64,000 nucleotides of DNA from Tsukamurella ocularis (GTDB taxonomy: Bacteria; Actinomycetota; Actinomycetes; Mycobacteriales; Mycobacteriaceae), in assembly GCF_024807615.1 (NCBI RefSeq), contig NZ_JANUCJ010000002.1, positions 496,001 through 560,000 of the forward strand. Direction: 5' to 3'. The notes under the pieces were generated by a model. That model saw only the letters and a program-made list of their open reading frames with translations. It ran no database searches and was not told the DNA's origin. Both the position numbers and the translations under genes were made by a program. Every line of letters begins with the position of its first letter. The stretch's first letter is position 1. Below, one piece after another: positions 1-64,000 of this stretch.

Positions 1-654
1 GAGCTCAAGCGGCTGCACGCGCCGAACATCGTCACCGCCTTCGCCCGGATCGACGGCCGCCCGGTGGGCGTGGTCGCGAACCAGCCGCGCTTCCATGCGG
101 GCGCGCTCGATGCCAACGCCTGCGAGAAGGCGGCGCACTTCATCGCGGTGTGCGACACCTTCGGGCTGCCGCTGCTGATCCTCATCGACCTCCCCGGCTT
201 CCTCGTCGGCGCGGGCGCCGAGGAGACGAACCTAGTGCGGCGCAGCGCACGGCTCGGCTACGAACTGGCCGCGGCGACGGTGCCGCGCTTCGTGATCGTG
301 ACCCGCAAGGCCTACGGCGCCGCGTACATCGCGATGGGCGGCGGCCGCAGCATCGAAGCCGATCTCTCGCTCGCCTGGCCGACCGCGGAGATCTGCGCGA
401 TCCCCATCGAGAGCGCCGTCGACCTCGCCTTCCGCTCGCAGTACGAGGCCGCGCCCGACCCGGCGAAGGCGCGCGGCGACCTCATCACCCTGTTCCAGGC
501 GAACGTCGACCCGCTGCTCGCGGCCGACGGCTTCGGCATCGACGACGTGGTGCTCCCGTCCGCGACGCGGTCGATGCTCGCGGAGGCGCTGGGGCGGGTG
601 CGCCGCCGACCGCCGCGGGTGCCGCAGAAGCGGCGGTCGATCTCCCCCATCTAG
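1..654 (+). CDS. Acyl-CoA carboxylase carboxyltransferase (beta) subunit, C-terminal part
   Basis: The frame is open from base 1, so the gene begins upstream of the window; 217 codons plus a stop are present. The piece has the look of the C-terminal carboxyltransferase half of acetyl-/propionyl-CoA carboxylase beta subunits: a PVGVVANQP stretch, then DLPGFLVG, a KAYGAAYIAMGG oxyanion-hole motif and a WPTAEI segment. Such subunits transfer carboxyl from biotin to an acyl-CoA in the cytoplasm, with a separate biotinylated alpha chain. The substrate cannot be told from this fragment. The basic tail after about residue 195 is not part of the conserved fold. It is convergent with the next gene, 7 bp away. 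Confidence 0.85.
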   Translation, partial: ELKRLHAPNIVTAFARIDGRPVGVVANQPRFHAGALDANACEKAAHFIAVCDTFGLPLLILIDLPGFLVGAGAEETNLVRRSARLGYELAAATVPRFVIVTRKAYGAAYIAMGGGRSIEADLSLAWPTAEICAIPIESAVDLAFRSQYEAAPDPAKARGDLITLFQANVDPLLAADGFGIDDVVLPSATRSMLAEALGRVRRRPPRVPQKRRSISPI

Positions 655-661
655 CGATCGA

Positions 662-1180
662 CTAGGCCCCACGGTGCCGGCGCACCGCGTCGGTGTTGGC
701 GCAGCGCGGCGAGCAGTACGACTGCCGACCGCCACGGCTGGTGTCGGCGAACACCTTCGGGCAGCCCGCGCGGGCGCAGGCGCCCAGCCGCGCCCCCTCC
801 GCCTCGGCGGTGAAGACGGCGAGCCCGCCCGCGGTGACCGCCTTGACGCGGCTCAGCAGGGACTCGGTCTCCGGGGTGAAGTGCAGGTGCGGCCGCCAGT
901 CGTCGTGGGCGGTGAGGTAGATCCCGGCGGTCCCGTCGTCCAGGAGCCGGTTCACCGCGGTGCAGCGGTCGTCGACGGTCGCGGTCAGGAAGGGCGCCCG
1001 CAGCAGTTCGGCCCAGTCGTGGAGGCCGCGCACCGCGCCGTCGTCCAGGTCGATCCGGCGGATCTCGTGGTCGCGCAGCACGGCGGCGACGGCGTCCTGG
1101 GTCCACTCGCCGTCGGCCCGGAGATTCACCAGGTCGACGGCGAGCCGGACTCCGGTCATGTTGTCGTGGTCGAACTGCAC
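662..1180 (-). CDS. CGNR zinc-finger protein (ABATE / stress-response regulator family)
   Basis: A 172-residue protein with an N-terminal ABATE-like domain (AVDLVNLRADGEW near residue 14) and a C-terminal CGNR-type zinc finger with four cysteines in the arrangement C-x4-C ... YCSPRC, near residues 137-162. The finger ends in a basic NTDAVRRHR stretch. The usual CGNR tetrad reads CANT here, which is within family variation. Proteins of this family are thought to be nucleic-acid-binding regulators, but no target is known. The start is a GTG at 1180 with a short purine run before it; it is not firmly fixed. Confidence 0.75.
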   Translation of the reverse strand: MQFDHDNMTGVRLAVDLVNLRADGEWTQDAVAAVLRDHEIRRIDLDDGAVRGLHDWAELLRAPFLTATVDDRCTAVNRLLDDGTAGIYLTAHDDWRPHLHFTPETESLLSRVKAVTAGGLAVFTAEAEGARLGACARAGCPKVFADTSRGGRQSYCSPRCANTDAVRRHRGA

Positions 1181-1187
1181 CCCTCGA

Positions 1188-1361
1188 TCATCCCGCCCGG
1201 GCGGTGATCTCGGGCTGCGACACAGACACCTCGGCGGTCCGGCCGACCAGTTTGATCCGCCACGCGCCGCAGGCGCAGCGCTGGTACATCACGACCCCCT
1301 CGCTGGTCGGGTGGTGGGATTCGGTCTCCCAAGCGTGGATCTGCGTCTCGTTCTCGTTCAT
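1188..1361 (-). CDS. Small conserved hypothetical protein with CxC motif
   Basis: A 57-residue product if translation starts at the ATG at 1361; an upstream in-frame start at 1397 would add 12 poorly conserved-looking residues. The sequence has a YQRCACGAW motif near its middle, like half of a zinc ribbon, and otherwise no recognisable domain. It lies 7 bp upstream of the CGNR gene on the same strand, so the two may be co-transcribed, and it is divergent from the copper operon. I do not recognise a function. Confidence 0.5.
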   Translation of the reverse strand: MNENETQIHAWETESHHPTSEGVVMYQRCACGAWRIKLVGRTAEVSVSQPEITARAG

Positions 1362-1435
1362 GTCGTCAGCGTGCGACCGGCTCATTCGACGTTTCAACCA
1401 TTACATCGCCGGCGCCCGCACCACCACGCCGCTCG

Positions 1436-1454
1436 TACCCTAGGGGGGTATAGT
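1436..1454 (+). promoter_or_regulatory. Copper-operon promoter with CsoR-type operator
   Basis: The 15-bp segment TACCCTAGGGGGGTA (1436-1450) is the GC-tract pseudo-palindrome, flanked by TA steps, typical of CsoR operators. It overlaps by two bases a good -10 hexamer, TATAGT (1449-1454). Bound apo-CsoR would cover the promoter and Cu(I) would release it. The csoR gene is the last gene of this same cluster, consistent with autoregulation. Confidence 0.7.
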
Positions 1455-1486
1455 AGGGTGTACCGATGCGAAAGGCGGGCGAGACG

Positions 1487-1645
1487 ATGAATCCCCTGGT
1501 GACGATAGGTGCGTTCGCGGCCGGCCTGGCCGTCGTCTTCGGCGCCGCGTTCGCCGTGGGAGCCGCCGTCGGACCGCCGGCCGAGGGGCCCGGGCCGCAC
1601 GCCGGCGCACCGTCGACGGCGGAGGGGGGCCACGGTGGCCACTGA
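1487..1645 (+). CDS. Small membrane peptide of the copper operon
   Basis: A 52-residue ORF not covered by the longer-ORF calls. It starts at ATG 1487, preceded by AAAGGCGGG; ATG 1466 is an in-frame alternative giving 59 residues, but lies too close to the -10 box. It has one hydrophobic Ala/Gly/Val-rich segment (about residues 6-30) followed by a Pro/Gly-rich tail ending in GGHGGH. Its stop overlaps the GTG start of copA by 11 bp, so the two are translationally coupled. From memory, related peptides stand before copA in other Mycobacteriales. The His tail suggests metal contact, which is inference. Confidence 0.65.
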
Positions 1646-3884
1646 GGCCCGACCGTCCGAGACCGCGGTCGACCTCGCGATCGACGGCATGACCTGCGCG
1701 TCGTGCGCGAACCGCATCGAACGCAAGCTGAACAAGCTCGTCGGGGTCACCGCCACGGTCAACTTCGCCACGGAGAAGGCGCACGTCATCGCCCCGGCGG
1801 GCACCGATGCCGCCGTCCTCATCGACACCGTCGAGCAGGCGGGGTACGCCGCGCACGTGCCCGCTCCCCCGGGCGGCGACGCGGAGGACGAACCCGCCGG
1901 GCGTACCCATGAGCCCGCCGACGCGCTGCGCCGGCGCCTGCTGATCAGCGTCGCGCTCACCGTACCGGTGATCGCCATGGCGATGATCCCGGCGCTGCAG
2001 TTCGACTATTGGCAGTGGCTCTCGCTGACACTGGCCTCGCCGGTGGTCATGTGGAGCGCACGCCCCTTCCACCGGGCCGCATGGGCCAACCTCAAGCACG
2101 GCACCGCCACGATGGACACGCTCGTGTCGATCGGCGTCCTGGCCGCGTTCGGCTGGTCGGTCTACGCGCTGTTCTGGGGCGCCGCCGGCGTCACCGGCAT
2201 GACGCACCCGTTCACGTTCACCGTCGAGCGGATGGACGGCACCGCGAACATCTACCTGGAGGCGGCCGCGGGCGTCACCACGTTCATCCTGGCGGGGCGG
2301 TACTTCGAGGCGAAGAGCAAGCGGCAGGCCGGCGCGGCGCTCCGCGTCCTACTGGAGCTCGGCGCCAAGGACGTGACGGTGCTCCGAGACGGCATCGAGA
2401 CGCTCCTCCCCATCGGTGGGCTCGCCGTGGGCGACGAATTCGTCGTGCGGCCGGGCGAGAAGGTCGCGACCGACGGGATCGTCGTCGCCGGCCGGTCCGC
2501 CGTCGACGCCTCGATGCTCACCGGCGAGGCGGTGCCCGTCGAGGTACGCGCCGGCGATCCGGTGACGGGCGCGACGGTCAACGCCGGTGGCCGGCTCGTA
2601 GTGCGCGCCACCCGCGTCGGCGCCGACACCCAGCTCGCCCAGATGAGCCGCCTCGTCGAGGACGCTCAGGCCGGGAAGGCCAAGGCACAGCGCCTCGCCG
2701 ACCGGATCTCCGGTGTCTTCGTGCCGATCGTGATCGCGATCTCGGTCGGCGCCCTGGGCTTCTGGCTCGGCACCGGGCAGCCCGCGTCGATGGCGCTCAC
2801 AGCCGCCGTCTCCGTCCTCATCATCGCGTGTCCTTGCGCCCTCGGCCTGGCCACCCCGACGGCCCTACTCGTCGGCACGGGCCGCGGCGCCCAGCTCGGC
2901 ATCCTCATCAAGGGCCCCGAGGCGCTGGAGCAGACCCGCGCCGTCGACACCGTCGTGCTCGACAAGACCGGCACCGTGACGACCGGCGTGATGACACTGC
3001 AGGCCGTGCACGCCGCTCCTGGCGAGACCGCCGACGACGTGCTGAACGTCGCCGCCGCGCTCGAGGCGGCGTCCGAACACCCGATCGCCCGCGCCGTCGT
3101 CCGAGCCGCCCCCACTCCACTCGCCGCCGTGGACGACTTCTCCGCCGTGCCCGGGCTCGGGGTGCGCGGAGTCGTGGGCGGACGCGCCGTCGTCGGCGGG
3201 CGCCCGAGCCTGCTCGACGAGGCGGCGATGCCCCTGCCCGACAATCTGCGTGCCGCGTTCGACGAGGCCCAGCACCGGGGACAGACCCCGATCGCAGTCG
3301 GCTGGGACGGCGCCGCTCGCGGCGTGCTCGTGGTCTCCGACGAGGTCAAACCCACGTCCCGAGAGGCGATTGCACGGCTCCGCGGCCTGGGACTGCGCCC
3401 GATCATGCTCACGGGCGACAACGAACCCGCGGCGCGGTTCGTCGCGGCGCAGGTCGGCATCGACGAGGTGATCGCGGACGTGCTGCCGGCTCAGAAGGTG
3501 GACGCAGTGCGCCGACTCCAGGCGCAGAACCGGGCCGTGGCGATGGTCGGCGACGGGGTCAACGACGCCGCGGCCCTCGCGACCGCCGACCTGGGCATCG
3601 CCATGGGCACGGGCACCGACGCCGCGATCGAGGCGGCCGACCTCACCCTGGTCGGCGGCGACCTGAGCACCGTCGTCGACGCGATCCGGCTCTCGCGCCG
3701 CACGCTGAGCACGATCAAGGCCAACCTGTTCTGGGCCTTCGCCTACAACGTGGCGGCGCTCCCCCTGGCTGCGGCCGGGCTGCTCAACCCCATGCTCGCC
3801 GGCGCCGCGATGGCGCTGTCCTCCGTCTTCGTGGTCAGCAACAGCCTGCGGCTGCGGAGTTTCCGGCCCCAGAAGGGATACTGA
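1635..3884 (+). CDS. copA: Copper-exporting P1B-type ATPase CopA
   Basis: A 749-residue P-type ATPase that exports Cu(I) across the cytoplasmic membrane. Visible in order: an N-terminal heavy-metal-associated domain with MTCASC (Cys21, Cys24); paired membrane helices; the actuator TGE ([11 protein letters not shown]); the CPC transport motif (residues 399-401) in the sixth helix; the phosphorylation site DKTGT (Asp443); the SEHP nucleotide-binding motif; the hinge GDGVND (about 639-644); and a final helix with [14 protein letters not shown], characteristic of Cu(I) pumps. The GTG at 1635 is chosen because GGAGGGG lies 7 nt upstream and the HMA domain follows at the normal distance; the longer upstream frame is low-quality sequence overlapping the small peptide gene. 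csoR follows after 5 bp. Confidence 0.95.
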
Positions 3885-3889
3885 TCCCC

Positions 3890-4195
3890 ATGACCACCGA
3901 CGCCGGCCACGCGCACCACGGCTACATGTCCGACAAGGACGAGTACCTCAAGCGGCTGCGCCGCATCGAGGGGCAGGCCCGGGGCCTGCAGCGGATGGTC
4001 GAGGAGGAGAAGTACTGCATCGACATCCTCACGCAGGTCTCCGCCATGACCAAGGCGCTCCAGGCCGTCGGGCTCGGTCTCCTGGAGGACCACATGAGCC
4101 ACTGCGTCGTCGACGCGGCACGTTCGGGCGACGAGGCGGAGACCGCTGCCAAGCTCAAAGAGGCCACGGACGCGATCGCTCGGTTCACGCGCTGA
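3890..4195 (+). CDS. csoR: Copper-sensing transcriptional repressor CsoR
   Basis: A 101-residue all-helical repressor of the CsoR/RcnR family. The Cu(I) ligand set is complete: Cys43 (KYCIDIL), His68 and Cys72 (HMSHC), the His-x3-Cys spacing of true CsoR. The basic RLRRIEGQARG stretch (22-32) is the DNA-contact signature. The N-terminus carries an extra GHAHHG cluster that is not part of the canonical site. It follows copA by 5 bp, so repressor and pump are made from one mRNA and the operator at 1436-1450 would regulate both. Confidence 0.93.
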   Translation: MTTDAGHAHHGYMSDKDEYLKRLRRIEGQARGLQRMVEEEKYCIDILTQVSAMTKALQAVGLGLLEDHMSHCVVDAARSGDEAETAAKLKEATDAIARFTR

Positions 4196-4273
4196 ACCAC
4201 TCGTGCACTTGCGGAGTCCTGGTTCCGCCCGTCGGAATGCGCAAACCTTCTTCCCCGAAGCAAAGCGTTCCCG

Positions 4274-4311
4274 TACAGTGACTGTTGTCAGCGAAGTGAG
4301 ACGCGTCTCAC
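4274..4311 (+). promoter_or_regulatory. Possible -10 box and 16-bp perfect palindrome
   Basis: In the 186-bp gap between the convergent csoR and zapE genes there is a TACAGT hexamer (4274-4279) and, 16 nt on, the perfect palindrome GTGAGACGCGTCTCAC (4296-4311). The palindrome resembles an operator for a dimeric repressor. No gene starts downstream before the terminator at 4333, so it could control a short RNA or be fortuitous. Confidence 0.35.
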
Positions 4312-4332
4312 ACTCCGGCACCCTCACCCATG

Positions 4333-4366
4333 CACCCGCCCGGTCCCACACATCACCGGGCGGGTG
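4333..4366. terminator. Bidirectional terminator csoR / zapE
   Basis: A perfect 12-bp stem (4333-4344 with 4355-4366, CACCCGCCCGGT / ACCGGGCGGGTG) with a 10-nt loop, between two convergent genes. A T-rich stretch (TTGGTGTGTT) follows on the plus strand. Confidence 0.8.
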
Positions 4367-4381
4367 TTGGTGTGTTCCGGG

Positions 4382-5407
4382 CTAACGCGCGTCCGCGGAG
4401 GCGAAGCGCGACAGCGCGAGCAGGCGCGACGTCGCGCGCAGGTACTTCTTACGGTAACCGCCGGCGAGCATCTCCGGGGTGAAGATCTCGTCGAGCTTCG
4501 CGCCCGAGACGAGCACCGGGATCCCGGCGTCGTAGAGCCGATCCGCGAGCACGACGATCCGCAGCGCGACGGTCTGATTGTCGGCCGGGTGCACCCCACG
4601 GATGCAGACCTTGGAGATCCCCTCGACCAGCTGCTTGTACCGCGACGGGTGCAGCTTCGACAGGTGCTCCGACAGCGCGTCGAAGTCGTCGAGGGTGGCC
4701 GTGGGATCGGCCTCGGCGACCGCGACGAGCTCGTCGTCGGTGAGCGGGTCCGGCGCGGGCGGTAGGTCGCGGTGCCGGTAGTCGGGACCGTCGACGCGCA
4801 CCGACTGGAAGACCGAGCTGAGCTTGTTGATCTCGCGGAGGAAGTCCTGCGCGGCGAACCGGCCCTCGCCCAGCTGCCCGGGCAGGGTGTTCGAGGTCGC
4901 CACGATCGACACACCACGAGCCGACAGCTCGGTGAGCAGCCGCGACATCACCATCGTGTCGCCCGGATCGTCAAGCTCGAACTCGTCGATGCAGATGACG
5001 CTGTGGTTCGCGAGGTACTCGACGCACTGGTTGAAGCCGAGCGCACCCACGAGGTGGGTGTACTCGACGAAGGTGCCGAAGGACTTCGGCGACGGGACGC
5101 TGTGAAAGATCGACGCCAGGAGGTGGGTCTTGCCGACGCCGAAGCCGCCGTCGAGGTAGAGGCCCACGCCGTGCGGCGGGGTGCTCCTACGCCCGAACAG
5201 GCTCTTCTTGTTCCGCTGCTTGGAGAGCTTGACCACGTCCGCGACGAAGGCCCGGCCCGTCTGGACCGCGGCGGCCTGAGTGGGCTGGTTCGGGTCCGGG
5301 ATGTAGCTGTCGAAGCTGACCTCGCTGAACATCTCCGGCGGAACGAGCTGCTCCACCATCTGCTCCGGCGTCACCGTCGGGTTGCGATCCACGAGATGCA
5401 GCGTCAT
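4382..5407 (-). CDS. zapE: AFG1/ZapE-family cell-division ATPase
   Basis: A 341-residue AAA-type P-loop ATPase. Walker A is GGFGVGKTHLL (about residues 88-98), Walker B is VICIDEFELDD (about 138-148), and a sensor-type ATSNT follows near 170. ZapE/AFG1 proteins act in the cytoplasm; in E. coli ZapE works at the Z-ring, and mitochondrial AFG1 has a quality-control role. Its M. tuberculosis counterpart is Rv2670c, which also stands divergent to a RibD-like gene. A TATGAT -10 element lies 8 nt before the ATG. Confidence 0.88.
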   Translation of the reverse strand: MTLHLVDRNPTVTPEQMVEQLVPPEMFSEVSFDSYIPDPNQPTQAAAVQTGRAFVADVVKLSKQRNKKSLFGRRSTPPHGVGLYLDGGFGVGKTHLLASIFHSVPSPKSFGTFVEYTHLVGALGFNQCVEYLANHSVICIDEFELDDPGDTMVMSRLLTELSARGVSIVATSNTLPGQLGEGRFAAQDFLREINKLSSVFQSVRVDGPDYRHRDLPPAPDPLTDDELVAVAEADPTATLDDFDALSEHLSKLHPSRYKQLVEGISKVCIRGVHPADNQTVALRIVVLADRLYDAGIPVLVSGAKLDEIFTPEMLAGGYRKKYLRATSRLLALSRFASADAR

Positions 5408-5415
5408 GAGTCGTG

Positions 5416-5421
5416 ATCATA
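5416..5421 (-). promoter_or_regulatory. -10 element of zapE
   Basis: TATGAT on the minus strand, 8 nt upstream of the ATG at 5407. No Shine-Dalgarno sequence is visible, so a leaderless or nearly leaderless transcript is likely. Confidence 0.5.
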
Positions 5422-5454
5422 TCCGCTGGTCGTCGCGGTCGAAAAATCCCGCGC

Positions 5455-5460
5455 TACGGT
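5455..5460 (+). promoter_or_regulatory. -10 element, leaderless RibD-type gene
   Basis: TACGGT ends 6 nt before the GTG at 5467, so the transcript probably begins at the start codon. Confidence 0.5.
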
Positions 5461-5466
5461 CGTGAC

Positions 5467-6078
5467 GTGATCGACTCACTGCCCGCGGACGACACCGCCC
5501 TCGCCCTGGCCTATACACACCCGCTCGCGGAGGGCCGACCGTACGTGCGCGCCACCATGATCAGCTCGCTCGACGGATCGTCGACTGCGGCGGGCCGGTC
5601 GGGCGGCCTCGGCGGGGACGGCGACCGTCGGGTGTTCGGGGCCCTCCGCGCCGCCGCCGACGTAGTCCTCGTCGGAGCGGCGACGGTGCGCGACGAGGAC
5701 TACGGCAGGCCCGCGCACCCCGCCCTGGCGATCGTGACGCGCGGGACCATCGCGCGCACCGACCGCCTGTACCCGGAGGACGGCGCGGAACCGATCGTCT
5801 ACTCGGGGAAGGGTGGATCTGTCGACCTGCGCTCGGTGCTCGACGATCTGTACGCCCGCGGTCACCGTCGGATCCTCGCGGAGGGCGGCCCGGGCGTCCT
5901 CGGCGCGCTCCTCGCCGCGGGCCTCGTCGACGAGCTGTGCCTGACCATCGCGCCCGTGCTCGTCGGCGGCGAGGGCAAACGGATCGTCACCGGCCCCGAA
6001 CTTCCGCTGGACCACTGGCGGCGGCACTCGGTCCTCGGCGACGACGAGGGCTACCTCTACACACGCTGGGCGCGCTGA
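5467..6078 (+). CDS. RibD C-terminal-domain pyrimidine reductase family protein
   Basis: A 203-residue dihydrofolate-reductase-fold protein of the RibD C-terminal family. Seen: RATMISSLDGSS (about residues 23-34), the reductase substrate strand; VLVGAATVRDEDYG; and the NADPH-binding AEGGPGVLGALLAAGLVDEL near 140-160. It lacks the deaminase half of RibD, so it is not a complete riboflavin enzyme. The M. tuberculosis homologue Rv2671 is reported to act as an alternative dihydrofolate reductase; which activity this one has cannot be read off. The start is GTG 5467, set by the TACGGT -10 six bases upstream and the position of the first conserved strand. Confidence 0.8.
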   Translation: MIDSLPADDTALALAYTHPLAEGRPYVRATMISSLDGSSTAAGRSGGLGGDGDRRVFGALRAAADVVLVGAATVRDEDYGRPAHPALAIVTRGTIARTDRLYPEDGAEPIVYSGKGGSVDLRSVLDDLYARGHRRILAEGGPGVLGALLAAGLVDELCLTIAPVLVGGEGKRIVTGPELPLDHWRRHSVLGDDEGYLYTRWAR

Positions 6079-6101
6079 CGCCCCGGCCTCCGTGATCTGG
6101 C

Positions 6102-6107
6102 TACTGT
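6102..6107 (+). promoter_or_regulatory. -10 element deciding the start of the next gene
   Basis: TACTGT ends 7 nt before ATG 6115. It overlaps the alternative GTG at 6106, which could then not be transcribed, so ATG 6115 is favoured. Confidence 0.5.
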
Positions 6108-6114
6108 GAAGGGC

Positions 6115-7668
6115 ATGCCCCACGCGCGTACCCGAGCCCTCGCCGCCGCCGGGATCGCCGTCGGCGCGATCGTCGCCGCGTCAGCCTGCGCGCCGGTCCC
6201 GGCCCCGACCCCCGACTACATCACGGACTTCGGGAAGGGCGGCGGTGCACCGTCGACCTCGGCAAACAACACGCCCCAGGGTCCGGAATGGAAGGCCTCG
6301 GCGAAGGATCCGCTCGCCTGGCAGGACTGCACGAGCCGGATCGCCACGCGGTACGGCACCCCGCCCGCTGCGAACGCCACCCTGCAGTGCGCGACGCTCA
6401 CCGTCGGCGTGGGGACCGCGGAGGCGCCCCTCAAGCTCTCGGTCACGCGCGCGAGCGTGCCCGGCACCCCGGACAGCGCGGCCCCGCTCGTGCTGGTGGG
6501 CGGGACGGAGTTCACCGGCCAGCGCGCCTTGGCGACCCTCGCCTCCGCTGACAGCCCCGTGCTGGCGAACCGGCCCGTGGTCGCGGTCGAACGCCGCGGC
6601 ATCGGGACGTCGGGGGCGCTCACGTGCCGCACCGCCGGCGATCAGGCCGTGCTCCGCACCGGCGGCTCCGCCGGCCAGAGCCTCGAGGCACGGGTGGCGG
6701 ACATCGGCGAGTCCGCGCAGAAGGCGGCGACGACGTGCGGCGATGCGTACGCCGACACGATCTCCGACTTCACCGCGCCCGCCGCGTCCGACGACCTCGA
6801 GAAGCTGCGCGCCGCGTGGAACGTCCCGACGCTCGGGCTGCTCGCTGTAGGCGACGGCTCCACTACGGCCCTCGCCTACGCGGCCGAGCACCCGAAGCAG
6901 GTCGCACGCCTGATCCTCGACTCCCCCGTGCGGTACGGCGGCACCGAGCTGCAGCGCGCAGAGGACGCCGCACGCGGTACGTCTGCCACCGTCGACGCCT
7001 TCGCAGCGCAGTGCGGACCGACATGCGTCCTCGGCACGGATCCCGCCGGCGCCGTGCGCGGGATCATCGACGACGCTTCCGCGGGGCGGTTGGGCTCGTT
7101 CACGGATTCCGACGTCCGACGGGCCGTGGTGGTCACCCTCGGCATCGGCCCCGGCGACCGGGACGCGCGCATCACCCGCCTCGCGACGGCGCTGCAGGGC
7201 GCCCGGTCCGGCGACGCTGCGCCACTGCGCGACCTGCTCCGCACGGCCGACGAGGCCCTCGGCACCGACGGCCAGTTCGTCGGGCGGTGCTCGGACGCCG
7301 TCACCAAGGCCTCCCCCGACCAGATCATCGCCTCCGCACGGAAGTGGGGCCCGGAGCTCCGGCTCGGCGCCGCCACCGCGCTCGACCTCGGTACCTGCGC
7401 GGCCTGGCCGACGATGACCGCCCCGCCGAAGCTCACCGACCTCGGGGTGAAGGCGGTCGTCGCCACCTCCGCCGCCGATCCGCTCACCGCCCGCACCGCG
7501 CTCGACACCCTCACGGGGCAGCTCACCGTCGTCGGCGCGCAGCCCTCGGCCGTCACCTGGGCCGGGATGGGCGACGGGGCCGTGATCCGGTCGTCGTGCG
7601 TGCAGAAGTCGCTGATCGGGTACCTGGACCGGCTCGACGCCCCGTCGACGCGCACCTGTCCCGCGTGA
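6115..7668 (+). CDS. Exported alpha/beta-hydrolase-fold lipoprotein (Rv2672 type), probably without catalytic serine
   Basis: A 517-residue protein with a signal peptide ending in VAASACAPVP, a lipobox-like site with the Cys near residue 25. This predicts anchoring to the outer face of the membrane. The rest resembles tripeptidyl-peptidase-like alpha/beta hydrolases: an oxyanion region (LVLVGGTEF), VVAVERRGIGTSG, a nucleophile-elbow region and a TAP-like C-terminal part. The elbow reads LLAVGDGSTTALAYA, so glycine stands where G-x-S-x-G would place the serine. Cys residues in the mature part suggest disulfides. The neighbourhood matches M. tuberculosis Rv2672, between the ribD-type gene and aftC. 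Function uncertain. Confidence 0.7.
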   Translation: MPHARTRALAAAGIAVGAIVAASACAPVPAPTPDYITDFGKGGGAPSTSANNTPQGPEWKASAKDPLAWQDCTSRIATRYGTPPAANATLQCATLTVGVGTAEAPLKLSVTRASVPGTPDSAAPLVLVGGTEFTGQRALATLASADSPVLANRPVVAVERRGIGTSGALTCRTAGDQAVLRTGGSAGQSLEARVADIGESAQKAATTCGDAYADTISDFTAPAASDDLEKLRAAWNVPTLGLLAVGDGSTTALAYAAEHPKQVARLILDSPVRYGGTELQRAEDAARGTSATVDAFAAQCGPTCVLGTDPAGAVRGIIDDASAGRLGSFTDSDVRRAVVVTLGIGPGDRDARITRLATALQGARSGDAAPLRDLLRTADEALGTDGQFVGRCSDAVTKASPDQIIASARKWGPELRLGAATALDLGTCAAWPTMTAPPKLTDLGVKAVVATSAADPLTARTALDTLTGQLTVVGAQPSAVTWAGMGDGAVIRSSCVQKSLIGYLDRLDAPSTRTCPA

Positions 7669-7729
7669 TCGGCACAGGTCCGCACTTCGTGACGCGGGCG
7701 GGCCTCCCGGCCGCCGCGGCGGCGTTGGG

Positions 7730-7735
7730 TACGGT
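7730..7735 (+). promoter_or_regulatory. -10 element of aftC (leaderless type)
   Basis: TACGGT ends 6 nt before GTG 7742. There is no Shine-Dalgarno sequence. Confidence 0.5.
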
Positions 7736-7741
7736 TTAGCG

Positions 7742-9001
7742 GTGTCGTCTGTCGCCCTCGCCCGGATGAAGTCCGATCCCGGCCTCGTGGTCAAGGCCAT
7801 CTTGTGGCCCCTCGCCCTGCTCACGCTGCTGCAGCGGCTGATCGTCCTGGTCCCGAACGGGAACAAGACCGACGATTTCACGACGGTGTACGCGGCCGCG
7901 GTGCGCTTCCTGCGCCACCAGGCGGTCTACACCGAGAACTACGACACGGTCGATCCGCACTACCTGTACCCGCCGTCGGGCACGCTGCTCATGGCGCCGT
8001 TCGGCTACTTCGATCCGGAGACCGCGCGCTACATCTTCGTGGGGCTGAGCGCCGTCGCGCTGCTACTCGCCCTGTACATCATGCTGCGGATGTTCGGCTA
8101 CGGCTTGAACTCCGTGGTCGCGCCGGTCGTGCTGTTCTTCGCGGTGACCACCGAGGCCGTGACCAGCACGCTCGTCTACACGAACTTCAATTGCTTCGTC
8201 CTGCTCGCCGAGGTGGCCGCGATGGCGCTGCTGCTCAAACGGAAGGACCTCTGGGCGGGCGTCCCGCTCGGGCTCTCGTTCGCGGTCAAGCCGCTGCTCT
8301 TCGTGATGCTCCTGCTGATAGTGGCGAACCGGCAATGGAAGGCCCTGATCGGCGCCGTCGGCATCCCCGTCGTCCTGATGGGCGCGGGCATGGCGCTCTC
8401 CGCGGACCGCACGGAGTTCTTCCACAAGACGCTCCCCTACCTCAGCGAGGCGCGCGACTACTACAACAGCTCGATCCAGGGCAACGCGCAGTACTTCGGG
8501 CTACCGATCTGGCTGTCGCTGTTTCTCCGCCTCGCGATCGTCGTGATGGCCGCCGTCACGCTCTGGCTGCTCTGGAAGTTCTACCGCCGGAGCAACGAGC
8601 TGCTGTGGCTGGCGACGTCCACCGGCACCCTGCTGACGACGTCGTGGCTGGTGCTCTCTCTGGGCCAGGGTTACTACTCGATGCTGCTGTTCCCGATGCT
8701 GATGACGGTGGTCTACCGCAGTTCGGTGATGGGCAATTGGGTGTCCTGGGTCGCGGTGTACGGGTTCCTCAGTTACGACAACTGGCTCTCCGGCAAATGG
8801 CCGGCGTTCGGGCGATCGCTGGCATACCTCAAGTGCACGCTCGGCTGGTCGCTGCTCGTCATCGTGCCGTTCTGTGTGCTGCTCTTCCGCTACCTCGACG
8901 CAAAGGCCGAGAACCGGCTCGACGAGGGCATCGACCGTCCGCTCCCGCCCGACGAGGAGCCCGGCAAGCACGAGCTGGCACCATCCGCCGCGCGCGGTTA
9001 G
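7742..9001 (+). CDS. aftC: Alpha-(1->3)-arabinofuranosyltransferase AftC
   Basis: A 419-residue polytopic membrane protein of the GT87 (GT-C) glycosyltransferase family. The first long loop carries the conserved acidic pair NKTDDFTTVYAA (about residues 40-51) and YLYPPSGTLLMAPF, typical of GT87 enzymes that use polyprenyl-phosphate sugars. About ten hydrophobic segments follow, then a charged cytoplasmic tail. In mycobacteria AftC adds alpha-1,3 arabinofuranose branches to arabinogalactan and lipoarabinomannan from decaprenylphosphoryl-arabinose. Position between the Rv2672-like gene and msrB matches Rv2673. The start is GTG 7742. Confidence 0.88.
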   Translation: MSSVALARMKSDPGLVVKAILWPLALLTLLQRLIVLVPNGNKTDDFTTVYAAAVRFLRHQAVYTENYDTVDPHYLYPPSGTLLMAPFGYFDPETARYIFVGLSAVALLLALYIMLRMFGYGLNSVVAPVVLFFAVTTEAVTSTLVYTNFNCFVLLAEVAAMALLLKRKDLWAGVPLGLSFAVKPLLFVMLLLIVANRQWKALIGAVGIPVVLMGAGMALSADRTEFFHKTLPYLSEARDYYNSSIQGNAQYFGLPIWLSLFLRLAIVVMAAVTLWLLWKFYRRSNELLWLATSTGTLLTTSWLVLSLGQGYYSMLLFPMLMTVVYRSSVMGNWVSWVAVYGFLSYDNWLSGKWPAFGRSLAYLKCTLGWSLLVIVPFCVLLFRYLDAKAENRLDEGIDRPLPPDEEPGKHELAPSAARG

Positions 9002-9004
9002 CGT
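8999..9004 (+). promoter_or_regulatory. -10 element of msrB overlapping the aftC stop codon
   Basis: TAGCGT begins with the TAG stop of aftC and ends 6 nt before the msrB ATG. The GGAGG just after it is too close to the ATG to serve as a normal ribosome binding site. Confidence 0.4.
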
Positions 9005-9010
9005 GGAGGC

Positions 9011-9436
9011 ATGAGTGAGGCCAGTACTCCCAAGCCCAAACTGCAGCTGAGCGATTCGGAGTGGCGGCAGCGCCTCACGGCGCCCGAGTTCCGCGTCCTG
9101 CGGCAGGCGGGCACCGAAGCCCCGTTCACCGGCGAGTACACCGACACGAAGACGTCCGGCGTCTACCGCTGCCGCGCCTGCGGCGAGGAGCTGTTCCGCT
9201 CCGACGCGAAGTTCGAGTCGCACTGCGGCTGGCCGTCGTTCTTCTCTCCCCTCGCGGGCGACAAGATCATCGAGCGAGTGGACACCTCACTCGGCATGCG
9301 CCGCGTCGAGGTGCTGTGCGGCAACTGCGGCAGCCACCTCGGCCACGTCTTCGAGGGGGAGGGCTACGACACCCCCACCGACCTCCGCTACTGCATCAAC
9401 AGCATCTCGATGCGCCTGGAGCCGGACGGGGCGTGA
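9011..9436 (+). CDS. msrB: Peptide-methionine (R)-S-oxide reductase MsrB
   Basis: A 141-residue repair enzyme that reduces methionine-R-sulfoxide in proteins using thioredoxin. Two CxxC pairs bind structural zinc (CRACGEEL near residue 55 and CGNCGSHLGHVF near 104), and the catalytic cysteine is in RYCINSISMRL near the C-terminus. The SHCGWPSFF substrate-pocket motif is present. Length and neighbours match Rv2674. It ends 18 bp from the convergent hemQ. Confidence 0.96.
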   Translation: MSEASTPKPKLQLSDSEWRQRLTAPEFRVLRQAGTEAPFTGEYTDTKTSGVYRCRACGEELFRSDAKFESHCGWPSFFSPLAGDKIIERVDTSLGMRRVEVLCGNCGSHLGHVFEGEGYDTPTDLRYCINSISMRLEPDGA

Positions 9437-9454
9437 GCCCCGCCCGGCCCACCG

Positions 9455-10156
9455 TCACGGCAGGGCGGTGACGAGCGCGCGGACGTCCGTGCGCGGCCCG
9501 GAGAAGAACGGCGTCTCTTCGCGGGTGTGCCGGCGCGCGTCGGTGGCGCGCAGGTCGCGCATGAGGTCGACGATGCGGTGCATCTCGGGGGCCTCGAACG
9601 CGAGCAGCCACTCGTAGTCGCCGAGGGCGAACGCGGGCACGGTGTTCGCGCGCACGTCCGGGTAACCGCGGGCCGCTCGGCCGTGGTCGGCGAGCATCTT
9701 GCGGCGCTCGTCGTCGGGCAGCAGGTACCACTCGAGGCTGCGCACGAACGGGTACACGCAGATGTACGCGCCCGGGTCCTCCCCCGCGAGGAACGCGGGG
9801 ATGTGGCTCTTGTTGAACTCCGCGGGACGATGCAGCGCGGTGCTCGACCACACCGGGTCGCTCGCGCGGCCCAGCGCGGTACTGCGCCGGAATTCGTTGT
9901 ACGCGGCCTGCAGGTCCTCGAGCTTCTCGGCGTGCCACCAGATCATGAAGTCGGCGTCGGCGCGCATCCCGGCGACGTTGTAGACGCCGCGGACCACGAG
10001 GTCATCCTCCTGGATCTTCGCGAAGAAGGCTTCGGCCTCGGTGGCCGCCGCGGCCCGCTGCTCGTCGTCGCCGAGCTCTCCCGGCGAGATCGAGAACACC
10101 GAGAACATGAGGTAGCGGACGGTCGAATTGAGCTCCGCGTAATCCAGTTTGGCCAT
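9455..10156 (-). CDS. hemQ: Coproheme decarboxylase HemQ
   Basis: A 233-residue chlorite-dismutase-fold protein that converts Fe-coproporphyrin III (coproheme) to haem b with hydrogen peroxide, the last step of the coproporphyrin-dependent pathway. Seen: [18 protein letters not shown], the catalytic-loop [12 protein letters not shown] (the Tyr used for radical decarboxylation) and [14 protein letters not shown] with the proximal His. The distal Arg of true chlorite dismutases is absent. It forms an operon with hemY and hemE (33 bp gap to hemY), but a TACGAT -10 seven bases before its ATG suggests its own promoter too. Confidence 0.93.
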
Positions 10157-10163
10157 GCTGTCG

Positions 10164-10169
10164 ATCGTA
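10164..10169 (-). promoter_or_regulatory. -10 element of hemQ (leaderless type)
   Basis: TACGAT on the minus strand, 7 nt before the hemQ ATG at 10156, inside the short hemY-hemQ spacer. Confidence 0.45.
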
Positions 10170-10189
10170 GTCCCGCGCGCGGGACCGAC

Positions 10190-11455
10190 TCAGGACAGGT
10201 CGGCCAGGACGCGCCGGGCCGCGGCCTCCGCACGGGCGATGCACGCGGGCACCCCGACACCGTCGAAGTACGCGCCTGCGAGGGCGAGGCCCTTCGGCGT
10301 GGCAGCCTCGATCGCCGCAAGGGTGTCGCGGTGGCCGGGCAGGTAGACGGGGATGCCCTCGTACCAGCGCTGCACGTGCGTGGCGGTCGGCTCGGCGGTA
10401 ATCCCCAGCACGTTCGCGAGGTCGTCCCGCGCCGCGGCCACCAGGCCCGCGTCGACGTCGTCGACGATGCGGCTGACGCCGAGCCGCCCGAAGGACAGGC
10501 GCACGGTGCCGCCGGGGAGGTGATCCCACTTGCGCCCCGACAGCGTCAGGGCCTTGGCGCTGACTTGCTCGCGGCTCGCGACCAGCACGCCGGAGAGGTC
10601 CGGCAGCTCGACATCCTCGGGCAGCCGCATCGTCACGAGCGCCGAGCTCGCCGCCGGGATGGAACCCACGGCTGCGCCGAGCTCGGGCAGGCCCAGCCCG
10701 ACGAGGCGACCCACCTGGGGCGCGGGCACCGCAAGTACGACTGCATCGAACATCGAGCCGCGCAGGCTCCAGCCGGGCCGTACCTCGGGCACGGGCGCGC
10801 CGAGCATGATCCGGTCGCCGAGCCGCTCGGCGAGCGCGTCGAGCAGCTGCTGGTAGCCGCCACGGAAGGCGCCGAAGACGGGGCTGCCGTCGGGCTCGCC
10901 GAGGACGTCGCGCACGGCCTCACCGAGCGACGCGGCTCCCTCGTCGAGGCGGGCGGCCAGCGCGGGCAGCGCGGCGCGCACGGAGACGTCGTCCGCGTGA
11001 GCGGCGAAGACGCCCGCCACCATCGGGTCGACGCTGCGCTCGACCACCTCGTCGCCGAGGCGGGAGCGGACCAGCGCGCCGATCGACGCGTCGGCGCCGG
11101 GGTTCCAGCGCAACGGGATCCGCACCTCGTCAGCGTCGCCCGGGATGCCCATCACCGTGCGGCCGAAGCCGCCGCGAAGGGCACCGTCGGCAAACAGCGC
11201 CGGGCGGCGCCCGGCGGGCTCGACGAGCTGGTCGGCGAGACCGAGCTCGGTCGCGAGGTCGATCACCTCCGGGCGGCGGCGCACGAAGGCCTCAGCGCCC
11301 ACGTCGAGACGCTCGCCGCCGATGGTCTCCGAGCGCAGCTTGCCGCCCACACGGTTACCCGATTCGAAGACGGTGACGCGCGCGCCCGCCTCCTGCAGGC
11401 GCAGGGCGGCGACCAGCCCGGAGATGCCCGCCCCGACGACGGCGACGTTGCTCAT
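10190..11455 (-). CDS. hemY: Coproporphyrinogen III oxidase (HemY/CgoX type)
   Basis: A 421-residue FAD-dependent amine-oxidase-fold enzyme. The dinucleotide motif [17 protein letters not shown] is at the extreme N-terminus (residues 4-20), followed by [11 protein letters not shown]; a FAD-closing [18 protein letters not shown] lies near the C-terminus. In actinobacteria this enzyme oxidises coproporphyrinogen III to coproporphyrin III; older annotation calls it protoporphyrinogen oxidase. Its start overlaps the hemE stop by 4 bp (ATGA), so expression is coupled. Confidence 0.92.
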
Positions 11456-12525
11456 AGCGCGTGCACCAGTTCAACAACGCGGGTGAGCGCGTCGGGGTCG
11501 GTCGATGGGAGCACACCGTGACCGAGGTTGAAGACGTGCCCGGTGGCGCCCGCCGCGAGGGCCGCGTCCGCGTCCGCGACCACGCGCCGGACCTGCGCGT
11601 CGATGGTGTCGCGGTCGGCCATCAGGGTGGCGGGGTCCAGGTTGCCCTGCAGGGCCCTCCCGGGGCCGACGCGGCCGGCGGCCACGTCGAGCGGGACGCG
11701 CCAGTCGACGCCCACGACGTCCGCTCCGGCCTCGCCCATGGCGCCGAGCAGCTCGCCGGTGCCCACCCCGAAGTGGAAGGCGGGCAGGGCCGGAGCGCTC
11801 TCGCGGAGTGCCGCGAAGACCCGAGCGGAGTGCGGCTGGACGTACTTCCGGTAATCGGCGAGCGAGAGCGCGCCGGCCCAGGAGTCGAACAGCTGGAAGG
11901 CCTGCGCGCCGGCGTCGGCCTGAACCCGCAGGAAGGTGATCGCGATGTCCGCGAGCGCGTCGAGCAGCGCATGCCACGTCTCGGGCTGGGTGTACATCAG
12001 CGCCTTGGTGCGTTCGTGGTTGCGGCTGGGCCCGCCCTCCACGAGGTACGAGGCCAGCGTGAACGGGGCCCCCGAGAAGCCGATGAGCGCGACGCCCGCG
12101 GGCAGCTCGCCGCGCAGCATCCGCACGGCCTCGGCGATGGGCTCGACCTGTGCCGCGTCGAGCTTCGGCATGGCCGCGACGGCCTCGGCGTCCCGGACCG
12201 GCTGCTCGATGACGGGGCCGATCCCGCTCACGATGTCGAGGTCGATGCCGGCCGCCTTGAGCGGGACCACGATGTCGGAGAACAGGATCGCCGCGTCGGT
12301 GCGGTGCCGGCGCACCGGCTGCAGCGTGATCTCGCACACCAGGTCGGGGCGGAAGCACGACTGCAGCATGCCGATCCCTTCGCGCACCTTCCGGTACTCG
12401 GGCAGCGAGCGCCCGGCCTGCCGCATGAACCACACCGGGCGGTGCTCCGGAGTGCGCCCCGCCGCCGCATCGAGCAGCGGGTACGCCGTCGCCGCGGCCG
12501 TCGTCGATCGATCCTCGTTACTCAT
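11452..12525 (-). CDS. hemE: Uroporphyrinogen III decarboxylase HemE
   Basis: A 357-residue TIM-barrel enzyme that decarboxylates uroporphyrinogen III to coproporphyrinogen III. The N-terminal signature [17 protein letters not shown] (Arg and Asp/Glu substrate contacts), [16 protein letters not shown] and [17 protein letters not shown] are all present, as is [14 protein letters not shown] near the end. I place the start at ATG 12525; the in-frame TTG at 12531 is less likely. It is first in the hemE-hemY-hemQ operon and divergent from the DUF3000 gene. Confidence 0.95.
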
Positions 12526-12554
12526 CGTCAACGATCATGTCATGACCTCCGCGC

Positions 12555-12574
12555 CCGCAGGCCGAGGCCTGCGG
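12555..12574. repeat. 20-bp inverted repeat in the hemE/DUF3000 divergent promoter region
   Basis: CCGCAGGCC and GGCCTGCGG separated by two bases form a perfect 20-bp palindrome between the two divergent start codons. It could be an operator; which protein would bind is unknown. Confidence 0.4.
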
Positions 12575-12606
12575 CGCGCCTCCGCCTGTGCGGCCTTCCG
12601 AGCGGC

Positions 12607-12612
12607 TACGGT
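12607..12612 (+). promoter_or_regulatory. -10 element of the DUF3000 gene
   Basis: TACGGT, 8 nt before GTG 12621; leaderless-type arrangement. Confidence 0.45.
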
Positions 12613-12620
12613 CACGGTTT

Positions 12621-13238
12621 GTGAGCCAACCAGGAACGGGTGACGAAGCGGCGGGCGGTGCGGGAACGCGCGGCGCCGAGCCGGAGTCGTTCCGCGTCGC
12701 CGTCGAGTCCCTGCACACGGCGACGATCCGCCCCGAGATCGAGATCGGCAGCATCCGGCCGCCGCAGAGACTCGCACCGTACAGCTACGCGCTCGGCGCC
12801 GAAGTCCGCGCGCCCGAGACCGATGTGGTGCCCGAGCACTCCGACGGCGAGACCTTCGGGCGCCTGATCCTGCTCCACGACCCACACGGCCACGAGGCGT
12901 GGAACGGCCTGATGCGACTCGTTGCGTACGTGCAGTCCGAGGTCGACGAGTCCCTGGCGTCAGATCCGCTCCTCCCCGAGGTCGCCTGGAGTTGGCTGAC
13001 CGACGCGCTCGCCGAGCGCGGCCAAGAGGTGACCGCGCTGGGCGGTACCGTCACCGCGACCGCCTCGGTGCGCTACGGCGACATCGCCGGTCCCCCGCGC
13101 GCCCACCAGCTCGAACTGCGAGCCTCATGGACGCCGCTGGGCGACGACCTGTCCGGCCACGTCGAGGCCTTCTGCGCGGTGCTCGAGACCGCCGCCGGAC
13201 TCCCCCCTGCCGGTATCACCCGGCTGGGCTCGGGGTAG
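12621..13238 (+). CDS. DUF3000 domain protein
   Basis: A 205-residue soluble protein of the actinobacterial DUF3000 family (Rv2680 position). The family core starts at about residue 18 (FRVAVESLHTATIRPEIEIGSIRPPQRLAPYSYALGAEV, given here only as a landmark for its length and charge pattern: acidic, with no Cys and no membrane segment). Function unknown. It is followed 8 bp later by the RNase D-like gene on the same strand, and that pairing is conserved in M. tuberculosis, suggesting linked function in RNA metabolism. The GTG start follows from the -10 box. Confidence 0.8.
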   Translation: MSQPGTGDEAAGGAGTRGAEPESFRVAVESLHTATIRPEIEIGSIRPPQRLAPYSYALGAEVRAPETDVVPEHSDGETFGRLILLHDPHGHEAWNGLMRLVAYVQSEVDESLASDPLLPEVAWSWLTDALAERGQEVTALGGTVTATASVRYGDIAGPPRAHQLELRASWTPLGDDLSGHVEAFCAVLETAAGLPPAGITRLGSG

Positions 13239-13246
13239 GCGCCGAC

Positions 13247-14467
13247 GTGGGCAAGGCCTCGTCAGAACCGGTTCCCGGGATTCCGCTCACCGAACCCGCC
13301 GAGGGCGTGCCCGAGCCCCTGACCACCGTCGAGGAGTTCGCGGAGTGCGCGGCGGCGCTGCGCCGGGGCACGGGCCCCGTGGCCGTCGACACCGAGCGCG
13401 CCTCGGGTTTCACGTACTCCTCCCGCGCCTACCTGATCCAGATCAAGCGGTCGGGTTCCGGATTGTTCCTGCTCGACCCGATCCACGAGCCGGAGGGCCT
13501 GGCGCCGGTGATCGAGGCGATGCGGGGCGTCGAGTGGGTGCTGCACGCGGCGGACCAGGACCTGCCGTGCCTGCGGGACGACGGCTTCGAGTGCGATGAG
13601 CTGTTCGACACCGAGCTGGCGGGCCGCCTGCTGGGCGCGCCGCGCGTGAACCTCGCGGCGATGACCTCCGAGTACACCGGCTACGCGCTGGCGAAGGGGC
13701 ACGGCGCCGCCGACTGGAGCACCCGGCCCCTGCCGCATGACTGGCTCAACTACGCGGCACTCGACGTCGAGGTGCTCGTCGACCTGCGCGACGAGGCCTA
13801 CGAGCGGCTGGAGGACGCCGGGAAGCTGGAGTGGGCGCTCGAGGAGTTCGAGTACGAGCGCACCCGCCCGGACCCGCCGCCGAAGCCCGATCCGTGGCGC
13901 CGGCTCTCCGGGCTGAGCACGCTGCGCAACCGGCGCCAGCTGGCCCGCGCGCGGGAACTGTGGATGGCCCGCGACGAGATGGCCGAGCAGCGCAACGTCG
14001 CGCCGGGGCGCACCCTTCCGGACGCCGCGATCATCAACGCCGCCGCGAAGAACCCCACCACCGAGGCGGAGCTCACGGCACTGCCGGTCTTCGGCGGGCC
14101 GCGGATGCGGCGGTCGGCGAAGCGCTGGCTCGGGGCGATCCACCGGGCCAACGCCCTCCCGGACGCCTCGCTCCCCCCGCTGCACGGTCCCAGGAACGGG
14201 GTGCCCGCGAACAACCGCTGGGCCAAGTCGAACCCGGAGGCCGCGGAGCGCCTCGCCAAGGTGCGCGCCGCGCTGGCCAAGATCTCCGACGAGGTCGCGG
14301 TGCCCGTGGAGAACCTGCTCCCGACCGACGCGGTCCGTCAATTGTGCTGGGACGGCACCGCTCGGGACCTCGACGCCATCGACGACGCCCTCACCGCCTC
14401 GAGCGCGCGGAACTGGCAGCGACGGCTGACGATCACCGCTGTCGCGGCCGCGCTCGCCTCCGACTGA
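13247..14467 (+). CDS. RNase D-type 3'-5' exonuclease with HRDC domain
   Basis: A 406-residue DEDDy exonuclease. Catalytic acids are visible: VAVDTERAS (DxE, about residue 48), LHAADQDLPCL (second Asp, about 100) and YAALDVEVLVDL (Y-x3-D, about 170). An HRDC-type helical domain follows (RELWMARDEMAEQRNVAPGRTLPD region, 230-310) with a further C-terminal helical part. This matches ribonuclease D, which trims tRNA and other stable RNA 3' ends. The start is taken as GTG 13247, eight bases after the DUF3000 stop; there is no better start before the catalytic domain. Confidence 0.85.
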   Translation: MGKASSEPVPGIPLTEPAEGVPEPLTTVEEFAECAAALRRGTGPVAVDTERASGFTYSSRAYLIQIKRSGSGLFLLDPIHEPEGLAPVIEAMRGVEWVLHAADQDLPCLRDDGFECDELFDTELAGRLLGAPRVNLAAMTSEYTGYALAKGHGAADWSTRPLPHDWLNYAALDVEVLVDLRDEAYERLEDAGKLEWALEEFEYERTRPDPPPKPDPWRRLSGLSTLRNRRQLARARELWMARDEMAEQRNVAPGRTLPDAAIINAAAKNPTTEAELTALPVFGGPRMRRSAKRWLGAIHRANALPDASLPPLHGPRNGVPANNRWAKSNPEAAERLAKVRAALAKISDEVAVPVENLLPTDAVRQLCWDGTARDLDAIDDALTASSARNWQRRLTITAVAAALASD

Positions 14468-14483
14468 CCGATCCGGATCCGCC

Positions 14484-16412
14484 TCAGCGGACCTGTTCCG
14501 GCGTGGCCTTCTCGGCGGGCACGGTCACGTGCGCGCACGCGGTGGCCCAGCCGGTGATCCGGAAGGCGATCTCCGACGGGGTGAGCCCCAGGTCGGTGAG
14601 TATCTCGCCGCGGGAGGCGTGATCGAGGAAGCTCTGCTCGATCCCGAGGACGCGGGTCGGCACGTCGACCTCGGCGCGCTGCAGCGCGGCGGTCACGGAC
14701 GCACCGATACCGCCCGCGACGCCGTTGTCCTCGAGCGTGACGACCAGCTGGTGGGAGCTGGCCAAGTCGACGATCGACGTGGGCACCGGCAGCACCCACC
14801 TCGGGTCGACGACGGTCGCCGAGATGCCCTGATCGCGCAGGCGCGTCGCCACGTCGACCGCGACGTGGGCGAAGGCACCGACCGCCACGATCAGCACGTC
14901 CGCGGCGCCGTCGCCGTCCTCGACGAGCACGTCGGCACCGTCGGGCAGGCGGCGCACGGCCTCCAGGTCGGCGGGCACCGCGCCCTTGCCGTAGCGGATC
15001 AGGGTCGGCGCATCGTCGATGGCGAGTGCCTCGGCGAATTCCTCTCGGAGCCGAGCCGCGTCGCGGGGCACCGCGGCGCGCAGGCCCGGGACGATGGCGG
15101 CGAGCGAGAGGTCCCACATGCCGTGATGGCTCGCGCCGTCGGGGCCGGTGACGCCGGAGCGGTCCAGGACCACGGTGACGCCCTGGCCGAGCAGGGCGAC
15201 GTCCATGAGGAGCTGGTCGAAGGCACGGTTGAGGAAGGTGGCGTACAGGGCGACCACGGGGTGCATGCCGCCCAGCGCGAGGCCGGCGGCGGAGGTCAGG
15301 GCGTGCTGCTCGGCGATGCCCACGTCGTACATGCGATCCGGGAACTTGCGCCCGAAGTCTGCGACACCCGTCGGCTCCGCCATGGCGCCGGTGATGGCGA
15401 CCACGTCGTCGCGCCGCTCGCCGTGCGCGACCAGCTCTTCCGCGAAGACCGAGGTCCAGTCGCGGGTGCCGGCGGCACCACCGACCGGCAAGCCGGTGGC
15501 GGGGTCGATCACGCCGATGCCGTGCATCTGGTCAGCCTCGTGGTTCTCGGCGTGCTCGTATCCGTTGCCCTTGCGGGTGATCGCGTGCACCACGACGGGC
15601 CCGCCGAAGTCCTTGGCGCGGCGGAGGGCCGCCTCGATGGCCAGCTCGTCGTGACCGTCGATGGGGCCGACGTACTTGAGGCCGAGGTCCGCGAACAGCG
15701 CCTGCGGGCTCACCATGTCCTTGATCCCGGCCTTCATGCCGTGCAGCACCGAGTACGCGGGCTCGCCGACCACGGGGAGGTTCCGGAGCCGGCGGCGGGC
15801 CTCGCCCAGGAGTCGCTCGTACTCGGGCTGGGTACGGAGGCCCGACAGGTGCGTCGCAAGGCCGCCGATCGTGGGCGCGTAGGAGCGGCCGTTGTCGTTG
15901 ACCACGATGACAACGGGGCGGTCCGACGCCGCGATGTTGTTGAGCGCCTCCCAGCACATGCCGCCGGTCAGGGCTCCGTCGCCGACCACGGCGACGACGG
16001 TGCGCTGCTCACCCTTGAGCGCGAAGGCCTTCGCCAGGCCGTCGGCGTAGCTGAGGGCGGCCGAGGCGTGGGAGGACTCGACCCAGTCGTGTTCGGACTC
16101 GGCGCGGCACGGGTACCCGGACAGTCCGCCGGCCTGGCGCAGGGTGTCGAAGCCGTCGCGACGGCCCGTGAGGATCTTGTGGACGTAGGCCTGGTGGCCC
16201 GTATCGAAGAGCACCGGGTCGGTCGGCGAGTCGAAGACGCGGTGAATGGCCATCGTCAGCTCGACGACGCCCAGGTTCGGGCCGAGGTGCCCACCGGTCG
16301 CCGAGACCTTCTCCACGAGGAAGTCACGGATCTCCCCGGCCAGCTCGGTGAGCTGATCCTGGTCCAGCCGACGCAGGTCGCGTGGGGACTCGATGGTGCT
16401 CAGCAGGTTCAT
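14484..16412 (-). CDS. dxs: 1-deoxy-D-xylulose-5-phosphate synthase Dxs
   Basis: A 642-residue thiamine-diphosphate enzyme joining pyruvate and glyceraldehyde-3-phosphate, the first step of the MEP isoprenoid pathway. Seen: [13 protein letters not shown] (about residues 38-50), the TPP/Mg motif [18 protein letters not shown] (about 150-167), [12 protein letters not shown] in the pyrimidine-binding domain and a transketolase C-terminal domain. The start at ATG 16412 gives the usual family length; the frame remains open upstream by chance. trmA-like and DUF3159 genes precede it on the same strand, 40 bp away. Confidence 0.96.
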
Positions 16413-16452
16413 ATCGCTCGTGTCTACTCCCGTGAGAGGTGTTCCCGCCACT

Positions 16453-17664
16453 TTACCGACCGCGCCAGGCTTGTACCCCGGGGACCAGCACCGCGATCGC
16501 CTCCACGTGGTGCGTCCCGGGGAAGGCGTCGAAGACGTCCCTTTCGACCATTCGGTAGCCGTTGTCGCACGCGACCCCGACGTCACGCGCGAAGGCCGCA
16601 GGATCACAGCCCACGTGCACGATGACCTCCGGCGCCGCTGCCGTGACCGCGGCCATCACGGCCTTCCCCGCGCCCGCCCGGGGCGGGTCCAGCACCACGA
16701 CCGACGGCGCCCGCAGCCCCTTCAGACGGGTGGCCACATCGCCCCGGTGGAACCGCACCGGCGCACCGTCGAACACCTGCTTACCGGCGGCGATCGCACC
16801 GCCAGAGGTCTCCATCACGTCGACCGTGTGGCCCTCGTCCACCAGCGCACCGGCGAACACGCCGGCCCCGCCGTACAGGTCCCAGGCGACCCCGGAACCC
16901 GGGCCGAAGCGGCCGACGTACGCGGCGACGCGCTGTGCGTACCGGGTCGCGGCATCGCGGTGCGCCTGCCAGAAGCCGCCCACGGGGATGACCCACGAGC
17001 GATCACCCACTCGGTACTCGGCGAGCCCGGCACCGGACAGCACCTTCGCCGGACGGCCCCGGCGGGCCGGGACCGCCGCATGGGCGTTCCCGGCGTCGTC
17101 GAGGACGAGCGCCACCTCGGCACCGGGCTCGGCGCGCAGCGCGGCCGCCAGCTCGGTCAGTTCGACGGGGAGCTGCGTGCACGGCGCCACCACCACGGCA
17201 TCGCTGCGGTGCGCGTGCTGCCCGAGGCGGCCGTCACCGTCGGCGACGAGGCGGGCGCGGTGCCGCCATCCGGACTGCCCGCCGGCGAGGGGGACGACGA
17301 TCGAGTCCCAGCCGGGGCCGAAGTACTCGGCGTCGAAACCGCCCACGCGCTGCAACTGCTCGCGAAGCACCTGCGCCTTGATCTGCCACTGGTGGGCGGG
17401 CGCCGCGAAGGTCAGGTCACAGCAGCCGGCGCCGGCGGCCGCGGCGGCGCACGCCTCGGGCACTCGGTGCGACGAGGCCTCGAGGACCTCGACGGTGCTC
17501 GCGCGGGCGTAGGACTTCTTGACCTCGGTGACCCGGGCACGCACGGTCTCCCCGGGGAGTGCTCCGCGCACGAAGACGGCGCGGCCCTCGTGCCGGGCGA
17601 TGACGAAGCCGCCGTGCCCCGGCGCGCCGCACGTCAGCTCGAGCACGTCATTCTGTGCGAGCAT
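16453..17664 (-). CDS. TRAM-domain class I SAM-dependent RNA methyltransferase (TrmA/RlmD family)
   Basis: A 403-residue protein with an N-terminal TRAM domain (residues 1-60, [21 protein letters not shown]) and a C-terminal Rossmann methyltransferase ([15 protein letters not shown] near 253). The nucleophilic cysteine for uracil C5 methylation lies in [14 protein letters not shown] near 352, and the VVLDPPRAG motif is intact. The family makes m5U in tRNA or rRNA; the exact target cannot be assigned. The Cys cluster between residues 72 and 84 ([14 protein letters not shown]) is a degenerate form of the Fe-S cluster site of RlmD. It overlaps DUF3159 by 17 bp. Confidence 0.85.
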
Positions 17665-18340
17665 GCGTCGTCCTCCTGGCGACGAGGAAGGTAATCAACA
17701 GGCCGACGGCGAACATCGGCCACCCCATGGCGATGCGCGCGACACCGAGCCCGCCGACGTCGTCGTTCTGGTACAGCGCGAACTGGACGGCGAACCGCAC
17801 GACGAACATGGCGAACCACAGGACGGTCAGCCACGCGAACGCGCGGTACTGATGCCGGTCCGCCCGCCAGTCGTGGCCGACGTCCGCGGTCTCCGAGCCG
17901 GTGGGCTCCTTCTTCCGCTCGTCGAAGAGGTGCCACAGCACCCCGACGAGTGGCCACCGCACCACCAACGACACCGCGAAAACGACCGCGAAGACCGCCT
18001 GCATCACGATCCCGTACAGGAAGTAGCCCTTGCCGTTGCCGCCGACGACCATCGCGATCACGACGCACACCGCGACGCCGAAGAACCCCGAGATCGCGGG
18101 CTGGATGGACGTTCGGGTGGCGAGCCGGATCACGGCGACGAGGGCGGCCACCACCAGGGCCGCGATCGCGCCGCCCGTGAGCCCCCAGACCGCGTTCGCG
18201 GGCACGAAGGCCATCACCGGCAGCGCGGAGTACACCATCCCCTGCCAGCCGCCCATCTGCTCGAGCACCTGATCCGTGATCGAAGGCTCGGGGGCGTCGT
18301 CCGCCGCCGTATCCGGCTCCTGCTCTGCACCATCTGTCAC
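17648..18340 (-). CDS. DUF3159 integral membrane protein
   Basis: A 230-residue protein with an acidic N-terminal tail followed by DQVLEQMGGWQGMVYSALPV, the DUF3159 signature, and about six hydrophobic segments with RLATRTSIQPAISGFFGV between them. The family is confined to actinobacteria and has no known function. The 17-bp overlap with the methyltransferase start implies translational coupling. A TAGTGT -10 element stands 6 nt before the GTG start. Confidence 0.8.
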   Translation of the reverse strand: MTDGAEQEPDTAADDAPEPSITDQVLEQMGGWQGMVYSALPVMAFVPANAVWGLTGGAIAALVVAALVAVIRLATRTSIQPAISGFFGVAVCVVIAMVVGGNGKGYFLYGIVMQAVFAVVFAVSLVVRWPLVGVLWHLFDERKKEPTGSETADVGHDWRADRHQYRAFAWLTVLWFAMFVVRFAVQFALYQNDDVGGLGVARIAMGWPMFAVGLLITFLVARRTTHARTE

Positions 18341-18346
18341 ACGATC

Positions 18347-18352
18347 ACACTA
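18347..18352 (-). promoter_or_regulatory. -10 element of the DUF3159-trmA-dxs operon
   Basis: TAGTGT on the minus strand, 6 nt before GTG 18340; leaderless-type. Confidence 0.45.
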
Positions 18353-18427
18353 CGCGGCGGCGCGGCGACGACCGCCCGCCGTCGGTGCCCGCACTGGCGG
18401 GCAGCGACGTCCTGGCATGCTCGGCCC

Positions 18428-19126
18428 ATGCAGTTCCCCCCGCACACCACCGCCGTCCTATTGCCGGGCTCGGGCTCGGACGCCGACTTCGCGCTCCGCG
18501 CCTTCGCGCCCCTCACCGCGCTGTGCGCGCGCACCGTGGCCGTCGACGCGACGCCGCCGTCGGTGGTGGCCGGTTACCGTGCAGCGCTGGACGAGGCCAC
18601 CTCCGATGGTCCGCTGCTCATCTGCGGCGTCTCCCTGGGTTCGGCGGTCGGCGCGAGTTGGGCGCTCGAGCACCCCGGCGCGGACGTGACGCTGGTGCTC
18701 ACCCTGCCGCCGTGGTGCGGCGCGGCCGGGCCGGATGTGCCCGCGGCGATGTCCGCGAGGGTGACCGCGAACGTCATCGACGAGGTCGGCGCAACGGAGG
18801 CGATCGCCCGGATGCGAGCGGGGAGCCCGCCGTGGCTGGCGCGCGAACTGAGCCGGTCATGGGCCGCGCACGGCGACTTCCTCGCACCGGCCCTGCGGGA
18901 GGCGTCGGGGTACGCCGCCCCAACGGAGGTCGCGCTCGGCGGGCTGGTCGGGCGCGCCGTCGTGGTCGGCGCGGAGGGCGATCTGATCCACCCCGTCGCC
19001 ACCGCGCACGCGTGGGCCGCGGCGATCCCCCACGCCACCGTCGAGGTCGTCGACCTGGCCGACCTCGGCCCCGACCCGGCCGTCCTGGGCCGGGCCGGGC
19101 TTGCCGGCCTTACTGCTGTTTGTTGA
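18428..19126 (+). CDS. Alpha/beta-hydrolase-fold protein (Rv2695 type)
   Basis: A 232-residue cytoplasmic protein. It opens with TAVLLPGSGSDADF, an oxyanion-type loop, has a nucleophile elbow CGVSLGSAVGASWA (Ser about residue 65) and a late VVGAEGDLIHPVATAHAW segment where the acid and histidine would be expected. The substrate is unknown. The start is ATG 18428; the frame is open far upstream only because of base composition. Its 3' end overlaps the convergent DUF3710 gene by 17 bp. Confidence 0.7.
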   Translation: MQFPPHTTAVLLPGSGSDADFALRAFAPLTALCARTVAVDATPPSVVAGYRAALDEATSDGPLLICGVSLGSAVGASWALEHPGADVTLVLTLPPWCGAAGPDVPAAMSARVTANVIDEVGATEAIARMRAGSPPWLARELSRSWAAHGDFLAPALREASGYAAPTEVALGGLVGRAVVVGAEGDLIHPVATAHAWAAAIPHATVEVVDLADLGPDPAVLGRAGLAGLTAVC

Positions 19127-19931
19127 GCCGGGTCAGCGCGGACCCCTGGGTGAGCCGGTCCTGGTTGCTCTGCCGCAGTGCGGCGGGGCCGTCGGCGGCG
19201 GCGCGCTGCGCGACCTGCGCAGCGATCGCCGCAGCAGCCTGCTCCTGTTGCGCCTGCTGGGCGGCCATCGCCTCCTGCAGCTGCTGCACGAGCTCGGCGG
19301 GGAGCTCGATCTCCAGGTGGTCGCGGGCGGGGCGCGGATCGGTGCCGCGGCGGACCACCGTCTCCGCGAGCATGGCGCGCGCGAGCTGCGCGGCCTGATC
19401 GGCGTTCTCGAGCGGCGCGGCGACCACGATCCGGACCATCCACCGCGGGCCGTCAACGCCGATGAAACGGAGCACGCCGTCGGGCTGGGTGCCGACGACC
19501 TCGCGGCCCCAGTGGCCGTCCTCGATCGTGACCTGGGCGCCGTTCTCGCGGAGCGAATCGGCCAGCTCGGTGACGACCTCGCGCCACTGCCCGCCCGACT
19601 TGGGCGCGGCGAAGACGCCCGGCGTGATCCTGCCGACCGGGGTGTCGAGGTGCACGCCGACGGGAACGCCCTCGGGGCTCATCTCGACCTGCAGCTGCGA
19701 CTCGGGCGGCATGGCCAGGATGATCGATCCGAGATCGAGCCGGCCGTCGTCGAGGCCCTCGGCGCTCTCGAGGGAGCTGAGGTCGTACGGGCCGGCGCCG
19801 GTGCCGAGCTCCTGAACCTCGTCGTCGTCGGCGGGGACCGGCGCCGTGTGGTGTTCGGGCTGCCCGATCGTGGCGTACGGGTCGACGCTCGCGGTGCTGC
19901 GCTGCTTGGACTTGCGGCGGCCGAGGGCCAT
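19110..19931 (-). CDS. DUF3710 domain protein
   Basis: A 273-residue soluble protein of the DUF3710 family (Rv2696c position). A basic start (MALGRRKSKQR) is followed by an acidic linker and the conserved core with GPYDLSS, LDLGSIILAMPP, LQVEMSP, GQWREVVTELADSL and GPRWMVRIVVAAP; a Gln/Ala-rich coiled-coil-like C-terminus (AAQQAQQEQAAAAIAAQVAQ) follows. Function unknown. It is downstream of dut (40 bp), as in mycobacteria. The start at ATG 19931 removes an upstream extension that overlaps dut. Confidence 0.8.
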   Translation of the reverse strand: MALGRRKSKQRSTASVDPYATIGQPEHHTAPVPADDDEVQELGTGAGPYDLSSLESAEGLDDGRLDLGSIILAMPPESQLQVEMSPEGVPVGVHLDTPVGRITPGVFAAPKSGGQWREVVTELADSLRENGAQVTIEDGHWGREVVGTQPDGVLRFIGVDGPRWMVRIVVAAPLENADQAAQLARAMLAETVVRRGTDPRPARDHLEIELPAELVQQLQEAMAAQQAQQEQAAAAIAAQVAQRAAADGPAALRQSNQDRLTQGSALTRLNKQQ

Positions 19932-19971
19932 GAACGGTGCTCCTTGGGTCTTCGAAGGTTCGGTGGGAACG

Positions 19972-20433
19972 TTAGTGGGAGGACTCGAGGCTGGCGTGCC
20001 CGCCCGAGGAGCCGTAGCCGCCAGCGCCGCGGACCGTCTCGTCGAGGAACGAGACCTCCTTGAAGTCGGGCAACTCGACGCGCTGCACGAGCAGTTGGGC
20101 GATCCGGTCGCCGCGCTTGATGTCGACGGCCGTCTCACGATCGGTGTTCAGCAGGCACACCTTGATCTCGCCGCGGTAGCCGGCGTCGATGGTGCCGGGC
20201 GTATTGACCACGGTGAGACCGTGTTTCGCGGCGAGGCCCGAACGGGGGTGGATCAGGCCGACGGTGCCGTGCGGCAGCGCGATCGCCACGCCGGTGGCGA
20301 CGAGCGTGCGGGCGCCGGGTTCGATCCGCACGTCGGTCGTCGAGTACAGGTCCACGCCCGCGTCGCCGGGATGGGCGCGCTTGGGGAGTGGGAGGCCCTC
20401 GTCGAGCCGCAGTAGGGGTATCTGGCTCACCAT
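19972..20433 (-). CDS. dut: Deoxyuridine 5'-triphosphate nucleotidohydrolase (dUTPase)
   Basis: A 153-residue trimeric dUTPase that hydrolyses dUTP to dUMP and pyrophosphate. All five family motifs are seen: [11 protein letters not shown] (1), [15 protein letters not shown] (2), [14 protein letters not shown] (3), [13 protein letters not shown] (4) and the mobile C-terminal [12 protein letters not shown] (5). The start codon lies only 23 bp from that of the divergent DUF3093 gene, and their -10 boxes overlap. Confidence 0.97.
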
Positions 20434-20440
20434 GGGATGC

Positions 20441-20450
20441 AGACTACGCT
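20441..20450. promoter_or_regulatory. Overlapping divergent -10 elements of dut and the DUF3093 gene
   Basis: The ten bases AGACTACGCT hold TAGTCT on the minus strand (20441-20446, 7 nt before the dut ATG) and TACGCT on the plus strand (20445-20450, 6 nt before the DUF3093 GTG). The two hexamers share a central TA. Confidence 0.5.
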
Positions 20451-20456
20451 GAAGCC

Positions 20457-20948
20457 GTGTCGGACGATCGAACAGTGAAGACCTCGCAGCAGCCGAACGA
20501 CTACGCCGAGAGGCTGACGGTGCCGTGGTACTGGTGGCTCGCGGGAGCTGTCGTTGCGGGTCTGCTCTGCTTCGAGGTGACTCTCGCCGCGAGGTGGGGG
20601 GATTGGATGATCGGCGCGTTCGTGCTGATCGTCGCCGTGATCGCAGTACTGCTGTGGTCGATGGGCCGCGGCAGCGTCGGCGTGCGCGACGGCGAGCTCT
20701 GGGCGGGCAACGCCCACCTTCCGCTGGAGCTGATCTCCCGCGCCGCGGCGGTGCCGGCGGAGGCGAAGAGCGCGGCGCTAGGCCGCCAGCTCGATCCGGC
20801 TGCGTTCATCTACCACAAGGGCTGGATCAAGACGATGATCGTCGTGGTCCTCGACGACCCGGATGATCCGACGCCGTACTGGATGGTCTCCACCCGGCGT
20901 CCAGAGAAGATGCTCGCGCTGATCCCCGCCGCGACCACGCTCGGCTAG
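20457..20948 (+). CDS. DUF3093 membrane protein
   Basis: A 163-residue protein with the family signature [15 protein letters not shown] (about residues 15-29), two transmembrane helices (about 28-44 and 52-70) and a C-terminal domain with [15 protein letters not shown] and [13 protein letters not shown]. It corresponds to Rv2698. It is probably anchored in the cytoplasmic membrane; function unknown. The GTG at 20457 is set by the TACGCT -10 six bases upstream. Confidence 0.82.
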
Positions 20949-20976
20949 CGAGCGGGCCGCCGCGGAGAGATCGCCA

Positions 20977-21276
20977 TCAGGCGCAGTCGATGCAGATCAG
21001 CTCGGTGCCGTCCGGATCGGCGAGCCGGCTGCGGTGGTACACCAGGAAGCAGCTGGTACAGGTGAACTCGTCAGCCTGCTTCGGCACCACCCGGACGCTC
21101 AGCTCCTCGCCCGACAGGTCGGCACCGGGGAGTTCGAAGGACTCGGCGGTCTCGCCTTCGTCCACGTCCACCGTGCCGGACTGACCCTCGTTGCGACGGG
21201 CCTTCAGCTCCTCGAGCGAATCCTCCGAGATCTCGTCCGCCTCGGAGCGCCGTGGAGCGTCGTAATCAGTTGCCAT
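20977..21276 (-). CDS. DUF4193 protein with C-terminal zinc-ribbon cysteines
   Basis: A 99-residue acidic protein (MATDYDAPRR start) with two CxxC pairs at the end, FTCTSCFLVYHRSRLAD and LICIDCA, which form a probable zinc ribbon. It is the Rv2699c counterpart and is conserved in actinobacteria. Resemblance of the tail to RNA-polymerase-binding ribbons is suggestive only. A purine-rich GGATGGGGATG lies upstream of the start. Confidence 0.82.
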   Translation of the reverse strand: MATDYDAPRRSEADEISEDSLEELKARRNEGQSGTVDVDEGETAESFELPGADLSGEELSVRVVPKQADEFTCTSCFLVYHRSRLADPDGTELICIDCA

Positions 21277-21508
21277 GCCGTGTCATCCCCATCCTTGCTC
21301 GTACCCCTGGGTCTCGGGGTTTCCGAGACCGCCGGGCGCGTTGTTTCCCGCGCGAGCGGCCAGAGTGTAGCGCACTCGAAATCGGTTGTCACGGTTTTAC
21401 GTGACGCTCCGAATTCCACCGCTCGTTGCCCCTCCAACGCACGATGGGCCCGGATGATTCCCGCGGCGACTCCCGCGCCGCCTCCCCTGTCCGGGTTGCG
21501 CCCTCCCG

Positions 21509-21514
21509 TACAGT
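21509..21514 (+). promoter_or_regulatory. -10 element of cei (leaderless type)
   Basis: TACAGT ends 7 nt before GTG 21522; no Shine-Dalgarno sequence precedes the start. Confidence 0.5.
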
Positions 21515-21521
21515 CGGGGCC

Positions 21522-22265
21522 GTGGTTTCCCAGCTCACCGGCACGGGCCGGCGATTCGACCGGAACGGTGAACCGTTCCGGCGGCGCAACACGCTCCCCA
21601 TCCTCATCGTGATCGCCGTCCTCGCCGTAGTCGCCATCGCGACCTGGGCACGCGCCATGTCCTCCCAGGAGGAGACCGCCGCCCCCGTCTCCTGCCCGTC
21701 GCCGCCGGCCACGTCGGACTCGGCGACGGCGACAGCGACAGCGACGGCCGGAGCTGCGGCGCGCGCGGGGGCCACCGCACCGGCGCCCGCGCCCGCGTCG
21801 GAGAAGTTCGAGATCGTCTCCCCCGACGACCTGGTTTCGGTCCGGCCCGCTCCCCTCGCCGCCTCGACGGTGCGCGTGCTCAACGCCTCGGGACAGGCGG
21901 GTCGCGCGGAGACCACCCTGAACAAACTCGCCGACTACGGGTTCAGCGCACCCACCACCGGCGCCTACGGCAACGATCCGGTCTACTCCGAGATGGCCTG
22001 CCAGGCGCAATTGCGGTTCGGCGATTCGGGCCGGGCGGCCGCGGCGGCGGCGTGGATCATCGCGCCGTGCGCGGAGCTGGTCGACGACGGACGCCGCGAC
22101 AACTCAGTCGATCTCGTTCTGGGCACATTCTTCACCGATCTGGAGCCGAGCACCGACGCGCAGGAGATCCTGCGCATCCTGCGGGCGGCGCCGGCCGGCG
22201 CTGCGGATGGCGGGGCGAATCCCGCCCTCGTCTCGGCGGTGCATAGCCAATCCTGCAACCGTTGA
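21522..22265 (+). CDS. cei: Cell envelope integrity protein Cei (LytR_C domain)
   Basis: A 247-residue single-pass protein. A basic N-terminus (about 1-23) precedes one transmembrane helix (TLPILIVIAVLAVVAIATW), then a long Ala/Thr/Pro-rich linker (about residues 60-95) and an extracytoplasmic LytR C-terminal-type domain starting at STVRVLNASGQAGRAETTLNKL. In M. tuberculosis the homologue Rv2700 is needed for envelope integrity and virulence. The linker is low-complexity. The GTG start is supported by the -10 position; the longer upstream frame has no such support. Confidence 0.85.
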   Translation: MVSQLTGTGRRFDRNGEPFRRRNTLPILIVIAVLAVVAIATWARAMSSQEETAAPVSCPSPPATSDSATATATATAGAAARAGATAPAPAPASEKFEIVSPDDLVSVRPAPLAASTVRVLNASGQAGRAETTLNKLADYGFSAPTTGAYGNDPVYSEMACQAQLRFGDSGRAAAAAAWIIAPCAELVDDGRRDNSVDLVLGTFFTDLEPSTDAQEILRILRAAPAGAADGGANPALVSAVHSQSCNR

Positions 22266-22295
22266 GACGATCCCGCCGCGGAGCCGTGCAGCGAC

Positions 22296-23159
22296 CTAGA
22301 GCGCCTCGAGCCCTCCGGCCTGGCGGAGCAGGGCTATCAGCGTATCGGCGATGCCCGGTGCGACCGCGAGGGTGAGCGCGCCGTCATCGCTGGTGGAGTC
22401 CGCGGCGGGCACGATCACGACAGCACCCGCCTCCTGCGCGATCAGGGCGCCGGCGGCCCAGTCCCACGGGCTGAGGCCGTGCTCGAAGTGCGCGTCGGCG
22501 CGTCCAGCCGCCACCATGCACAGGTCGAGGGCTGCGGAGCCGATGCGTCGCACGTCGCGGACGGCGGGTAGCAGCTGCGCGAGGACTCGGCCCTGCTTCT
22601 CGCGACGTTCGCGGGCGTAACCGAAGCCGGTCGCGACCAGGGCCAGTGCAGGATCGGTGATCGGGTTCGCGCGGAGCACGCGGACCGTGCCATCGGGGGC
22701 GATCTCGCGCGCGCCCCCGCCCAGAGCGGCCGCGTAGACGGTGCCCTGCACCACGTCGGCCACGGCCCCGGCGACGGACACGCCGTCGACCTGGGCGCCG
22801 AGGGAGACCGCGTAGGCGGGCACCCCGTAGAGGAAGTTGACGGTGCCGTCGATGGGGTCGACGACCCAGCGGACAGCGCCGGGCTCCCCCTGCTCACCAC
22901 CGAACTCCTCGCCGAGGACGGCGTCGTCCGGCCGCAACTCCGCGAGCCGGTCCCGCACGAATCGCTCGGTCTCCGTGTCGACGACGGTGACCGGGTCGGT
23001 GGGGGTCGACTTGGTGGTCACACCGTCCGGACGCGTCCCATCGGCACCGTCGAATGCATTGGCGCCGAAGACCTCCGCTCGGCGGGCCGCGACGCGCTGC
23101 GCGGCCTCCGTGACGACGGTGACGGCGATCTCTGACAACTCCCATCGGTTCAGTTGCAC
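22296..23159 (-). CDS. suhB: Inositol monophosphatase family protein SuhB
   Basis: A 287-residue (from GTG 23159) Mg-dependent phosphatase of the inositol-monophosphatase superfamily. Metal ligands are visible: GEEFGG (Glu), WVVDPIDGTVNF (DxxDGT) and a late SPWDWAAGALIAQEAGA (Asp). The family makes myo-inositol from its phosphate, needed for phosphatidylinositol, PIMs and mycothiol. GTG 23165 is an equally plausible start; further extension upstream lacks family similarity. It is divergent from ppgK. Confidence 0.88.
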   Translation of the reverse strand: MQLNRWELSEIAVTVVTEAAQRVAARRAEVFGANAFDGADGTRPDGVTTKSTPTDPVTVVDTETERFVRDRLAELRPDDAVLGEEFGGEQGEPGAVRWVVDPIDGTVNFLYGVPAYAVSLGAQVDGVSVAGAVADVVQGTVYAAALGGGAREIAPDGTVRVLRANPITDPALALVATGFGYARERREKQGRVLAQLLPAVRDVRRIGSAALDLCMVAAGRADAHFEHGLSPWDWAAGALIAQEAGAVVIVPAADSTSDDGALTLAVAPGIADTLIALLRQAGGLEAL

Positions 23160-23257
23160 GCCCACCACAGAACCACAATCCGCGGTACTTTGACAGCGCC
23201 GAGTGCACCCGGACGGAAGGACCACTGTCCGGCACGTCGAGGAATGTGGAGCGGGCA

Positions 23258-24001
23258 ATGGCGGAGAATCTGGGGTTCGGTGTCGACATCGGCGGCAGCG
23301 GGATCAAGGGCGGCGTCGTCGATATGGACACGGGCGAGCTCGTCGGTGAGCGCTTCAAGGTGCCCACGCCGCAGCCGTCCACGCCGGGCGCGTGCGCCGG
23401 CGCCGTCCGCGAGGTCATCGAGCACTTCGACTGGGCGGGCCCGGTCGGGATCACTGTCCCGGCGGTGGTGACGAACGGCACTGTCCGCAGCGCGGCGAAC
23501 ATCGACCCGGGCTGGATCGGCGCCGATGCGAGCGAGCTCTTCACGTCCACCCTCGATCGTCCGGTCACAGTGCTCAACGACGCGGATGCGGCGGGGCTCG
23601 CCGAGGACCGGTACGGAGCGGGCCGCGACTTCGACGGGGTGATCCTGCTCCTGACGCTGGGCACGGGCATCGGCTCGGCGCTCATCTATCGCGGGACCCT
23701 GGTGCCCAACACCGAGTTCGGGCACATCGAGGTGGAGGGCAAGGAGGCCGAGCACCGGGCGGCGAGCTCGGTGAAGGATCGGCGGGGCTGGAGCTACGAG
23801 AAGTGGGCGGGCCAGGTCAGCCGCGTCTTCCGCGAGTACGAGAAGCTGCTGTGGCCGGACCTGATCATCGTCGGCGGCGGCATCAGCCGCAAGGCCGACA
23901 AGTGGGTCCCGCTGCTCGAGGTGAAGACGCCGGTGATTCCCGCGAAGCTGCTGAACACCGCGGGCATCGTGGGCGCGGCGATGGCGTCGCAACGCGGCTG
24001 A
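23258..24001 (+). CDS. ppgK: Polyphosphate glucokinase PpgK
   Basis: A 247-residue ROK-fold kinase that phosphorylates glucose using polyphosphate or ATP. Seen: FGVDIGGSGIKGGVVD (phosphate loop, residues 7-22), LNDADAAGLAEDRYGAG (catalytic Asp) and LLTLGTGIGSALIYRG. The extra SVKDRRGWSYEKWAGQVSRV stretch is typical of actinobacterial polyphosphate-dependent enzymes. ATG 23258 is preceded by GTGGAG at a good distance; the GTG at 23246 overlaps that ribosome site and is rejected. It sits just before sigA, as in M. tuberculosis (Rv2702). Confidence 0.93.
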   Translation: MAENLGFGVDIGGSGIKGGVVDMDTGELVGERFKVPTPQPSTPGACAGAVREVIEHFDWAGPVGITVPAVVTNGTVRSAANIDPGWIGADASELFTSTLDRPVTVLNDADAAGLAEDRYGAGRDFDGVILLLTLGTGIGSALIYRGTLVPNTEFGHIEVEGKEAEHRAASSVKDRRGWSYEKWAGQVSRVFREYEKLLWPDLIIVGGGISRKADKWVPLLEVKTPVIPAKLLNTAGIVGAAMASQRG

Positions 24002-24058
24002 TCCGTCCGGTTCGGGCGCTTTGACCGCAGGTGAATGCGGGCGGAGCGACCGAATCGT

Positions 24059-24100
24059 TACAATGGGGTGCCGGCGTCGAAACGCCGGAACAGACGCCGG
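24059..24100 (+). promoter_or_regulatory. sigA promoter -10 and leader hairpins
   Basis: TACAAT (24059-24064) is a strong -10 hexamer 155 nt before the sigA start; no good -35 is seen. The leader then has CCGGCGT (24071-24077) that can pair with either of two ACGCCGG copies (24082-24088 or 24094-24100), giving mutually exclusive hairpins. This 218-bp gap holds no other feature I can see. Confidence 0.4.
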
Positions 24101-24219
24101 TCTCCCTCGCCTCCGGACGCCTCAGCCACCACCGATGCCGCACACGGCTCGGAACAGGTGCTGTTGTCGCGCCCGGGAAGCGGTTCCGGCGCATGCAGGC
24201 ACAGTAGGAAAGGGCGTAC

Positions 24220-25686
<1,467 letters not shown>

Positions 25687-25696
25687 GTCCCGTTCC

Positions 25697-25728
25697 CGAA
25701 CGCCCGACGGTACGCCGTCGGGCGTTCG
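25697..25728. terminator. sigA terminator
   Basis: A perfect 14-bp stem, CGAACGCCCGACGG (25697-25710) with its complement (25715-25728), and a TACG tetraloop, 10 bp after the sigA stop. Confidence 0.85.
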
Positions 25729-25746
25729 GCGTGTTCGCCCTCCGAG

Positions 25747-25752
25747 TACCGT
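25747..25752 (+). promoter_or_regulatory. -10 element of the DUF6226 gene
   Basis: TACCGT, 6 nt before GTG 25759; leaderless-type. Confidence 0.45.
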
Positions 25753-25758
25753 TGCGGT

Positions 25759-26235
25759 GTGTACGCCCGCCCGTCGATCGAGCTTCCCGCGTTCGTCGAT
25801 GACGAGGGAACTCCCATCCCCTACGGCGATCGCTGGTCGTTCGATGAGGACCCACCCGAAGACAGCTATTCACGGGAGCGCCATCCCGAGCGGTTCGCAC
25901 CTCTCCACACCGTGGCGAACGCCCTCGTCGATCACCTCGTCGCGACCTACGACGTCGTCACGGATCTGGGGCCGGTTTCCGACTACATCAACGCCACGGT
26001 GCGGCAGACTCGGGTCGCGCCGCGCACAGCGCCCGAGGACGCGATCGACTTCCTGCTGACCGACTACCCATCCGCCGGCGTACGAATCGCGCCCAATGTG
26101 ACTGCGCACTATCCGGTCTGTTCATGCGACGCGTGTGACGAGACTTGGGAGTACGGCGCAGACCGGCTCGAAGCGATCGTCCTCGAGCGGGTGACGTTCT
26201 GGCCCGCGCACCGGAGCGGACCGACAGCGACTTAG
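25759..26235 (+). CDS. DUF6226 family protein
   Basis: A 158-residue soluble protein resembling the DUF6226 family: N-terminal DEGTPIPYGDRW, then PPEDSYSRERHPERFAPLHTVA and a central YDVVTDLG. A CSCDACDE motif near residue 120 gives three closely spaced cysteines that may bind metal. No function is known for the family. Its last 4 bp overlap the convergent membrane-protein gene. Confidence 0.65.
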   Translation: MYARPSIELPAFVDDEGTPIPYGDRWSFDEDPPEDSYSRERHPERFAPLHTVANALVDHLVATYDVVTDLGPVSDYINATVRQTRVAPRTAPEDAIDFLLTDYPSAGVRIAPNVTAHYPVCSCDACDETWEYGADRLEAIVLERVTFWPAHRSGPTAT

Positions 26236-26789
26236 TCGCTCGCGCTCTCTCCTCGACCCGCCACCCACAGCGGTCCGGTGACCAGCCAGATGACGGTGAT
26301 CACGCCGAGTGTCCCGAAGACGCCCATGAGCGCTTCGCGCTGCGTGTCGTCCGCCACGGTGTACCCCAGCCCCAGCGAGACGGCTCCGGCAATGGCGACT
26401 GCCCCGAGCCAGCGGTAGAAGTCCGACCACTCCTTGCGGGTCCGCTCGGGCCCGAGCCTGGGCACCTTGCGCGGCGCGGGCCCGCCGGCGAAGCGGTGGG
26501 CGAAGCGTTCGTCCGCCCACGCGATCATGCGGTGCCCGAACATGACGGTGCATCCAAGGTAGATGCCCGCGAGCCGGTGGGCGAAGCCCACCTCGCCGCC
26601 GCGGTACAGGTCGATCGCGACGGCGGCGATGAGCACCACGTCGAGGAGCGGCACCAGCGCCAGCGAGATCATCCCCGGGCGGCGCCAGCGCAGGATGTAC
26701 CGCATCGCGAGGCCCCCGACCACGAGGACCCAGAAACCGATCTCGCACGCGGCGATCGTCCACAGCACCGGACTGTTCAGCTCTCCCAT
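26232..26789 (-). CDS. Hypothetical integral membrane protein
   Basis: A 185-residue protein with about five hydrophobic segments: residues 8-27, 38-58, 70-85, 127-144 and 155-174, with a basic cytoplasmic loop (PRKVPRLGPERTRKEWSDFYRW) between the third and fourth. I do not recognise the family. The ATG at 26789 is the start; the frame stays open for another kilobase opposite the histidine kinase, which is a composition artefact. It is divergent from the sensor kinase. Confidence 0.6.
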   Translation of the reverse strand: MGELNSPVLWTIAACEIGFWVLVVGGLAMRYILRWRRPGMISLALVPLLDVVLIAAVAIDLYRGGEVGFAHRLAGIYLGCTVMFGHRMIAWADERFAHRFAGGPAPRKVPRLGPERTRKEWSDFYRWLGAVAIAGAVSLGLGYTVADDTQREALMGVFGTLGVITVIWLVTGPLWVAGRGESASD

Positions 26790-26897
26790 ACCGCCCACTG
26801 TGCCGCGCACGCGCACCGTCGTCGTCCTCCCGGTGGCCCGTGGGCCCTCCCCCTTTCGGTGGACCCGCCGGCTGCGGCGATGTGCTGCAATGGGCGC

Positions 26898-28010
26898 ATG
26901 AGGTCGGTGCTGAGCGGGTGGTCGTCGGAGTACGCCGCCGTGCCGGCCTTCGGCATCTGCCTGGTGGGGGCCGTACTCTGGGGCGCCGGCGGCTGGTCCG
27001 TCAACTCGAGGACCGAGGACTTCTACCCCTGGCAGGTCAAGCTCGGACTGCTCGGCGGCGCACTGGCGATCCAGTTGCTCGCCCGGCGTCGCGCGGCCGC
27101 GGCCTTCGGCCTCATGCTGGCGCTGGTCGCCTGGGACTTCACCTTCGGGCCGTCCGTGGTGTTGTGGATCGCCCTGTCGGACGTGATCTACCTCGCCGTG
27201 GCGACGGGGTCCGAACGGCTGCGGGACGTGGTCTCGGTGACGGTGCTGGTCCTCACCGCGGTGCTCGGCGTCGGCGCGACCGTGTTCGTGGGGGTGAAGG
27301 CCGGCATGTACGCCGTCCTGATCCTCATCGCCGTGGTCTGGTCGCCGATCGGCTACGGCCGGGCGGTGCTCGCCTACCGAAGGCTCGCGGAGCTCGAGCG
27401 GGAGGAGGGCGAGTCCCGGCGCGCCACGGCACTCGCGGACGAGCGGCGCCGCCTCGCCCGCGAGCTGCACGACACCGTCGCCGGACACCTCTCCGCGGTC
27501 GCGATCCTCGCGGACGCCGCGCAGCGCACCCCCGAGAACCCCGCGGTGCTGCAGTCGATCCGGTCCGGCAGCCTCGCCGCGCTCGAGGAGATGCGGGCCA
27601 CGATCAACCTGCTCACCTCCCCCGACGACGCCGCCGTCCGCACGACCCTCGAATCTCTGGAGCCGCTCATCGAGACCGCGGGGGCCGCGGGCGTGTCCGT
27701 CCGGGTCCGACTGCCCGACGGTCCGCTGCCCACCGCCGTCGAGGCCACCCTCACTCGGATCCTCGGTGAGGTCATCACGAACGCCACCAAACACGCCCCC
27801 GGCGCCGCGCTGGAGGTCGACGTCGCCGTCGCCGAGGAGCACCTGACCATGACCGCCGTGAACGCCCTGCCGCCCGGACCGACCGGCTCGGGGGACGGCT
27901 TGCGCAACATCGCCTTCCGCGCGGAGTCCATCGGCGGGTCGGCGACCGCGGGCCCGGACGACGGGGCCTGGGTGGTCCGGGCACGGATCCCGATGGAGGT
28001 GGCGCGGTGA
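26898..28010 (+). CDS. Sensor histidine kinase (NarL/HisKA_3 type)
   Basis: A 370-residue kinase. Five or six membrane helices fill residues 10-165 with almost no extracytoplasmic domain, so it probably senses a signal in or near the membrane. The HisKA_3 dimerisation box RRRLARELHDTVAGHLSAVA holds the phospho-acceptor His191. A compact HATPase follows: EVITNATKHAP (N box) and GDGLRNIAFRAESIGG (G box). It overlaps the response-regulator gene by 4 bp (GTGA), a tightly coupled pair. Confidence 0.88.
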   Translation: MRSVLSGWSSEYAAVPAFGICLVGAVLWGAGGWSVNSRTEDFYPWQVKLGLLGGALAIQLLARRRAAAAFGLMLALVAWDFTFGPSVVLWIALSDVIYLAVATGSERLRDVVSVTVLVLTAVLGVGATVFVGVKAGMYAVLILIAVVWSPIGYGRAVLAYRRLAELEREEGESRRATALADERRRLARELHDTVAGHLSAVAILADAAQRTPENPAVLQSIRSGSLAALEEMRATINLLTSPDDAAVRTTLESLEPLIETAGAAGVSVRVRLPDGPLPTAVEATLTRILGEVITNATKHAPGAALEVDVAVAEEHLTMTAVNALPPGPTGSGDGLRNIAFRAESIGGSATAGPDDGAWVVRARIPMEVAR

Positions 28011-28645
28011 CGGCCACCGTCGTCCTGGCGGACGATCACGCGGCGATCCGGGCGGGCCTGCGCCTGCTCCTGGAATCGACCGGCGAGGTGCGGGTGATCG
28101 GCGAGGCGGCCGACGGTGCCGCCGCCCTGCGGCAGGCGCGGGCCCTCAAGCCCGACGTGGTCGTGATGGACGTGCGGATGCCGCGGGTCGACGGCCTCGC
28201 GGCGACCGCCTCCGTCGTGGCCGAGACCGACAGCGCCGTCCTGGTGCTGACGACCTTCGATCTCGACGAGTACGTGCTGGGCGCACTCAGCGCCGGAGCC
28301 AGCGGCTTCCTGCTCAAGTCGGCGGGCGGCGACGAGCTGATCCGCGCCGTCCTGGCCGTGGCGGCCGGCGATGCCGTGCTCGACCCGAAGGTGACCCGCG
28401 CAGTGATCGCGGCGATCCCCCGGCCCGGCGCGGAGCCGGCGGCCGTCGACCTCAGCGCGCTCACCGACCGCGAGCGCGACGTCCTGGCCGGGCTCGGCGA
28501 GGGCCTGTCGAATCAGCAGATCGCGCGGCGTCTCGACATCGGCGAGGCGACGGTGAAGACACACGTCTCGCGAGTGCTGATGAAGCTCGGCGTGCAGTCG
28601 CGGGTGCAGGCCGCGGTGGTCGCCGCACAATCCGGTTTGAACTAG
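28007..28645 (+). CDS. NarL/LuxR-family response regulator
   Basis: A 212-residue regulator: an N-terminal receiver with the acidic pair ADDHAAIRAG, phospho-acceptor Asp55 (VVVMDVRMPR) and conserved Thr/Lys (VLTTF, FLLKSAG), and a C-terminal LuxR-type helix-turn-helix (LTDRERDVLAGL ... SNQQIARRLDIGEATVKTHVSRVL). Partner of the preceding kinase. The DUF6069 membrane gene 68 bp downstream is a possible target. Confidence 0.92.
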   Translation: MTATVVLADDHAAIRAGLRLLLESTGEVRVIGEAADGAAALRQARALKPDVVVMDVRMPRVDGLAATASVVAETDSAVLVLTTFDLDEYVLGALSAGASGFLLKSAGGDELIRAVLAVAAGDAVLDPKVTRAVIAAIPRPGAEPAAVDLSALTDRERDVLAGLGEGLSNQQIARRLDIGEATVKTHVSRVLMKLGVQSRVQAAVVAAQSGLN

Positions 28646-28648
28646 GGC

Positions 28649-28676
28649 TTGACCTCAACAATGCTTCGGGTTATGT
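28649..28676 (+). promoter_or_regulatory. Sigma-70 type promoter before the DUF6069 gene
   Basis: TTGACC (28649-28654) and TTATGT (28671-28676) are separated by 16 bp. The spacer starts with TCAAC, giving ACCTCAAC...CTTCGGGT, a degenerate dyad recalling MerR/SoxR-type sites; five of eight positions match. Confidence 0.4.
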
Positions 28677-28713
28677 GATGGACTCGTTCCGGAAAACGAC
28701 CCGAGGAGACATC

Positions 28714-29142
28714 ATGACCGCCATCGACACCGCAGCCCCGTCGACCTTCCGCCTGACCCGCACGACCGCCGTGCTGGGCACCGTCGGCCTGTCGCTACTG
28801 ATCAACCTCGCCCTGTGGCTGATCGGCCTCGTCGCGGGCGGCGACTTCACCATGACCGACGAGGCCGGCGTCCGCGCCTCGGTCGCCCCCGGCGGCGTCG
28901 TCCTCATGACGGTGGCTCCGCTCGCCGTCGGCATGACCGCGGCTGTGCTGCTCTCGAAGCTGTGGGCCCCGATCCTGCGGGTCGCCGCCGTGGTCGGCGC
29001 CGCGGCGTCGCTCGGCACCATCGCGGGCACCCTGGCCGCCGACTTCGACGGGCCGTCGACGGTGATGCTCTCGCTGATGCACATGGTGATCGCCGTGGTG
29101 CTGGTCATCGCCCTGGAGGCGCTGTTCCGCCGCGTGCGCTGA
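28714..29142 (+). CDS. DUF6069 family membrane protein
   Basis: A 142-residue protein with four transmembrane helices (about 19-42, 63-83, 88-108, 119-136), matching the general pattern of DUF6069 proteins. CGAGGAG lies 6 nt before the ATG. Function unknown. It may belong to the regulon of the two-component system just upstream. Confidence 0.65.
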   Translation: MTAIDTAAPSTFRLTRTTAVLGTVGLSLLINLALWLIGLVAGGDFTMTDEAGVRASVAPGGVVLMTVAPLAVGMTAAVLLSKLWAPILRVAAVVGAAASLGTIAGTLAADFDGPSTVMLSLMHMVIAVVLVIALEALFRRVR

Positions 29143-29154
29143 TCACCGCGGGAC

Positions 29155-29185
29155 CCGCGGTCGCCGGCGCGGCCGGCGACCGCGG
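29155..29185. terminator. Terminator hairpin 1 (DUF6069 / carboxylase)
   Basis: A perfect 14-bp stem CCGCGGTCGCCGGC (29155-29168) with 29172-29185 and a 3-nt loop, between convergent genes. Confidence 0.75.
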
Positions 29186-29186
29186 A

Positions 29187-29229
29187 GGATCCGTACCCTC
29201 ACTCCCTCACCGGGTGAGGGTACGGATCC
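29187..29229. terminator. Terminator hairpin 2, overlapping the end of the carboxylase gene
   Basis: A perfect 16-bp stem GGATCCGTACCCTCAC (29187-29202) with 29214-29229 and an 11-nt loop. The carboxylase stop codon (29207-29209) lies in the loop, so the left arm is non-coding and the right arm is coding. Confidence 0.75.
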
Positions 29230-32200
29230 AGTTCCGGGTGGCGGCGGGGTCGATCACGTCGTCCAGCTCGAAGGTGGTGGCGGCGTGCAGGGCCCGGCCG
29301 CGTTGGTACGCGAGTGCCAGCAGCTGGTCGAAGAGCTCAGCGCGAGCGCCCTCGTCGGGTGCGGCGGCGAGTTCCCTGCTGAAGCCCAGCCGCACCGCTC
29401 CCTCGAGGCCCATACCGCCGATCTCGCCGGTGGGCCAGGCGACGGTGAACTGCGGGGCGTGGAAGCTGCCGCCGGTCATGGCCATCGCGCCGAGACCGTA
29501 GCCCTTGCGCAGCACGATCACGCCGAGCGGCACCGTGAGCCGCGCGCCGAGCACGAACAGCCGGGAGAACCGCCGGACGGTGGCCTGCTCCTCGGTCTCG
29601 GGCCCGACCATGAACCCGGGGGTGTCGCAGAGCGAGATCATCGGGAGCCCGTGCGCCTGTGCCAGTTCCAGGAAGTCAGCGAGCTTGTCCGCGGCTTCGC
29701 CGTCGATCGCGCCGCCCAGGTGGCGGGTGCTGTTCGCGATAAGCGCGTACGGCTTCCCCTCCACCCGGACCAGCGCGGTGATGATGCCGACGCCGTAGTC
29801 GCGGCGCAGCTCAAGCGTCGAGTCCTCGTCGACGATCGCGGCGATCGCGGCGCGGACGTCGTAGGCGCGCAGCCGGTTCTCCGGGACCACGTGGCGCGCG
29901 GCGCGCGGGTCGGGCGCGGTCCAGGCGTCGACGGGCCCGGCGAAGTAGCCGAGGTATCGGCGCGCGCGATCGACCGCGTCGGCCTCGTCGTCGGCGACGA
30001 CGTGCACGACGCCGTTGCGGCGCTGCACGTCGATGGGGCCGATGGCCTCCGGCGGGAACTCGCCGAGGCCGCCACCCGAGATCATCGCCGGCCCGCCCAT
30101 GCCGAGGTTGGCGTCGGGCGTGGCGATGACGACGTCGCAGATGCCCGCGAGCGCCGCGTTCCCGGCGAAACAGCGGCCGGAGACGACGGCGATCAGCGGC
30201 ACCCGCCCGCGCAGCGCGCCGAGCGACCGGAACGTGGGGACGTCGAGGCCCGCCACGATGTCGAGATCGGTGTCGCCGGGGCGGCCGCCGCCGCCCTCCG
30301 CGAACAGCACGATGGGCACGTTCCTGCGGTTCGCGACGTCGATGAGCCGGTCGGTCTTGGCGTGGTTGCGCCAGCCCTGCGTGCCCGCGAGCACGGTGTA
30401 GTCGTACGAGATCACCATCGCCTCGGCACCGCCGATCGTCGCGAGGCCGCCGATGAGCCCGTCCGCGGCGCCGGTGGCGATGAGCTCCTCCTCGGAGCGT
30501 CGGGCCCGCTGAGCGGGGAGGAGCAGCGCCCCGTACTCGGTGAAGCTGCCCTCGTCGACGAGGTCCTCGATGTTCTCGCGGGCGGTGCGCCGGCCGATCC
30601 GGCGCCGCTTGGCCACGGCGTCGGGGCGGCCCTCATCGAGGGTGACGCGGTGCCGTTCGCGCGCCTCGTCGAGGTCCGCGCGGGGCCGGTCGAGGTCGAG
30701 GGCGTCGGCCGCGTCGGCGGCGGTCGTCGCGCCGTCGGCTGCGGCGTACGTCAGGAGCGGCGTCCCCGCGGCCACCGTCTCCCCCGGCCGCACCAGCACC
30801 TCGCCGACGGTGACCGGGACCGGCAGCGCCTGCTCGTGCTCCATCTTCATGGCCTCGAGCACGACCAGCGCGGTGCCGGGTTCGGCGGCGGCTCCGGCCT
30901 CCGCGACGGCGACGACGGTGCCGGTCAGCGTCGCGGTGAGCACGTCGCCGTCGAGCTCGACGGCGGGCGTCGATGCGGGGGCGGCGGTCTGGGGCACGAG
31001 GTCGCCGATCCGGCGCGCGAGATAGCCGGTGTCGACGGGGCCCGAACGGAATTCGGAGTCGGCGAGGACGGCACGCAGAAGGGCGACGTTGGTACCGGGG
31101 CCGTCGATCACGAACTCCCCCAGCGCCGCATCGGCCTTGGCGTAGGCGCGCGCCGGCGTGGCGGCCCGCACGATCACCTTGGCGAGCAGGGAGTCGTACC
31201 GGGTGGAGGTGGCCAGGCCCGGCCGGCCGTAGCCGTCGACGCGGACGCCGGGGCCGGTCGGCGGCGTGTAGCCGGCGAGGACGCCCGCGGCGGGGAGCAC
31301 GGTGCCGTCGCGCTGCGGCACCTCCAGATTCACGCGCGCCTGCACGGCGGTGCCGTGGGCGGCGGCGGGCGTCCCGCTGACGGCGCCGTCGCGGCACCCG
31401 ATCGCGGGCGGCAGGCCGAGGTCGTCGAGCGGAGCGCCCTCGGCGAGGGCGAGCTGCGCGGCCACCAGGTCGACGCCGGTCACCTCCTCGGTCACGGTGT
31501 GCTCCACCTGGATCCGGGGGTTCACCTCCAGGAAGACGGCCCCGCCGTCGCGGACCAGGAATTCGACGGTCGCGAGCCCGCGGTAGCCGGCGGCGGCACA
31601 CAGCCGGGCGGCGTGACCGTGGAGCGCGGAGCGCAGGTCGCCGTCCAACGCCGGCGCGGGCGCGACCTCGATCAGCTTCTGGTTGCGGCGCTGCACGCTG
31701 CAATCGCGGTCGCCGAGGGCGACGACGGCGGTGCCGTCGCCGACGACCTGGACCTCGATGTGCCGGGCGCCGGTCTGCAGTTCCTCGGCGAAGACGCGAC
31801 CGTCTCCGAAACCGAGCTCGGCCTCGGAGACGCAGGCGCGGTAGGCCGATTCGAGGTCCTCGTCGTACCGGGGACCGGGCGGCACGGCGCGCATTCCGCG
31901 GCCTCCGCCGCCCGCGACGGCCTTGATCATGACGCCGGCCGGGCGGCCGGCGGCGAAGGCGCGCACCGCCTCGAGGTCGGCCCCGCCGTCGGTCGCGGCG
32001 GGCACCGGGACCCCCGCGGCGACGGCGGCCGAGCGGGCGGCGGCCTTGTCGCCGAAGGTGCGGAGAACGTCGGGATCGGGGCCGACGAAGGTCAGGCCGG
32101 CGGCGGCGCAGGCCGCGGCGAAATCTGCGTTCTCCGCGAGGAAGCCGTAGCCGGGGTGCACCGCGTCGGCGCCCGTGCTCGCGGCGGCCGCGACGATCGC

Positions 32201-32383
32201 GTCGCGGTCCAGGTACGCGGCGGGGCCGGAGCCCGCGAGTGCGACGGCATCGTCGGCGGCGGCGACGTGCGGGGTGTCGGCGTCGTCCGCGGCGTAGACG
32301 GCCACGGTCGGGATGCCGAGTTCCCGTGCGGTGCGGATGATCCGCAGCGCGATCTCCCCGCGATTGGCGATGAGCAGCTTCAC
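29207..32383 (-). CDS. Single-chain biotin-dependent acyl-CoA carboxylase (BC-BCCP-CT fusion)
   Basis: A 1058-residue protein carrying all three parts of a biotin-dependent carboxylase: biotin carboxylase (about 1-450; KLLIANRGEIALRI, the glycine-rich AVAGGGGRGMRAVPP and EVNPRIQVEHTVTEE), a biotin carrier domain (about 475-550; EAMKM with biotinyl Lys513), and a carboxyltransferase (about 560-1058; ATIGGAEAMVISYDYT, SLCDTPGFMVGPE, GYGLGAMAMTGG). This is the architecture of the homohexameric long-chain acyl-CoA carboxylases described from mycobacteria. The GTG start overlaps the upstream ligase stop (GTGA) and has GGGGGAG before it. Substrate unknown. Confidence 0.9.
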   Translation of the reverse strand: MKLLIANRGEIALRIIRTARELGIPTVAVYAADDADTPHVAAADDAVALAGSGPAAYLDRDAIVAAAASTGADAVHPGYGFLAENADFAAACAAAGLTFVGPDPDVLRTFGDKAAARSAAVAAGVPVPAATDGGADLEAVRAFAAGRPAGVMIKAVAGGGGRGMRAVPPGPRYDEDLESAYRACVSEAELGFGDGRVFAEELQTGARHIEVQVVGDGTAVVALGDRDCSVQRRNQKLIEVAPAPALDGDLRSALHGHAARLCAAAGYRGLATVEFLVRDGGAVFLEVNPRIQVEHTVTEEVTGVDLVAAQLALAEGAPLDDLGLPPAIGCRDGAVSGTPAAAHGTAVQARVNLEVPQRDGTVLPAAGVLAGYTPPTGPGVRVDGYGRPGLATSTRYDSLLAKVIVRAATPARAYAKADAALGEFVIDGPGTNVALLRAVLADSEFRSGPVDTGYLARRIGDLVPQTAAPASTPAVELDGDVLTATLTGTVVAVAEAGAAAEPGTALVVLEAMKMEHEQALPVPVTVGEVLVRPGETVAAGTPLLTYAAADGATTAADAADALDLDRPRADLDEARERHRVTLDEGRPDAVAKRRRIGRRTARENIEDLVDEGSFTEYGALLLPAQRARRSEEELIATGAADGLIGGLATIGGAEAMVISYDYTVLAGTQGWRNHAKTDRLIDVANRRNVPIVLFAEGGGGRPGDTDLDIVAGLDVPTFRSLGALRGRVPLIAVVSGRCFAGNAALAGICDVVIATPDANLGMGGPAMISGGGLGEFPPEAIGPIDVQRRNGVVHVVADDEADAVDRARRYLGYFAGPVDAWTAPDPRAARHVVPENRLRAYDVRAAIAAIVDEDSTLELRRDYGVGIITALVRVEGKPYALIANSTRHLGGAIDGEAADKLADFLELAQAHGLPMISLCDTPGFMVGPETEEQATVRRFSRLFVLGARLTVPLGVIVLRKGYGLGAMAMTGGSFHAPQFTVAWPTGEIGGMGLEGAVRLGFSRELAAAPDEGARAELFDQLLALAYQRGRALHAATTFELDDVIDPAATRNWIRTLTR

Positions 32384-34170
32384 TTCGACTCCCCCTGGTT
32401 GAACGCGGCCGCCACGTTCTCCGCGGCCACCGCAGGACTTCCCTCTGATGCCGCGCCTGCGATCTGCGCCGCCCTCTCGAACAGCACACCCTTGCGCACC
32501 TTGCCTGTCGCCGTCATCGGCAGCGCGTCGACGACCACGAAGTCGGGCACCTTGTAGCCCGCCATGTTCTCCCGCGCCCACGCCGTGAGCTCGGCGACGT
32601 CCACGGGCCCCGCCGAGACGACGAAGGCGAGGGGCACCTGGCCCTTGCGCGCGTCGGGCCGCGGCACGACCGAGACCGAGCCGATCGACGGATGATCCTT
32701 GAGCAGCGCCTCCACCTCCGACGGGAAGACCGACATGCCGTTGACCTTGATCATCTCCTTCGTTCGCGCGAGGTAGTGGACGGCGCCCCAGTCGTCGATC
32801 TTCCCCACGTCGCCGGTGTGCAACCAGCCGTGCCGGATCGCCTCGGCGGTCGCGTCGGGCCGGCGGTGGTAGGCCGTGAGGATCGATTCGCTGCGCACCA
32901 CGATCTCGCCGGTCTCGCCGAGGGGAACGGACGCACCGTCGGGGTCGACGACGAGGATGTCGGTGCCGGGTACGGGGAGCCCGCAGAAGACGGGGTCGGT
33001 GGTGAGGTCTCGGTCGCCGTCCTGGAAGCCGAGCGTGAACGTGTCTGCGGTGTGGGTCTCGGTCATGCCGTAGGAGGCCTCGCGCAGGACTCCGCCGGTC
33101 AGGGCGCGCCAGCGGGCCCGCAGCTCCGGGGTCAGCTTGAGCACGAAGGAGACGGCCAGCGGGTTCACGACGGTGCGGAAGGCGGCACCGTCGAACCCGG
33201 GCAGGTCCATGAGCTCGACGTAGTTGTCGACCGTGGCGACGGTGTCCGTCACGCCGTACCGCGCGATGAGCGCGGCGGCGACCGACGGCTCCCACCGGGT
33301 CATGAGCACGATCGTCTGGCCGTTGAGCAGCGGCTTGAGGATGCCGAAATCCTCACCGGCGATCCAGAATACGGGCAGGAAGTTCAGCCCGACCGGGGCG
33401 CTCTCCCCCACGGCGGCACCGCCCGCCACGGTGGCGGTGGCCGCCGTGTAGGCCATGTGCCGCTGGGTGTGCTCGCAGCCCTTGGGCAGACCGGTGGTGC
33501 CGCCGGTGTAGTTGAGCGCGGCGAGCGCATCCGGGTCGGAGTCCCGGACCGGCGCGGGCGCGGCGGCGACCACACGGCGCCAGTCGCTGCGCGGGTCGGG
33601 CGCGATGTCGAAGGGCGCCGGGGCGTCCGGGAGCGGCGCGGTGTCCGCGAGAAGATCGCCCACGGCGGTGGCGAGCACCGTGCGCACCGGCGTCTGCGCG
33701 CGCACCGTCTCCACCAGGTCCAGGAGGTCGGTCTGCGCCAGCAGCACGCCGACGCCGGCGTCGTCCAGTTCGTGCTGCAGCTCGCGCCCCTTGAGCAGCG
33801 GGTTGACCGGCACGTGCACGGCGCCCACCTTGAGGATGCCGAGCATGGCGATCGCGAACTGCGGGCAGTTGCCCAGGTACACGCCGACCGCGTCGCCCGC
33901 GCGGACCCCCTCCTCACGGAGCAGGCCCGCGAACCGGTCGGACAGCTCGTCGTACTCGGCGTAGGTGACCTCGCGACCGTAGAAGGCGATCGCGACGGCG
34001 TCGGGCCGGTGCCGCGCCCAGTGCCGGAGGTGCTCCACCATCGCGGGCGTTCCCGCCGGGTACTCGACGGTGCGCGGCACCTGCGCCGGCCAGTTCTTCA
34101 GGCGCAGTGCACGGATCTCGTCGGCGGCGGCGTCGAGCGCCGCGGCGACGCCGGTGGTCCGGTCGGTCAT
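32380..34170 (-). CDS. AMP-forming acyl-CoA synthetase (FadD family)
   Basis: A 596-residue ANL-superfamily ligase that activates a carboxylic acid as the acyl-AMP and then the CoA thioester. Seen: the P-loop-like NYTGGTTGLPKGCEH (about 222-236), ASYGMTETHT (A5) and the hinge LARTKEMIKVNGMSVFPSEVE with the catalytic lysine in TGKVRKG near residue 560. It has a long N-terminal extension with no obvious domain. It is coupled by a 4-bp overlap to the carboxylase, so its CoA product or a derivative is the probable carboxylation substrate. Confidence 0.88.
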   Translation of the reverse strand: MTDRTTGVAAALDAAADEIRALRLKNWPAQVPRTVEYPAGTPAMVEHLRHWARHRPDAVAIAFYGREVTYAEYDELSDRFAGLLREEGVRAGDAVGVYLGNCPQFAIAMLGILKVGAVHVPVNPLLKGRELQHELDDAGVGVLLAQTDLLDLVETVRAQTPVRTVLATAVGDLLADTAPLPDAPAPFDIAPDPRSDWRRVVAAAPAPVRDSDPDALAALNYTGGTTGLPKGCEHTQRHMAYTAATATVAGGAAVGESAPVGLNFLPVFWIAGEDFGILKPLLNGQTIVLMTRWEPSVAAALIARYGVTDTVATVDNYVELMDLPGFDGAAFRTVVNPLAVSFVLKLTPELRARWRALTGGVLREASYGMTETHTADTFTLGFQDGDRDLTTDPVFCGLPVPGTDILVVDPDGASVPLGETGEIVVRSESILTAYHRRPDATAEAIRHGWLHTGDVGKIDDWGAVHYLARTKEMIKVNGMSVFPSEVEALLKDHPSIGSVSVVPRPDARKGQVPLAFVVSAGPVDVAELTAWARENMAGYKVPDFVVVDALPMTATGKVRKGVLFERAAQIAGAASEGSPAVAAENVAAAFNQGESK

Positions 34171-34196
34171 GGGTCTCCTTCGGTGCGTCGGCTCCG

Positions 34197-34817
34197 TCAG
34201 AAGCCGATCAGTCGTTCAGCGACGCGGATCTGATCCGCGATGAAGCGCTCGCGCGCGGCGGGACTGTCGCGCGCCACGCGCTTCGCGCCGTGGTGGATGG
34301 TGTCGTTGAGGATGGTGACCAGCGCCGCGGGCGGCAGGCACAGGTCGACGGTGCCGGGATCGAGGGACTCGAGATAGGCGGTGTAGCGGCGGTGCGTGCG
34401 CCGCGTCGTGCGGTCCCAGACCGCCGCGACGTCCTCCCGGACTGGGGCCATCGCGTCGAACAGGGCGACGAGGCCGCCGTTCGCGAAGACCGCGTCGGCG
34501 TAGGCCCGCATCGTGGCCGCGATGACCTCGCGCGGCACGTCGGTCTCGATGCCGTCCAGCATCTGCGTCGCCTCGAGTTCCGCGCCGATCCGGTCCACGA
34601 GGGCGAGGAGGATCTCGTCCTTGGACCGGAAGTAGGCGTAGAAGGTGGGCCGGGAGGTCTGCGCGCGGGCCGCGATGAGCTCCACCGTGGTGGCCGCATA
34701 GCCGAGGTCGTCGAAGCACTCGGCGGCCGCCCGGAGTAGCTCCTCCCGGCGGGCGCCACCGGCGTCCTTGCGGTTCGCGCGGGCCCGCTCCTGCGATTCG
34801 CTGATCGTCACGCTCAC
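34197..34817 (-). CDS. TetR-family transcriptional regulator
   Basis: A repressor of about 206 residues. The helix-turn-helix is RREELLRAAAECFDDLGYAATTVELIAARAQTSRPTFYAYFRSK (landmarks only: ELIAARAQTSRPTFY is the recognition part). The C-terminal ligand domain is divergent. Several GTG starts exist (34847, 34817, 34811); 34817 keeps a short N-terminal arm. It lies between the MFS and ligase genes on the same strand, 26 bp before fadD, and probably regulates this block. Confidence 0.82.
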   Translation of the reverse strand: MSVTISESQERARANRKDAGGARREELLRAAAECFDDLGYAATTVELIAARAQTSRPTFYAYFRSKDEILLALVDRIGAELEATQMLDGIETDVPREVIAATMRAYADAVFANGGLVALFDAMAPVREDVAAVWDRTTRRTHRRYTAYLESLDPGTVDLCLPPAALVTILNDTIHHGAKRVARDSPAARERFIADQIRVAERLIGF

Positions 34818-34863
34818 GAGTCTGCTCGGCTCCGCTCGGACCTTCAAGGACGCCGGTGCCGGC

Positions 34864-36249
34864 TCATACCGACGCGGGGATCCCGGGCACCGCGTTGGGA
34901 TCCTCGCGCACCGCCCTGTCGTTCGTCTCCTTGAGGAAGTACGCGCTGGCGAGGGTCACCAGCCCCATGGCGGCGAGGTAGACCGAGACGAACGTGCTGG
35001 ACTGCGTCTCGGCGATGATTGCCGTCATGATCAGCGGTGCAACACCCGAGACGGCGACCGCCGCCAGTTGGTAGGCCAGCGAGGCGCCCGAGTAACGGAT
35101 CCGTGGCTCGAACAGCTCCGCCATGAACGCGGCCAGCGGCCCGTAGGTGAGCGCCTGCCCGAAGCTGGAGACGAACATCGCGACCAGCAGCAGCCCGATG
35201 TTCGTGGTCTCCGCGAGCCAGAAGAACGGGAACGCCCAGGCGATGAGCACGGCGCCGCCGATCAGGATCAGCGGCCGGCGACCGACGCGGTCGGACACCG
35301 CACCCGCGGCCATGATCACGAGCGGCATGACGACCGAGGTCGCGAGCACGCACGCCAGGATCGAGTTGCTGCTCATGCCCAGGCCGCCCGCGGACGGCTT
35401 CTTGCTGCCGTAGCTCACGAAGCCGGCGATGGAGACGTAGAACGCGGAGTTGGTGCCGGCCAGCAGCCCGGCGCCGAGCAGGATCTTGCCCCAGTGCCCA
35501 CGGATCGCCTCGGACAGCGGCGCCGCGGCGACCGTCTCCTTGCCCGCGTTCTTGGCCGCGACCTCGCGCTGCAGGGCGAGGAACTCCGGCGAATCCTCGA
35601 TCTTCTTGTGGATGTACATCACGACGGGCACCAGGATCGCGCTGGCCCAGAAGGGCACGCGCCAGCCCCAGCTCAGGAACGCGGCGTCGTCGAGGATGCC
35701 GTTCATCAGGATCATCATCAGGTTGCCCAGCAGCAGGCCGAGCGGAACGCCCATCTGCCCGAAGGTCCCGGCGAATCCCCGCTTCTTGGGTCCCGCCGAC
35801 TCGGTGAGCAGGAGCACCACGCCGCCCCATTGGCCGCCGCACGCGAGGCCCTGGACGAAGCGCAGGGACACCAGCAGGATCGGGGCGAGCGAGCCGATCG
35901 CGCTCGCGGTGGGCAGGCAGCCGATGAGGAAGGTGGCCGCCCCCATCGCGGTCAGACACCAGATGAGCATCGGCTTGCGGCCGATCTTGTCACCGAAGTG
36001 CCCCGCCAGGATTCCGCCCAGCGGCCGGGCGATGAAGCCCACCGAGAACGTCGCGAAGGCCATCAGCGTGCCCATCAGCGGCGAGAGGTCCGGGAAGAAG
36101 ACCTTGTCGAACACCAGGGCTGCGGCGGTGCCGTAGACGAAGAAGTCGTACCACTCGATCGAACTGCTCACCAGCCCGGCGGTGAGCAGCTTGCCGTGCG
36201 ACTTCTTCTTCACCGGCGCGACGGCACCGGGCTCGCTGGTCTGTGTCAT
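34864..36249 (-). CDS. MFS transporter, metabolite:H+ symporter (MHS) family
   Basis: A 461-residue, 12-helix transporter. The start SSSIEWYDFFVYGTAAALVF and the loop GHFGDKIGRKPML (G-x-x-x-D/R-x-G-R-K/R motif between helices 2 and 3) are diagnostic of MHS-type members such as those for shikimate, citrate or alpha-ketoglutarate. FVQGLACGGQWGGVVLL is the helix 4 signature. It probably imports an organic acid. GAAGGG lies 6 nt before ATG 36249. It is divergent from the lipase gene, with a TAAGC-N4-GCTTA operator in between. Confidence 0.88.
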   Translation of the reverse strand: MTQTSEPGAVAPVKKKSHGKLLTAGLVSSSIEWYDFFVYGTAAALVFDKVFFPDLSPLMGTLMAFATFSVGFIARPLGGILAGHFGDKIGRKPMLIWCLTAMGAATFLIGCLPTASAIGSLAPILLVSLRFVQGLACGGQWGGVVLLLTESAGPKKRGFAGTFGQMGVPLGLLLGNLMMILMNGILDDAAFLSWGWRVPFWASAILVPVVMYIHKKIEDSPEFLALQREVAAKNAGKETVAAAPLSEAIRGHWGKILLGAGLLAGTNSAFYVSIAGFVSYGSKKPSAGGLGMSSNSILACVLATSVVMPLVIMAAGAVSDRVGRRPLILIGGAVLIAWAFPFFWLAETTNIGLLLVAMFVSSFGQALTYGPLAAFMAELFEPRIRYSGASLAYQLAAVAVSGVAPLIMTAIIAETQSSTFVSVYLAAMGLVTLASAYFLKETNDRAVREDPNAVPGIPASV

Positions 36250-36299
36250 GGATGGCCCTTCGTCAAAATTGTGATCCCCGACACAGAGAATGCTTGACG

Positions 36300-36315
36300 T
36301 TGACGTTCGTGTCAA
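36300..36315. promoter_or_regulatory. Second palindrome in the MFS/lipase divergent promoter
   Basis: TTGAC-N6-GTCAA (TTGACGTTCGTGTCAA) is a 5+5 dyad, 19 bp from the TAAGC site. It may be another operator, for example for the local TetR at 34197, or part of a -35 region. Confidence 0.35.
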
Positions 36316-36333
36316 CCGATTCTCGAAAATTGC

Positions 36334-36347
36334 TAAGCGTTTGCTTA
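36334..36347. promoter_or_regulatory. TetR-type operator copy 1 (MFS / lipase)
   Basis: TAAGC GTTT GCTTA, a perfect 5-bp dyad with a 4-bp centre. It is the same half-site and spacing as at 48940 and 50368. It stands in the 174-bp divergent region between the MFS and lipase genes, which holds no gene. Confidence 0.6.
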
Positions 36348-36423
36348 CGCAGTTGGGAGACCGTTTCCAGGGCTTCGGACCCGTTCGACACCGGCGCCGA
36401 CCTCGATCACGTACAAAGAGCAC

Positions 36424-37356
36424 ATGGCACTCGTCGAACCCGATTTCCCGTCCGCCAACGGCCGCGACACCGTCCACGCCTGGATCTACACGCCGGTCCG
36501 CGAGCCCCGCGCGATCGTGCAGGTGATCCACGGCCTGGGCGAGCACTCGCGCCGGTACCTGCGCCTCGTCACGACGCTGCTCGACGCCGGCTTCGTGGTG
36601 GCCGCCGAGGACCACGCGGGACACGGCGCGACGGCGATGGCCTCGGGCGTGTGGGGCGATGCAGGCGAGGACGCGGCGCACGTCCTCGTCACCGACGCCG
36701 CGGCGCTCCGCGCGAAGGTTCAGGAACTCCACCCGGGCCTGCCCTACGTCGCCTTCGGGCACTCGATGGGCTCGATGATCGCCCGCGGTCTCGCCACCGC
36801 GCAGCCCGACGGGATCGACGGCCTGGTCCTGTGCGGGATCGCCGCGCAGATCGCCGGGATCGACGGTGTCGTCGACCGCGCGGCGCTCGCGGCCGAACCC
36901 GATCAGGCCGGGCCCGCGCCGGCGCGCTACGTCGGAGAGCTGTTCGACGGCTTCGTCTCCCGGTTCGGCGCGGGAGCGGGCCCGACCGACTGGGTCGCGC
37001 GGGACGCAGACGTCGTGCGGGACCACGCGGTCGACCCGTTCAACAACTTCGGCGCTCCGATGTCGGCCCGGTTCCTGCGCGGCTTCATCGAGCTGTACGA
37101 CGCCGCGAACGGCGACGCCTTCTACGCCGCGCTCCGTGCGGAGACGCCCGTGCTGATTCTCGCGGGTGACCAGGACCCGGTCACCAACTACGGCGAAGGC
37201 GCGTACCACGTGGCCAACGCCCTCGTCGCCTCCGGACATCCCGACGTGCGGACCCGCGTCTACCCCGGCGTGCGGCACGAGGTGCACAACGAGCCCGAGA
37301 CCCGCGACGACGTGGCCGCCGAGCTCCTCGCCTTCGTCGAGCGCGTGATCGCCTGA
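36424..37356 (+). CDS. Monoacylglycerol-lipase-like alpha/beta hydrolase
   Basis: A 310-residue serine hydrolase of the lysophospholipase/monoacylglycerol lipase group. The oxyanion motif is VIHGLGEHSRRY (HGxGEH, about residue 38), the nucleophile is in AFGHSMGSMIA (Ser about 117), the acid in LAGDQDPVTNYG and the histidine in YPGVRHEVHNE. There is no signal peptide, so it acts in the cytoplasm. It could release fatty or hydroxy acids from esters for the adjacent CoA-ligase pathways. It is divergent from the MFS gene and shares its operator region. Confidence 0.85.
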   Translation: MALVEPDFPSANGRDTVHAWIYTPVREPRAIVQVIHGLGEHSRRYLRLVTTLLDAGFVVAAEDHAGHGATAMASGVWGDAGEDAAHVLVTDAAALRAKVQELHPGLPYVAFGHSMGSMIARGLATAQPDGIDGLVLCGIAAQIAGIDGVVDRAALAAEPDQAGPAPARYVGELFDGFVSRFGAGAGPTDWVARDADVVRDHAVDPFNNFGAPMSARFLRGFIELYDAANGDAFYAALRAETPVLILAGDQDPVTNYGEGAYHVANALVASGHPDVRTRVYPGVRHEVHNEPETRDDVAAELLAFVERVIA

Positions 37357-37363
37357 CGGGGAA

Positions 37364-37406
37364 CGGAGGCGGCGCTCCGGCGGTCACCGCCGAGCCGCCG
37401 CCTCCG
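37364..37406. terminator. Terminator between lipase and CoA-ligase genes
   Basis: An outer 10-bp stem (CGGAGGCGGC, 37364-37373 with 37397-37406) encloses an inner 6-bp stem (37378-37383 with 37387-37392). It lies between convergent genes. Confidence 0.65.
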
Positions 37407-37410
37407 AGAA

Positions 37411-38928
37411 CTACCTCGCGCGCAGCTCCCGCTTGAGGATCTTGCCGGTGCCGCCCTTCGGCAGCTCGGCGAGCAGGTGGATCTCGCGCGGGTACTTGTA
37501 CGCCGCCAGGCGCTCCCGGCTGAACTCGGTGAGGCCCGCGGCGTCCGCACTCGCACCCGGACGCAGGACGACGAAGGCGACGACCTCCTCCCCCAGCCTG
37601 TCGTCGGGGCGGCCGACGACGGCGGCCTCGACGACCTCGGGGTGCGCGTAGAGCACCTCCTCGACCTCGCGGGGGTACACGTTGTAGCCGCCGCGGATCA
37701 CCAGGTCCTTCAGCCGGTCGACGATGAAGAAGTAGCCGTCCTCGTCGCGGTAGCCGAGGTCGCCCGTGTGCAACCAGCCGTTGCGCAGCGCCTCCGCAGT
37801 CGCCTCGGGACGCTTGTAGTACCCCTTCATGACATTGTGTCCACGGACCACGATCTCGCCGATGTTGTCCGCCCCGGGCGGCAACTCGGCACCGTCGAGG
37901 TCGACGGCCCGCATCTGGACACCCCAGATGGGCTTGCCGATCGAGAGGACCTTGCGCTGCTCGGCGCTGATGTTGAAGGTCGCGGTCGACGCGGTCTCCG
38001 AGAGCCCGTAGCCCTCGAGGATCGCCAGCCCCGGGAACTTCTCCTCGAAGGCGCTGATCACGCCGCCGGGGATCGACTCGCCTCCCGAGACGGCGGCGCG
38101 CATGCTGGAGACGTCGCGGCCGGCGAGGTCGACCCCGAGCAGCGCCACGTACATCGTGGGCACGCCGGAGAGCACCGTGACCCGGCGGCGCTCGATGACG
38201 TCGATCACCGCCTCCGCCTCGAACCGCGGCACCAGGGCCACCGAACCGCCGTAGCGGACCGCCGCGTTGAGCACGCTGGACAGGCCGAAGACGTGGAACA
38301 GCGGAAGGGCACCTAGTGCGACGTCGTCGTCGCGCATCCCGAACAGCTGCGGCGCGATCGTGCAGTTCATGTAGAGCTCGAAATGCGTGAGCTCAGCGCC
38401 CTTCGGCCGACCGGTGGTGCCGGAGGTGTACAGCAGCACGGCGGTGTCGTCGGAGCTCGTGGGGTGGATCTCCCCCGTGTCCGGCTCGGCCAGCAGCTCG
38501 GCGAACGGCGTCGCGCCCGACGGGGTCGGCGCGCCCAGCGGGACCACGACCACGTCGCCGACGCCCGCCTCCGCCGCGCCGACGAGCGCGGCCTCGGCGG
38601 AGAAGTCGGAGGCCACGAGCAGCTTCGCATCGCTGTCGCCGAGGTGGTAGCCGATCTCCGGCGCGGTGAACAGCGGGTTGAGCGGCACCATCGTCAGGCC
38701 CGCCTTGAGGATCCCGAAGTAGGCGACCACGAACTCCGGCAGGTTCGGCAGTTGGACGGCGACCTTGTCGCCGGGGACGAGGCCGCGGGCCAGCAGCGAG
38801 GCCGCGAGGCGCCCCGACTGCTCGTCGAGCTGGGAGTAACTGATCTCGCGATCACCGAAGAACAGCAGGGGCGCGTCGGGCGTCGACGATGCCGACTCGC
38901 GCAGCATCGTCGCCAGGTTGAAGGACAT
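37411..38928 (-). CDS. Long/medium-chain acyl-CoA ligase (FadD family), last gene of the catabolic operon
   Basis: A 505-residue ANL ligase. Motifs: LLYTSGTTGRPKGAELTH (about 160-177), EGYGLSETAST (about 303-313), WLHTGDLGYRDEDGYFFIVDRLKDLVIRGGYNVYP hinge (landmark HTGDLGY, DRLKD) and PKGGTGKILKREL with the catalytic Lys near the C-terminus. It is compact, without the extension of the other ligase in this island. Its start directly abuts the stop of the phosphotriesterase-like gene, so ligase and lactonase are made together. Confidence 0.9.
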   Translation of the reverse strand: MSFNLATMLRESASSTPDAPLLFFGDREISYSQLDEQSGRLAASLLARGLVPGDKVAVQLPNLPEFVVAYFGILKAGLTMVPLNPLFTAPEIGYHLGDSDAKLLVASDFSAEAALVGAAEAGVGDVVVVPLGAPTPSGATPFAELLAEPDTGEIHPTSSDDTAVLLYTSGTTGRPKGAELTHFELYMNCTIAPQLFGMRDDDVALGALPLFHVFGLSSVLNAAVRYGGSVALVPRFEAEAVIDVIERRRVTVLSGVPTMYVALLGVDLAGRDVSSMRAAVSGGESIPGGVISAFEEKFPGLAILEGYGLSETASTATFNISAEQRKVLSIGKPIWGVQMRAVDLDGAELPPGADNIGEIVVRGHNVMKGYYKRPEATAEALRNGWLHTGDLGYRDEDGYFFIVDRLKDLVIRGGYNVYPREVEEVLYAHPEVVEAAVVGRPDDRLGEEVVAFVVLRPGASADAAGLTEFSRERLAAYKYPREIHLLAELPKGGTGKILKRELRAR

Positions 38929-39912
38929 CTACGCCTCTCCGGTCAGCACGCGGCGCGGTACGTCCACGAGCATGGTGTCGATCTGGTCCTGGCTCACGCC
39001 GCGCTCAAGCACGTACGGGAAGACGTCGTCGAAGACGTGCGTGTAGTGCCACTGGAGCATGCCCGCCTTGACGTTCGGGTCGATCCAGTCGATGTAGCAG
39101 GAGGCGTCCTGGGACAGCACGATCTTCTCGGTGTAGCCACGGCGCACCATCTCGATGAGGGTGTCGTTGCGGGCCTCGAAGGTGGTCTCCAGGTTGATGC
39201 CGAACCGGTCGAAGCCCAGCGTGAAGCCGGCGTCGGCGAGCGCCGACAGGTGCTCGGCGTCGGTGGAGTCGCCGCTGTGCCCCAGCACGATCCGGCTCGG
39301 GTCGACCCCCTCCTCGTCGCACATCACCCGTTTCACCAGCAGACCGGTCTCCGAGCCCGGGTGCGTGTGCACGGTGATCGGCACGCCGGTGGCGTTGTGC
39401 GCCTTCGCGACCGCCCGCATCACCCGCTCGACGCCCTCGGTGAGGCCGTGGTGGTCGATCGCGCACTTGAGCATGCCGGCCTTGACCCCGGTCTCGCCGA
39501 TGCCCTCCGTGATGTCGCGGACGAACATGTCCGCCATCGGATCCGGGAAGTCGATCCCCGTCATCGCGGTCAGGGCGGGACCGCGATACATGAAGTAGCG
39601 CGGCAGGTCGCGATAGGTGTAGACGCCCGTCGCCGCGACGATCCGCACCGGCGTGCGCTCGGCGATCCGCTGGATCCGCGGGATGTACCGTCCGAGACCG
39701 ACCACCGTCGGGTCGACGATGGTGCGCACGCCGGCCTCGTACGCCTTCTGCAGCTGCGCGACGGCGTCGTCCACCCGGGCGTCCTCGTCGCCGAAGTCCT
39801 CCGGATAGTTCTGCTGGATGTCCGGAGTGAGCACGAAGACGTGTTCGTGCATGAGCGTGACGCCGAGATCGGCGGCGTCGACGTCTCCGGTGACGGTGTG
39901 GACGACTCCCAT
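38929..39912 (-). CDS. Phosphotriesterase-family metallohydrolase (lactonase-like)
   Basis: A 327-residue amidohydrolase-superfamily TIM barrel. The binuclear metal site is complete: His22 and His24 (MHEHVF), a lysine to be carbamylated (GMLKCAID, about 157), His in TVHTHPGSE (about 190), His in VLGHSGDS (about 218) and Asp in LSQDASC (about 275). Most natural members are lactonases acting on gamma- and delta-lactones or N-acyl-homoserine lactones; phosphotriester cleavage is promiscuous. Lying between acyl-CoA dehydrogenases and a CoA ligase, ring opening of a lactone to a hydroxy acid is the favoured role. ATG 39912 has AGTAGGA upstream. From memory M. tuberculosis php also neighbours a fadE. 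Confidence 0.87.
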   Translation of the reverse strand: MGVVHTVTGDVDAADLGVTLMHEHVFVLTPDIQQNYPEDFGDEDARVDDAVAQLQKAYEAGVRTIVDPTVVGLGRYIPRIQRIAERTPVRIVAATGVYTYRDLPRYFMYRGPALTAMTGIDFPDPMADMFVRDITEGIGETGVKAGMLKCAIDHHGLTEGVERVMRAVAKAHNATGVPITVHTHPGSETGLLVKRVMCDEEGVDPSRIVLGHSGDSTDAEHLSALADAGFTLGFDRFGINLETTFEARNDTLIEMVRRGYTEKIVLSQDASCYIDWIDPNVKAGMLQWHYTHVFDDVFPYVLERGVSQDQIDTMLVDVPRRVLTGEA

Positions 39913-39941
39913 GGTTCCTACTTTCCGACGGTGTCTTCTTC

Positions 39942-41024
39942 TCAGGCGGGGAGGTCGATCAGGCCCGCGAGCGCGGCGCGGTGCCGCCCCGGGGTGCCGA
40001 GACCGATCTGGTCCGCCTTGGCGCGCTTGAGGTACAGGTGCACCGGCGCCTCCCAGGTCATGCCGATGCCGCCGTGCAGCTGCACCGCCTCCTCCGCCGC
40101 GCGCACAGCCAGGTCCGAGCAGTACGCGGCCGCGACGGCCACGGCGATCACGGTCTCCGGGTCCTCGGTCCCGAGCTCCGCCAGGGCCACCGTCGCCGAC
40201 CGCGCCACCGCGGCGGCGGATTCCGCGTCGGCGTAGAGCTCCGCCAGGCGGTGCTTGACGGCCTGGAAGCCGCCTACCACACGCCCGAACTGCTTGCGCT
40301 GCTTCAGGTACTCGACCGTCGTGGCGACGCACCATCGCGCCACCCCGGCCTGCTCCGCGGCGAGCAGCGCGGCCCCCGTGAGCAGGCCCGCGCGGACGGC
40401 GGCGACACCATCGGACGTGAGGACCGTGCCCCGGGTTCCGTCGAAGGTCACGTCCGCCACCTGCCGCGTCATGTCGAGCGACGACACCACCTCGATCCGC
40501 GCGTCGGCCGCCGGAACGGCCTGCAGGGCACCGTCGGAGTCGAGCACGAGCAGGATCTCCGCGCCGACCGCGCCGGCCACCGACCGGACGGTGCCGGAGA
40601 GGGCGCCGTCGGCGACGGAGACGGCCGGCGCCGTCCCGTGCGGGTCCACCGAGAACGGCACGACCAACGCGGCGATCCGCGCACCCTCGGCGAGCTGCCC
40701 GGCCAGGACCGGTGCGCCCGCCGCGACCGCGACCGACGCTGCGATCGCCGACGTGAGGAAGTCCCCCGCCGCGCAGGCGGAGCCGAGCTCCTCGGCGACC
40801 ACGCCCGCGACGGCGGCGCCCGCCCAGGCACCGCCCAGCTCCTCCGGGACGAGGAGGCCGGTGACGCCCATCTCCGCGAGCTCCGCCTGCAGGCCGGGGG
40901 CAGCGGCACCGTCGTAGGCGGCGATCAGGTCCGCCGGCGCGACCCGCCGGTCGACCAGGTCGCGGACCGCGGCCCGGAGGTCGTCCTCGATGTCGCTGCT
41001 CAGCAGCTGGGGGGTGAAGCTCAC
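39942..41024 (-). CDS. Acyl-CoA dehydrogenase, probable non-catalytic subunit of a heteromer
   Basis: A 360-residue ACAD-fold protein. N-terminal helical domain with MGVTGLLVPEELGGAWAG, a divergent beta domain (poor match to the usual TEP-x-x-GSD FAD/substrate motif) and a C-terminal domain with RKQFGRVVGGFQAVKHRLAELY and VQLHGGIGMTWEAPVHLYLKRA. The position where the catalytic glutamate would lie is not acidic, as in beta chains of the actinobacterial alpha2beta2 FadE enzymes. Its GTG start overlaps the stop of the next FadE gene by 4 bp, which fits a stoichiometric partner. Confidence 0.85.
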   Translation of the reverse strand: MSFTPQLLSSDIEDDLRAAVRDLVDRRVAPADLIAAYDGAAAPGLQAELAEMGVTGLLVPEELGGAWAGAAVAGVVAEELGSACAAGDFLTSAIAASVAVAAGAPVLAGQLAEGARIAALVVPFSVDPHGTAPAVSVADGALSGTVRSVAGAVGAEILLVLDSDGALQAVPAADARIEVVSSLDMTRQVADVTFDGTRGTVLTSDGVAAVRAGLLTGAALLAAEQAGVARWCVATTVEYLKQRKQFGRVVGGFQAVKHRLAELYADAESAAAVARSATVALAELGTEDPETVIAVAVAAAYCSDLAVRAAEEAVQLHGGIGMTWEAPVHLYLKRAKADQIGLGTPGRHRAALAGLIDLPA

Positions 41025-42208
41025 TTGGGCACGTCCTTCCACGGCAGGTCCTTGTCGACCCGGTGCTCCGGCGGAAGCCCCAGTACGCGCTCCGCCACGA
41101 TGTTCTTGAGGATCTCCGAGGTGCCGCCCTCGATGGAGTTGCCCTTGGCACGCAGGTACCGGTACCCGGCGTCGCGGCCGTAGAAGTCCACCCGGTCGGG
41201 GCGGACCATCGTCCAGTCGCCGTACCGCAGGCCGTCCTCGCCGAGCAGCTCCAGCTCGAGGCCGGAGAGCTTCTGGTTGAGCCGGGCGAAGGAGAGTTTC
41301 ATCGCCGCGCCCTCCGGGCCGGGCTGCCCCGAGGCGAGCTTCTGGCCCAGGCGCAGCGCGGTCACGCGGGCGACCTCGCTGTCCACCCACAGGCGGAGCA
41401 GATCGTCGTGCAGGTCCGGCGTGCGTAGCTCGGGCCGCTCGCGCCAGGTGTCGGCGACCACGCCGATCATGCCGTCCTCGCGCTGCGACGCCCGGCCGCC
41501 GATGGCGACCCGCTCATTGTTGAGCGTGGCGTTCGCGACCTGCCAGCCCTGTCCCACCGTGCCCAGGCGATGCGCGTCCGGGATGCGGACGCCCTCGAGG
41601 AAGACCTCGTTGAACTCCGCCTCGCCGGTGATCTGCCGCAGGGGCCGCACGTCGATGCCCGGGTCGGACATGTCGCACAGGAAATAGGTGAGGCCCTTGT
41701 GCTTCGGCAGGTCCGGGTCGGTGCGGGCGACGAGGATCGCCCACTGTGCGTTGTGCGCGCCGGAGGTCCACACCTTCTGCCCGGTGACGATCCAGTCATC
41801 GCCGTCGCGGACCGCGCGGGTCGCGAGGCCCGCGAGGTCGGAGCCCGCGCCGGGCTCACTGAACAACTGGCACCAGATCTCCTCGCCGGTCCACAGCGGC
41901 CGCAGGAAGCGGTCGATCTGGTCCTGCGTTCCGAAGGCCAGGATGGTCGGCGCCGCCATCCCGAGGCCGATCCCGTTGACATGACTGCGGTTGTCGGGCG
42001 CGCCGGCCGCCGCGAACCGGGCGTCCACGCCCTGCTGCAGCGATCGCGAGAGCCCCAGGCCGCCGCGCCCCTCGGGGTAGGCGACCCACGCCAGACCCGC
42101 GTCGTACCGGGCGCGGAGGAACTCGAGCGGATCCGTCGTGGCCGGCGGGTGCGCGGCGAGGAAGTCGTCGACCTTCCGGGCGAGTTCCTCCGGGCCCGGC
42201 GCCGTCAC
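41021..42208 (-). CDS. Acyl-CoA dehydrogenase, probable catalytic partner subunit
   Basis: A 395-residue ACAD. Seen: [39 protein letters not shown] (landmarks SEPGAGSD and GQKVWTS, the FAD/substrate strand), [11 protein letters not shown] and C-terminal [21 protein letters not shown], where the Glu of the EGGTSE segment is a good candidate base. Paired with the adjacent 360-residue FadE it would form an alpha2beta2 dehydrogenase, the type used in actinobacteria for branched or ring-bearing acyl-CoAs. GTG 42208 overlaps the stop of the upstream ACAD11-like gene. Confidence 0.88.
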
Positions 42209-43434
42209 TGCGCCTTCTTGGCGGCGACGCGCTTGAGCTCCGCCCGGGCCAGCGAGTTCTTGTGCACCTCGTCGGGGCCGTCGGCGAACCGCAGGGTGCG
42301 GATCCCGGCGTAGTACTCGGCGAGCGGGAAGTCCTGCGACAGTCCGCCGGCGCCGTGCGCCTGGATGGCCTTGTCGAGGATCCACTGCACCGTCTGCGGG
42401 GTGGCGATCTTGATCGCCTGGATCTCGGTGTGGGCGCCGCGGTTGCCCACGGTGTCCATCAGCCACGCGGTCTTGAGCACCAGCAGGCGCAGCTGCTCGA
42501 TCCGCACGCGCGACTCGGCGATCCAGTCGCGGATCACGCCCTGCTCCGACAACGGCTTGCCGAACGCGGTGCGGCCCGCCACCCGGTCACACATGAGCTC
42601 GACGGCCCGCTCCGCCACGCCGATCGAGCGCATGCAGTGGTGGATGCGGCCGGGCCCGAGGCGGGCCTGCGCGATGGCGAAACCGTCGCCCTCCTCGCCG
42701 ATCAGGTTGGCAGCGGGGACACGGACGTCGGTGAACCGCATTTCGGCGTGGCCGCCGTGGCTGTGGTCGTCATACCCGAAGACCTCCATGCCGCGCAGCA
42801 CCTCCAGGCCCGGGGTGTCCCGCGGCACGAGGATCTGCGACTGCTGGCGGTGGCGTTCGGCGTCGGGCGCCGTCTTGCCCATGACGATGAAGATCTTGCA
42901 GTTCGGGTTCATGGCGCCCGTGATCCACCACTTGCGGCCGTTGATCACGTAGTCGTCGCCGTCGCGGACGATCGACAGGCCGATGTTGGTGGCGTCGGAA
43001 CTGGCGACGTCGGGCTCCGTCATCGCGAAGGCGGAACGGATCTCGCCGTTCAGGAGCGGGGTCAGCCACTGCTCCTTCTGCTCGGCTGTGCCGAACTCGC
43101 TCAGCACCTCCATGTTCCCCGTGTCCGGGGCGGCGCAGTTGAACACCGCGGGCGCGAGGTGCAGGCTCCGACCGGAGATCTCGGCGAGGGGCGCGTACTG
43201 CAAGTTGGTCAGGCCCGCACCGTTCTCGCCGGGGAGGAAGAAGTTCCAGAAGCCGCGGCTACGGGCCTCGGCGCGTAGCTCGTGCAGCACCGGGGCGCTG
43301 TCCCAGGCCCACCGATTCTCCAGCGCGCCGAGCTGCTGCTGGAAGGTCTCCTCCGCCGGGTAGACGTGGCTGTCCATGAAGTCATTGACCTGTCCGATCA
43401 ACTCCGTGGTCTTGGCGTCGTACGCGAAATCCAT
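42205..43434 (-). CDS. ACAD11-like acyl-CoA dehydrogenase
   Basis: A 409-residue ACAD. As recalled, it shares distinctive strings with the dehydrogenase domain of human ACAD11: [47 protein letters not shown] and [16 protein letters not shown] near the C-terminus. The usual catalytic Glu (YEGT) is replaced by Asp (ADGP), a feature of this subfamily. ACAD10/11-type enzymes act on 4-hydroxyacyl-CoA after a kinase phosphorylates the 4-OH, eliminating phosphate to an enoyl-CoA. The kinase gene is immediately upstream (1 bp gap), as expected for two halves of the same enzyme. Confidence 0.9.
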
Positions 43435-43435
43435 G

Positions 43436-44452
43436 TCAATTCTCCTTCAGTGCGTCGAGTCCGGCGTCGAGCAGCGGATTCACTGCCTCCCCGGCCTCCG
43501 CGAAGCCCTCGCCCACGGTCTGGCCGTTGACGTAGCGGTAGTGGATGCCCTCGACGATGCCTGCGAGCTTGAAGCAGGAGAGGGCGATGTAGAAGCCGAA
43601 ATCCCCGAGTTCCCGGGAGGATCCGGCAGCGTAGCGATCGATGATCTGCTGCTCGTCGAGGAAGCCTGGCGCCTCGCTCACGTCGCTGACGGTGCCGGCG
43701 GAGATCTTCGCCAGGCGCCCGTAGACCACCATCAGGGCGAGGTCGGTGAGCGAGTCGCCGATGGTCGCGAGCTCCCAGTCGACGACCGCGGCGGGCTCGT
43801 CCTGCGGCGAGACCAGCACGTTGTCGAGGCGGTAGTCGCCGTGCACGATGCCGGGCACCGCGTCCGCGGGCACCCGGCCCTCGAGCGCGGTGAACAGCTC
43901 GTCGACCTTGGGCAGGTCGCGGGTGTGCGCCGCGGCGAACTGCTTGCGCCAGCGCTGCACCTGCCGGCCCAGGAAGCCCTCGGGGCGGCCGTAGTCGCCG
44001 AGCCCGACGCTCGCGGGATCGACGTGGTGCAGCTCGACGAGGGTGTCGACCAGCCGCTCGGAGATGGCGCGGGTGCGGTCGGCGCCGAGCGCCCCCAGCT
44101 CCGTCGCGCGGCGGTACGGCACGCCGTCGATCTCGCTCATCACGTAGAACGGCGCGCCGAGCACCTCGGGGTCGTCGCAGTAGGCGTACATCACCGGGAC
44201 CGGCACGGCGGTGCCGCCGAGCGCGGACATCATCCGGTACTCGCGGCCCATGTCGTGCGCCGACGGCAGGAGCTTGCCGACCGGTGGGCGGCGCAGGATC
44301 CAGGACGAGGCACCGTCGGAGATGCGGTACGTGAGGTTGGACTTGCCGCCCGCGATCAGGACGGCCGCGAGCTGCGAGCCCGCGCCCTGCACGTGCTGCG
44401 GGAGCCACGTGCCGAGGACGTCGAGATCGAGGCCCGGGTGCTGCTCCGCCAT
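43436..44452 (-). CDS. APH-family phosphotransferase (ACAD10/11 kinase-domain type)
   Basis: A 338-residue kinase of the aminoglycoside-phosphotransferase fold. Seen: a nucleotide-binding [23 protein letters not shown] (landmark GGKSNLTY), [13 protein letters not shown], the catalytic loop [13 protein letters not shown] (Asp about 206, Asn about 211) and the metal-binding [11 protein letters not shown]. In human ACAD11 and in the LvaA kinase of the Pseudomonas levulinate pathway this fold phosphorylates the 4-hydroxyl of 4-hydroxyacyl-CoAs. The start overlaps the MaoC stop (ATGA) and the stop is 1 bp from the ACAD11-like gene. Antibiotic phosphorylation is an unlikely alternative in this context. 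Confidence 0.87.
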
Positions 44453-44904
44453 CAGAAGACCACCACGGAGACGGTCTCGGCGACGCAAGCGGGCCGGTCG
44501 CCGCCCTCGCGCTCGATGGTCACGCGCGCGACGACCTGCTGACCGCCGCCGCCCGGGGTGACCGAGACCAGCTCGACCCCTGCCCGCACGCGCGAGCCGA
44601 CGGGCACCGGTGAGGGGAAGCGAACCTTGTTGCTGCCGTAGTTGACGCCCATCTTCGTGCGCTCGACGGTGTAGATCTGCCACACCAGCATCGGGATGAG
44701 GGACAGGGTCAGGTAGCCGTGGGCGATCGTCGAGCCGAACGGGCCGGCCTTTGCCTTGTCCGGGTCCACGTGGATCCACTGGTGGTCCCCGGTCGCCTCG
44801 GCGAACAGGTCGATCCGCTTCTGGTCGATCTCGACCCAGTCGCTGTAGCCGAGGTGCTCCCCCACGGCCGCCTGCAGTTCCTCGAGTCCGTTGAGTACCC
44901 GCAT
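44452..44904 (-). CDS. MaoC-family (R)-specific enoyl-CoA hydratase
   Basis: A 150-residue hot-dog-fold protein. The hydratase-2 motif is complete: FAEATGDHQWIHVDPDKAK with the catalytic Asp/His pair (about residues 36-41), followed by GPFGSTIAHGYLTLSLIP. It would hydrate the enoyl-CoA made by the dehydrogenases to a 3-hydroxyacyl-CoA. Within the operon it lies between FabG-type SDR (28 bp gap) and kinase (4-bp overlap). Confidence 0.92.
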   Translation of the reverse strand: MRVLNGLEELQAAVGEHLGYSDWVEIDQKRIDLFAEATGDHQWIHVDPDKAKAGPFGSTIAHGYLTLSLIPMLVWQIYTVERTKMGVNYGSNKVRFPSPVPVGSRVRAGVELVSVTPGGGGQQVVARVTIEREGGDRPACVAETVSVVVF

Positions 44905-44932
44905 GTTTCTCGTCTCCTCGTCCTGTTCGGAC

Positions 44933-45685
44933 CTAGTCCTTGGGCCCGCCGGCCACGTACAGCACCTGGCCCGAGACGAAGCCCGCGCCCTCGCTGGCGA
45001 AGAAGCTGGCGGCGTGCGCGATGTCCGCGGGCTCGCCGACGCGCTGCACGGGGATCTCCTTCGCGGAGAAGGCCTTGAAGTCCTCGAAGGGCACGCCGAT
45101 GCGCTCGGCGGTCGCGGCGGTCATGTCGGTCGCGATGAAGCCGGGGGCGATCGCGTTCGCGGTCACGCCGAACTTGCCGAGCTCGATGGCGAGGGTCTTG
45201 GTGAGGCCCTGCATGCCGGCCTTCGCCGCGGAGTAGTTCGCCTGGCCGCGGTTGCCCAGCGCCGAGGTCGAGGACAGGTTGACGATGCGACCCCAGCCCT
45301 CTTTGGTCTGATACTTCTGCACCTCGCGCGACATGAGGAAGGCGCCGCGCAGGTGGACGGCCATGACCTGGTCCCAGTCGGAGACGGACATCTTGAACAG
45401 CAGGTTGTCGCGGAGGATCCCGGCGTTGTTGATCAGGATCGTGGGGGCGCCGAGTTCGTCGGCGACGCGGGTGACCGCGGCCGTGACCTTCTCCTCGTCG
45501 GAGACGTCGACGCCGACGCCGATGGCGCGGCCGCCGGCGGCGGTGATCTGCTCGGCGACCGCCTGGCAGGCGGCCTCGTCGAGGTCGAGGACGGCGACGG
45601 CGTGCCCGTCGGAGGCGAGGCGGCGGGCCACCTCGGCGCCGATGCCGCGGGCGGCTCCGGTCACGATGGCGATGCGCTGGGTCAT
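44933..45685 (-). CDS. FabG-type 3-oxoacyl reductase / 3-hydroxyacyl-CoA dehydrogenase (SDR)
   Basis: A 250-residue classical SDR. Cofactor loop IVTGAARGIGAEVARRL, NNAGILRDNLLFKMS, and the Ser-Tyr-Lys triad in NLSSTSALGNRGQANYSAAKAG. The C-terminus VSGQVLYVAGGP is FabG-like. Downstream of MaoC chemistry it would interconvert 3-hydroxy- and 3-oxoacyl-CoA; with an (R)-specific MaoC the stereochemistry fits. It is 11 bp from the HAD gene on the same strand. Confidence 0.9.
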   Translation of the reverse strand: MTQRIAIVTGAARGIGAEVARRLASDGHAVAVLDLDEAACQAVAEQITAAGGRAIGVGVDVSDEEKVTAAVTRVADELGAPTILINNAGILRDNLLFKMSVSDWDQVMAVHLRGAFLMSREVQKYQTKEGWGRIVNLSSTSALGNRGQANYSAAKAGMQGLTKTLAIELGKFGVTANAIAPGFIATDMTAATAERIGVPFEDFKAFSAKEIPVQRVGEPADIAHAASFFASEGAGFVSGQVLYVAGGPKD

Positions 45686-45696
45686 GGTGTTCTCCT

Positions 45697-46368
45697 TCAG
45701 GGGTGGATGGGGGTGTCGGCCAGTGCGGGAACGAGTTCCCGCAGCGCCGTCCGGGTGGTGCCGGCGTCGGTGTGGTGGATCGCGCGGATGCCCAGGGCCG
45801 CCGCGCCCGCGACGTTGGGAGTCGCGTCGTCGATGAAAGCGGCACGCTCGGGCGGCACGCCGAGCCGGTCGAGGGCGAGCCGGAAGATGGCGGGGTCGGG
45901 CTTGCGCAGCCCCACCTCCTCCGAGATGATCACGGGCGCGAAGAGGGCCGCGAGACGCTCACGGGGGTAGAGGTTCCCGCCACCCCAGCTGTTGGAGACG
46001 ATCGCGACGGGCACGCCCGCGGCGCGCAGGTCGGCGGCCAGCGCCCACATCGCCGGATCCTCCTGGATCCGAGCGAACATGCGACGCAACACCCCATCGG
46101 GGTTCACCGGCACGCCCGAGCGGGTGCGCAGCGCCGTGGCGAAGGCGGCGTCGAACTCCGGCTCGGGCAGCTCGCCGGTCTCGAGCCGGTGAATGGGGCT
46201 GCCCGCGTGGGCATCCCGGCCGAGCCAGGCCTTGAGGGTCGCGGTGAAGCTCGCCGGCTCGATGCCCTCGTCCGCGATCCACGCCTCGATGCTGTGCCGC
46301 ATCGGCTCGGTGAGGACGCCGCCGAAGTCGAACAGGACGGCGTCCACCTCACGGCTCGCGGCGGTCAC
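45697..46368 (-). CDS. HAD-family hydrolase, ACAD10 N-terminal-domain-like
   Basis: A 223-residue HAD protein with a helical cap. Motif 1 is LFDFGGVLTEP: the nucleophile Asp is present but the usual second Asp (DxD) is Gly, as in the HAD domain of human ACAD10 (recalled FDMGGVL). Motif 2 is AIVSNSWGG, motif 3 the Lys in GLRKPDPAIF, and motif 4 AAFIDDATPNV. It may dephosphorylate a 4-phospho intermediate or act as a binding protein. GTG 46368 overlaps the stop of the oxidoreductase gene by 4 bp. Confidence 0.85.
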   Translation of the reverse strand: MTAASREVDAVLFDFGGVLTEPMRHSIEAWIADEGIEPASFTATLKAWLGRDAHAGSPIHRLETGELPEPEFDAAFATALRTRSGVPVNPDGVLRRMFARIQEDPAMWALAADLRAAGVPVAIVSNSWGGGNLYPRERLAALFAPVIISEEVGLRKPDPAIFRLALDRLGVPPERAAFIDDATPNVAGAAALGIRAIHHTDAGTTRTALRELVPALADTPIHP

Positions 46369-47354
46369 TGCGCCGCCTGGTAGACCACGCGGCCCACCGT
46401 GGTGCCGTCGCCGAGGCGCTGCAGGCCGTCGGGGACGGCGTCGAAGGCGAGGCGCTCGCTCACGAGCGGATTCACCAGGCCCTGGTCGGCGAGGGCGGTC
46501 AGCTCCGCGTGACACTGCTGCACCGCGGCCGGGTCGTAGGCGTTGTACAGGCCCCAGTGCAGTCCGACGATCGAGTAGTTCTTGATCAGCGCGTGGTTCA
46601 GGGCGGCCTCCTGAATGGTGCCACCGGCGAAGCCCACGACGAGGATCCGGCCCTCGAAGGCGATGCACTTGGTGGAGCGCTTGTAGGTGTCGCCGCCGAC
46701 CGGGTCGTAGATCACGTCGGCGCCGCGTCCGCCGGTCTCCGCCTTGACCACCTCGACGAAGTCGTCAGTGCGCCGGTCGACGACGACATCGGCGCCCAGG
46801 GCGCGCGCGACCTCGGCCTTGTCCGCTCCGCCGACGACGCCGATCACCCTGGCGCCCGCGGCCTTACCGAGCTGGATCGCGGCGCTGCCGACGCCGCCGG
46901 CGGCGGCGTGCACGAGGAGCGTCTCGCCGGCCTGTAGGTGCGCACGACGATGCAGCCCGAACCATCCGGTCTGGTAGCCGATGTACAGCGACGAGGCCTG
47001 GGCGTCGTCGAGCGACGCCGGCGCCGGGAACGTCTGCGCCGCAGTGAGAAGGGCGTACTCGGCGAATCCCCCCGACGGGAGCGCCGAGCCGCCGAGAACC
47101 CGCTGACCCACGGCGAAGCCGTCGACGCCCTCGCCGACGGCGACGACCTCGCCACACAGCTCGACGCCGGGGGTGAAGGGCAGGTCGGGCTTGACCTGGT
47201 AGAGGCCGCGGCACATGAGCACGTCGGGGAAGTTCGCCGCCGCGGCGAGCGTGCGGACGGTGAGCTGTCCGGGACCCGGATCCGGCTTCGGGGCGTCGAC
47301 CTCGCGGAGCACCGCGAGCGGCTCCCCCAGTTCCTGTACCTGCCAGGCCCTCAT
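46365..47354 (-). CDS. NADPH:quinone-oxidoreductase-type MDR protein
   Basis: A 329-residue medium-chain reductase without zinc ligands. GroES-like N-terminus (FPDVLMCRGLYQVKPDLPFTPGVELCGEV), then a Rossmann domain with VHAAAGGVGSAAIQLGKAAGA, and a GRILVVGFAGGTIQEAALNHALIKN segment. Such proteins reduce enones, quinones or 2-enoyl-CoAs with NADPH. In this pathway it could reduce an off-path enoyl or enone. ATG 47354 has GGAGAG 7 nt upstream and overlaps the SDR stop (ATGA). Confidence 0.87.
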   Translation of the reverse strand: MRAWQVQELGEPLAVLREVDAPKPDPGPGQLTVRTLAAAANFPDVLMCRGLYQVKPDLPFTPGVELCGEVVAVGEGVDGFAVGQRVLGGSALPSGGFAEYALLTAAQTFPAPASLDDAQASSLYIGYQTGWFGLHRRAHLQAGETLLVHAAAGGVGSAAIQLGKAAGARVIGVVGGADKAEVARALGADVVVDRRTDDFVEVVKAETGGRGADVIYDPVGGDTYKRSTKCIAFEGRILVVGFAGGTIQEAALNHALIKNYSIVGLHWGLYNAYDPAAVQQCHAELTALADQGLVNPLVSERLAFDAVPDGLQRLGDGTTVGRVVYQAAQ

Positions 47355-48157
47355 CGGCCGCTCTCCTTCGTCTCGAGTCGCTGCTGCAGTTTGTTCATGC
47401 CGTGCAGCCACTTGTCGGTCGCCGTCGCGCGGACGGCGTAGTAGCCCGCCACCTCGGGGTGCGGGAGGATCAGGAACTCATCGCCTGCGAGGGCGTCAAC
47501 GGCGAGCGTCGCGACCTGCTCGGGCGTGAGGGCGGAGTCGCGGCTGAGCAGCTCCTCCAGTTCGCCGGAGCGCTCGAGCATGCCGGTCTTCACGCCCTGC
47601 GGGCAGATCGCCTGGACCACCACGCCGCGATGGCGGTACGTCGTGGAGAGCCACTCGGCGAAGGCGACGGCGGCGTGCTTGGTCACCGAGTAGGCGGGGG
47701 CGCCGAGCATGGTGAGCAGCCCTGCCGCGGAGGCGGTGACCACGAACCTGCCGCCGCCACTCGCGGCCCACTCGGGCACGAGCAGCCGGGCGGCACGCAC
47801 GTGGGCCATCACGTTGACGTCCAGCGACAGCGCCCAGTCGGACTCCGGGGTCTCGAGGCCGCGCCCGCGGTCGATGCCGGCGTTGGCGTACCAGGCGTCG
47901 ATGGCGCCGAGCTCGCGGCGCGCCGTCTCGACGAGGGCGGTGACGCCCTCCTCAGAGGCGGCGTCGCCGGGCGCGACGTACGCGGAGCCGCCGGCAGCGG
48001 CGATCTCGGCGACGGTCCGTGCGGCACCGTCGGCGTCGAGGTCCGCGACGACGACGCGAGCCCCGCGCGCGGCGAGCTCGCGGGCGAGTGCCGCGCCGAT
48101 ACCGTTGCCCGCACCGGTCACGACGACGCCCTTGTCCTTCGGGTCGAAGCCTGCCAC
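47351..48157 (-). CDS. Short-chain dehydrogenase/reductase
   Basis: A 268-residue SDR. Cofactor loop VVVTGAGNGIGAALARELA with VADLDADGA (Asp after beta-2, so NAD preferred), YANAGIDRG instead of the usual NNAG, catalytic Ser-Tyr-Lys in VVTASAAGLLTMLGAPAYSVTKHA. The C-terminal extension (VDALAGDEFLILPHPEVAGYY) resembles SDRs of lipid and steroid clusters. Its substrate is unknown. It is 3 bp from the previous SDR and overlaps the next gene by 4 bp. Confidence 0.87.
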   Translation of the reverse strand: MAGFDPKDKGVVVTGAGNGIGAALARELAARGARVVVADLDADGAARTVAEIAAAGGSAYVAPGDAASEEGVTALVETARRELGAIDAWYANAGIDRGRGLETPESDWALSLDVNVMAHVRAARLLVPEWAASGGGRFVVTASAAGLLTMLGAPAYSVTKHAAVAFAEWLSTTYRHRGVVVQAICPQGVKTGMLERSGELEELLSRDSALTPEQVATLAVDALAGDEFLILPHPEVAGYYAVRATATDKWLHGMNKLQQRLETKESGR

Positions 48158-48160
48158 GGG

Positions 48161-48913
48161 CTACACCCCGCCGGTCAGCAGGACGCCACCGTCGACGGTG
48201 AGCGTCTGGCCGGTCATCCAGGCGGCGTCGTCGGAGAGCAGGAAGGCGACGACCGAGCCGATGTCGTCGGGCACGCCGAGCCGCTTGAGCGGGTACGCGG
48301 CGGAGACCTGCTCCTCGCGGCCCTCGTACAGGGCGGTGGCGAACCTGGTCTTGACGACGGCGGGCGCGACGGCGTTCACCCGGATGTCCGGGCCGAGCTC
48401 GACGGCGAGTTCCTCGGTGAGGTGGATGACCGCGGCCTTGGAGACGCCGTAGAAGGCGATGCCGGGCGCAGGGCGCAGGCCGGCGACGGAACCGACGTTG
48501 ACGATGGCGCCGCCGTGCTCCTTCTGCCATGCGGCGTACACCTTCTTGGTCCAGGACAGGGTGGAGAGCACGTTGACCTCGAAGATCTTGCGCGCGGCCG
48601 CCATGTCGATCTCCATGAGCGGGCCGTAGACCGGGTTGATGCCGGTGTTGTTGACGAAGAAGTCGGCGCTGCCGAAGGTCTCGATCGCGGTGGCGATCAC
48701 GTGGTCCTGGTGCGCCTCGTCGTCGCCCGAACCCGCCACGGCCACGGCCACCTCGGGGCCGCCCAGCCCGGCGACCGCGGCGTCGAGCGCCTCCTGCTTG
48801 CGGGCCGTGATGACGACCTTCGCACCGTCGGCCACCAGCCTCTGGGCGATGGCCAGGCCGATGCCGCGGCTCGCTCCCGTGACGATCGCGGTCTTCCCGG
48901 CGAATCGGGTCAT
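48161..48913 (-). CDS. Short-chain dehydrogenase/reductase, first gene of the catabolic operon
   Basis: A 250-residue SDR. TAIVTGASRGIGLAIAQRL, then ITARKQEAL (Arg after beta-2, so NADP is possible), NNTGINPVYGPL, and Ser-Tyr-Lys in VGSVAGLRPAPGIAFYGVSKAA. The C-terminus is MTGQTLTVDGG. ATG 48913 is chosen because GGAAGG lies 10 nt upstream; the GTG at 48922 is too close to it. The palindromic operator is centred 35 bp before the start, where it would overlap the promoter. Confidence 0.87.
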   Translation of the reverse strand: MTRFAGKTAIVTGASRGIGLAIAQRLVADGAKVVITARKQEALDAAVAGLGGPEVAVAVAGSGDDEAHQDHVIATAIETFGSADFFVNNTGINPVYGPLMEIDMAAARKIFEVNVLSTLSWTKKVYAAWQKEHGGAIVNVGSVAGLRPAPGIAFYGVSKAAVIHLTEELAVELGPDIRVNAVAPAVVKTRFATALYEGREEQVSAAYPLKRLGVPDDIGSVVAFLLSDDAAWMTGQTLTVDGGVLLTGGV

Positions 48914-48939
48914 GCTCCACACACCTTCCGTTCAAACTG

Positions 48940-48957
48940 ACTAAGCGCTCGCTTAGT
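48940..48957. promoter_or_regulatory. TetR-type operator copy 2 (catabolic operon)
   Basis: ACTAAGCG CT CGCTTAGT is an 18-bp perfect palindrome, 26 bp upstream of the first gene of the 12-gene operon. The rest of the 200-bp gap to the thiolase gene holds only the thiolase terminator. Confidence 0.75.
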
Positions 48958-49065
48958 TTGTAGCCTACGACACACCGCGGCGTGTGACGACCCTCTTGAG
49001 TGCATGAACTCCTGTGACGCTCCTCACAGTACGGATCGTTATGTGCGCACACCCGGAAACGACGG

Positions 49066-49098
49066 AGCGGCCCGCACGTCGAGGACGTGCGGGCCGCT
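49066..49098. terminator. Thiolase-gene terminator
   Basis: A perfect 15-bp stem AGCGGCCCGCACGTC (49066-49080) with 49084-49098 and a GAG loop, 21 bp after the thiolase stop on the minus strand. Confidence 0.8.
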
Positions 49099-49119
49099 CT
49101 AGGAAGAGTCAGAAGCGGA

Positions 49120-50337
49120 TCAGCTGAGCCGCTCGATGATCATCGCCATGCCCTGGCCGCCGCCGACGCACATGGTCTCGAGGCCGAACTGCTTGTCGTG
49201 CCACTGCAGCGAGTTGATGAGCGTACTGGTGATGCGCGCGCCCGTCATGCCGAAGGGGTGGCCCACGGCGATGGCGCCACCGTTGACGTTGACCTTGTCG
49301 GCGTCGATGCCGAGGTCGCGCACCGACGGGATAACCTGCGCCGCGAAGGCCTCATTGACCTCCATGAGGTCGATATCGCCGATCGACAGGCCGGCGCGCT
49401 GCAGCGCCTGCTTCGACGCCTCGACGGGGCCGAGGCCCATGATCTCGGGCGACAGGCCCGTGACGCCGGTGGAGACGATGCGCGCGAGCGGCGTCAGGCC
49501 GAGCGCCTTGGCCTTCTCGTCGGACATGATCACCACGGCGGCCGCGCCGTCGTTGAGCGGACAGCAGTTGCCGGCCGTGACGGTGCCGTCCGGGCGGAAG
49601 ACCGGCTTGAGCCCGGCGATGCCCTCGTACGTGACGCCGGCGCGCGGACCGTCGTCCGTCGAGACGACCGTGCCGTCGGCGAGCGTGACCGGCGTGATGT
49701 CCTTGGCCCAGAAGCCCGAGGCGATGGCGGCCTCGGCGCGGTTCTGGCTGCGCACGCCCCACTCGTCCTGGTCCTGGCGGCTGACGTTCTTGAACTGGGC
49801 GACATTCTCGGCGGTCTGACCCATCGCGATGTAGACGTCCGGCAGGACGCCCGCCTCGCGCGGGTCGACCCAGGTCTGGCCGCCGCCCGCGAAGGTCGCG
49901 GTGCGCGCCTCGGCGTCGGCGAAGAGAGCATTCTTGGTGTCAGGCAGGCCATCGGCGTTGCCCTTGATGTAGCGGCTCACGGTCTCGACGCCGCCGGAGA
50001 TGAAGACGTCGCCCTCCCCCGCCTTGATCGCATGGAAGGCCATGCGCGTGGTCTGCAGGCTCGAGCTGCAGTAGCGATTGACGGTGACGCCGGGCAGGTG
50101 ATCGAGGCCGGCCTCGACGGCAACGACGCGGGCGATGTTGAAGCCGGACTCGCCCGCGGGCTGCCCACAGCCGAACATCAGGTCGTCGATCTCGCGGGGG
50201 TCGAGCCCGGGCACGTTTTCCAGGGCGGCGCGCACCATCTGGACCGAGAGGTCGTCCGGACGGACGTCCTTGAGCGAGCCCTTCGCTGCACGCCCGATGG
50301 GCGACCGGGCGGTGGAGACGATGACGGCTTCGGGCAT
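49120..50337 (-). CDS. Acetyl-CoA C-acyltransferase (thiolase, FadA family)
   Basis: A 405-residue thiolase. The nucleophilic cysteine is in VNRYCSSSLQTTRMA (about residue 92), the His in NVNGGAIAVGHPFGMTGAR and the second Cys in ETMCVGGGQGMAM. It cleaves 3-oxoacyl-CoA to acetyl- or propionyl-CoA, the last step of beta-oxidation. ATG 50337 has GGAGGT 6 nt upstream. It is divergent from tetR with an operator in between, so it should be co-regulated with the catabolic operon, which has no thiolase of its own. It reads like the mycobacterial FadA3 branch. Confidence 0.93.
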   Translation of the reverse strand: MPEAVIVSTARSPIGRAAKGSLKDVRPDDLSVQMVRAALENVPGLDPREIDDLMFGCGQPAGESGFNIARVVAVEAGLDHLPGVTVNRYCSSSLQTTRMAFHAIKAGEGDVFISGGVETVSRYIKGNADGLPDTKNALFADAEARTATFAGGGQTWVDPREAGVLPDVYIAMGQTAENVAQFKNVSRQDQDEWGVRSQNRAEAAIASGFWAKDITPVTLADGTVVSTDDGPRAGVTYEGIAGLKPVFRPDGTVTAGNCCPLNDGAAAVVIMSDEKAKALGLTPLARIVSTGVTGLSPEIMGLGPVEASKQALQRAGLSIGDIDLMEVNEAFAAQVIPSVRDLGIDADKVNVNGGAIAVGHPFGMTGARITSTLINSLQWHDKQFGLETMCVGGGQGMAMIIERLS

Positions 50338-50367
50338 GGGATGACCTCCGAGTTGAACCATTACTAA

Positions 50368-50383
50368 CTAAGCGCTCGCTTAG
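50368..50383. promoter_or_regulatory. TetR-type operator copy 3 (thiolase / tetR)
   Basis: CTAAGCG CT CGCTTAG, a perfect 16-bp palindrome 30 bp before the thiolase start and 121 bp before tetR. It is near identical to the site at 48940. Confidence 0.75.
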
Positions 50384-50504
50384 CGGTGTACCATCTACTG
50401 TGCACCACTGAGAGCCGGTCGTCAACGGACCGATCTCTGTGGTCCCGTTCACACTAGAGACACCGCGTCGACGTGCCGCATCGCGGTGCCGCCGGAGGGA
50501 AACG

Positions 50505-51119
50505 ATGACCGAACCCGAAGCGCCATCCCGCGCGGACGCCACCCGCGCGCGGCTGCTGTCGGCCGCCGCGGCGGCCTTCGCCGAACGCGGCTTCCACGGC
50601 ACCACCACCCGCGACATCGCCTCGGCCGCCGGCATGAGCCCCGCCGCCGTGTACGTGCACTACAAGTCCAAAGAACAATTGCTGCACCAGCTCTCGCGCG
50701 TCGGACACCAACGGATCATCGACGCGATCGACGCCGTCGACGACCACGCTGACACCCCCGCTCGGCGGCTCACCGCCGCGATGCGGGCGTTCGCGACGCA
50801 CCACGCGTCGTCGCACACCAGTGTCCGCGTGGTCAACTACGAACTGGACGCGCTCACCGAGGAACACCGCGCCGAGATCGGCGGCCTCCGCCGCGAGATC
50901 ACCCGCCGGCTGCGCGCGATCGTCGACGCCGGCGTCGCGGACGGCTCCTTCGACACGCCCGACCCGCGGATGGCCACCATCGCCGTCCTCTCCAGCGGCA
51001 TCGACATCGGCCGCTGGTACCACGACGGCGGCGAGATCACCCCCGACCGCATCGGCGACTTCTACGCCGACCTCGCCCTGCGCACCGTTGGGGCGAACAC
51101 CACCGACACCCCGAAGTAG
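50505..51119 (+). CDS. TetR-family regulator, probable repressor of the TAAGC-N4-GCTTA regulon
   Basis: A 204-residue TetR protein. The DNA-binding domain spans about residues 9-56 (ARLLSAAAAAFAERGFHGTTTRDIASAAGMSPAAVYVHYKSKEQLL as landmarks TTTRDIA and SPAAVYVHYKSK). The C-terminal domain looks like KstR2/FadR-type acyl-CoA-sensing regulators (ASSHTSVRVVNYELDALTEEHRAEI). ATG 50505 follows GGAGGG by 5 nt. It is divergent from the thiolase with a perfect operator between, and is followed by a FadE gene 20 bp on, so autoregulation is expected. Confidence 0.9.
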   Translation: MTEPEAPSRADATRARLLSAAAAAFAERGFHGTTTRDIASAAGMSPAAVYVHYKSKEQLLHQLSRVGHQRIIDAIDAVDDHADTPARRLTAAMRAFATHHASSHTSVRVVNYELDALTEEHRAEIGGLRREITRRLRAIVDAGVADGSFDTPDPRMATIAVLSSGIDIGRWYHDGGEITPDRIGDFYADLALRTVGANTTDTPK

Positions 51120-51139
51120 AGAACCTGAGGAGAACCACC

Positions 51140-52297
51140 ATGCGTCGCACCGTCTACACCGCCGATCACGAGGCCTTCCGCGAGACCCTCCGCGCCTTCA
51201 TCGAGGCGGAGGTCGTGCCGCACTACGACGAGTGGTACGCCAACGGCATCGTGCCGAAGGACTTCTACCCCAAGCTCGGCGAACTCGGCGTCTTCGGCAT
51301 CGAGGTGCCCGAGGAGTACGGCGGCGCGGGCATCGAGTCCTTCAAGTACCAGGCCGTGATCAGCGAGGAACTTGGCCGCGCCGGCGTCTCCTTCGGCGGC
51401 TCGAGCGTGCACATCGCGCTGTGCCTGCCCTACCTGACCGGCCTCGCCACCGACGAGCAGAAGCAACGCTGGCTGCCCGGCATGGCCGCGGGCGAGCTGA
51501 TGTTCGCCATCGCCATGACCGAACCCGGCACCGGCTCCGACCTCGCGGGCATGAAGACCACCGCCAAGCTCTCCGCGGACGGCACCCACTACGTCCTCAA
51601 CGGCGCCAAGACCTTCATCACCGGCGGCGTGAACGCCGACCGCGTGATCGTCTGCGCGCGCACCGCACCGTCGACCCCCGAGGACCGTCGCCACGGCATC
51701 TCACTCTTCGTCGTGGACACCGCGCTCGAGGGCTACTCGGTCGGCCGCAAGCTCGACAAGATCGGCCTACGCACCTCCGATACCGCCGAGCTCTCGTTCA
51801 CCGACGTGAAGGTGCCCGTCGCGGACCTGCTCGGCGAGGAGAACAAGGGCTTCTCCTACCTCGGCCAGAACCTGCCGCAGGAGCGCCTGTCGATCGCCGT
51901 CGGCGCGTACTCGCAGGCCTCCGCCGCCGTGCGCTTCGCGCAGGCGTACACGCAGGACCGCAACATCTTCGGCAAGTCCGTCGCCTCGTTCCAGAACACC
52001 AAGTTCGAGCTCGCCGCGTGCAAGGCGAAGGTCGACGCCATGGAGTCCAGCGTCGACCGCGGCCTCGAGCTGCACGACGCGGGCCAGCTGACCGCCGCCG
52101 ACGCCGCCTCGCTCAAGCTGTTCTGCACCGAGGCCGCCTCCGACGTGATCGACCGCTGCCTGCAGCTGCACGGCGGCTACGGCTACATCAACGAGTACCC
52201 CATCGCCCGGCTCTACGCCGACAACCGCGTCAACCGCATCTACGGCGGCACGTCCGAGGTCATGAAGACCATCATCGCCAAGGACATGGGCCTGTAG
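51140..52297 (+). CDS. Acyl-CoA dehydrogenase (FadE family)
   Basis: A 385-residue homomeric-type ACAD. TEPGTGSDLAGMKT and FITGGVNADRVIVCART form the FAD/substrate strands; QDRNIFGKSVASFQNTKFELA and LQLHGGYGYINEYPIARLYADNRVNRIYGGTSEVMKTIIAKDMGL (landmarks HGGYGY and YGGTSEVM) form the C-terminal domain. The canonical YEGT Glu is replaced here (IYGGTSE), which suggests the base lies elsewhere, as in isovaleryl-CoA- or long-chain-type enzymes. GAGGAG precedes the ATG. It is in one operon with tetR. Confidence 0.92.
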   Translation: MRRTVYTADHEAFRETLRAFIEAEVVPHYDEWYANGIVPKDFYPKLGELGVFGIEVPEEYGGAGIESFKYQAVISEELGRAGVSFGGSSVHIALCLPYLTGLATDEQKQRWLPGMAAGELMFAIAMTEPGTGSDLAGMKTTAKLSADGTHYVLNGAKTFITGGVNADRVIVCARTAPSTPEDRRHGISLFVVDTALEGYSVGRKLDKIGLRTSDTAELSFTDVKVPVADLLGEENKGFSYLGQNLPQERLSIAVGAYSQASAAVRFAQAYTQDRNIFGKSVASFQNTKFELAACKAKVDAMESSVDRGLELHDAGQLTAADAASLKLFCTEAASDVIDRCLQLHGGYGYINEYPIARLYADNRVNRIYGGTSEVMKTIIAKDMGL

Positions 52298-52331
52298 CCC
52301 TCACCCCGCACGACGGTGCTGTACTGGGCAC

Positions 52332-53117
52332 ATGGACCTGCTGATCGGCCTGATCGCCGTCGCGCTCCTCTGGGCCGCCGTCGGGAACGTCCGGCGCGCC
52401 GGGCCCGGATCGGGGTGGATGCTCCGCTCGGCCCGGTACGCCCGGGCGTGGGTCATCGCGAGCCCCGTCGCGGCGGTGCTGTGGCTCGTCGTCACGGTCA
52501 ACGCCGTGATGCTGCTCGGCCTGCCGGACCGCCTAGCCGACGAGGTCCTGCAGGTGCACAGCACCAACCTCGACCGGTTCGGCACCCACCCGCTACAGGC
52601 GCTCATCACCTCGGCGCTGTGGATCGAGCCCGTCGACATCGTCTTCGCCACACTGATGACGGTGCTCGTCCTCGGGCCCGCCGAGCGCTGGCTGGGGCAC
52701 ATCGGGATGCCGCTGATCTACTTCGCCGGCAGCGCGACCGCATCGCTGATCTCGGTGCTCTCGGCGAATCGCCTGCTGGCGCACGGGATCATCACCGACG
52801 ATCTCGACCTGCGCGGCATGATCGACGTCGGCGTCAGCTACGGCAGTCTGTGCGTGCTCGGACTGCTCGTCTACCGGATCCCGCGATGGCGCTGGCGGCT
52901 CGCCGCGATGCTGGCTCTGCCCGTGCTGGTACGGCTGACGCTGCCCTTCTTCGGCATGTACTCGACGCTCGGGCACCTGCGGGCGGTGCTCCTGGGCTAC
53001 CTGCTCTGGCCCGTCACCCGGATCCCCGCCGTCCGCCGCCGCACCGCGGACTGGACCTGGCGGTTCCACCCAGCCGGGCCCGACGAGCCCGGCGGGAGGA
53101 CCGTCACCAGACCTTGA
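52332..53117 (+). CDS. Rhomboid-like integral membrane protein
   Basis: A 261-residue polytopic protein, about six helices (1-18, 42-62, 105-120, 130-150, 165-182, 190-230). A HPLQALITSALWI segment and a GVSYGSLCVLGLLV segment recall the rhomboid-like family of actinobacteria, where a Ser sits at the start of a helix. The catalytic GxSG is not perfect and no clear paired His is seen, so protease activity is uncertain. The last 14 bp overlap the convergent M13 peptidase gene. Confidence 0.6.
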   Translation: MDLLIGLIAVALLWAAVGNVRRAGPGSGWMLRSARYARAWVIASPVAAVLWLVVTVNAVMLLGLPDRLADEVLQVHSTNLDRFGTHPLQALITSALWIEPVDIVFATLMTVLVLGPAERWLGHIGMPLIYFAGSATASLISVLSANRLLAHGIITDDLDLRGMIDVGVSYGSLCVLGLLVYRIPRWRWRLAAMLALPVLVRLTLPFFGMYSTLGHLRAVLLGYLLWPVTRIPAVRRRTADWTWRFHPAGPDEPGGRTVTRP

Positions 53118-55317
53118 CGCGGTTCTGCGGCTCCAGCCACTCCTTGTCGCCGGGCTTCACGCCGAAGGTCTCGACGAACGCTCCCACGTTCTTCACCACC
53201 TGGTTCGCGCGGAACTCGTTCGGCGCGTGCGGGTCCGTCGCCAGCGACTGGATCGCGGAAGCCTCCCGCGCCTTGTTCCGCCAGATCCGGCCCCAGCTCA
53301 GGAACAGCGGCGTCAGGTCCGGCCCGGCGGCCGCTCCGGCGCTCGGCGAGGCGCTCGCGCCGGCCGACGGTGCGCCGCTCGCCGATGCCGCGCCCTCGGT
53401 GCCGACGTCACGATTCGCCACGGCGATCCGGTAGGCGGCGATGGCGATGGATAGGCCGCCCAGGTCGGCGAGGTTCTCCCCCACCGTGAGACCGCCGTTG
53501 ACCTTGTTGGTCGGCGGCAGCCCGGCGGGGACCAGCGCGTCGTACTGCGCGATGAGCGCCTTGGTGCGCTTGTCGAACTCGGCCCGGTCGGCCGGCTCCC
53601 ACCAGTCCTTGAGGTTGCCGTCGCCGTCGTACTTGGCGCCCTGATCGTCGAAGGCGTGGCCGATCTCGTGACCGATCACAGCGCCGATTCCGCCGTAGTT
53701 GACCGCGGCCTGCGCGTCCGGCGAGAAGAAGGGCGACTGCAGGATCGCCGCTGGGAAGACGATCTCATTCATACCGGGGTTGTAGTAGGCGTTCACCGTC
53801 TGCGGCGTCATCAGCCACTCGCCCTTGTCCACCGGCTTGGCGAGCTTCGCCAGCTGGTACGCGTTCTCGAATTCGCCCGAGGCACGGACGTTGGCGACGA
53901 TCGACGTACCGTCGGTCTTGAGATCGCCATAGTCGCGCCACTGGTCGGGGTAGCCGATCTTGGTGCGGATCTTCTCCAGCTTGGCGGAGGCGGCCCGCCG
54001 GGTGGCCGGGGTCATCCAGTCGAGGTCCTCGAAGCTGGCGCGGTAGGCACTGCGGAGGTTGTTCACCAGCTGCTCGGCTTGCTGCTTCGAGTCGGACGGG
54101 AAGTGCTTCTTGACGTACAGCTTTCCGAGCGCCTCGCCGAGCGCGCCCTCGACTACGGCGACACCCCGCTTCCAGCGGTCGCGCTGCTGCTCGACCCCAC
54201 TGAGGGTCTTGGAGTAGAACTCGAAGTTCGCCGTGACGAAGGGCTCGGAGAGGTAGGCCGCGTAGGCCCGCACCACCTGGATCCGGGCGTGGTCCTTGAG
54301 GGTGTTCAGGTCGGTGTCCCCCCACAGCTTCGCCGCGGCGGTGAGGAAGCTCGGCTGCGAGACGACCACGTTCTTGGCATCGTCGGCCTTGATGCCCACC
54401 GCCTTCTGCCAGCGGTCCCAGTCGTAGCCCGGGGCCAGCTTCGCGAGCTCGGCCCACGGGTACGGGTTGTAGGTTGCGGTGGCGTCGCGCGAGCGGACCC
54501 GGTCCCAATGCCCCTTGGCCACCGACGATTCGAAGGCCAACACCCGGGCCGCGACGCCAGGCGCATCGGCCAGGCCCGCGAGCGAGGCGACCTTCTCCAG
54601 GTACGCGCGGTACTTGTCGCGCACCTCGGCGTACTTCGCATCGCGGTAGTAGGCCTCGTCGGGCAGGCCGATGCCCGACTGCACCAGGCTGAGCACGTAC
54701 TTCGAGGAGTCCTTCTGGTCGGTGTCGACGTAGAAGCCGACGAGCCCGTCCACGCCCTGCTTCTCGTGCGCACCGATGACGTCGAGGAGGGCCGCCTTGT
54801 CGGCGGCCTTGTCGATCGCCTCCAGATCGGGCTTGATCGGGCCGGCGCCCTCTCGGTCGATCCGGGAGGTGTCCATGAAGGAGTCGTAGACGTCCCGGAT
54901 CTTCGCCTCGTCGCTGCGGGTTCGCGGGTCCTTGATGCTCTCGATGATTGCCTTGAGCTGGTCCAGCGCGCGGTCCGACAGGTCCGTGAAGGTGTTGAAG
55001 GAGGCCTTGTCCGCGGGGATGCGATAGCCGTCGGCCCAAGCGCCGTTGACGTGCCGGAACAGGTCGTCCTGCACGCGCACGCCGGGCGCCGCGCCGCTCA
55101 GGTCGGGCCCCGTCAGCGGCCGCGGCGGCTTCGCGGAGGAGGACGGCGATCCGCCGCCGGGCCCCGATACGCCGCAGGCCGCGAGGACAGCGGTGCCCGC
55201 GAGCACGCCGAAGCCGGCGAGGAACCGCCGGCGGTCGAGCCCGCCCGACGGTGCGCCGAACGGGTCGCGATCCGGGCGGGGCGGGTGGGCGGACGAATGG
55301 GGATCACCGATCTGCAT
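53104..55317 (-). CDS. M13 (neprilysin-like) metallopeptidase lipoprotein with Tat-type signal
   Basis: A 737-residue zinc peptidase. N-terminus: a polar stretch, a twin-arginine motif LDRRRFLAGFG, a hydrophobic core and lipobox LAACG (Cys near 48), predicting folded export and lipid anchoring outside the membrane. The catalytic motif is VIGHEIGHAFDDQGAKYD (His550, Glu551, His554) with the third ligand in ENLADLGG about 60 residues later. The C-terminus NRVKVW is the M13 tail. Between the third zinc ligand and the tail lies an Ala/Ser/Gly/Pro-rich insert (about residues 629-660). Related to secreted Zmp1 but differently exported. Confidence 0.9.
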   Translation of the reverse strand: MQIGDPHSSAHPPRPDRDPFGAPSGGLDRRRFLAGFGVLAGTAVLAACGVSGPGGGSPSSSAKPPRPLTGPDLSGAAPGVRVQDDLFRHVNGAWADGYRIPADKASFNTFTDLSDRALDQLKAIIESIKDPRTRSDEAKIRDVYDSFMDTSRIDREGAGPIKPDLEAIDKAADKAALLDVIGAHEKQGVDGLVGFYVDTDQKDSSKYVLSLVQSGIGLPDEAYYRDAKYAEVRDKYRAYLEKVASLAGLADAPGVAARVLAFESSVAKGHWDRVRSRDATATYNPYPWAELAKLAPGYDWDRWQKAVGIKADDAKNVVVSQPSFLTAAAKLWGDTDLNTLKDHARIQVVRAYAAYLSEPFVTANFEFYSKTLSGVEQQRDRWKRGVAVVEGALGEALGKLYVKKHFPSDSKQQAEQLVNNLRSAYRASFEDLDWMTPATRRAASAKLEKIRTKIGYPDQWRDYGDLKTDGTSIVANVRASGEFENAYQLAKLAKPVDKGEWLMTPQTVNAYYNPGMNEIVFPAAILQSPFFSPDAQAAVNYGGIGAVIGHEIGHAFDDQGAKYDGDGNLKDWWEPADRAEFDKRTKALIAQYDALVPAGLPPTNKVNGGLTVGENLADLGGLSIAIAAYRIAVANRDVGTEGAASASGAPSAGASASPSAGAAAGPDLTPLFLSWGRIWRNKAREASAIQSLATDPHAPNEFRANQVVKNVGAFVETFGVKPGDKEWLEPQNRVKVW

Positions 55318-55359
55318 ACCCGAATCTAACCCGATCGACGGCGAGGATGGTGCGACACG

Positions 55360-56235
55360 CTAACCACCCGAGTCTGGCGCCGGCGTCCGCCGCGAGGTGA
55401 GGGCGATGGCGATCACGACGAGCGCAATGCCGACGGCCTCGAGCCATCCCGGCCGCTGGCCCAGCATCACCGCGCCGACGCCCGTGGCGGTCACCGGCAG
55501 CAGGGCGAGGAGCAGCGCGAACCGCTCACGCCCGACCCGGGAGAGGACCACCTGGTCGAGCGCGTACGGGACCACCGAGCTGAGCAGGCCGAGCCCCAGG
55601 CCGAGGACCCACACCTCCCAGCCGAGGAAGGCCTCGGGGCGACTCACGAGGTCGGGACCGAGACCCGGGAGGGCGAGGACGAGCGCACCGGCCGCCAGAC
55701 CGACGCCGAGCCCCTGTATGCCGCCGCCCGCGTCGGCGACCCGCTTGCCGAGCACGATGTAGCCCGCCCACAAGGCAGCCGCGAGCAGCGCGCAGGCGAT
55801 CCCGATCGCGCCGCCGGAGCCGAGGCCCGCACCGTCGAGGTTGACGCCCGCGACGCACACGACTCCGACGAGCGCCGCCGCGGCGGCGACCAGGTCCACC
55901 GTGCGCCGGGAGCCCGCGACCGCCACCGCGATCGGGCCGAGGAACTCGATCGCGACGGCCGTGCCCAGGTCGATGTGGTCGATCGCCTCGTAGAAGGCCA
56001 TGTTCATGGCAACGGTGACGGTGCCGAACAGGGCGGCGGCACGCAGCCGCGCCGCTGTCCAGTCGGCGCGGCGGGGGCGCAGCGCGATCAGCAGGATCAG
56101 GCCTGCACCGGCGCCGCGCAACCACGCGACCGCGACAGGCGAGAGGTGTTCGAACAGACCGACGCCCAGGGAGGCGCCGACATACTGGCTGATCGCCCCG
56201 ATCACGAACATCGCGGGGATCATCAGCGGTGTCAC
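55360..56235 (-). CDS. EamA-family (RhtA-like) amino-acid/metabolite exporter
   Basis: A 291-residue, 10-helix DMT-superfamily transporter with two EamA repeats (about 5-135 and 145-285). AISQYVGASLGVGLFEHLSPVAVAWLRGAGAGLIL and the FYEAIDHIDLGTAVAIEFLGPIAVA stretch (landmarks AFYEAI, EFLGPIAVA) resemble RhtA threonine/homoserine exporters. The true substrate is unknown. GTG 56235 is chosen (AGGGTGAG upstream); an ATG five residues later is possible. It lies 42 bp downstream-facing from the M13 gene but on the same strand, so co-transcription is not excluded. Confidence 0.82.
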   Translation of the reverse strand: MTPLMIPAMFVIGAISQYVGASLGVGLFEHLSPVAVAWLRGAGAGLILLIALRPRRADWTAARLRAAALFGTVTVAMNMAFYEAIDHIDLGTAVAIEFLGPIAVAVAGSRRTVDLVAAAAALVGVVCVAGVNLDGAGLGSGGAIGIACALLAAALWAGYIVLGKRVADAGGGIQGLGVGLAAGALVLALPGLGPDLVSRPEAFLGWEVWVLGLGLGLLSSVVPYALDQVVLSRVGRERFALLLALLPVTATGVGAVMLGQRPGWLEAVGIALVVIAIALTSRRTPAPDSGG

Positions 56236-56360
56236 GCGGCTCACCCTAAGGGACCGTGCGTTCGCCCCGCACCTCGTTTGCCCGCCGGAGAGTTGTTCAC
56301 CCTGGGAGAACATGCCGCCCGCCTCCCCGGTGTGGTGGAACAAATGGGTACCCTCGGACG

Positions 56361-56368
56361 TATATAGA
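56361..56368 (+). promoter_or_regulatory. AT-rich -10 region before the DUF7455 gene
   Basis: TATATAGA gives overlapping TATATA and TATAGA hexamers, 34-42 nt before ATG 56403, in otherwise GC-rich DNA. No clear -35 is seen. Confidence 0.4.
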
Positions 56369-56402
56369 GATGTAAGAACGGTTCGTGAGGAACGGAGGAG
56401 TC

Positions 56403-56618
56403 ATGACCAACACAGTCACTTCAGAGGCCCCTACGGGCGATGCCCTCGCTCCCCTGACGGCGTCCGACCGCTGCGATCGCTGCTCGGCGGCCGCTCAGGT
56501 CCGCGCGGTACTCCCGTCGGGCTTCGAGCTGCTCTTCTGCGGCCACCACTTCAGCGAGCACCGCTCGAAGCTCGAGGCGCAGGGCGCGAGCATCACAGGC
56601 GAGCCCGCCACCGTCTAG
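56403..56618 (+). CDS. DUF7455 small zinc-binding-type protein
   Basis: A 71-residue protein with CDRCSAAAQVRAVLPSGFELLFCGHHFSEH: two close cysteines then Cys-x-His-His, a likely single zinc site (about residues 24-50). This matches the short actinobacterial DUF7455 proteins. Function unknown. ATG 56403 has GGAGGAG 2-8 nt upstream. A very strong terminator follows, so it is a monocistronic gene. Confidence 0.78.
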   Translation: MTNTVTSEAPTGDALAPLTASDRCDRCSAAAQVRAVLPSGFELLFCGHHFSEHRSKLEAQGASITGEPATV

Positions 56619-56631
56619 GTTCCTCCGACGC

Positions 56632-56676
56632 GACGGCGCCGTGCACCCGCCCTACTTCCGGGTGCACGGCGCCGTC
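56632..56676. terminator. Strong terminator after the DUF7455 gene
   Basis: A perfect 18-bp stem GACGGCGCCGTGCACCCG (56632-56649) with 56659-56676 and a 9-nt loop, between convergent genes; CTTT follows on the plus strand. Confidence 0.85.
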
Positions 56677-56710
56677 GCCGTCTTTCCGCCGGTGCCGTGC
56701 GGGCGCCGGG

Positions 56711-58402
56711 TCACTTCCAGGTGCGGAGGGCGGCGATCCGCTCGCGCAGTTGATCCGCCGATGCCATCGCGGTCACAGGTCCGCCGAGCCTGCTACGCAG
56801 TTCGTTGTGCACGACGCCGTGCGGCTTGCCGGTCCGGTGGTGATGCATCGCGACCAGCGAGTTCAGCTCACGCCGCAGCGCGGAGAGCTGGGCGCCGGCG
56901 GTCGCCCGCTCCTCGACCTGCGCGGGCGCCGCGGGGCGCTCGGCCTCGACCGAGCGGGTGTCCACCTGGTCCTTCTGACGCTGTTTGAGGAGCGCACGCA
57001 TCTGCTCAGCATCCAGCAGCCCCGGTAGCCCCAGGTAGTCGGCCTCCTCCTCGCTGCCCGCGAAAGTGGCGGTGCCGTACGAGGAGCCGTCGTAGATCAG
57101 CTGATCCAGCTCGGCGTCGGCGTGCAGCGAGACGAACGCCTTCTCCTCCTCGCCGGGCTCGTCCTTCTGCTTGTTCGCGTCGATGAGCAGCGCGTCCTCG
57201 AGCCCGTCGGACTCGCGGTGCGGCTTGCCGAGCACATGGTCGCGCTGCTCCTCGAGCTTCGCGGCGAGGTCCAGCAGGACCGGGACCGACGGGAGGAAGA
57301 CGCTCGCGGTCTCGCCCGGCACGCGCAATCGCACGAAACGCCCGATGGCCTGAGCGAAGAACAGCGGCGTCGAGGCGCTCGTCGCGTACACGCCGACGGC
57401 GAGGCGCGGCACGTCGACGCCCTCGGACACCATGCGGACGGCGACCATCCACTTGTCCGTGCCCTCGGAGAAGGCGGAGATCCGCTTCGACGCCGTCGGG
57501 TCGTCGGACAGCACGACGGTGACTTTCTCGCCGCTGATCTCCTCGAGCAGCTCGGCGTAATCGCGCGCCGTCGTCTGATCGGTGGCGATCACCAGGCCGC
57601 CCGCGTCGGGCATCGCACGACGCAGTTGCTCGAGCCGCGTGTTCGCGGCGTGCAGCACCGCGGGGATCCAGTCGCCGTGCGGGTCGAGGGCGGTGCGCCA
57701 GGCGCGGGCCGTCTGCTCCTTGCTCAGCGGCTCACCGAGGCGGGCGGTGAACTCTTCGCCCGCGCTCGTGCGCCAGCTCGCCTGCCCGGAATAGGCCAGG
57801 AAGACGACGGGGCGGACGACGCCGTCCGCGAGCGCGTCCGAGTAGCCGTAGACGTGATCGGCCTTGGAGCGCTGGCCGCCGCCGAACTCCGGCTCGTACG
57901 TGACGAACGGGATGGGGTTGTCGTCGCTGCGGAACGGGGTACCGGTGAGGGCGAGCCGTCGCGTCGCCGGCGCGAAGGCCTCGCGCACGCCCTCGCCCCA
58001 GCTCTTCGCGTCACCGGCGTGATGGATCTCATCGAGGATGACAAGCGTCTTGTAAGCCGAGGTGCGCGCGTGGTGCTTGTACGGGTGCATGCCCACCTGG
58101 GCGTAGGTGATGACGACACCGTCGAAGTCCGACGAGGTGCTGCCGCCCGAGTTGGTGAAGTTCGGGTCGAGGTTGATGCCGTTCCGCGCGGCCGACTCGG
58201 CCCACTGGTACTTGAGGTGCTCGGTCGGCGCGACGACGGTGATCCGCTCGACGGTGCGATCGGCCAGCAGCTCGGCGGCGACGCGCAGCGCGAACGTTGT
58301 CTTTCCGGCGCCGGGAGTCGCGACCGCGAGGAAGTCCTGAGGCTTCGAGGTCAGGTACTTCGTGAGCGCACGGCGCTGCCAGACACGAAGTGAAACCGCC
58401 AT
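56711..58402 (-). CDS. Superfamily 2 DEAD/DEAH-box helicase
   Basis: A 563-residue SF2 helicase/translocase. Motif I is ATPGAGKTTFALRVA (about 28-42), Ia VVAPTEHLKYQW, II VILDEIHHAG (DEIH), III ALTGTPFRSD, V MVAVRMVSEGVDVPRLA and VI AQAIGRFVRLR. It resembles RadD/type III-restriction-like helicases, but no nuclease or methylase partner is nearby, so a repair or RNA role is more likely than restriction. The C-terminal 150 residues (Gln/Glu-rich, ELNSLVAMHHHRTGKPHGVVHNEL) form a family-specific domain. The start is ATG 58402. Confidence 0.85.
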   Translation of the reverse strand: MAVSLRVWQRRALTKYLTSKPQDFLAVATPGAGKTTFALRVAAELLADRTVERITVVAPTEHLKYQWAESAARNGINLDPNFTNSGGSTSSDFDGVVITYAQVGMHPYKHHARTSAYKTLVILDEIHHAGDAKSWGEGVREAFAPATRRLALTGTPFRSDDNPIPFVTYEPEFGGGQRSKADHVYGYSDALADGVVRPVVFLAYSGQASWRTSAGEEFTARLGEPLSKEQTARAWRTALDPHGDWIPAVLHAANTRLEQLRRAMPDAGGLVIATDQTTARDYAELLEEISGEKVTVVLSDDPTASKRISAFSEGTDKWMVAVRMVSEGVDVPRLAVGVYATSASTPLFFAQAIGRFVRLRVPGETASVFLPSVPVLLDLAAKLEEQRDHVLGKPHRESDGLEDALLIDANKQKDEPGEEEKAFVSLHADAELDQLIYDGSSYGTATFAGSEEEADYLGLPGLLDAEQMRALLKQRQKDQVDTRSVEAERPAAPAQVEERATAGAQLSALRRELNSLVAMHHHRTGKPHGVVHNELRSRLGGPVTAMASADQLRERIAALRTWK

Positions 58403-58550
58403 CGAGAAACGCACCCCTAAACCGCGAGAGAAGCCCGTCCGGCGCGAGTCCGCGGCGCGGGCGGGTCGATCGTGAACCCGGGAGCAGTCTACTCGCAACA
58501 CGCGGCGATCCCGGTTACGGCGTGATCGGCCCCGGTGCGGAAGACTGAAC

Positions 58551-59855
58551 ATGATGGACGACGCACACGGCACGCCGGGAGGCCGGCAACCGGGCCCGGC
58601 ACAGGACGCCGAGCCACGCGATCCGGGTCCGCACACCCAGGACCTGGATCGGCCCCGGCGCGCCTCCTTCCCCACCCGGGCGTGGGGCGTCGTCAAGGGC
58701 ATGCCGCAGGTGCTGTGGCGCACCGTCGTGAAGTCCTGGGACGATTCGATCGTCGGGCACAGCGCCCAGGCGGCCTTCTGGACCACGCTGTCACTGGCGC
58801 CGCTACTGCTGGCACTGATGGGCCTCATCGGCTACGTGGCGAACTGGTTCGGCCCCGACACGATCGGGGTGATCCATGACCGGCTCATCTCCTTCGGCCT
58901 GCGGGTCTTCACGCCCAACGTGGTGGACGAGATCATCCGGCCGATGGTCGACGGGGTGCTCCAGCAGGGCCGCGGCGACGTGGTCTCAGTGGGCTTCATC
59001 CTCGCGCTGTGGGCCGGGTCGTCGGCGCTGTCGTCGTACGTGGACTCGATCAGCATGGCGCACGATCAGCACACGGTGCGCAATCCGGTGTACCAGCGGC
59101 TGTTCGCACTGGTGCTCTACCTCGAGTTCCTGGTGATCGCAGTGTTCACGCTGCCGCTCGTCGCTCTGGGGCCCAGCTTCATCATCAAGTACATCCCCGC
59201 GTCGTGGCACCCCGCAGTCGCCCAGCTGATCGACTTCGGGTACCTGCCCTTCGTCGTGCTCATGCTGGTCGGCGGCCTCGCGCTGCTCTATCGGCAGGCG
59301 CTGCCGCGGCCGTTGCCCTGGTACCGGCACGTGCCGGGTGCAGCGCTCGCCGCGCTGATCTTCCTCGTGGCCTCGACCGGCCTCCGCGTGTACCTGTCGT
59401 TCATCGCGTCGGGAAGCGGCATCTCCTACGGCGCGCTCGCGACGCCGATCGCCTTCCTGCTGTTCACGTTCTTCCTCGGCTTCGCGGTCATGGTCGGCGC
59501 CGAATTCAACGCCGCGCTGCAGAACCGCTGGCCCGCGCGCGAGATCCGCACCGATCAGCTGCGGGACTGGGTCGTCGAGCAGATCAAAGAGGCGGGGATT
59601 CCCGATCCCGGCAAAGCCGCCGCCGAGGGCCTGCGCCGCGCGACCGACCCGATCCGCCGGCGCCAGCGGGCGGAGGCCGACGAACCGTCCGCCGACACCG
59701 AAACGCCGGTCTCCGGAGGGTCGCCCGCCGCCGCGCCGAGTGCCGTCGCGCCGCAGCGCACCGTCGAGACCGACGTGCCGGCGCGGCGCACCGTCGAGCC
59801 CGAGGCCCCACGCGTGCCGCCTGCCCGGCCCCCGCGCGAGGTGGAGCCGCGGTGA
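58551..59855 (+). CDS. YihY/BrkB family membrane protein
   Basis: A 434-residue protein with a polar 60-residue N-terminus, six transmembrane helices (about 75-330) and a 100-residue Pro/Arg-rich cytoplasmic tail. The family core DDSIVGHSAQAAFWTTLSLAPLLLALMG and ALWAGSSALSSYVDSIS (landmarks SAQAAFW and GSSAL) and a late MVGAEFNAAL are present. It was once called ribonuclease BN, which is incorrect for the membrane family; function is still unknown. It corresponds to Rv2707. ATG ATG at 58551 gives two adjacent starts. Confidence 0.85.
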   Translation: MMDDAHGTPGGRQPGPAQDAEPRDPGPHTQDLDRPRRASFPTRAWGVVKGMPQVLWRTVVKSWDDSIVGHSAQAAFWTTLSLAPLLLALMGLIGYVANWFGPDTIGVIHDRLISFGLRVFTPNVVDEIIRPMVDGVLQQGRGDVVSVGFILALWAGSSALSSYVDSISMAHDQHTVRNPVYQRLFALVLYLEFLVIAVFTLPLVALGPSFIIKYIPASWHPAVAQLIDFGYLPFVVLMLVGGLALLYRQALPRPLPWYRHVPGAALAALIFLVASTGLRVYLSFIASGSGISYGALATPIAFLLFTFFLGFAVMVGAEFNAALQNRWPAREIRTDQLRDWVVEQIKEAGIPDPGKAAAEGLRRATDPIRRRQRAEADEPSADTETPVSGGSPAAAPSAVAPQRTVETDVPARRTVEPEAPRVPPARPPREVEPR

Positions 59856-59859
59856 GCGG

Positions 59860-60096
59860 CTACTTCTTCATGCGGTCGTAGATCTTCTTGCACTCGGGGC
59901 AGACCGGCGAGCCGGGCTTGGCGGACTTGGTGACCGGGAAGGTCTCGCCGCAGAGCGCGACCACGTAGTTGCCCATCACGGCCGATTCGGCGATCTTGTT
60001 CTTCCGCACGTAGTGGAAGAACTTGGGGGTGTCGTCGTCGGTGCCGGTATCGGCGTCGACGTCGACGTCCGGCTTCTCCAGGGTCTTCGTACTCAT
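59860..60096 (-). CDS. DUF3039 protein
   Basis: A 78-residue protein with an acidic N-terminus and the DUF3039 core FFHYVRKNKIAESAVMGNYVVALCGETFPV ending VCPECKKIYDRMK (landmarks HYVRKNKI, ALCGE, VCPECK). Cys residues at the end and in ALCGE could form a zinc site. Function unknown; the Rv2708c equivalent. ATG 60096 is favoured over 60105 by GAAAGTC just upstream. It is 4 bp from the convergent yihY gene end. Confidence 0.82.
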   Translation of the reverse strand: MSTKTLEKPDVDVDADTGTDDDTPKFFHYVRKNKIAESAVMGNYVVALCGETFPVTKSAKPGSPVCPECKKIYDRMKK

Positions 60097-60134
60097 GACT
60101 TTCATTCTGCCAGCCGCAGTGGGACGATCGAAGT

Positions 60135-60470
60135 GTGGGAAACCAAGGTGAGAACACCTACGTCATCACGGACGCGGAGGACTCGTACGACGAGCAGCAT
60201 CGGCGGCGCGTCCGCCGCTACCTGATGATCATGGCGATCCGCATTCCCGCCCTCGTCATCTCCGCGTGGATCTACTCGGCCACCGGCAATTGGATGATCG
60301 CGCTCGCCGTGCTCGGCGGCTCCATCCCCATCCCGTGGATCGCCGTGATCCGCGCCAACGACCGGCCCAAGAAACGCAAGGGCGAGCCCGACCGTTTCAC
60401 CCGTCGCAAGCTGGATCGCCTCGCCCTGCAGGGTCACCCGATCACGACCGTCTCGACGCGCGGCGACTAG
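60135..60470 (+). CDS. DUF3099 membrane protein
   Basis: A 111-residue protein with YVITDAEDSYDEQHRRRVRRYL, the DUF3099 signature, two transmembrane helices (about 30-48 and 51-69) and a basic C-terminal tail (DRPKKRKGEPDRF). It corresponds to Rv2709, just before sigB in M. tuberculosis. Function unknown. It is divergent from the DUF3039 gene. Confidence 0.82.
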   Translation: MGNQGENTYVITDAEDSYDEQHRRRVRRYLMIMAIRIPALVISAWIYSATGNWMIALAVLGGSIPIPWIAVIRANDRPKKRKGEPDRFTRRKLDRLALQGHPITTVSTRGD

Positions 60471-61949
60471 GTGCTGCTCTCCCCCGGCCTGGCACCACTG
60501 TGCCGTCGGCTCGGCCCCGTGCTGGCCGCCGCCGACTTCTCGGAAGCCGCCGTCGCCGGCCGCCTGGGTGACGCCTACGGCTGCCTCTCGCGCGGCGAGC
60601 CCGGCCCCGTCGAGGCCGCGGCCTCCGGCGGCGCGCCCCTGGACGTGCTGATCCGCCTGTTCCTCGCCGCCGCGCCGGTCCCCCGCGCGCAGGTCGACGG
60701 TGCCCTGGCTCCCGTCACCGTCGACGAGGCCCTGGCAGCCGGCCTGCTGGAGGCCGATCCCGAGGACCCTTCGCGGGTGCGGGCCGCGCTGAGCCTGCGG
60801 CCGCTCGACCTGCCCGACGGTCCGCAGTGGTTCCTCTCCGACCTCGACGGCCTCATGCGACCGCACGCGCAGCACCGCGAGCACGTACTGGGCGTGGGCC
60901 ACGCCTCGCAGTCGCTGCTGCGGGCCACGCCCCGCGAGCCGGTGGGCACCGTCCTCGACCTCGGCACCGGCTGCGGCGTGCACGCGTGCGCCGCGACCCG
61001 GTTCGCGGGCGCGGTCACCGCCACCGACCTGAGCGAGCGGGCCGCCGGCTTCGCCGCCGCCTCCGCCGCGCTGAACGGCGCGGACGTCGAAGTACTGACC
61101 GGCGACTGGTTCTCGCCCGTCGCGGGACGCCGGTTCGACCTGCTCCTGGCGAACCCGCCCTTCGTCGTGGGCGAGGGCCGGGTCGACCACACCTATCGCG
61201 ACTCCGGCCTCGATCTCGACGGCGCCTCCGAGTTGGTGGTGCGGGGCGCGCCCGATCATCTGGCGCCGCGCGGCACCGCGGCGCTGCTCGCCTCGTGGGT
61301 GCACGGCGACGACGAGACCTGGCAGGCCCGGGTCGCGTCCTGGCTGCCCGCGGACGGCATCGCCGCGTGGGTGCTGCAGCGCGACGTCGCCGATCCCGCG
61401 CTGTACGTGGGCACCTGGCTCCGCGATGAGGGACTCGACCCCCGCGTCGGCGAGGGTCGCGCGAAGTCCGACCGCTGGCTCGCCCACCTCGCCGACGCCG
61501 GAGTGACCGGCATCGGCTTCGGCTTCGTGCTTCTCCGGGCGATCGACGGCCCGTCGGAGGTGGTCTGCGAGGAGCTGAGCCAGCCCTTCGACGATCCCCT
61601 CGGCGACGAGGTCCCCGCGCACTTCGCGCGGATGGCGTGGCTGCGCGACGCCGACCTGGACGCCGCCCGCCCGCTGCTCGGCGACGACGTCGCGCTCGAG
61701 CGCGTGTCGGTGACCGGCGACGAGGGCTGGGACGAGGTGGCGGTGCGCGTGACCCGGATGTCGGGCCCGCGCTGGGTGCACGAGCTCGACGACGCCGGCG
61801 CACGCCTGCTCGCCGGATGCCGCGGCGAACTCCCCACCGAAGACCTCGTCGTCCTGCTCGAGGCGGCCACGGGTGAGGACGACCTGGCAGATCCGGCCCG
61901 CCGGTTGCTCGCCGACCTGCACCGGCACGGATTCGTAACCTTCCTCTAA
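60471..61949 (+). CDS. SAM-dependent methyltransferase (RlmG/PrmC-like NPPF type)
   Basis: A 492-residue protein with an N-terminal helical domain (about 1-140), a Rossmann methyltransferase in the middle ([18 protein letters not shown] about 162; [13 protein letters not shown] about 224, the NPPF catalytic motif of base/glutamine N-methyltransferases) and a long C-terminal domain of unknown fold (about 340-492). The NPPF motif suggests methylation of an exocyclic amine in RNA or a protein glutamine. The GTG start follows the DUF3099 stop with no gap, so translation is probably coupled. An inserted gene relative to the M. tuberculosis order. Confidence 0.8.
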
Positions 61950-62000
61950 GCAACTTCTCAGAACGCCTCGCTGTTTTCGCAGGTCAGGGGATCCGGGCTC

Positions 62001-62027
62001 GGGAACTCTGTGCGCCCGCCGTCCGTT
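62001..62027 (+). promoter_or_regulatory. ECF-sigma-type promoter of sigB
   Basis: GGGAAC (62001-62006) and CGTT (62024-62027) separated by 17 bp match the promoter shape used by SigE/SigH-type ECF sigma factors in mycobacteria, which are known to control sigB. The transcript would have a leader of about 25-30 nt with AGGAGG before the ATG. Confidence 0.6.
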
Positions 62028-62061
62028 GAACCTGATGTACCGGCGAACAGGAGGCAGCCAC

Positions 62062-63063
62062 ATGGCACACCGCGTCAACACTGCTAGCACCGCAGCCCGC
62101 CCCGCTGATCGGGTGCGGCCCCCGCTGACCGAGGCCGATCTCGATGCACAGAGTCCCGCCGCGGATCTGGTGCGGGTGTACCTGAACGGCATCGGCCGCA
62201 CCGCGCTGCTGTCCGCGGAGGACGAGGTTGATCTGGCCAAGCGCATCGAGGCGGGGTTGTACGCACAGCACCTCCTTGCCACTAAAAAGCGGATGGCCGC
62301 CTCGAAGAAGCGCGACCTGGCGTTCATCGTGCGCGACGGCCAGGCGGCCCGCCAGCACCTGCTGGAGGCCAACCTGCGCCTCGTGGTGTCGCTGGCCAAG
62401 CGCTACACCGGGCGCGGAATGCCGCTGCTGGACCTGATCCAGGAGGGCAACCTCGGCCTGATCCGCGCGATGGAGAAGTTCGACTACGCCAAGGGCTTCA
62501 AGTTCTCGACCTACGCCACCTGGTGGATCCGGCAGGCGATCACCCGCGGAATGGCGGACCAGTCCCGCACCATCCGCCTGCCCGTCCACCTCGTGGAGCA
62601 GGTGAACAAGCTGGCCCGCATCCGGCGCGAGCTGCACCAGCAGCTGGGCCGCGAGGCCACGGACGCGGAACTCGCGGAGGAGTCGGGCATCCCGGCGGAG
62701 AAGATCGCCGACCTCATGGACCACTCGCGTGATCCGGTAAGCCTCGACATGCCGGTCGGGTCCGACGAGGAGGCGCCGCTCGGTGACTTCATCGAGGACG
62801 CGGAAGCGGCGTCCGCAGAGTCCGCCGTGATCTCGCGACTCATGCACAGCGACGTGCGCTCAGTGCTCGGCACTCTCGACGAGCGGGAGCAGCAGGTCAT
62901 TCGGCTGCGCTACGGCCTCGACGACGGCCAGCCGCGTACCCTCGACCAGATCGGCAAGCTCTTCGGGCTGTCCCGCGAGCGCGTGCGTCAGATCGAGCGC
63001 GAGGTCATGAGCAAGCTCCGCAACGGCGAGCGGGCCGACCGGCTGCGCGCATACGCGAGCTAG
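62062..63063 (+). CDS. sigB: Stress/stationary-phase sigma factor SigB
   Basis: A 333-residue group-2 sigma-70 factor. Regions: 1.2 ([29 protein letters not shown]), 2 ([38 protein letters not shown]), 3 and 4 ([19 protein letters not shown]). It lacks the long SigA N-terminus. ATG 62062 is chosen: AGGAGG lies 7 nt upstream and the 12 extra residues of the 62026 start are unconserved-looking. It lies downstream of an ECF-type promoter, so it would be induced by envelope or oxidative stress. Confidence 0.96.
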
Positions 63064-63081
63064 TCCCGAACCACTCTCTCA

Positions 63082-63116
63082 GGAACCGCGTCGGCTGTCA
63101 CAGCCGGCGCGGTTCC
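63082..63116. terminator. Terminator between sigB and the acyl-CoA synthetase gene
   Basis: A 16-bp stem with one mismatch (GGAACCGCGTCGGCTG, 63082-63097, with 63101-63116) and a TCA loop that is the reverse complement of the synthetase stop codon TGA (63098-63100). Confidence 0.75.
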
Positions 63117-64000
63117 GCTTGTTGGGCGAGAACGTCGCTGGCGTGGCCGATGCGGATCACCGCGGACAGCACCGAGGCGCCGTCGGTCGTGGCGAGGATC
63201 GGTTGGCAGTCGATCGAGGCGATCTCGGGCACTTCGTAGGCCAGGGCCGCCAAGCGGGTCACCACGTCGGTGAGCGCCGCGCGATCGACACCGGACTCGC
63301 CAGCGAAACCGTCCAGCAGCGGGGCCGAACGGGTGGCCGTGACGAGATCCGCGGCCGCAGCATTGGTCAGCGGTAGCAGCCGGTAGGCACGGTCCCCCAA
63401 CAGCTCCGGCACGGCACCGCTGAGACCGAAAGACAGCAGCGGACCGATCCGCGGGTCGTTCTCGTAGCCGACGGCGCAGCCGATGCCCTTGGGCGCCATC
63501 CGCTGCACATGCAGCGTCGACTCCCCCGTCGCCTCGGCGAGCTCGGCGAAGGCGTCCGCCACGGCCTGCGGGCTCGCGAGGTCGAGGCGGACCGCCGCGA
63601 GGTCGGCGCGCAGGCGCCAACGCTCTCCCATCGCTTTGACCGCGACGGGGTACCCCAGCCTGTCCGCTGCCGCCGCCGCTGCCTCCGGTGTGGAAGCCAC
63701 GTCAAAGGCGACGACGCCGATCCCGTACAGCCCCATCAGCTCCGCGCTTTGATCGAAGCTCAGCGTGACGGCGCCCGTGTCGGCGCCATTGCCTGGCAGC
63801 CACTCCCGGACGCGGGTACGGGCCGTCTCGACGTCGGTGCGGTCGGGCCGCGCGGTGTCGGAGACGGGCCGGGCGCGCCACTGCGCGTACCGCCAGCCGT
63901 GGGCGAGGACCCGGGCCGCACGCTCGGGCTCGGGGTATGACGGGACCGAGCCGCGGACCCGCACGCCGTCCTCGTCGGTGACGGCGAGCAGTTCGGTGAC
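63098..64000 (-). CDS. ADP-forming acyl-CoA synthetase / GNAT-fusion type, C-terminal part
   Basis: The frame is open to the right edge, so the N-terminal part is outside. The visible 300 residues begin in the CoA-ligase domain (GVRVRGSVPSYPEPERAARVL, a junction typical of acetate-CoA ligase alpha parts) and continue with an ATP-grasp_5 domain: LMGLYGIGVV, YPVAVKAMGERW and IDCQPIL at the end. Such proteins are ADP-forming acyl-CoA synthetases or the CoA-ligase-like half of protein acetyltransferases. The VCAVGYENDPRIGPLLSFGLSGAVPELLGD region (landmark GPLLSFGLSG) lacks the usual phospho-His-loop glycine pattern, so activity is uncertain. Confidence 0.75.
   Translation of the reverse strand, partial: VTELLAVTDEDGVRVRGSVPSYPEPERAARVLAHGWRYAQWRARPVSDTARPDRTDVETARTRVREWLPGNGADTGAVTLSFDQSAELMGLYGIGVVAFDVASTPEAAAAAADRLGYPVAVKAMGERWRLRADLAAVRLDLASPQAVADAFAELAEATGESTLHVQRMAPKGIGCAVGYENDPRIGPLLSFGLSGAVPELLGDRAYRLLPLTNAAAADLVTATRSAPLLDGFAGESGVDRAALTDVVTRLAALAYEVPEIASIDCQPILATTDGASVLSAVIRIGHASDVLAQQAEPRRL

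Follow-up and report, generated by a model that had tools for sequence, protein, structure and literature searches.

A run of genes on one strand of the Tsukamurella ocularis genome probably encodes, judging from the sequence, a route by which γ-lactones and/or 4-hydroxy (4-oxo) acids enter β-oxidation via 4-phosphoacyl-CoA, with a HAD protein as partner of the kinase. The 4-hydroxyl group of γ-lactone-derived acids blocks ordinary β-oxidation, and the association of a lactonase and a ligase with this system points to a possible way for actinobacteria to use γ-lactones such as flavour compounds and γ-caprolactone. This type of pathway is already known, and the new angle is the recurring HAD-kinase pairing. 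The HAD domain of human ACAD10 has a puzzling role; a free-standing, kinase-paired HAD gene in many actinobacterial lineages makes this role approachable and, since it recurs as a separate gene with the kinase, offers a simple way to probe the function of the HAD part.

The run was found in a 64-kb window, the whole stretch of DNA that was analysed, and extends from a thiolase gene to an acyl-CoA ligase gene (Table 1), past the HAD gene at which the preliminary description ended. That description had placed a HAD protein with an FDFGGVL motif, a kinase, and an acyl-CoA dehydrogenase (ACAD) as neighbours on one strand, with a MaoC and a FabG-type gene between HAD and kinase and 1 bp between kinase and ACAD, all of which is borne out by the open reading frames, their motifs, and their coordinates. 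At its GTG start, the HAD gene shares 4 bases with the stop of the quinone-oxidoreductase-like gene that precedes it, the kinase ATG overlaps the MaoC TGA by 1 base, and the 1-bp gap lies between the end of the kinase gene and the beginning of the ACAD gene.

Table 1. Genes of the run and its surroundings in T. ocularis NZ_JANUCJ010000002.1 (coordinates of the 64-kb window).
Feature	Coordinates	Strand	Remarks
Thiolase	49120-50337	minus	One end of the same-strand run
SDR1	48161-48922	minus	
SDR2	47351-48157	minus	
NADPH:quinone-oxidoreductase-like MDR	46365-47354	minus	Profile searches made with a longer ORF, to 47411
HAD protein, 223 aa	45697-46368	minus	Pfam Hydrolase (HAD) 2.3e-17; putative counterpart of the ACAD10 HAD domain
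FabG-type SDR	44933-45685	minus	Predicted 3-hydroxyacyl-CoA dehydrogenase (or 4-oxoacyl-CoA reductase)
MaoC-type hydratase	44452-44904	minus	PF01575 2.6e-29; predicted 2-enoyl-CoA hydratase
APH-fold kinase, LvaA/ACAD10-11 type, 338 aa	43436-44452	minus	Pfam APH 1.6e-47; predicted 4-hydroxyacyl-CoA 4-kinase
ACAD, LvaC/ACAD10-11 type, 409 aa	42205-43434	minus	Pfam Acyl-CoA_dh_1 1.9e-37
FadE a, conventional three-domain (N, middle, C) ACAD	41021-42208	minus	Searches used 41021-42202
FadE b, ACAD, no middle domain detected, IpdE2-like	39942-41024	minus	135.7 bits vs. cut-off 450; probable partner of FadE a
Phosphotriesterase-like lactonase (PLL), QsdA-like, 327 aa from ATG at 39912	38929-39912	minus	PF02126 3.7e-85; predicted γ-lactone hydrolase; searches used 38929-39894, without the first six residues
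Acyl-CoA ligase	37411-38928	minus	PF00501 9.2e-95; NF004837 488.3 bits, cut-off 476; QsdC/LvaE role predicted; other end of the run
α/β hydrolase	36424-37356	plus	Between ligase and MFS transporter
MFS transporter	34864-36249	minus	Beyond the plus-strand α/β hydrolase; possible qsdD analogue
TetR regulator	50505-51119	plus	Divergent
Further ACAD	51140-52297	plus	Divergent side

Assignment of the kinase (motifs HGDYRLDN and VVDWE) to the ACAD10/11-LvaA type is supported by score gaps and diagnostic residues. Its best PDB matches are 9o56 and 3dxp (220 bits each) and mouse ACAD11 (193 bits), and the next one reaches 55 bits. A drug-resistance kinase was rejected on this gap (220-190 vs. 55 bits) and on the score of the APH(3') model NF033068, which at 40.4 bits is far under its cut-off of 205. 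The catalytic Asp (D206 = D220) and Asn (N211 = N225) are found in the window kinase and in 69/69 related kinases; they are not type-specific, since of the further APH-like genes in this genome 7/7 have the Asp and 6/7 the Asn. R163, equivalent to the CoA-contacting R176 of ACAD11, and R70, next to the αC Glu (R86 in the published numbering, which is two residues off in our own count), occur together in all 69 related kinases as well as in ACAD11, 3dxp, and 9o56. None of the seven other APH-like genes has the pair, one Arg alone being found in L004, L005, and L006, and 9fsg carries the equivalent of R163 (R176) only, that of R70 being missing. In a kinase tree of 75 rows, with L003 and L002 as very long-branch outgroups, the window kinase and mouse ACAD11 are not joined to the exclusion of 9o56, and the placement of ACAD11 is unsure. 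The L003 row was confirmed to be in the correct reading frame.

The ACAD (motif FADGPDEVH) is likewise supported as a member of the ACAD10/11-LvaC type. Its PDB scores run from 468 to 451 bits and then fall to 150 bits. Window residues R258, H266, R269, and D385 correspond to R626, H634, R637, and D753 of ACAD11 and are present in 45/45 aligned ACADs. In ACAD11, the ACAD step suffers most from Ala or Leu substitutions at R626, H634, and R637, and D753 serves as catalytic base (PMC12440821). An ordinary ACAD was rejected because of the score gap and these four ACAD10/11-specific residues, in line with the kind of ACAD proposed beforehand. The preliminary description had also stated in advance that a kinase clustering with drug-resistance or sugar kinases would speak against its proposal; by scores and residues, the kinase stands apart from these. 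Together with synteny, the kinase and ACAD scores and residues thus support the unfused actinobacterial 4-hydroxyacyl-CoA degradation system that had been put forward, the substrate itself being a prediction.

In the proposed pathway, the PLL would convert a γ-lactone to the 4-hydroxy acid, from which the ligase would form a 4-hydroxyacyl-CoA. Homology and residues suggest that the kinase phosphorylates the 4-OH of this compound and that the ACAD, with FAD, may then remove the phosphate to give a 2-enoyl-CoA. MaoC, an SDR, and the thiolase would complete the cycle, and the FadE pair could serve later rounds. The HAD protein, carried as a separate gene, would act as the dedicated partner of the kinase, more likely tuning its output than working as a bulk phosphatase.

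Mammalian ACAD10 (HAD-kinase-ACAD) and ACAD11 (kinase-ACAD), as far as the available texts describe them, have the same kinase and ACAD types, with the diagnostic residues shared in the comparison with ACAD11 (PMC11342911, PMC12440821). With ACAD10, known here by description, the window also shares a HAD motif I without second Asp and the order HAD, kinase, ACAD, whereas it has a bacterial operon with three separate genes, MaoC and FabG lying between HAD and kinase. The lva operon of Pseudomonas putida, likened by description, resembles the window in its unfused kinase (LvaA) and ACAD (LvaC), its CoA ligase (LvaE), and its 4-phosphoacyl-CoA chemistry; there, the small LvaB works with LvaA, and LvaD is an SDR. 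In contrast to lva, the window also has the HAD gene, the lactonase, MaoC, the thiolase, and the FadE pair, and lva is described as having no homologue of the ACAD10 HAD domain (PMC12440821).

The best NCBIfam model for the window HAD is TIGR02247 (epoxide hydrolase N-terminal domain-like HADs), at 86.1 bits, under the curated cut-off of 125.4; this model is matched by 61/61 scanned HADs at E <= 1e-10. TIGR02247 probably also covers the HAD of ACAD10, of which the window protein would be the counterpart by putative direct homology. Motif I reads D-F-G-G-V, with the first Asp kept and the second gone, and this second Asp is missing from 77/77 aligned HADs and from 23/23 more that were read (six of those by eye). 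The nucleophile Asp, the motif II Ser/Thr, the Lys, and the motif IV DD are kept in 77/77. This conservation favors an active phosphatase that clears stalled 4-phosphoacyl-CoA or a kinase by-product as metabolite repair, a reading that we consider possible but doubtful. E. coli YihX, among the better PDB matches, has a D-L-G motif I. It counts in the same direction, being described as a specific α-D-glucose-1-phosphate hydrolase in the title of PMC4251788. However, the second motif-I Asp is absent from every HAD examined, and the human HAD-kinase part is stated to have negligible phosphatase activity on 4-phosphohexanoyl-CoA (data not shown in that paper; PMC11342911). The same 2024 paper describes the HAD of ACAD10, likewise devoid of the second motif-I Asp, as restraining the kinase.

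The lactonase and ligase of the run, overlooked by the preliminary description, resemble QsdA and QsdC of Rhodococcus. In PDB searches, the lactonase is nearer to the PLLs 4if2 (363 bits) and Sulfolobus proteins of the SsoPox type (about 225-239, with 4g2d at 239) than to phosphotriesterase variants (about 133-143). Inspected by eye in an alignment with SsoPox, the metal ligands HxH, Lys, His, His, and Asp of PLLs and the lactonase Tyr are present. The accessible text of PMC3781021 mentions none of Y97, H22, R223, K137, and C258. As in the qsd operon of Rhodococcus erythropolis (QsdA lactonase, QsdC ligase, QsdD MFS, QsdR), with QsdA likened by description, the PLL gene adjoins an acyl-CoA ligase gene, and MFS and TetR genes are nearby. 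γ-Caprolactone catabolism was reportedly treated by Barbey in 2012. Use of γ-caprolactone by Rhodococcus is described as requiring the qsd operon, including QsdA and QsdC (PMC6476934). Unlike the window, qsd has no named kinase or ACAD: in the accessible texts, "kinase" and "dehydrogenase" are absent from PMC6476934, and "dehydrogenase" and "phosphotransferase" from PMC4640858. Binding of QsdR to γ-caprolactone was not seen by calorimetry (PMC4640858), vs. an EMSA result in another paper (PMC6476934). Among the best 60 of 121 PDB regulators nearest the window TetR, none is labelled QsdR, and no specific lactone sensor is indicated.

The lactonase and ligase could instead serve degradation of quorum signals (AHL), with the kinase-ACAD genes as unrelated neighbours. 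We regard this as unlikely, even if the lactonase is away from the listed kinase or ACAD matches (not within 10 kb) in 49/55 lactonase-bearing genomes of the order and if, among eight named Tsukamurella loci, L048 keeps kinase-ACAD without lactonase, FadE pair, or adjacent ligase (L054 also has no adjacent ligase). Opened AHL lactones would give no 4-hydroxy fatty acyl chain, which counts against this alternative, as do the lactonase and ligase found again beside kinase and/or ACAD in L075, L146, and L147; among the matches listed, at least 6/55 genomes have the lactonase no more than 10 kb from kinase or ACAD. QsdA/QsdC were described as an AHL-degrading operon (PMC6262395), but γ-caprolactone is a substrate of QsdA, and its effect in raising expression exceeded that of AHL 40-fold for qsdA and 60-fold for qsdC (PMC6476934, PMC4640858).

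It appears improbable that the true substrate is not a linear 4-hydroxy acid but a hydroxy acid or lactone that is cyclic or derived from steroids. This alternative is suggested by FadE b, closest to steroid IpdE2, and by the TetR regulator, weakly similar to KstR2 (65 bits), but both matches are far below family level, and L048 does without the FadE pair.

The HAD-kinase link is real. The window genome has one match each for HAD (cut-off 1e-10), kinase (1e-20), and ACAD (1e-110), and HAD and kinase lie close together in 16/16 Tsukamurella genomes (the window genome and 15 others), so that their clustering is more than chance. Among 150 genomes of the order, 23 have the HAD, and in 16/23 an ACAD10-type ACAD is no more than 5 kb away from it; in three with the HAD, the cut-offs applied gave neither a kinase nor an ACAD of these types (all among the matches listed). 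HAD-kinase-ACAD synteny is also seen in other genera and families, and consecutive genes in the ACAD10 domain order are found at eight loci in five genera. These counts, within the genus, the order, and beyond, led us to reject chance adjacency of the HAD. The HAD gene is very unlikely to be a mere passenger: it is missing from the fetched flanks, some of them short, of the kinase-ACAD loci of Gordonia (three) and mycobacteria (two), and is thus not essential, and at 26/63 HAD loci beyond the order no kinase or ACAD is close by, but the kinase lies within 3 kb in 33/63, in several gene orders (first 40 loci), where by our rough estimate chance alone would account for fewer than 1 of the 63. 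KIN-HAD distances are correlated (r = 0.76, n = 40, 0/5000 permutations), which fits shared ancestry as well as co-adaptation. The loci scanned (those between L047 and L129, together with the window) show no in-frame fusion of any two of the HAD, kinase, and ACAD genes.

In the accessible part of the openly licensed PMC literature, we came across no description of an LvaA-type kinase with a bacterial HAD gene as its partner, or of qsd including a kinase-ACAD step. As a tentative joint reading, the DxG-type HAD might be a dedicated trans-acting controller of 4-hydroxyacyl-CoA kinases across Actinomycetota, the two working as a HAD:kinase pair. Human ACAD10 might then descend, by fusion, from an operon of this HAD-kinase-ACAD kind, and the lactonase-fed Tsukamurella set might be a complete γ-lactone catabolism via 4-phosphoacyl-CoA, possibly providing the step that is missing from the use of γ-caprolactone by Rhodococcus.

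Separately, a gene similar to SDR1 (83-85% identity) also precedes kinase-ACAD in two mycobacterial loci.

The genome that holds the window (4.3 Mb in 9 contigs) has Tsukamurella as its close named relatives. A tight minus-strand run encodes, in order, a thiolase, SDR1, SDR2, a quinone-oxidoreductase-like MDR, an HAD protein, FabG, MaoC, a kinase, an acyl-CoA dehydrogenase (ACAD), two further ACADs (FadE a and FadE b), a phosphotriesterase-like protein and an acyl-CoA ligase. Genes overlap by 1-4 bases at several junctions, and TetR and another ACAD are divergent from the run. The preliminary description, which proposed unfused counterparts of the human ACAD10 domains, had located the HAD, kinase and ACAD genes and read their motifs correctly; at the cut-offs applied, each type is represented once in the genome. 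Elsewhere in the window, one 1058-aa protein carries biotin carboxylase, biotinyl and carboxyl transferase domains, and its gene adjoins those of an AMP-binding protein and a TetR.

Coordinates of the features discussed
Feature	Record	Positions	Strand
Biotin carboxylase fusion gene	window	29207-32383	
AMP-binding protein	window	32380-34170	
TetR beside the fusion gene	window	34197-34817	
ACAD	window	42205-43434	minus
Kinase	window	43436-44452	minus
HAD	window	45697-46368	minus
MDR	window	46365-47354	minus
SDR-HAD-FabG-MaoC-kinase (L088)	Rhodococcus opacus plasmid pRop44186_a	9345-16104	

The top four PDB matches of the ACAD are mouse ACAD11 (467.7 and 465.4 bits), human ACAD11 (457.2) and 4hr3 (451.4), and the fifth, an ordinary ACAD, reaches only 149.6 bits. 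According to the portions available of the ACAD11 study, R626, H634 and R637 bind the 4-phosphate in a model, their replacement by Ala or Leu damages the ACAD step most, and D753 is the catalytic base (PMC12440821). R258, H266, R269 and D385 of the window protein align with these residues (PDB rows as printed lie one residue below the published numbering), and 8v3v, the base mutant of that study, has Asn at the position aligned to D753. The four equivalents are kept in 45/45 aligned ACAD10-type proteins from the window and the fetched loci, which are not all independent because about 12 come from the window and its genus.

For the kinase, the best PDB matches are 9o56 (220.3 bits), 3dxp (219.7) and ACAD11 (193.2 and 189.5), the next being at 55.1 bits. 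Its sequence shares 34% identity with the kinase stretch of mouse ACAD11 and 15-23% with seven further APH-like genes in the genome; its score with the APH(3') resistance model is 40.4 bits, where the cut-off is 205. Catalytic D220 and N225 (ACAD11 numbering) are present in all 69 related kinases; they are general APH features and so not specific to this kinase type. The CoA-contact residue R176 and an Arg beside the αC Glu occur jointly in the same 69, as well as in ACAD11, 3dxp and 9o56, and in none of the seven paralogues, of which L004 has R176 only and L005 and L006 the αC-side Arg only. In 9fsg, the R176 equivalent likewise stands without the second Arg. With the paralogues as control, the two arginines would, on sequence grounds, mark the kinase type only as a pair. 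A kinase tree of 75 rows does not resolve where ACAD11 joins.

HAD motif I reads D-x-G-G-V (once D-x-A) in 77/77 aligned proteins, 12 of them from the window or its genus: the nucleophile is retained, and the second motif-I Asp was found in none. Among 23 further, weaker HADs, a script pattern recognised 17 as D-x-G or D-x-A; the six that it did not recognise read, by eye, D-x-G in five cases and D-F-F in one. Loss of the second Asp is common to these bacterial HADs and that of human ACAD10, which, in the accessible portions of its description, retains only the first Asp, has negligible phosphatase activity toward 4-phosphohexanoyl-CoA and restrains the kinase (PMC11342911). An absent second Asp is no proof of inactivity.

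Gene content, gene order, residues and recurrence are direct observations here. HAD and kinase occur together in 16/16 genomes of the genus (own plus 15). In a sample of 150 genomes of the Mycobacteriales, the HAD is found in 23 (E <= 1e-20), the ACAD in 133 (1e-110) and the kinase in 136 (1e-50), and 16 of the 23 HAD-bearing genomes have an ACAD10-type ACAD no more than 5 kb from the HAD. In four of the other seven, the fetched flanks contain neither such an ACAD nor such a kinase; the remaining three (G049, G030 and G033; loci L080, L081 and L082), with a D-x-G HAD, have neither such an ACAD nor such a kinase at the cut-offs used, and in these genomes it might serve a different function. Consecutive HAD, kinase and ACAD genes on one strand are seen at eight loci in five genera (L061, L062, L063, L065, L066, L067 and L068 from the order sample; L079, from a different genus within the family, through the relatives search). 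The order HAD-FabG-MaoC-kinase-ACAD is that of the window, eight named Tsukamurella loci, L083 and L084 of the genus, L089 and L060. L089 (Tsukamurella tyrosinosolvens 'plasmid 28', NZ_LR134470.1) carries the whole operon on a 55-kb record labelled plasmid, unlike other genomes of the genus, which mostly have it on large contigs, and this record may be part of a chromosome under a wrong label. At L090 and L076/L077 the HAD adjoins an ACAD10-type ACAD, with no kinase match in the fetched stretch, and in G025 and G054 (L144/L145) the kinase is located elsewhere, near FabG- and SDR2-like genes.

Two observations count against linkage. In three loci of Gordonia and two of mycobacteria, kinase and ACAD stand with no HAD in the fetched flanks, and L088, a megaplasmid copy of the module, has no annotated ACAD adjoining; a 37-codon ACAD-like fragment directly follows its kinase, and NAD(P) transhydrogenase genes take the ACAD's place.

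To look outside the order, a phylum search was used, which gave the HAD at 1e-22 in 58/396 genomes (65 match rows), 63 rows being examined and the other two being the window itself and L075 (genome G023). Among the best-scoring 40, a kinase lies within 3 kb in 27, an ACAD only (within 5 kb) in three and neither in 10; among the weaker 23 (kinase at E <= 1e-10), these numbers are six, one and 16. Totals are thus 33, four and 26 of 63, some rows being close to contig ends. The HAD-kinase link is strong among close HADs and weakens as they become more distant. Gene orders in the first 40 loci are KIN-HAD (19), ACAD-KIN-HAD (four, plus one with reversed kinase) and HAD-ACAD-KIN (three, the ACAD reversed in two). 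Since these differ from the HAD-kinase-ACAD order of the Mycobacteriales, the association has outlived rearrangement.

The pathway type is already known from Lva and ACAD10/11, as are separate kinase and ACAD genes from Pseudomonas. The lva operon has no homologue of the ACAD10 HAD-like domain, according to the portions available (PMC12440821), whereas the window run has a separate HAD gene. The openly licensed PMC literature searched, in the portions available, does not describe a stand-alone bacterial gene for the HAD partner, its repeated occurrence with the kinase or the coupling of a kinase-ACAD set to a lactonase; these three features are apparently new.

The phosphotriesterase-family protein matches 4if2 in the PDB at 362.9 bits, Sulfolobus phosphotriesterase-like lactonases (PLLs) at no more than 238.6 and phosphotriesterase variants at about 134. 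The positions that we take to be PLL metal ligands and the lactonase Tyr are conserved in the alignment, and the ligase gene comes next. In Rhodococcus erythropolis, according to the published portions available, use of γ-caprolactone requires qsd, an operon that includes QsdA (PLL) and QsdC (ligase) and is induced by this compound (PMC6476934), and calorimetry detected no binding of it to the repressor QsdR (PMC4640858). Locus L075 combines lactonase (53%), ligase (45%), kinase (34%), ACAD (59%) and HAD; L147 reads FabG-MaoC-kinase-ACAD-FadEa-FadEb, followed by lactonase and ligase on the opposite strand, and L146 has lactonase, ligase, SDR and ACAD, with no kinase seen. By eye, among the matches listed, at least six of the 55 lactonase-bearing genomes in the order sample (G000, G023, G078, G123, G139 and G174) have the lactonase no more than 10 kb from an ACAD or kinase, against roughly 0.3 expected by chance from genome lengths; the link is therefore enriched, and far from general.

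We infer every reaction of the following route. The lactonase would open a γ-lactone to the 4-hydroxy acid, the ligase would form its CoA ester, the kinase would convert this to the 4-phosphoacyl-CoA and the ACAD would yield the 2-enoyl-CoA. MaoC may then give the 3-hydroxyacyl-CoA and an SDR the 3-oxoacyl-CoA, for thiolysis by the thiolase. Alternatively, an SDR could feed in 4-oxo acids, LvaD being the SDR that brings these into the levulinate pathway. Of the eight named Tsukamurella loci, seven carry the lactonase and the FadE pair, and six have an adjacent ligase. At L048 (Tsukamurella asaccharolytica), FadE a/b, lactonase and adjacent ligase are all absent after the ACAD, and this strain offers a natural comparison for the lactone hypothesis.
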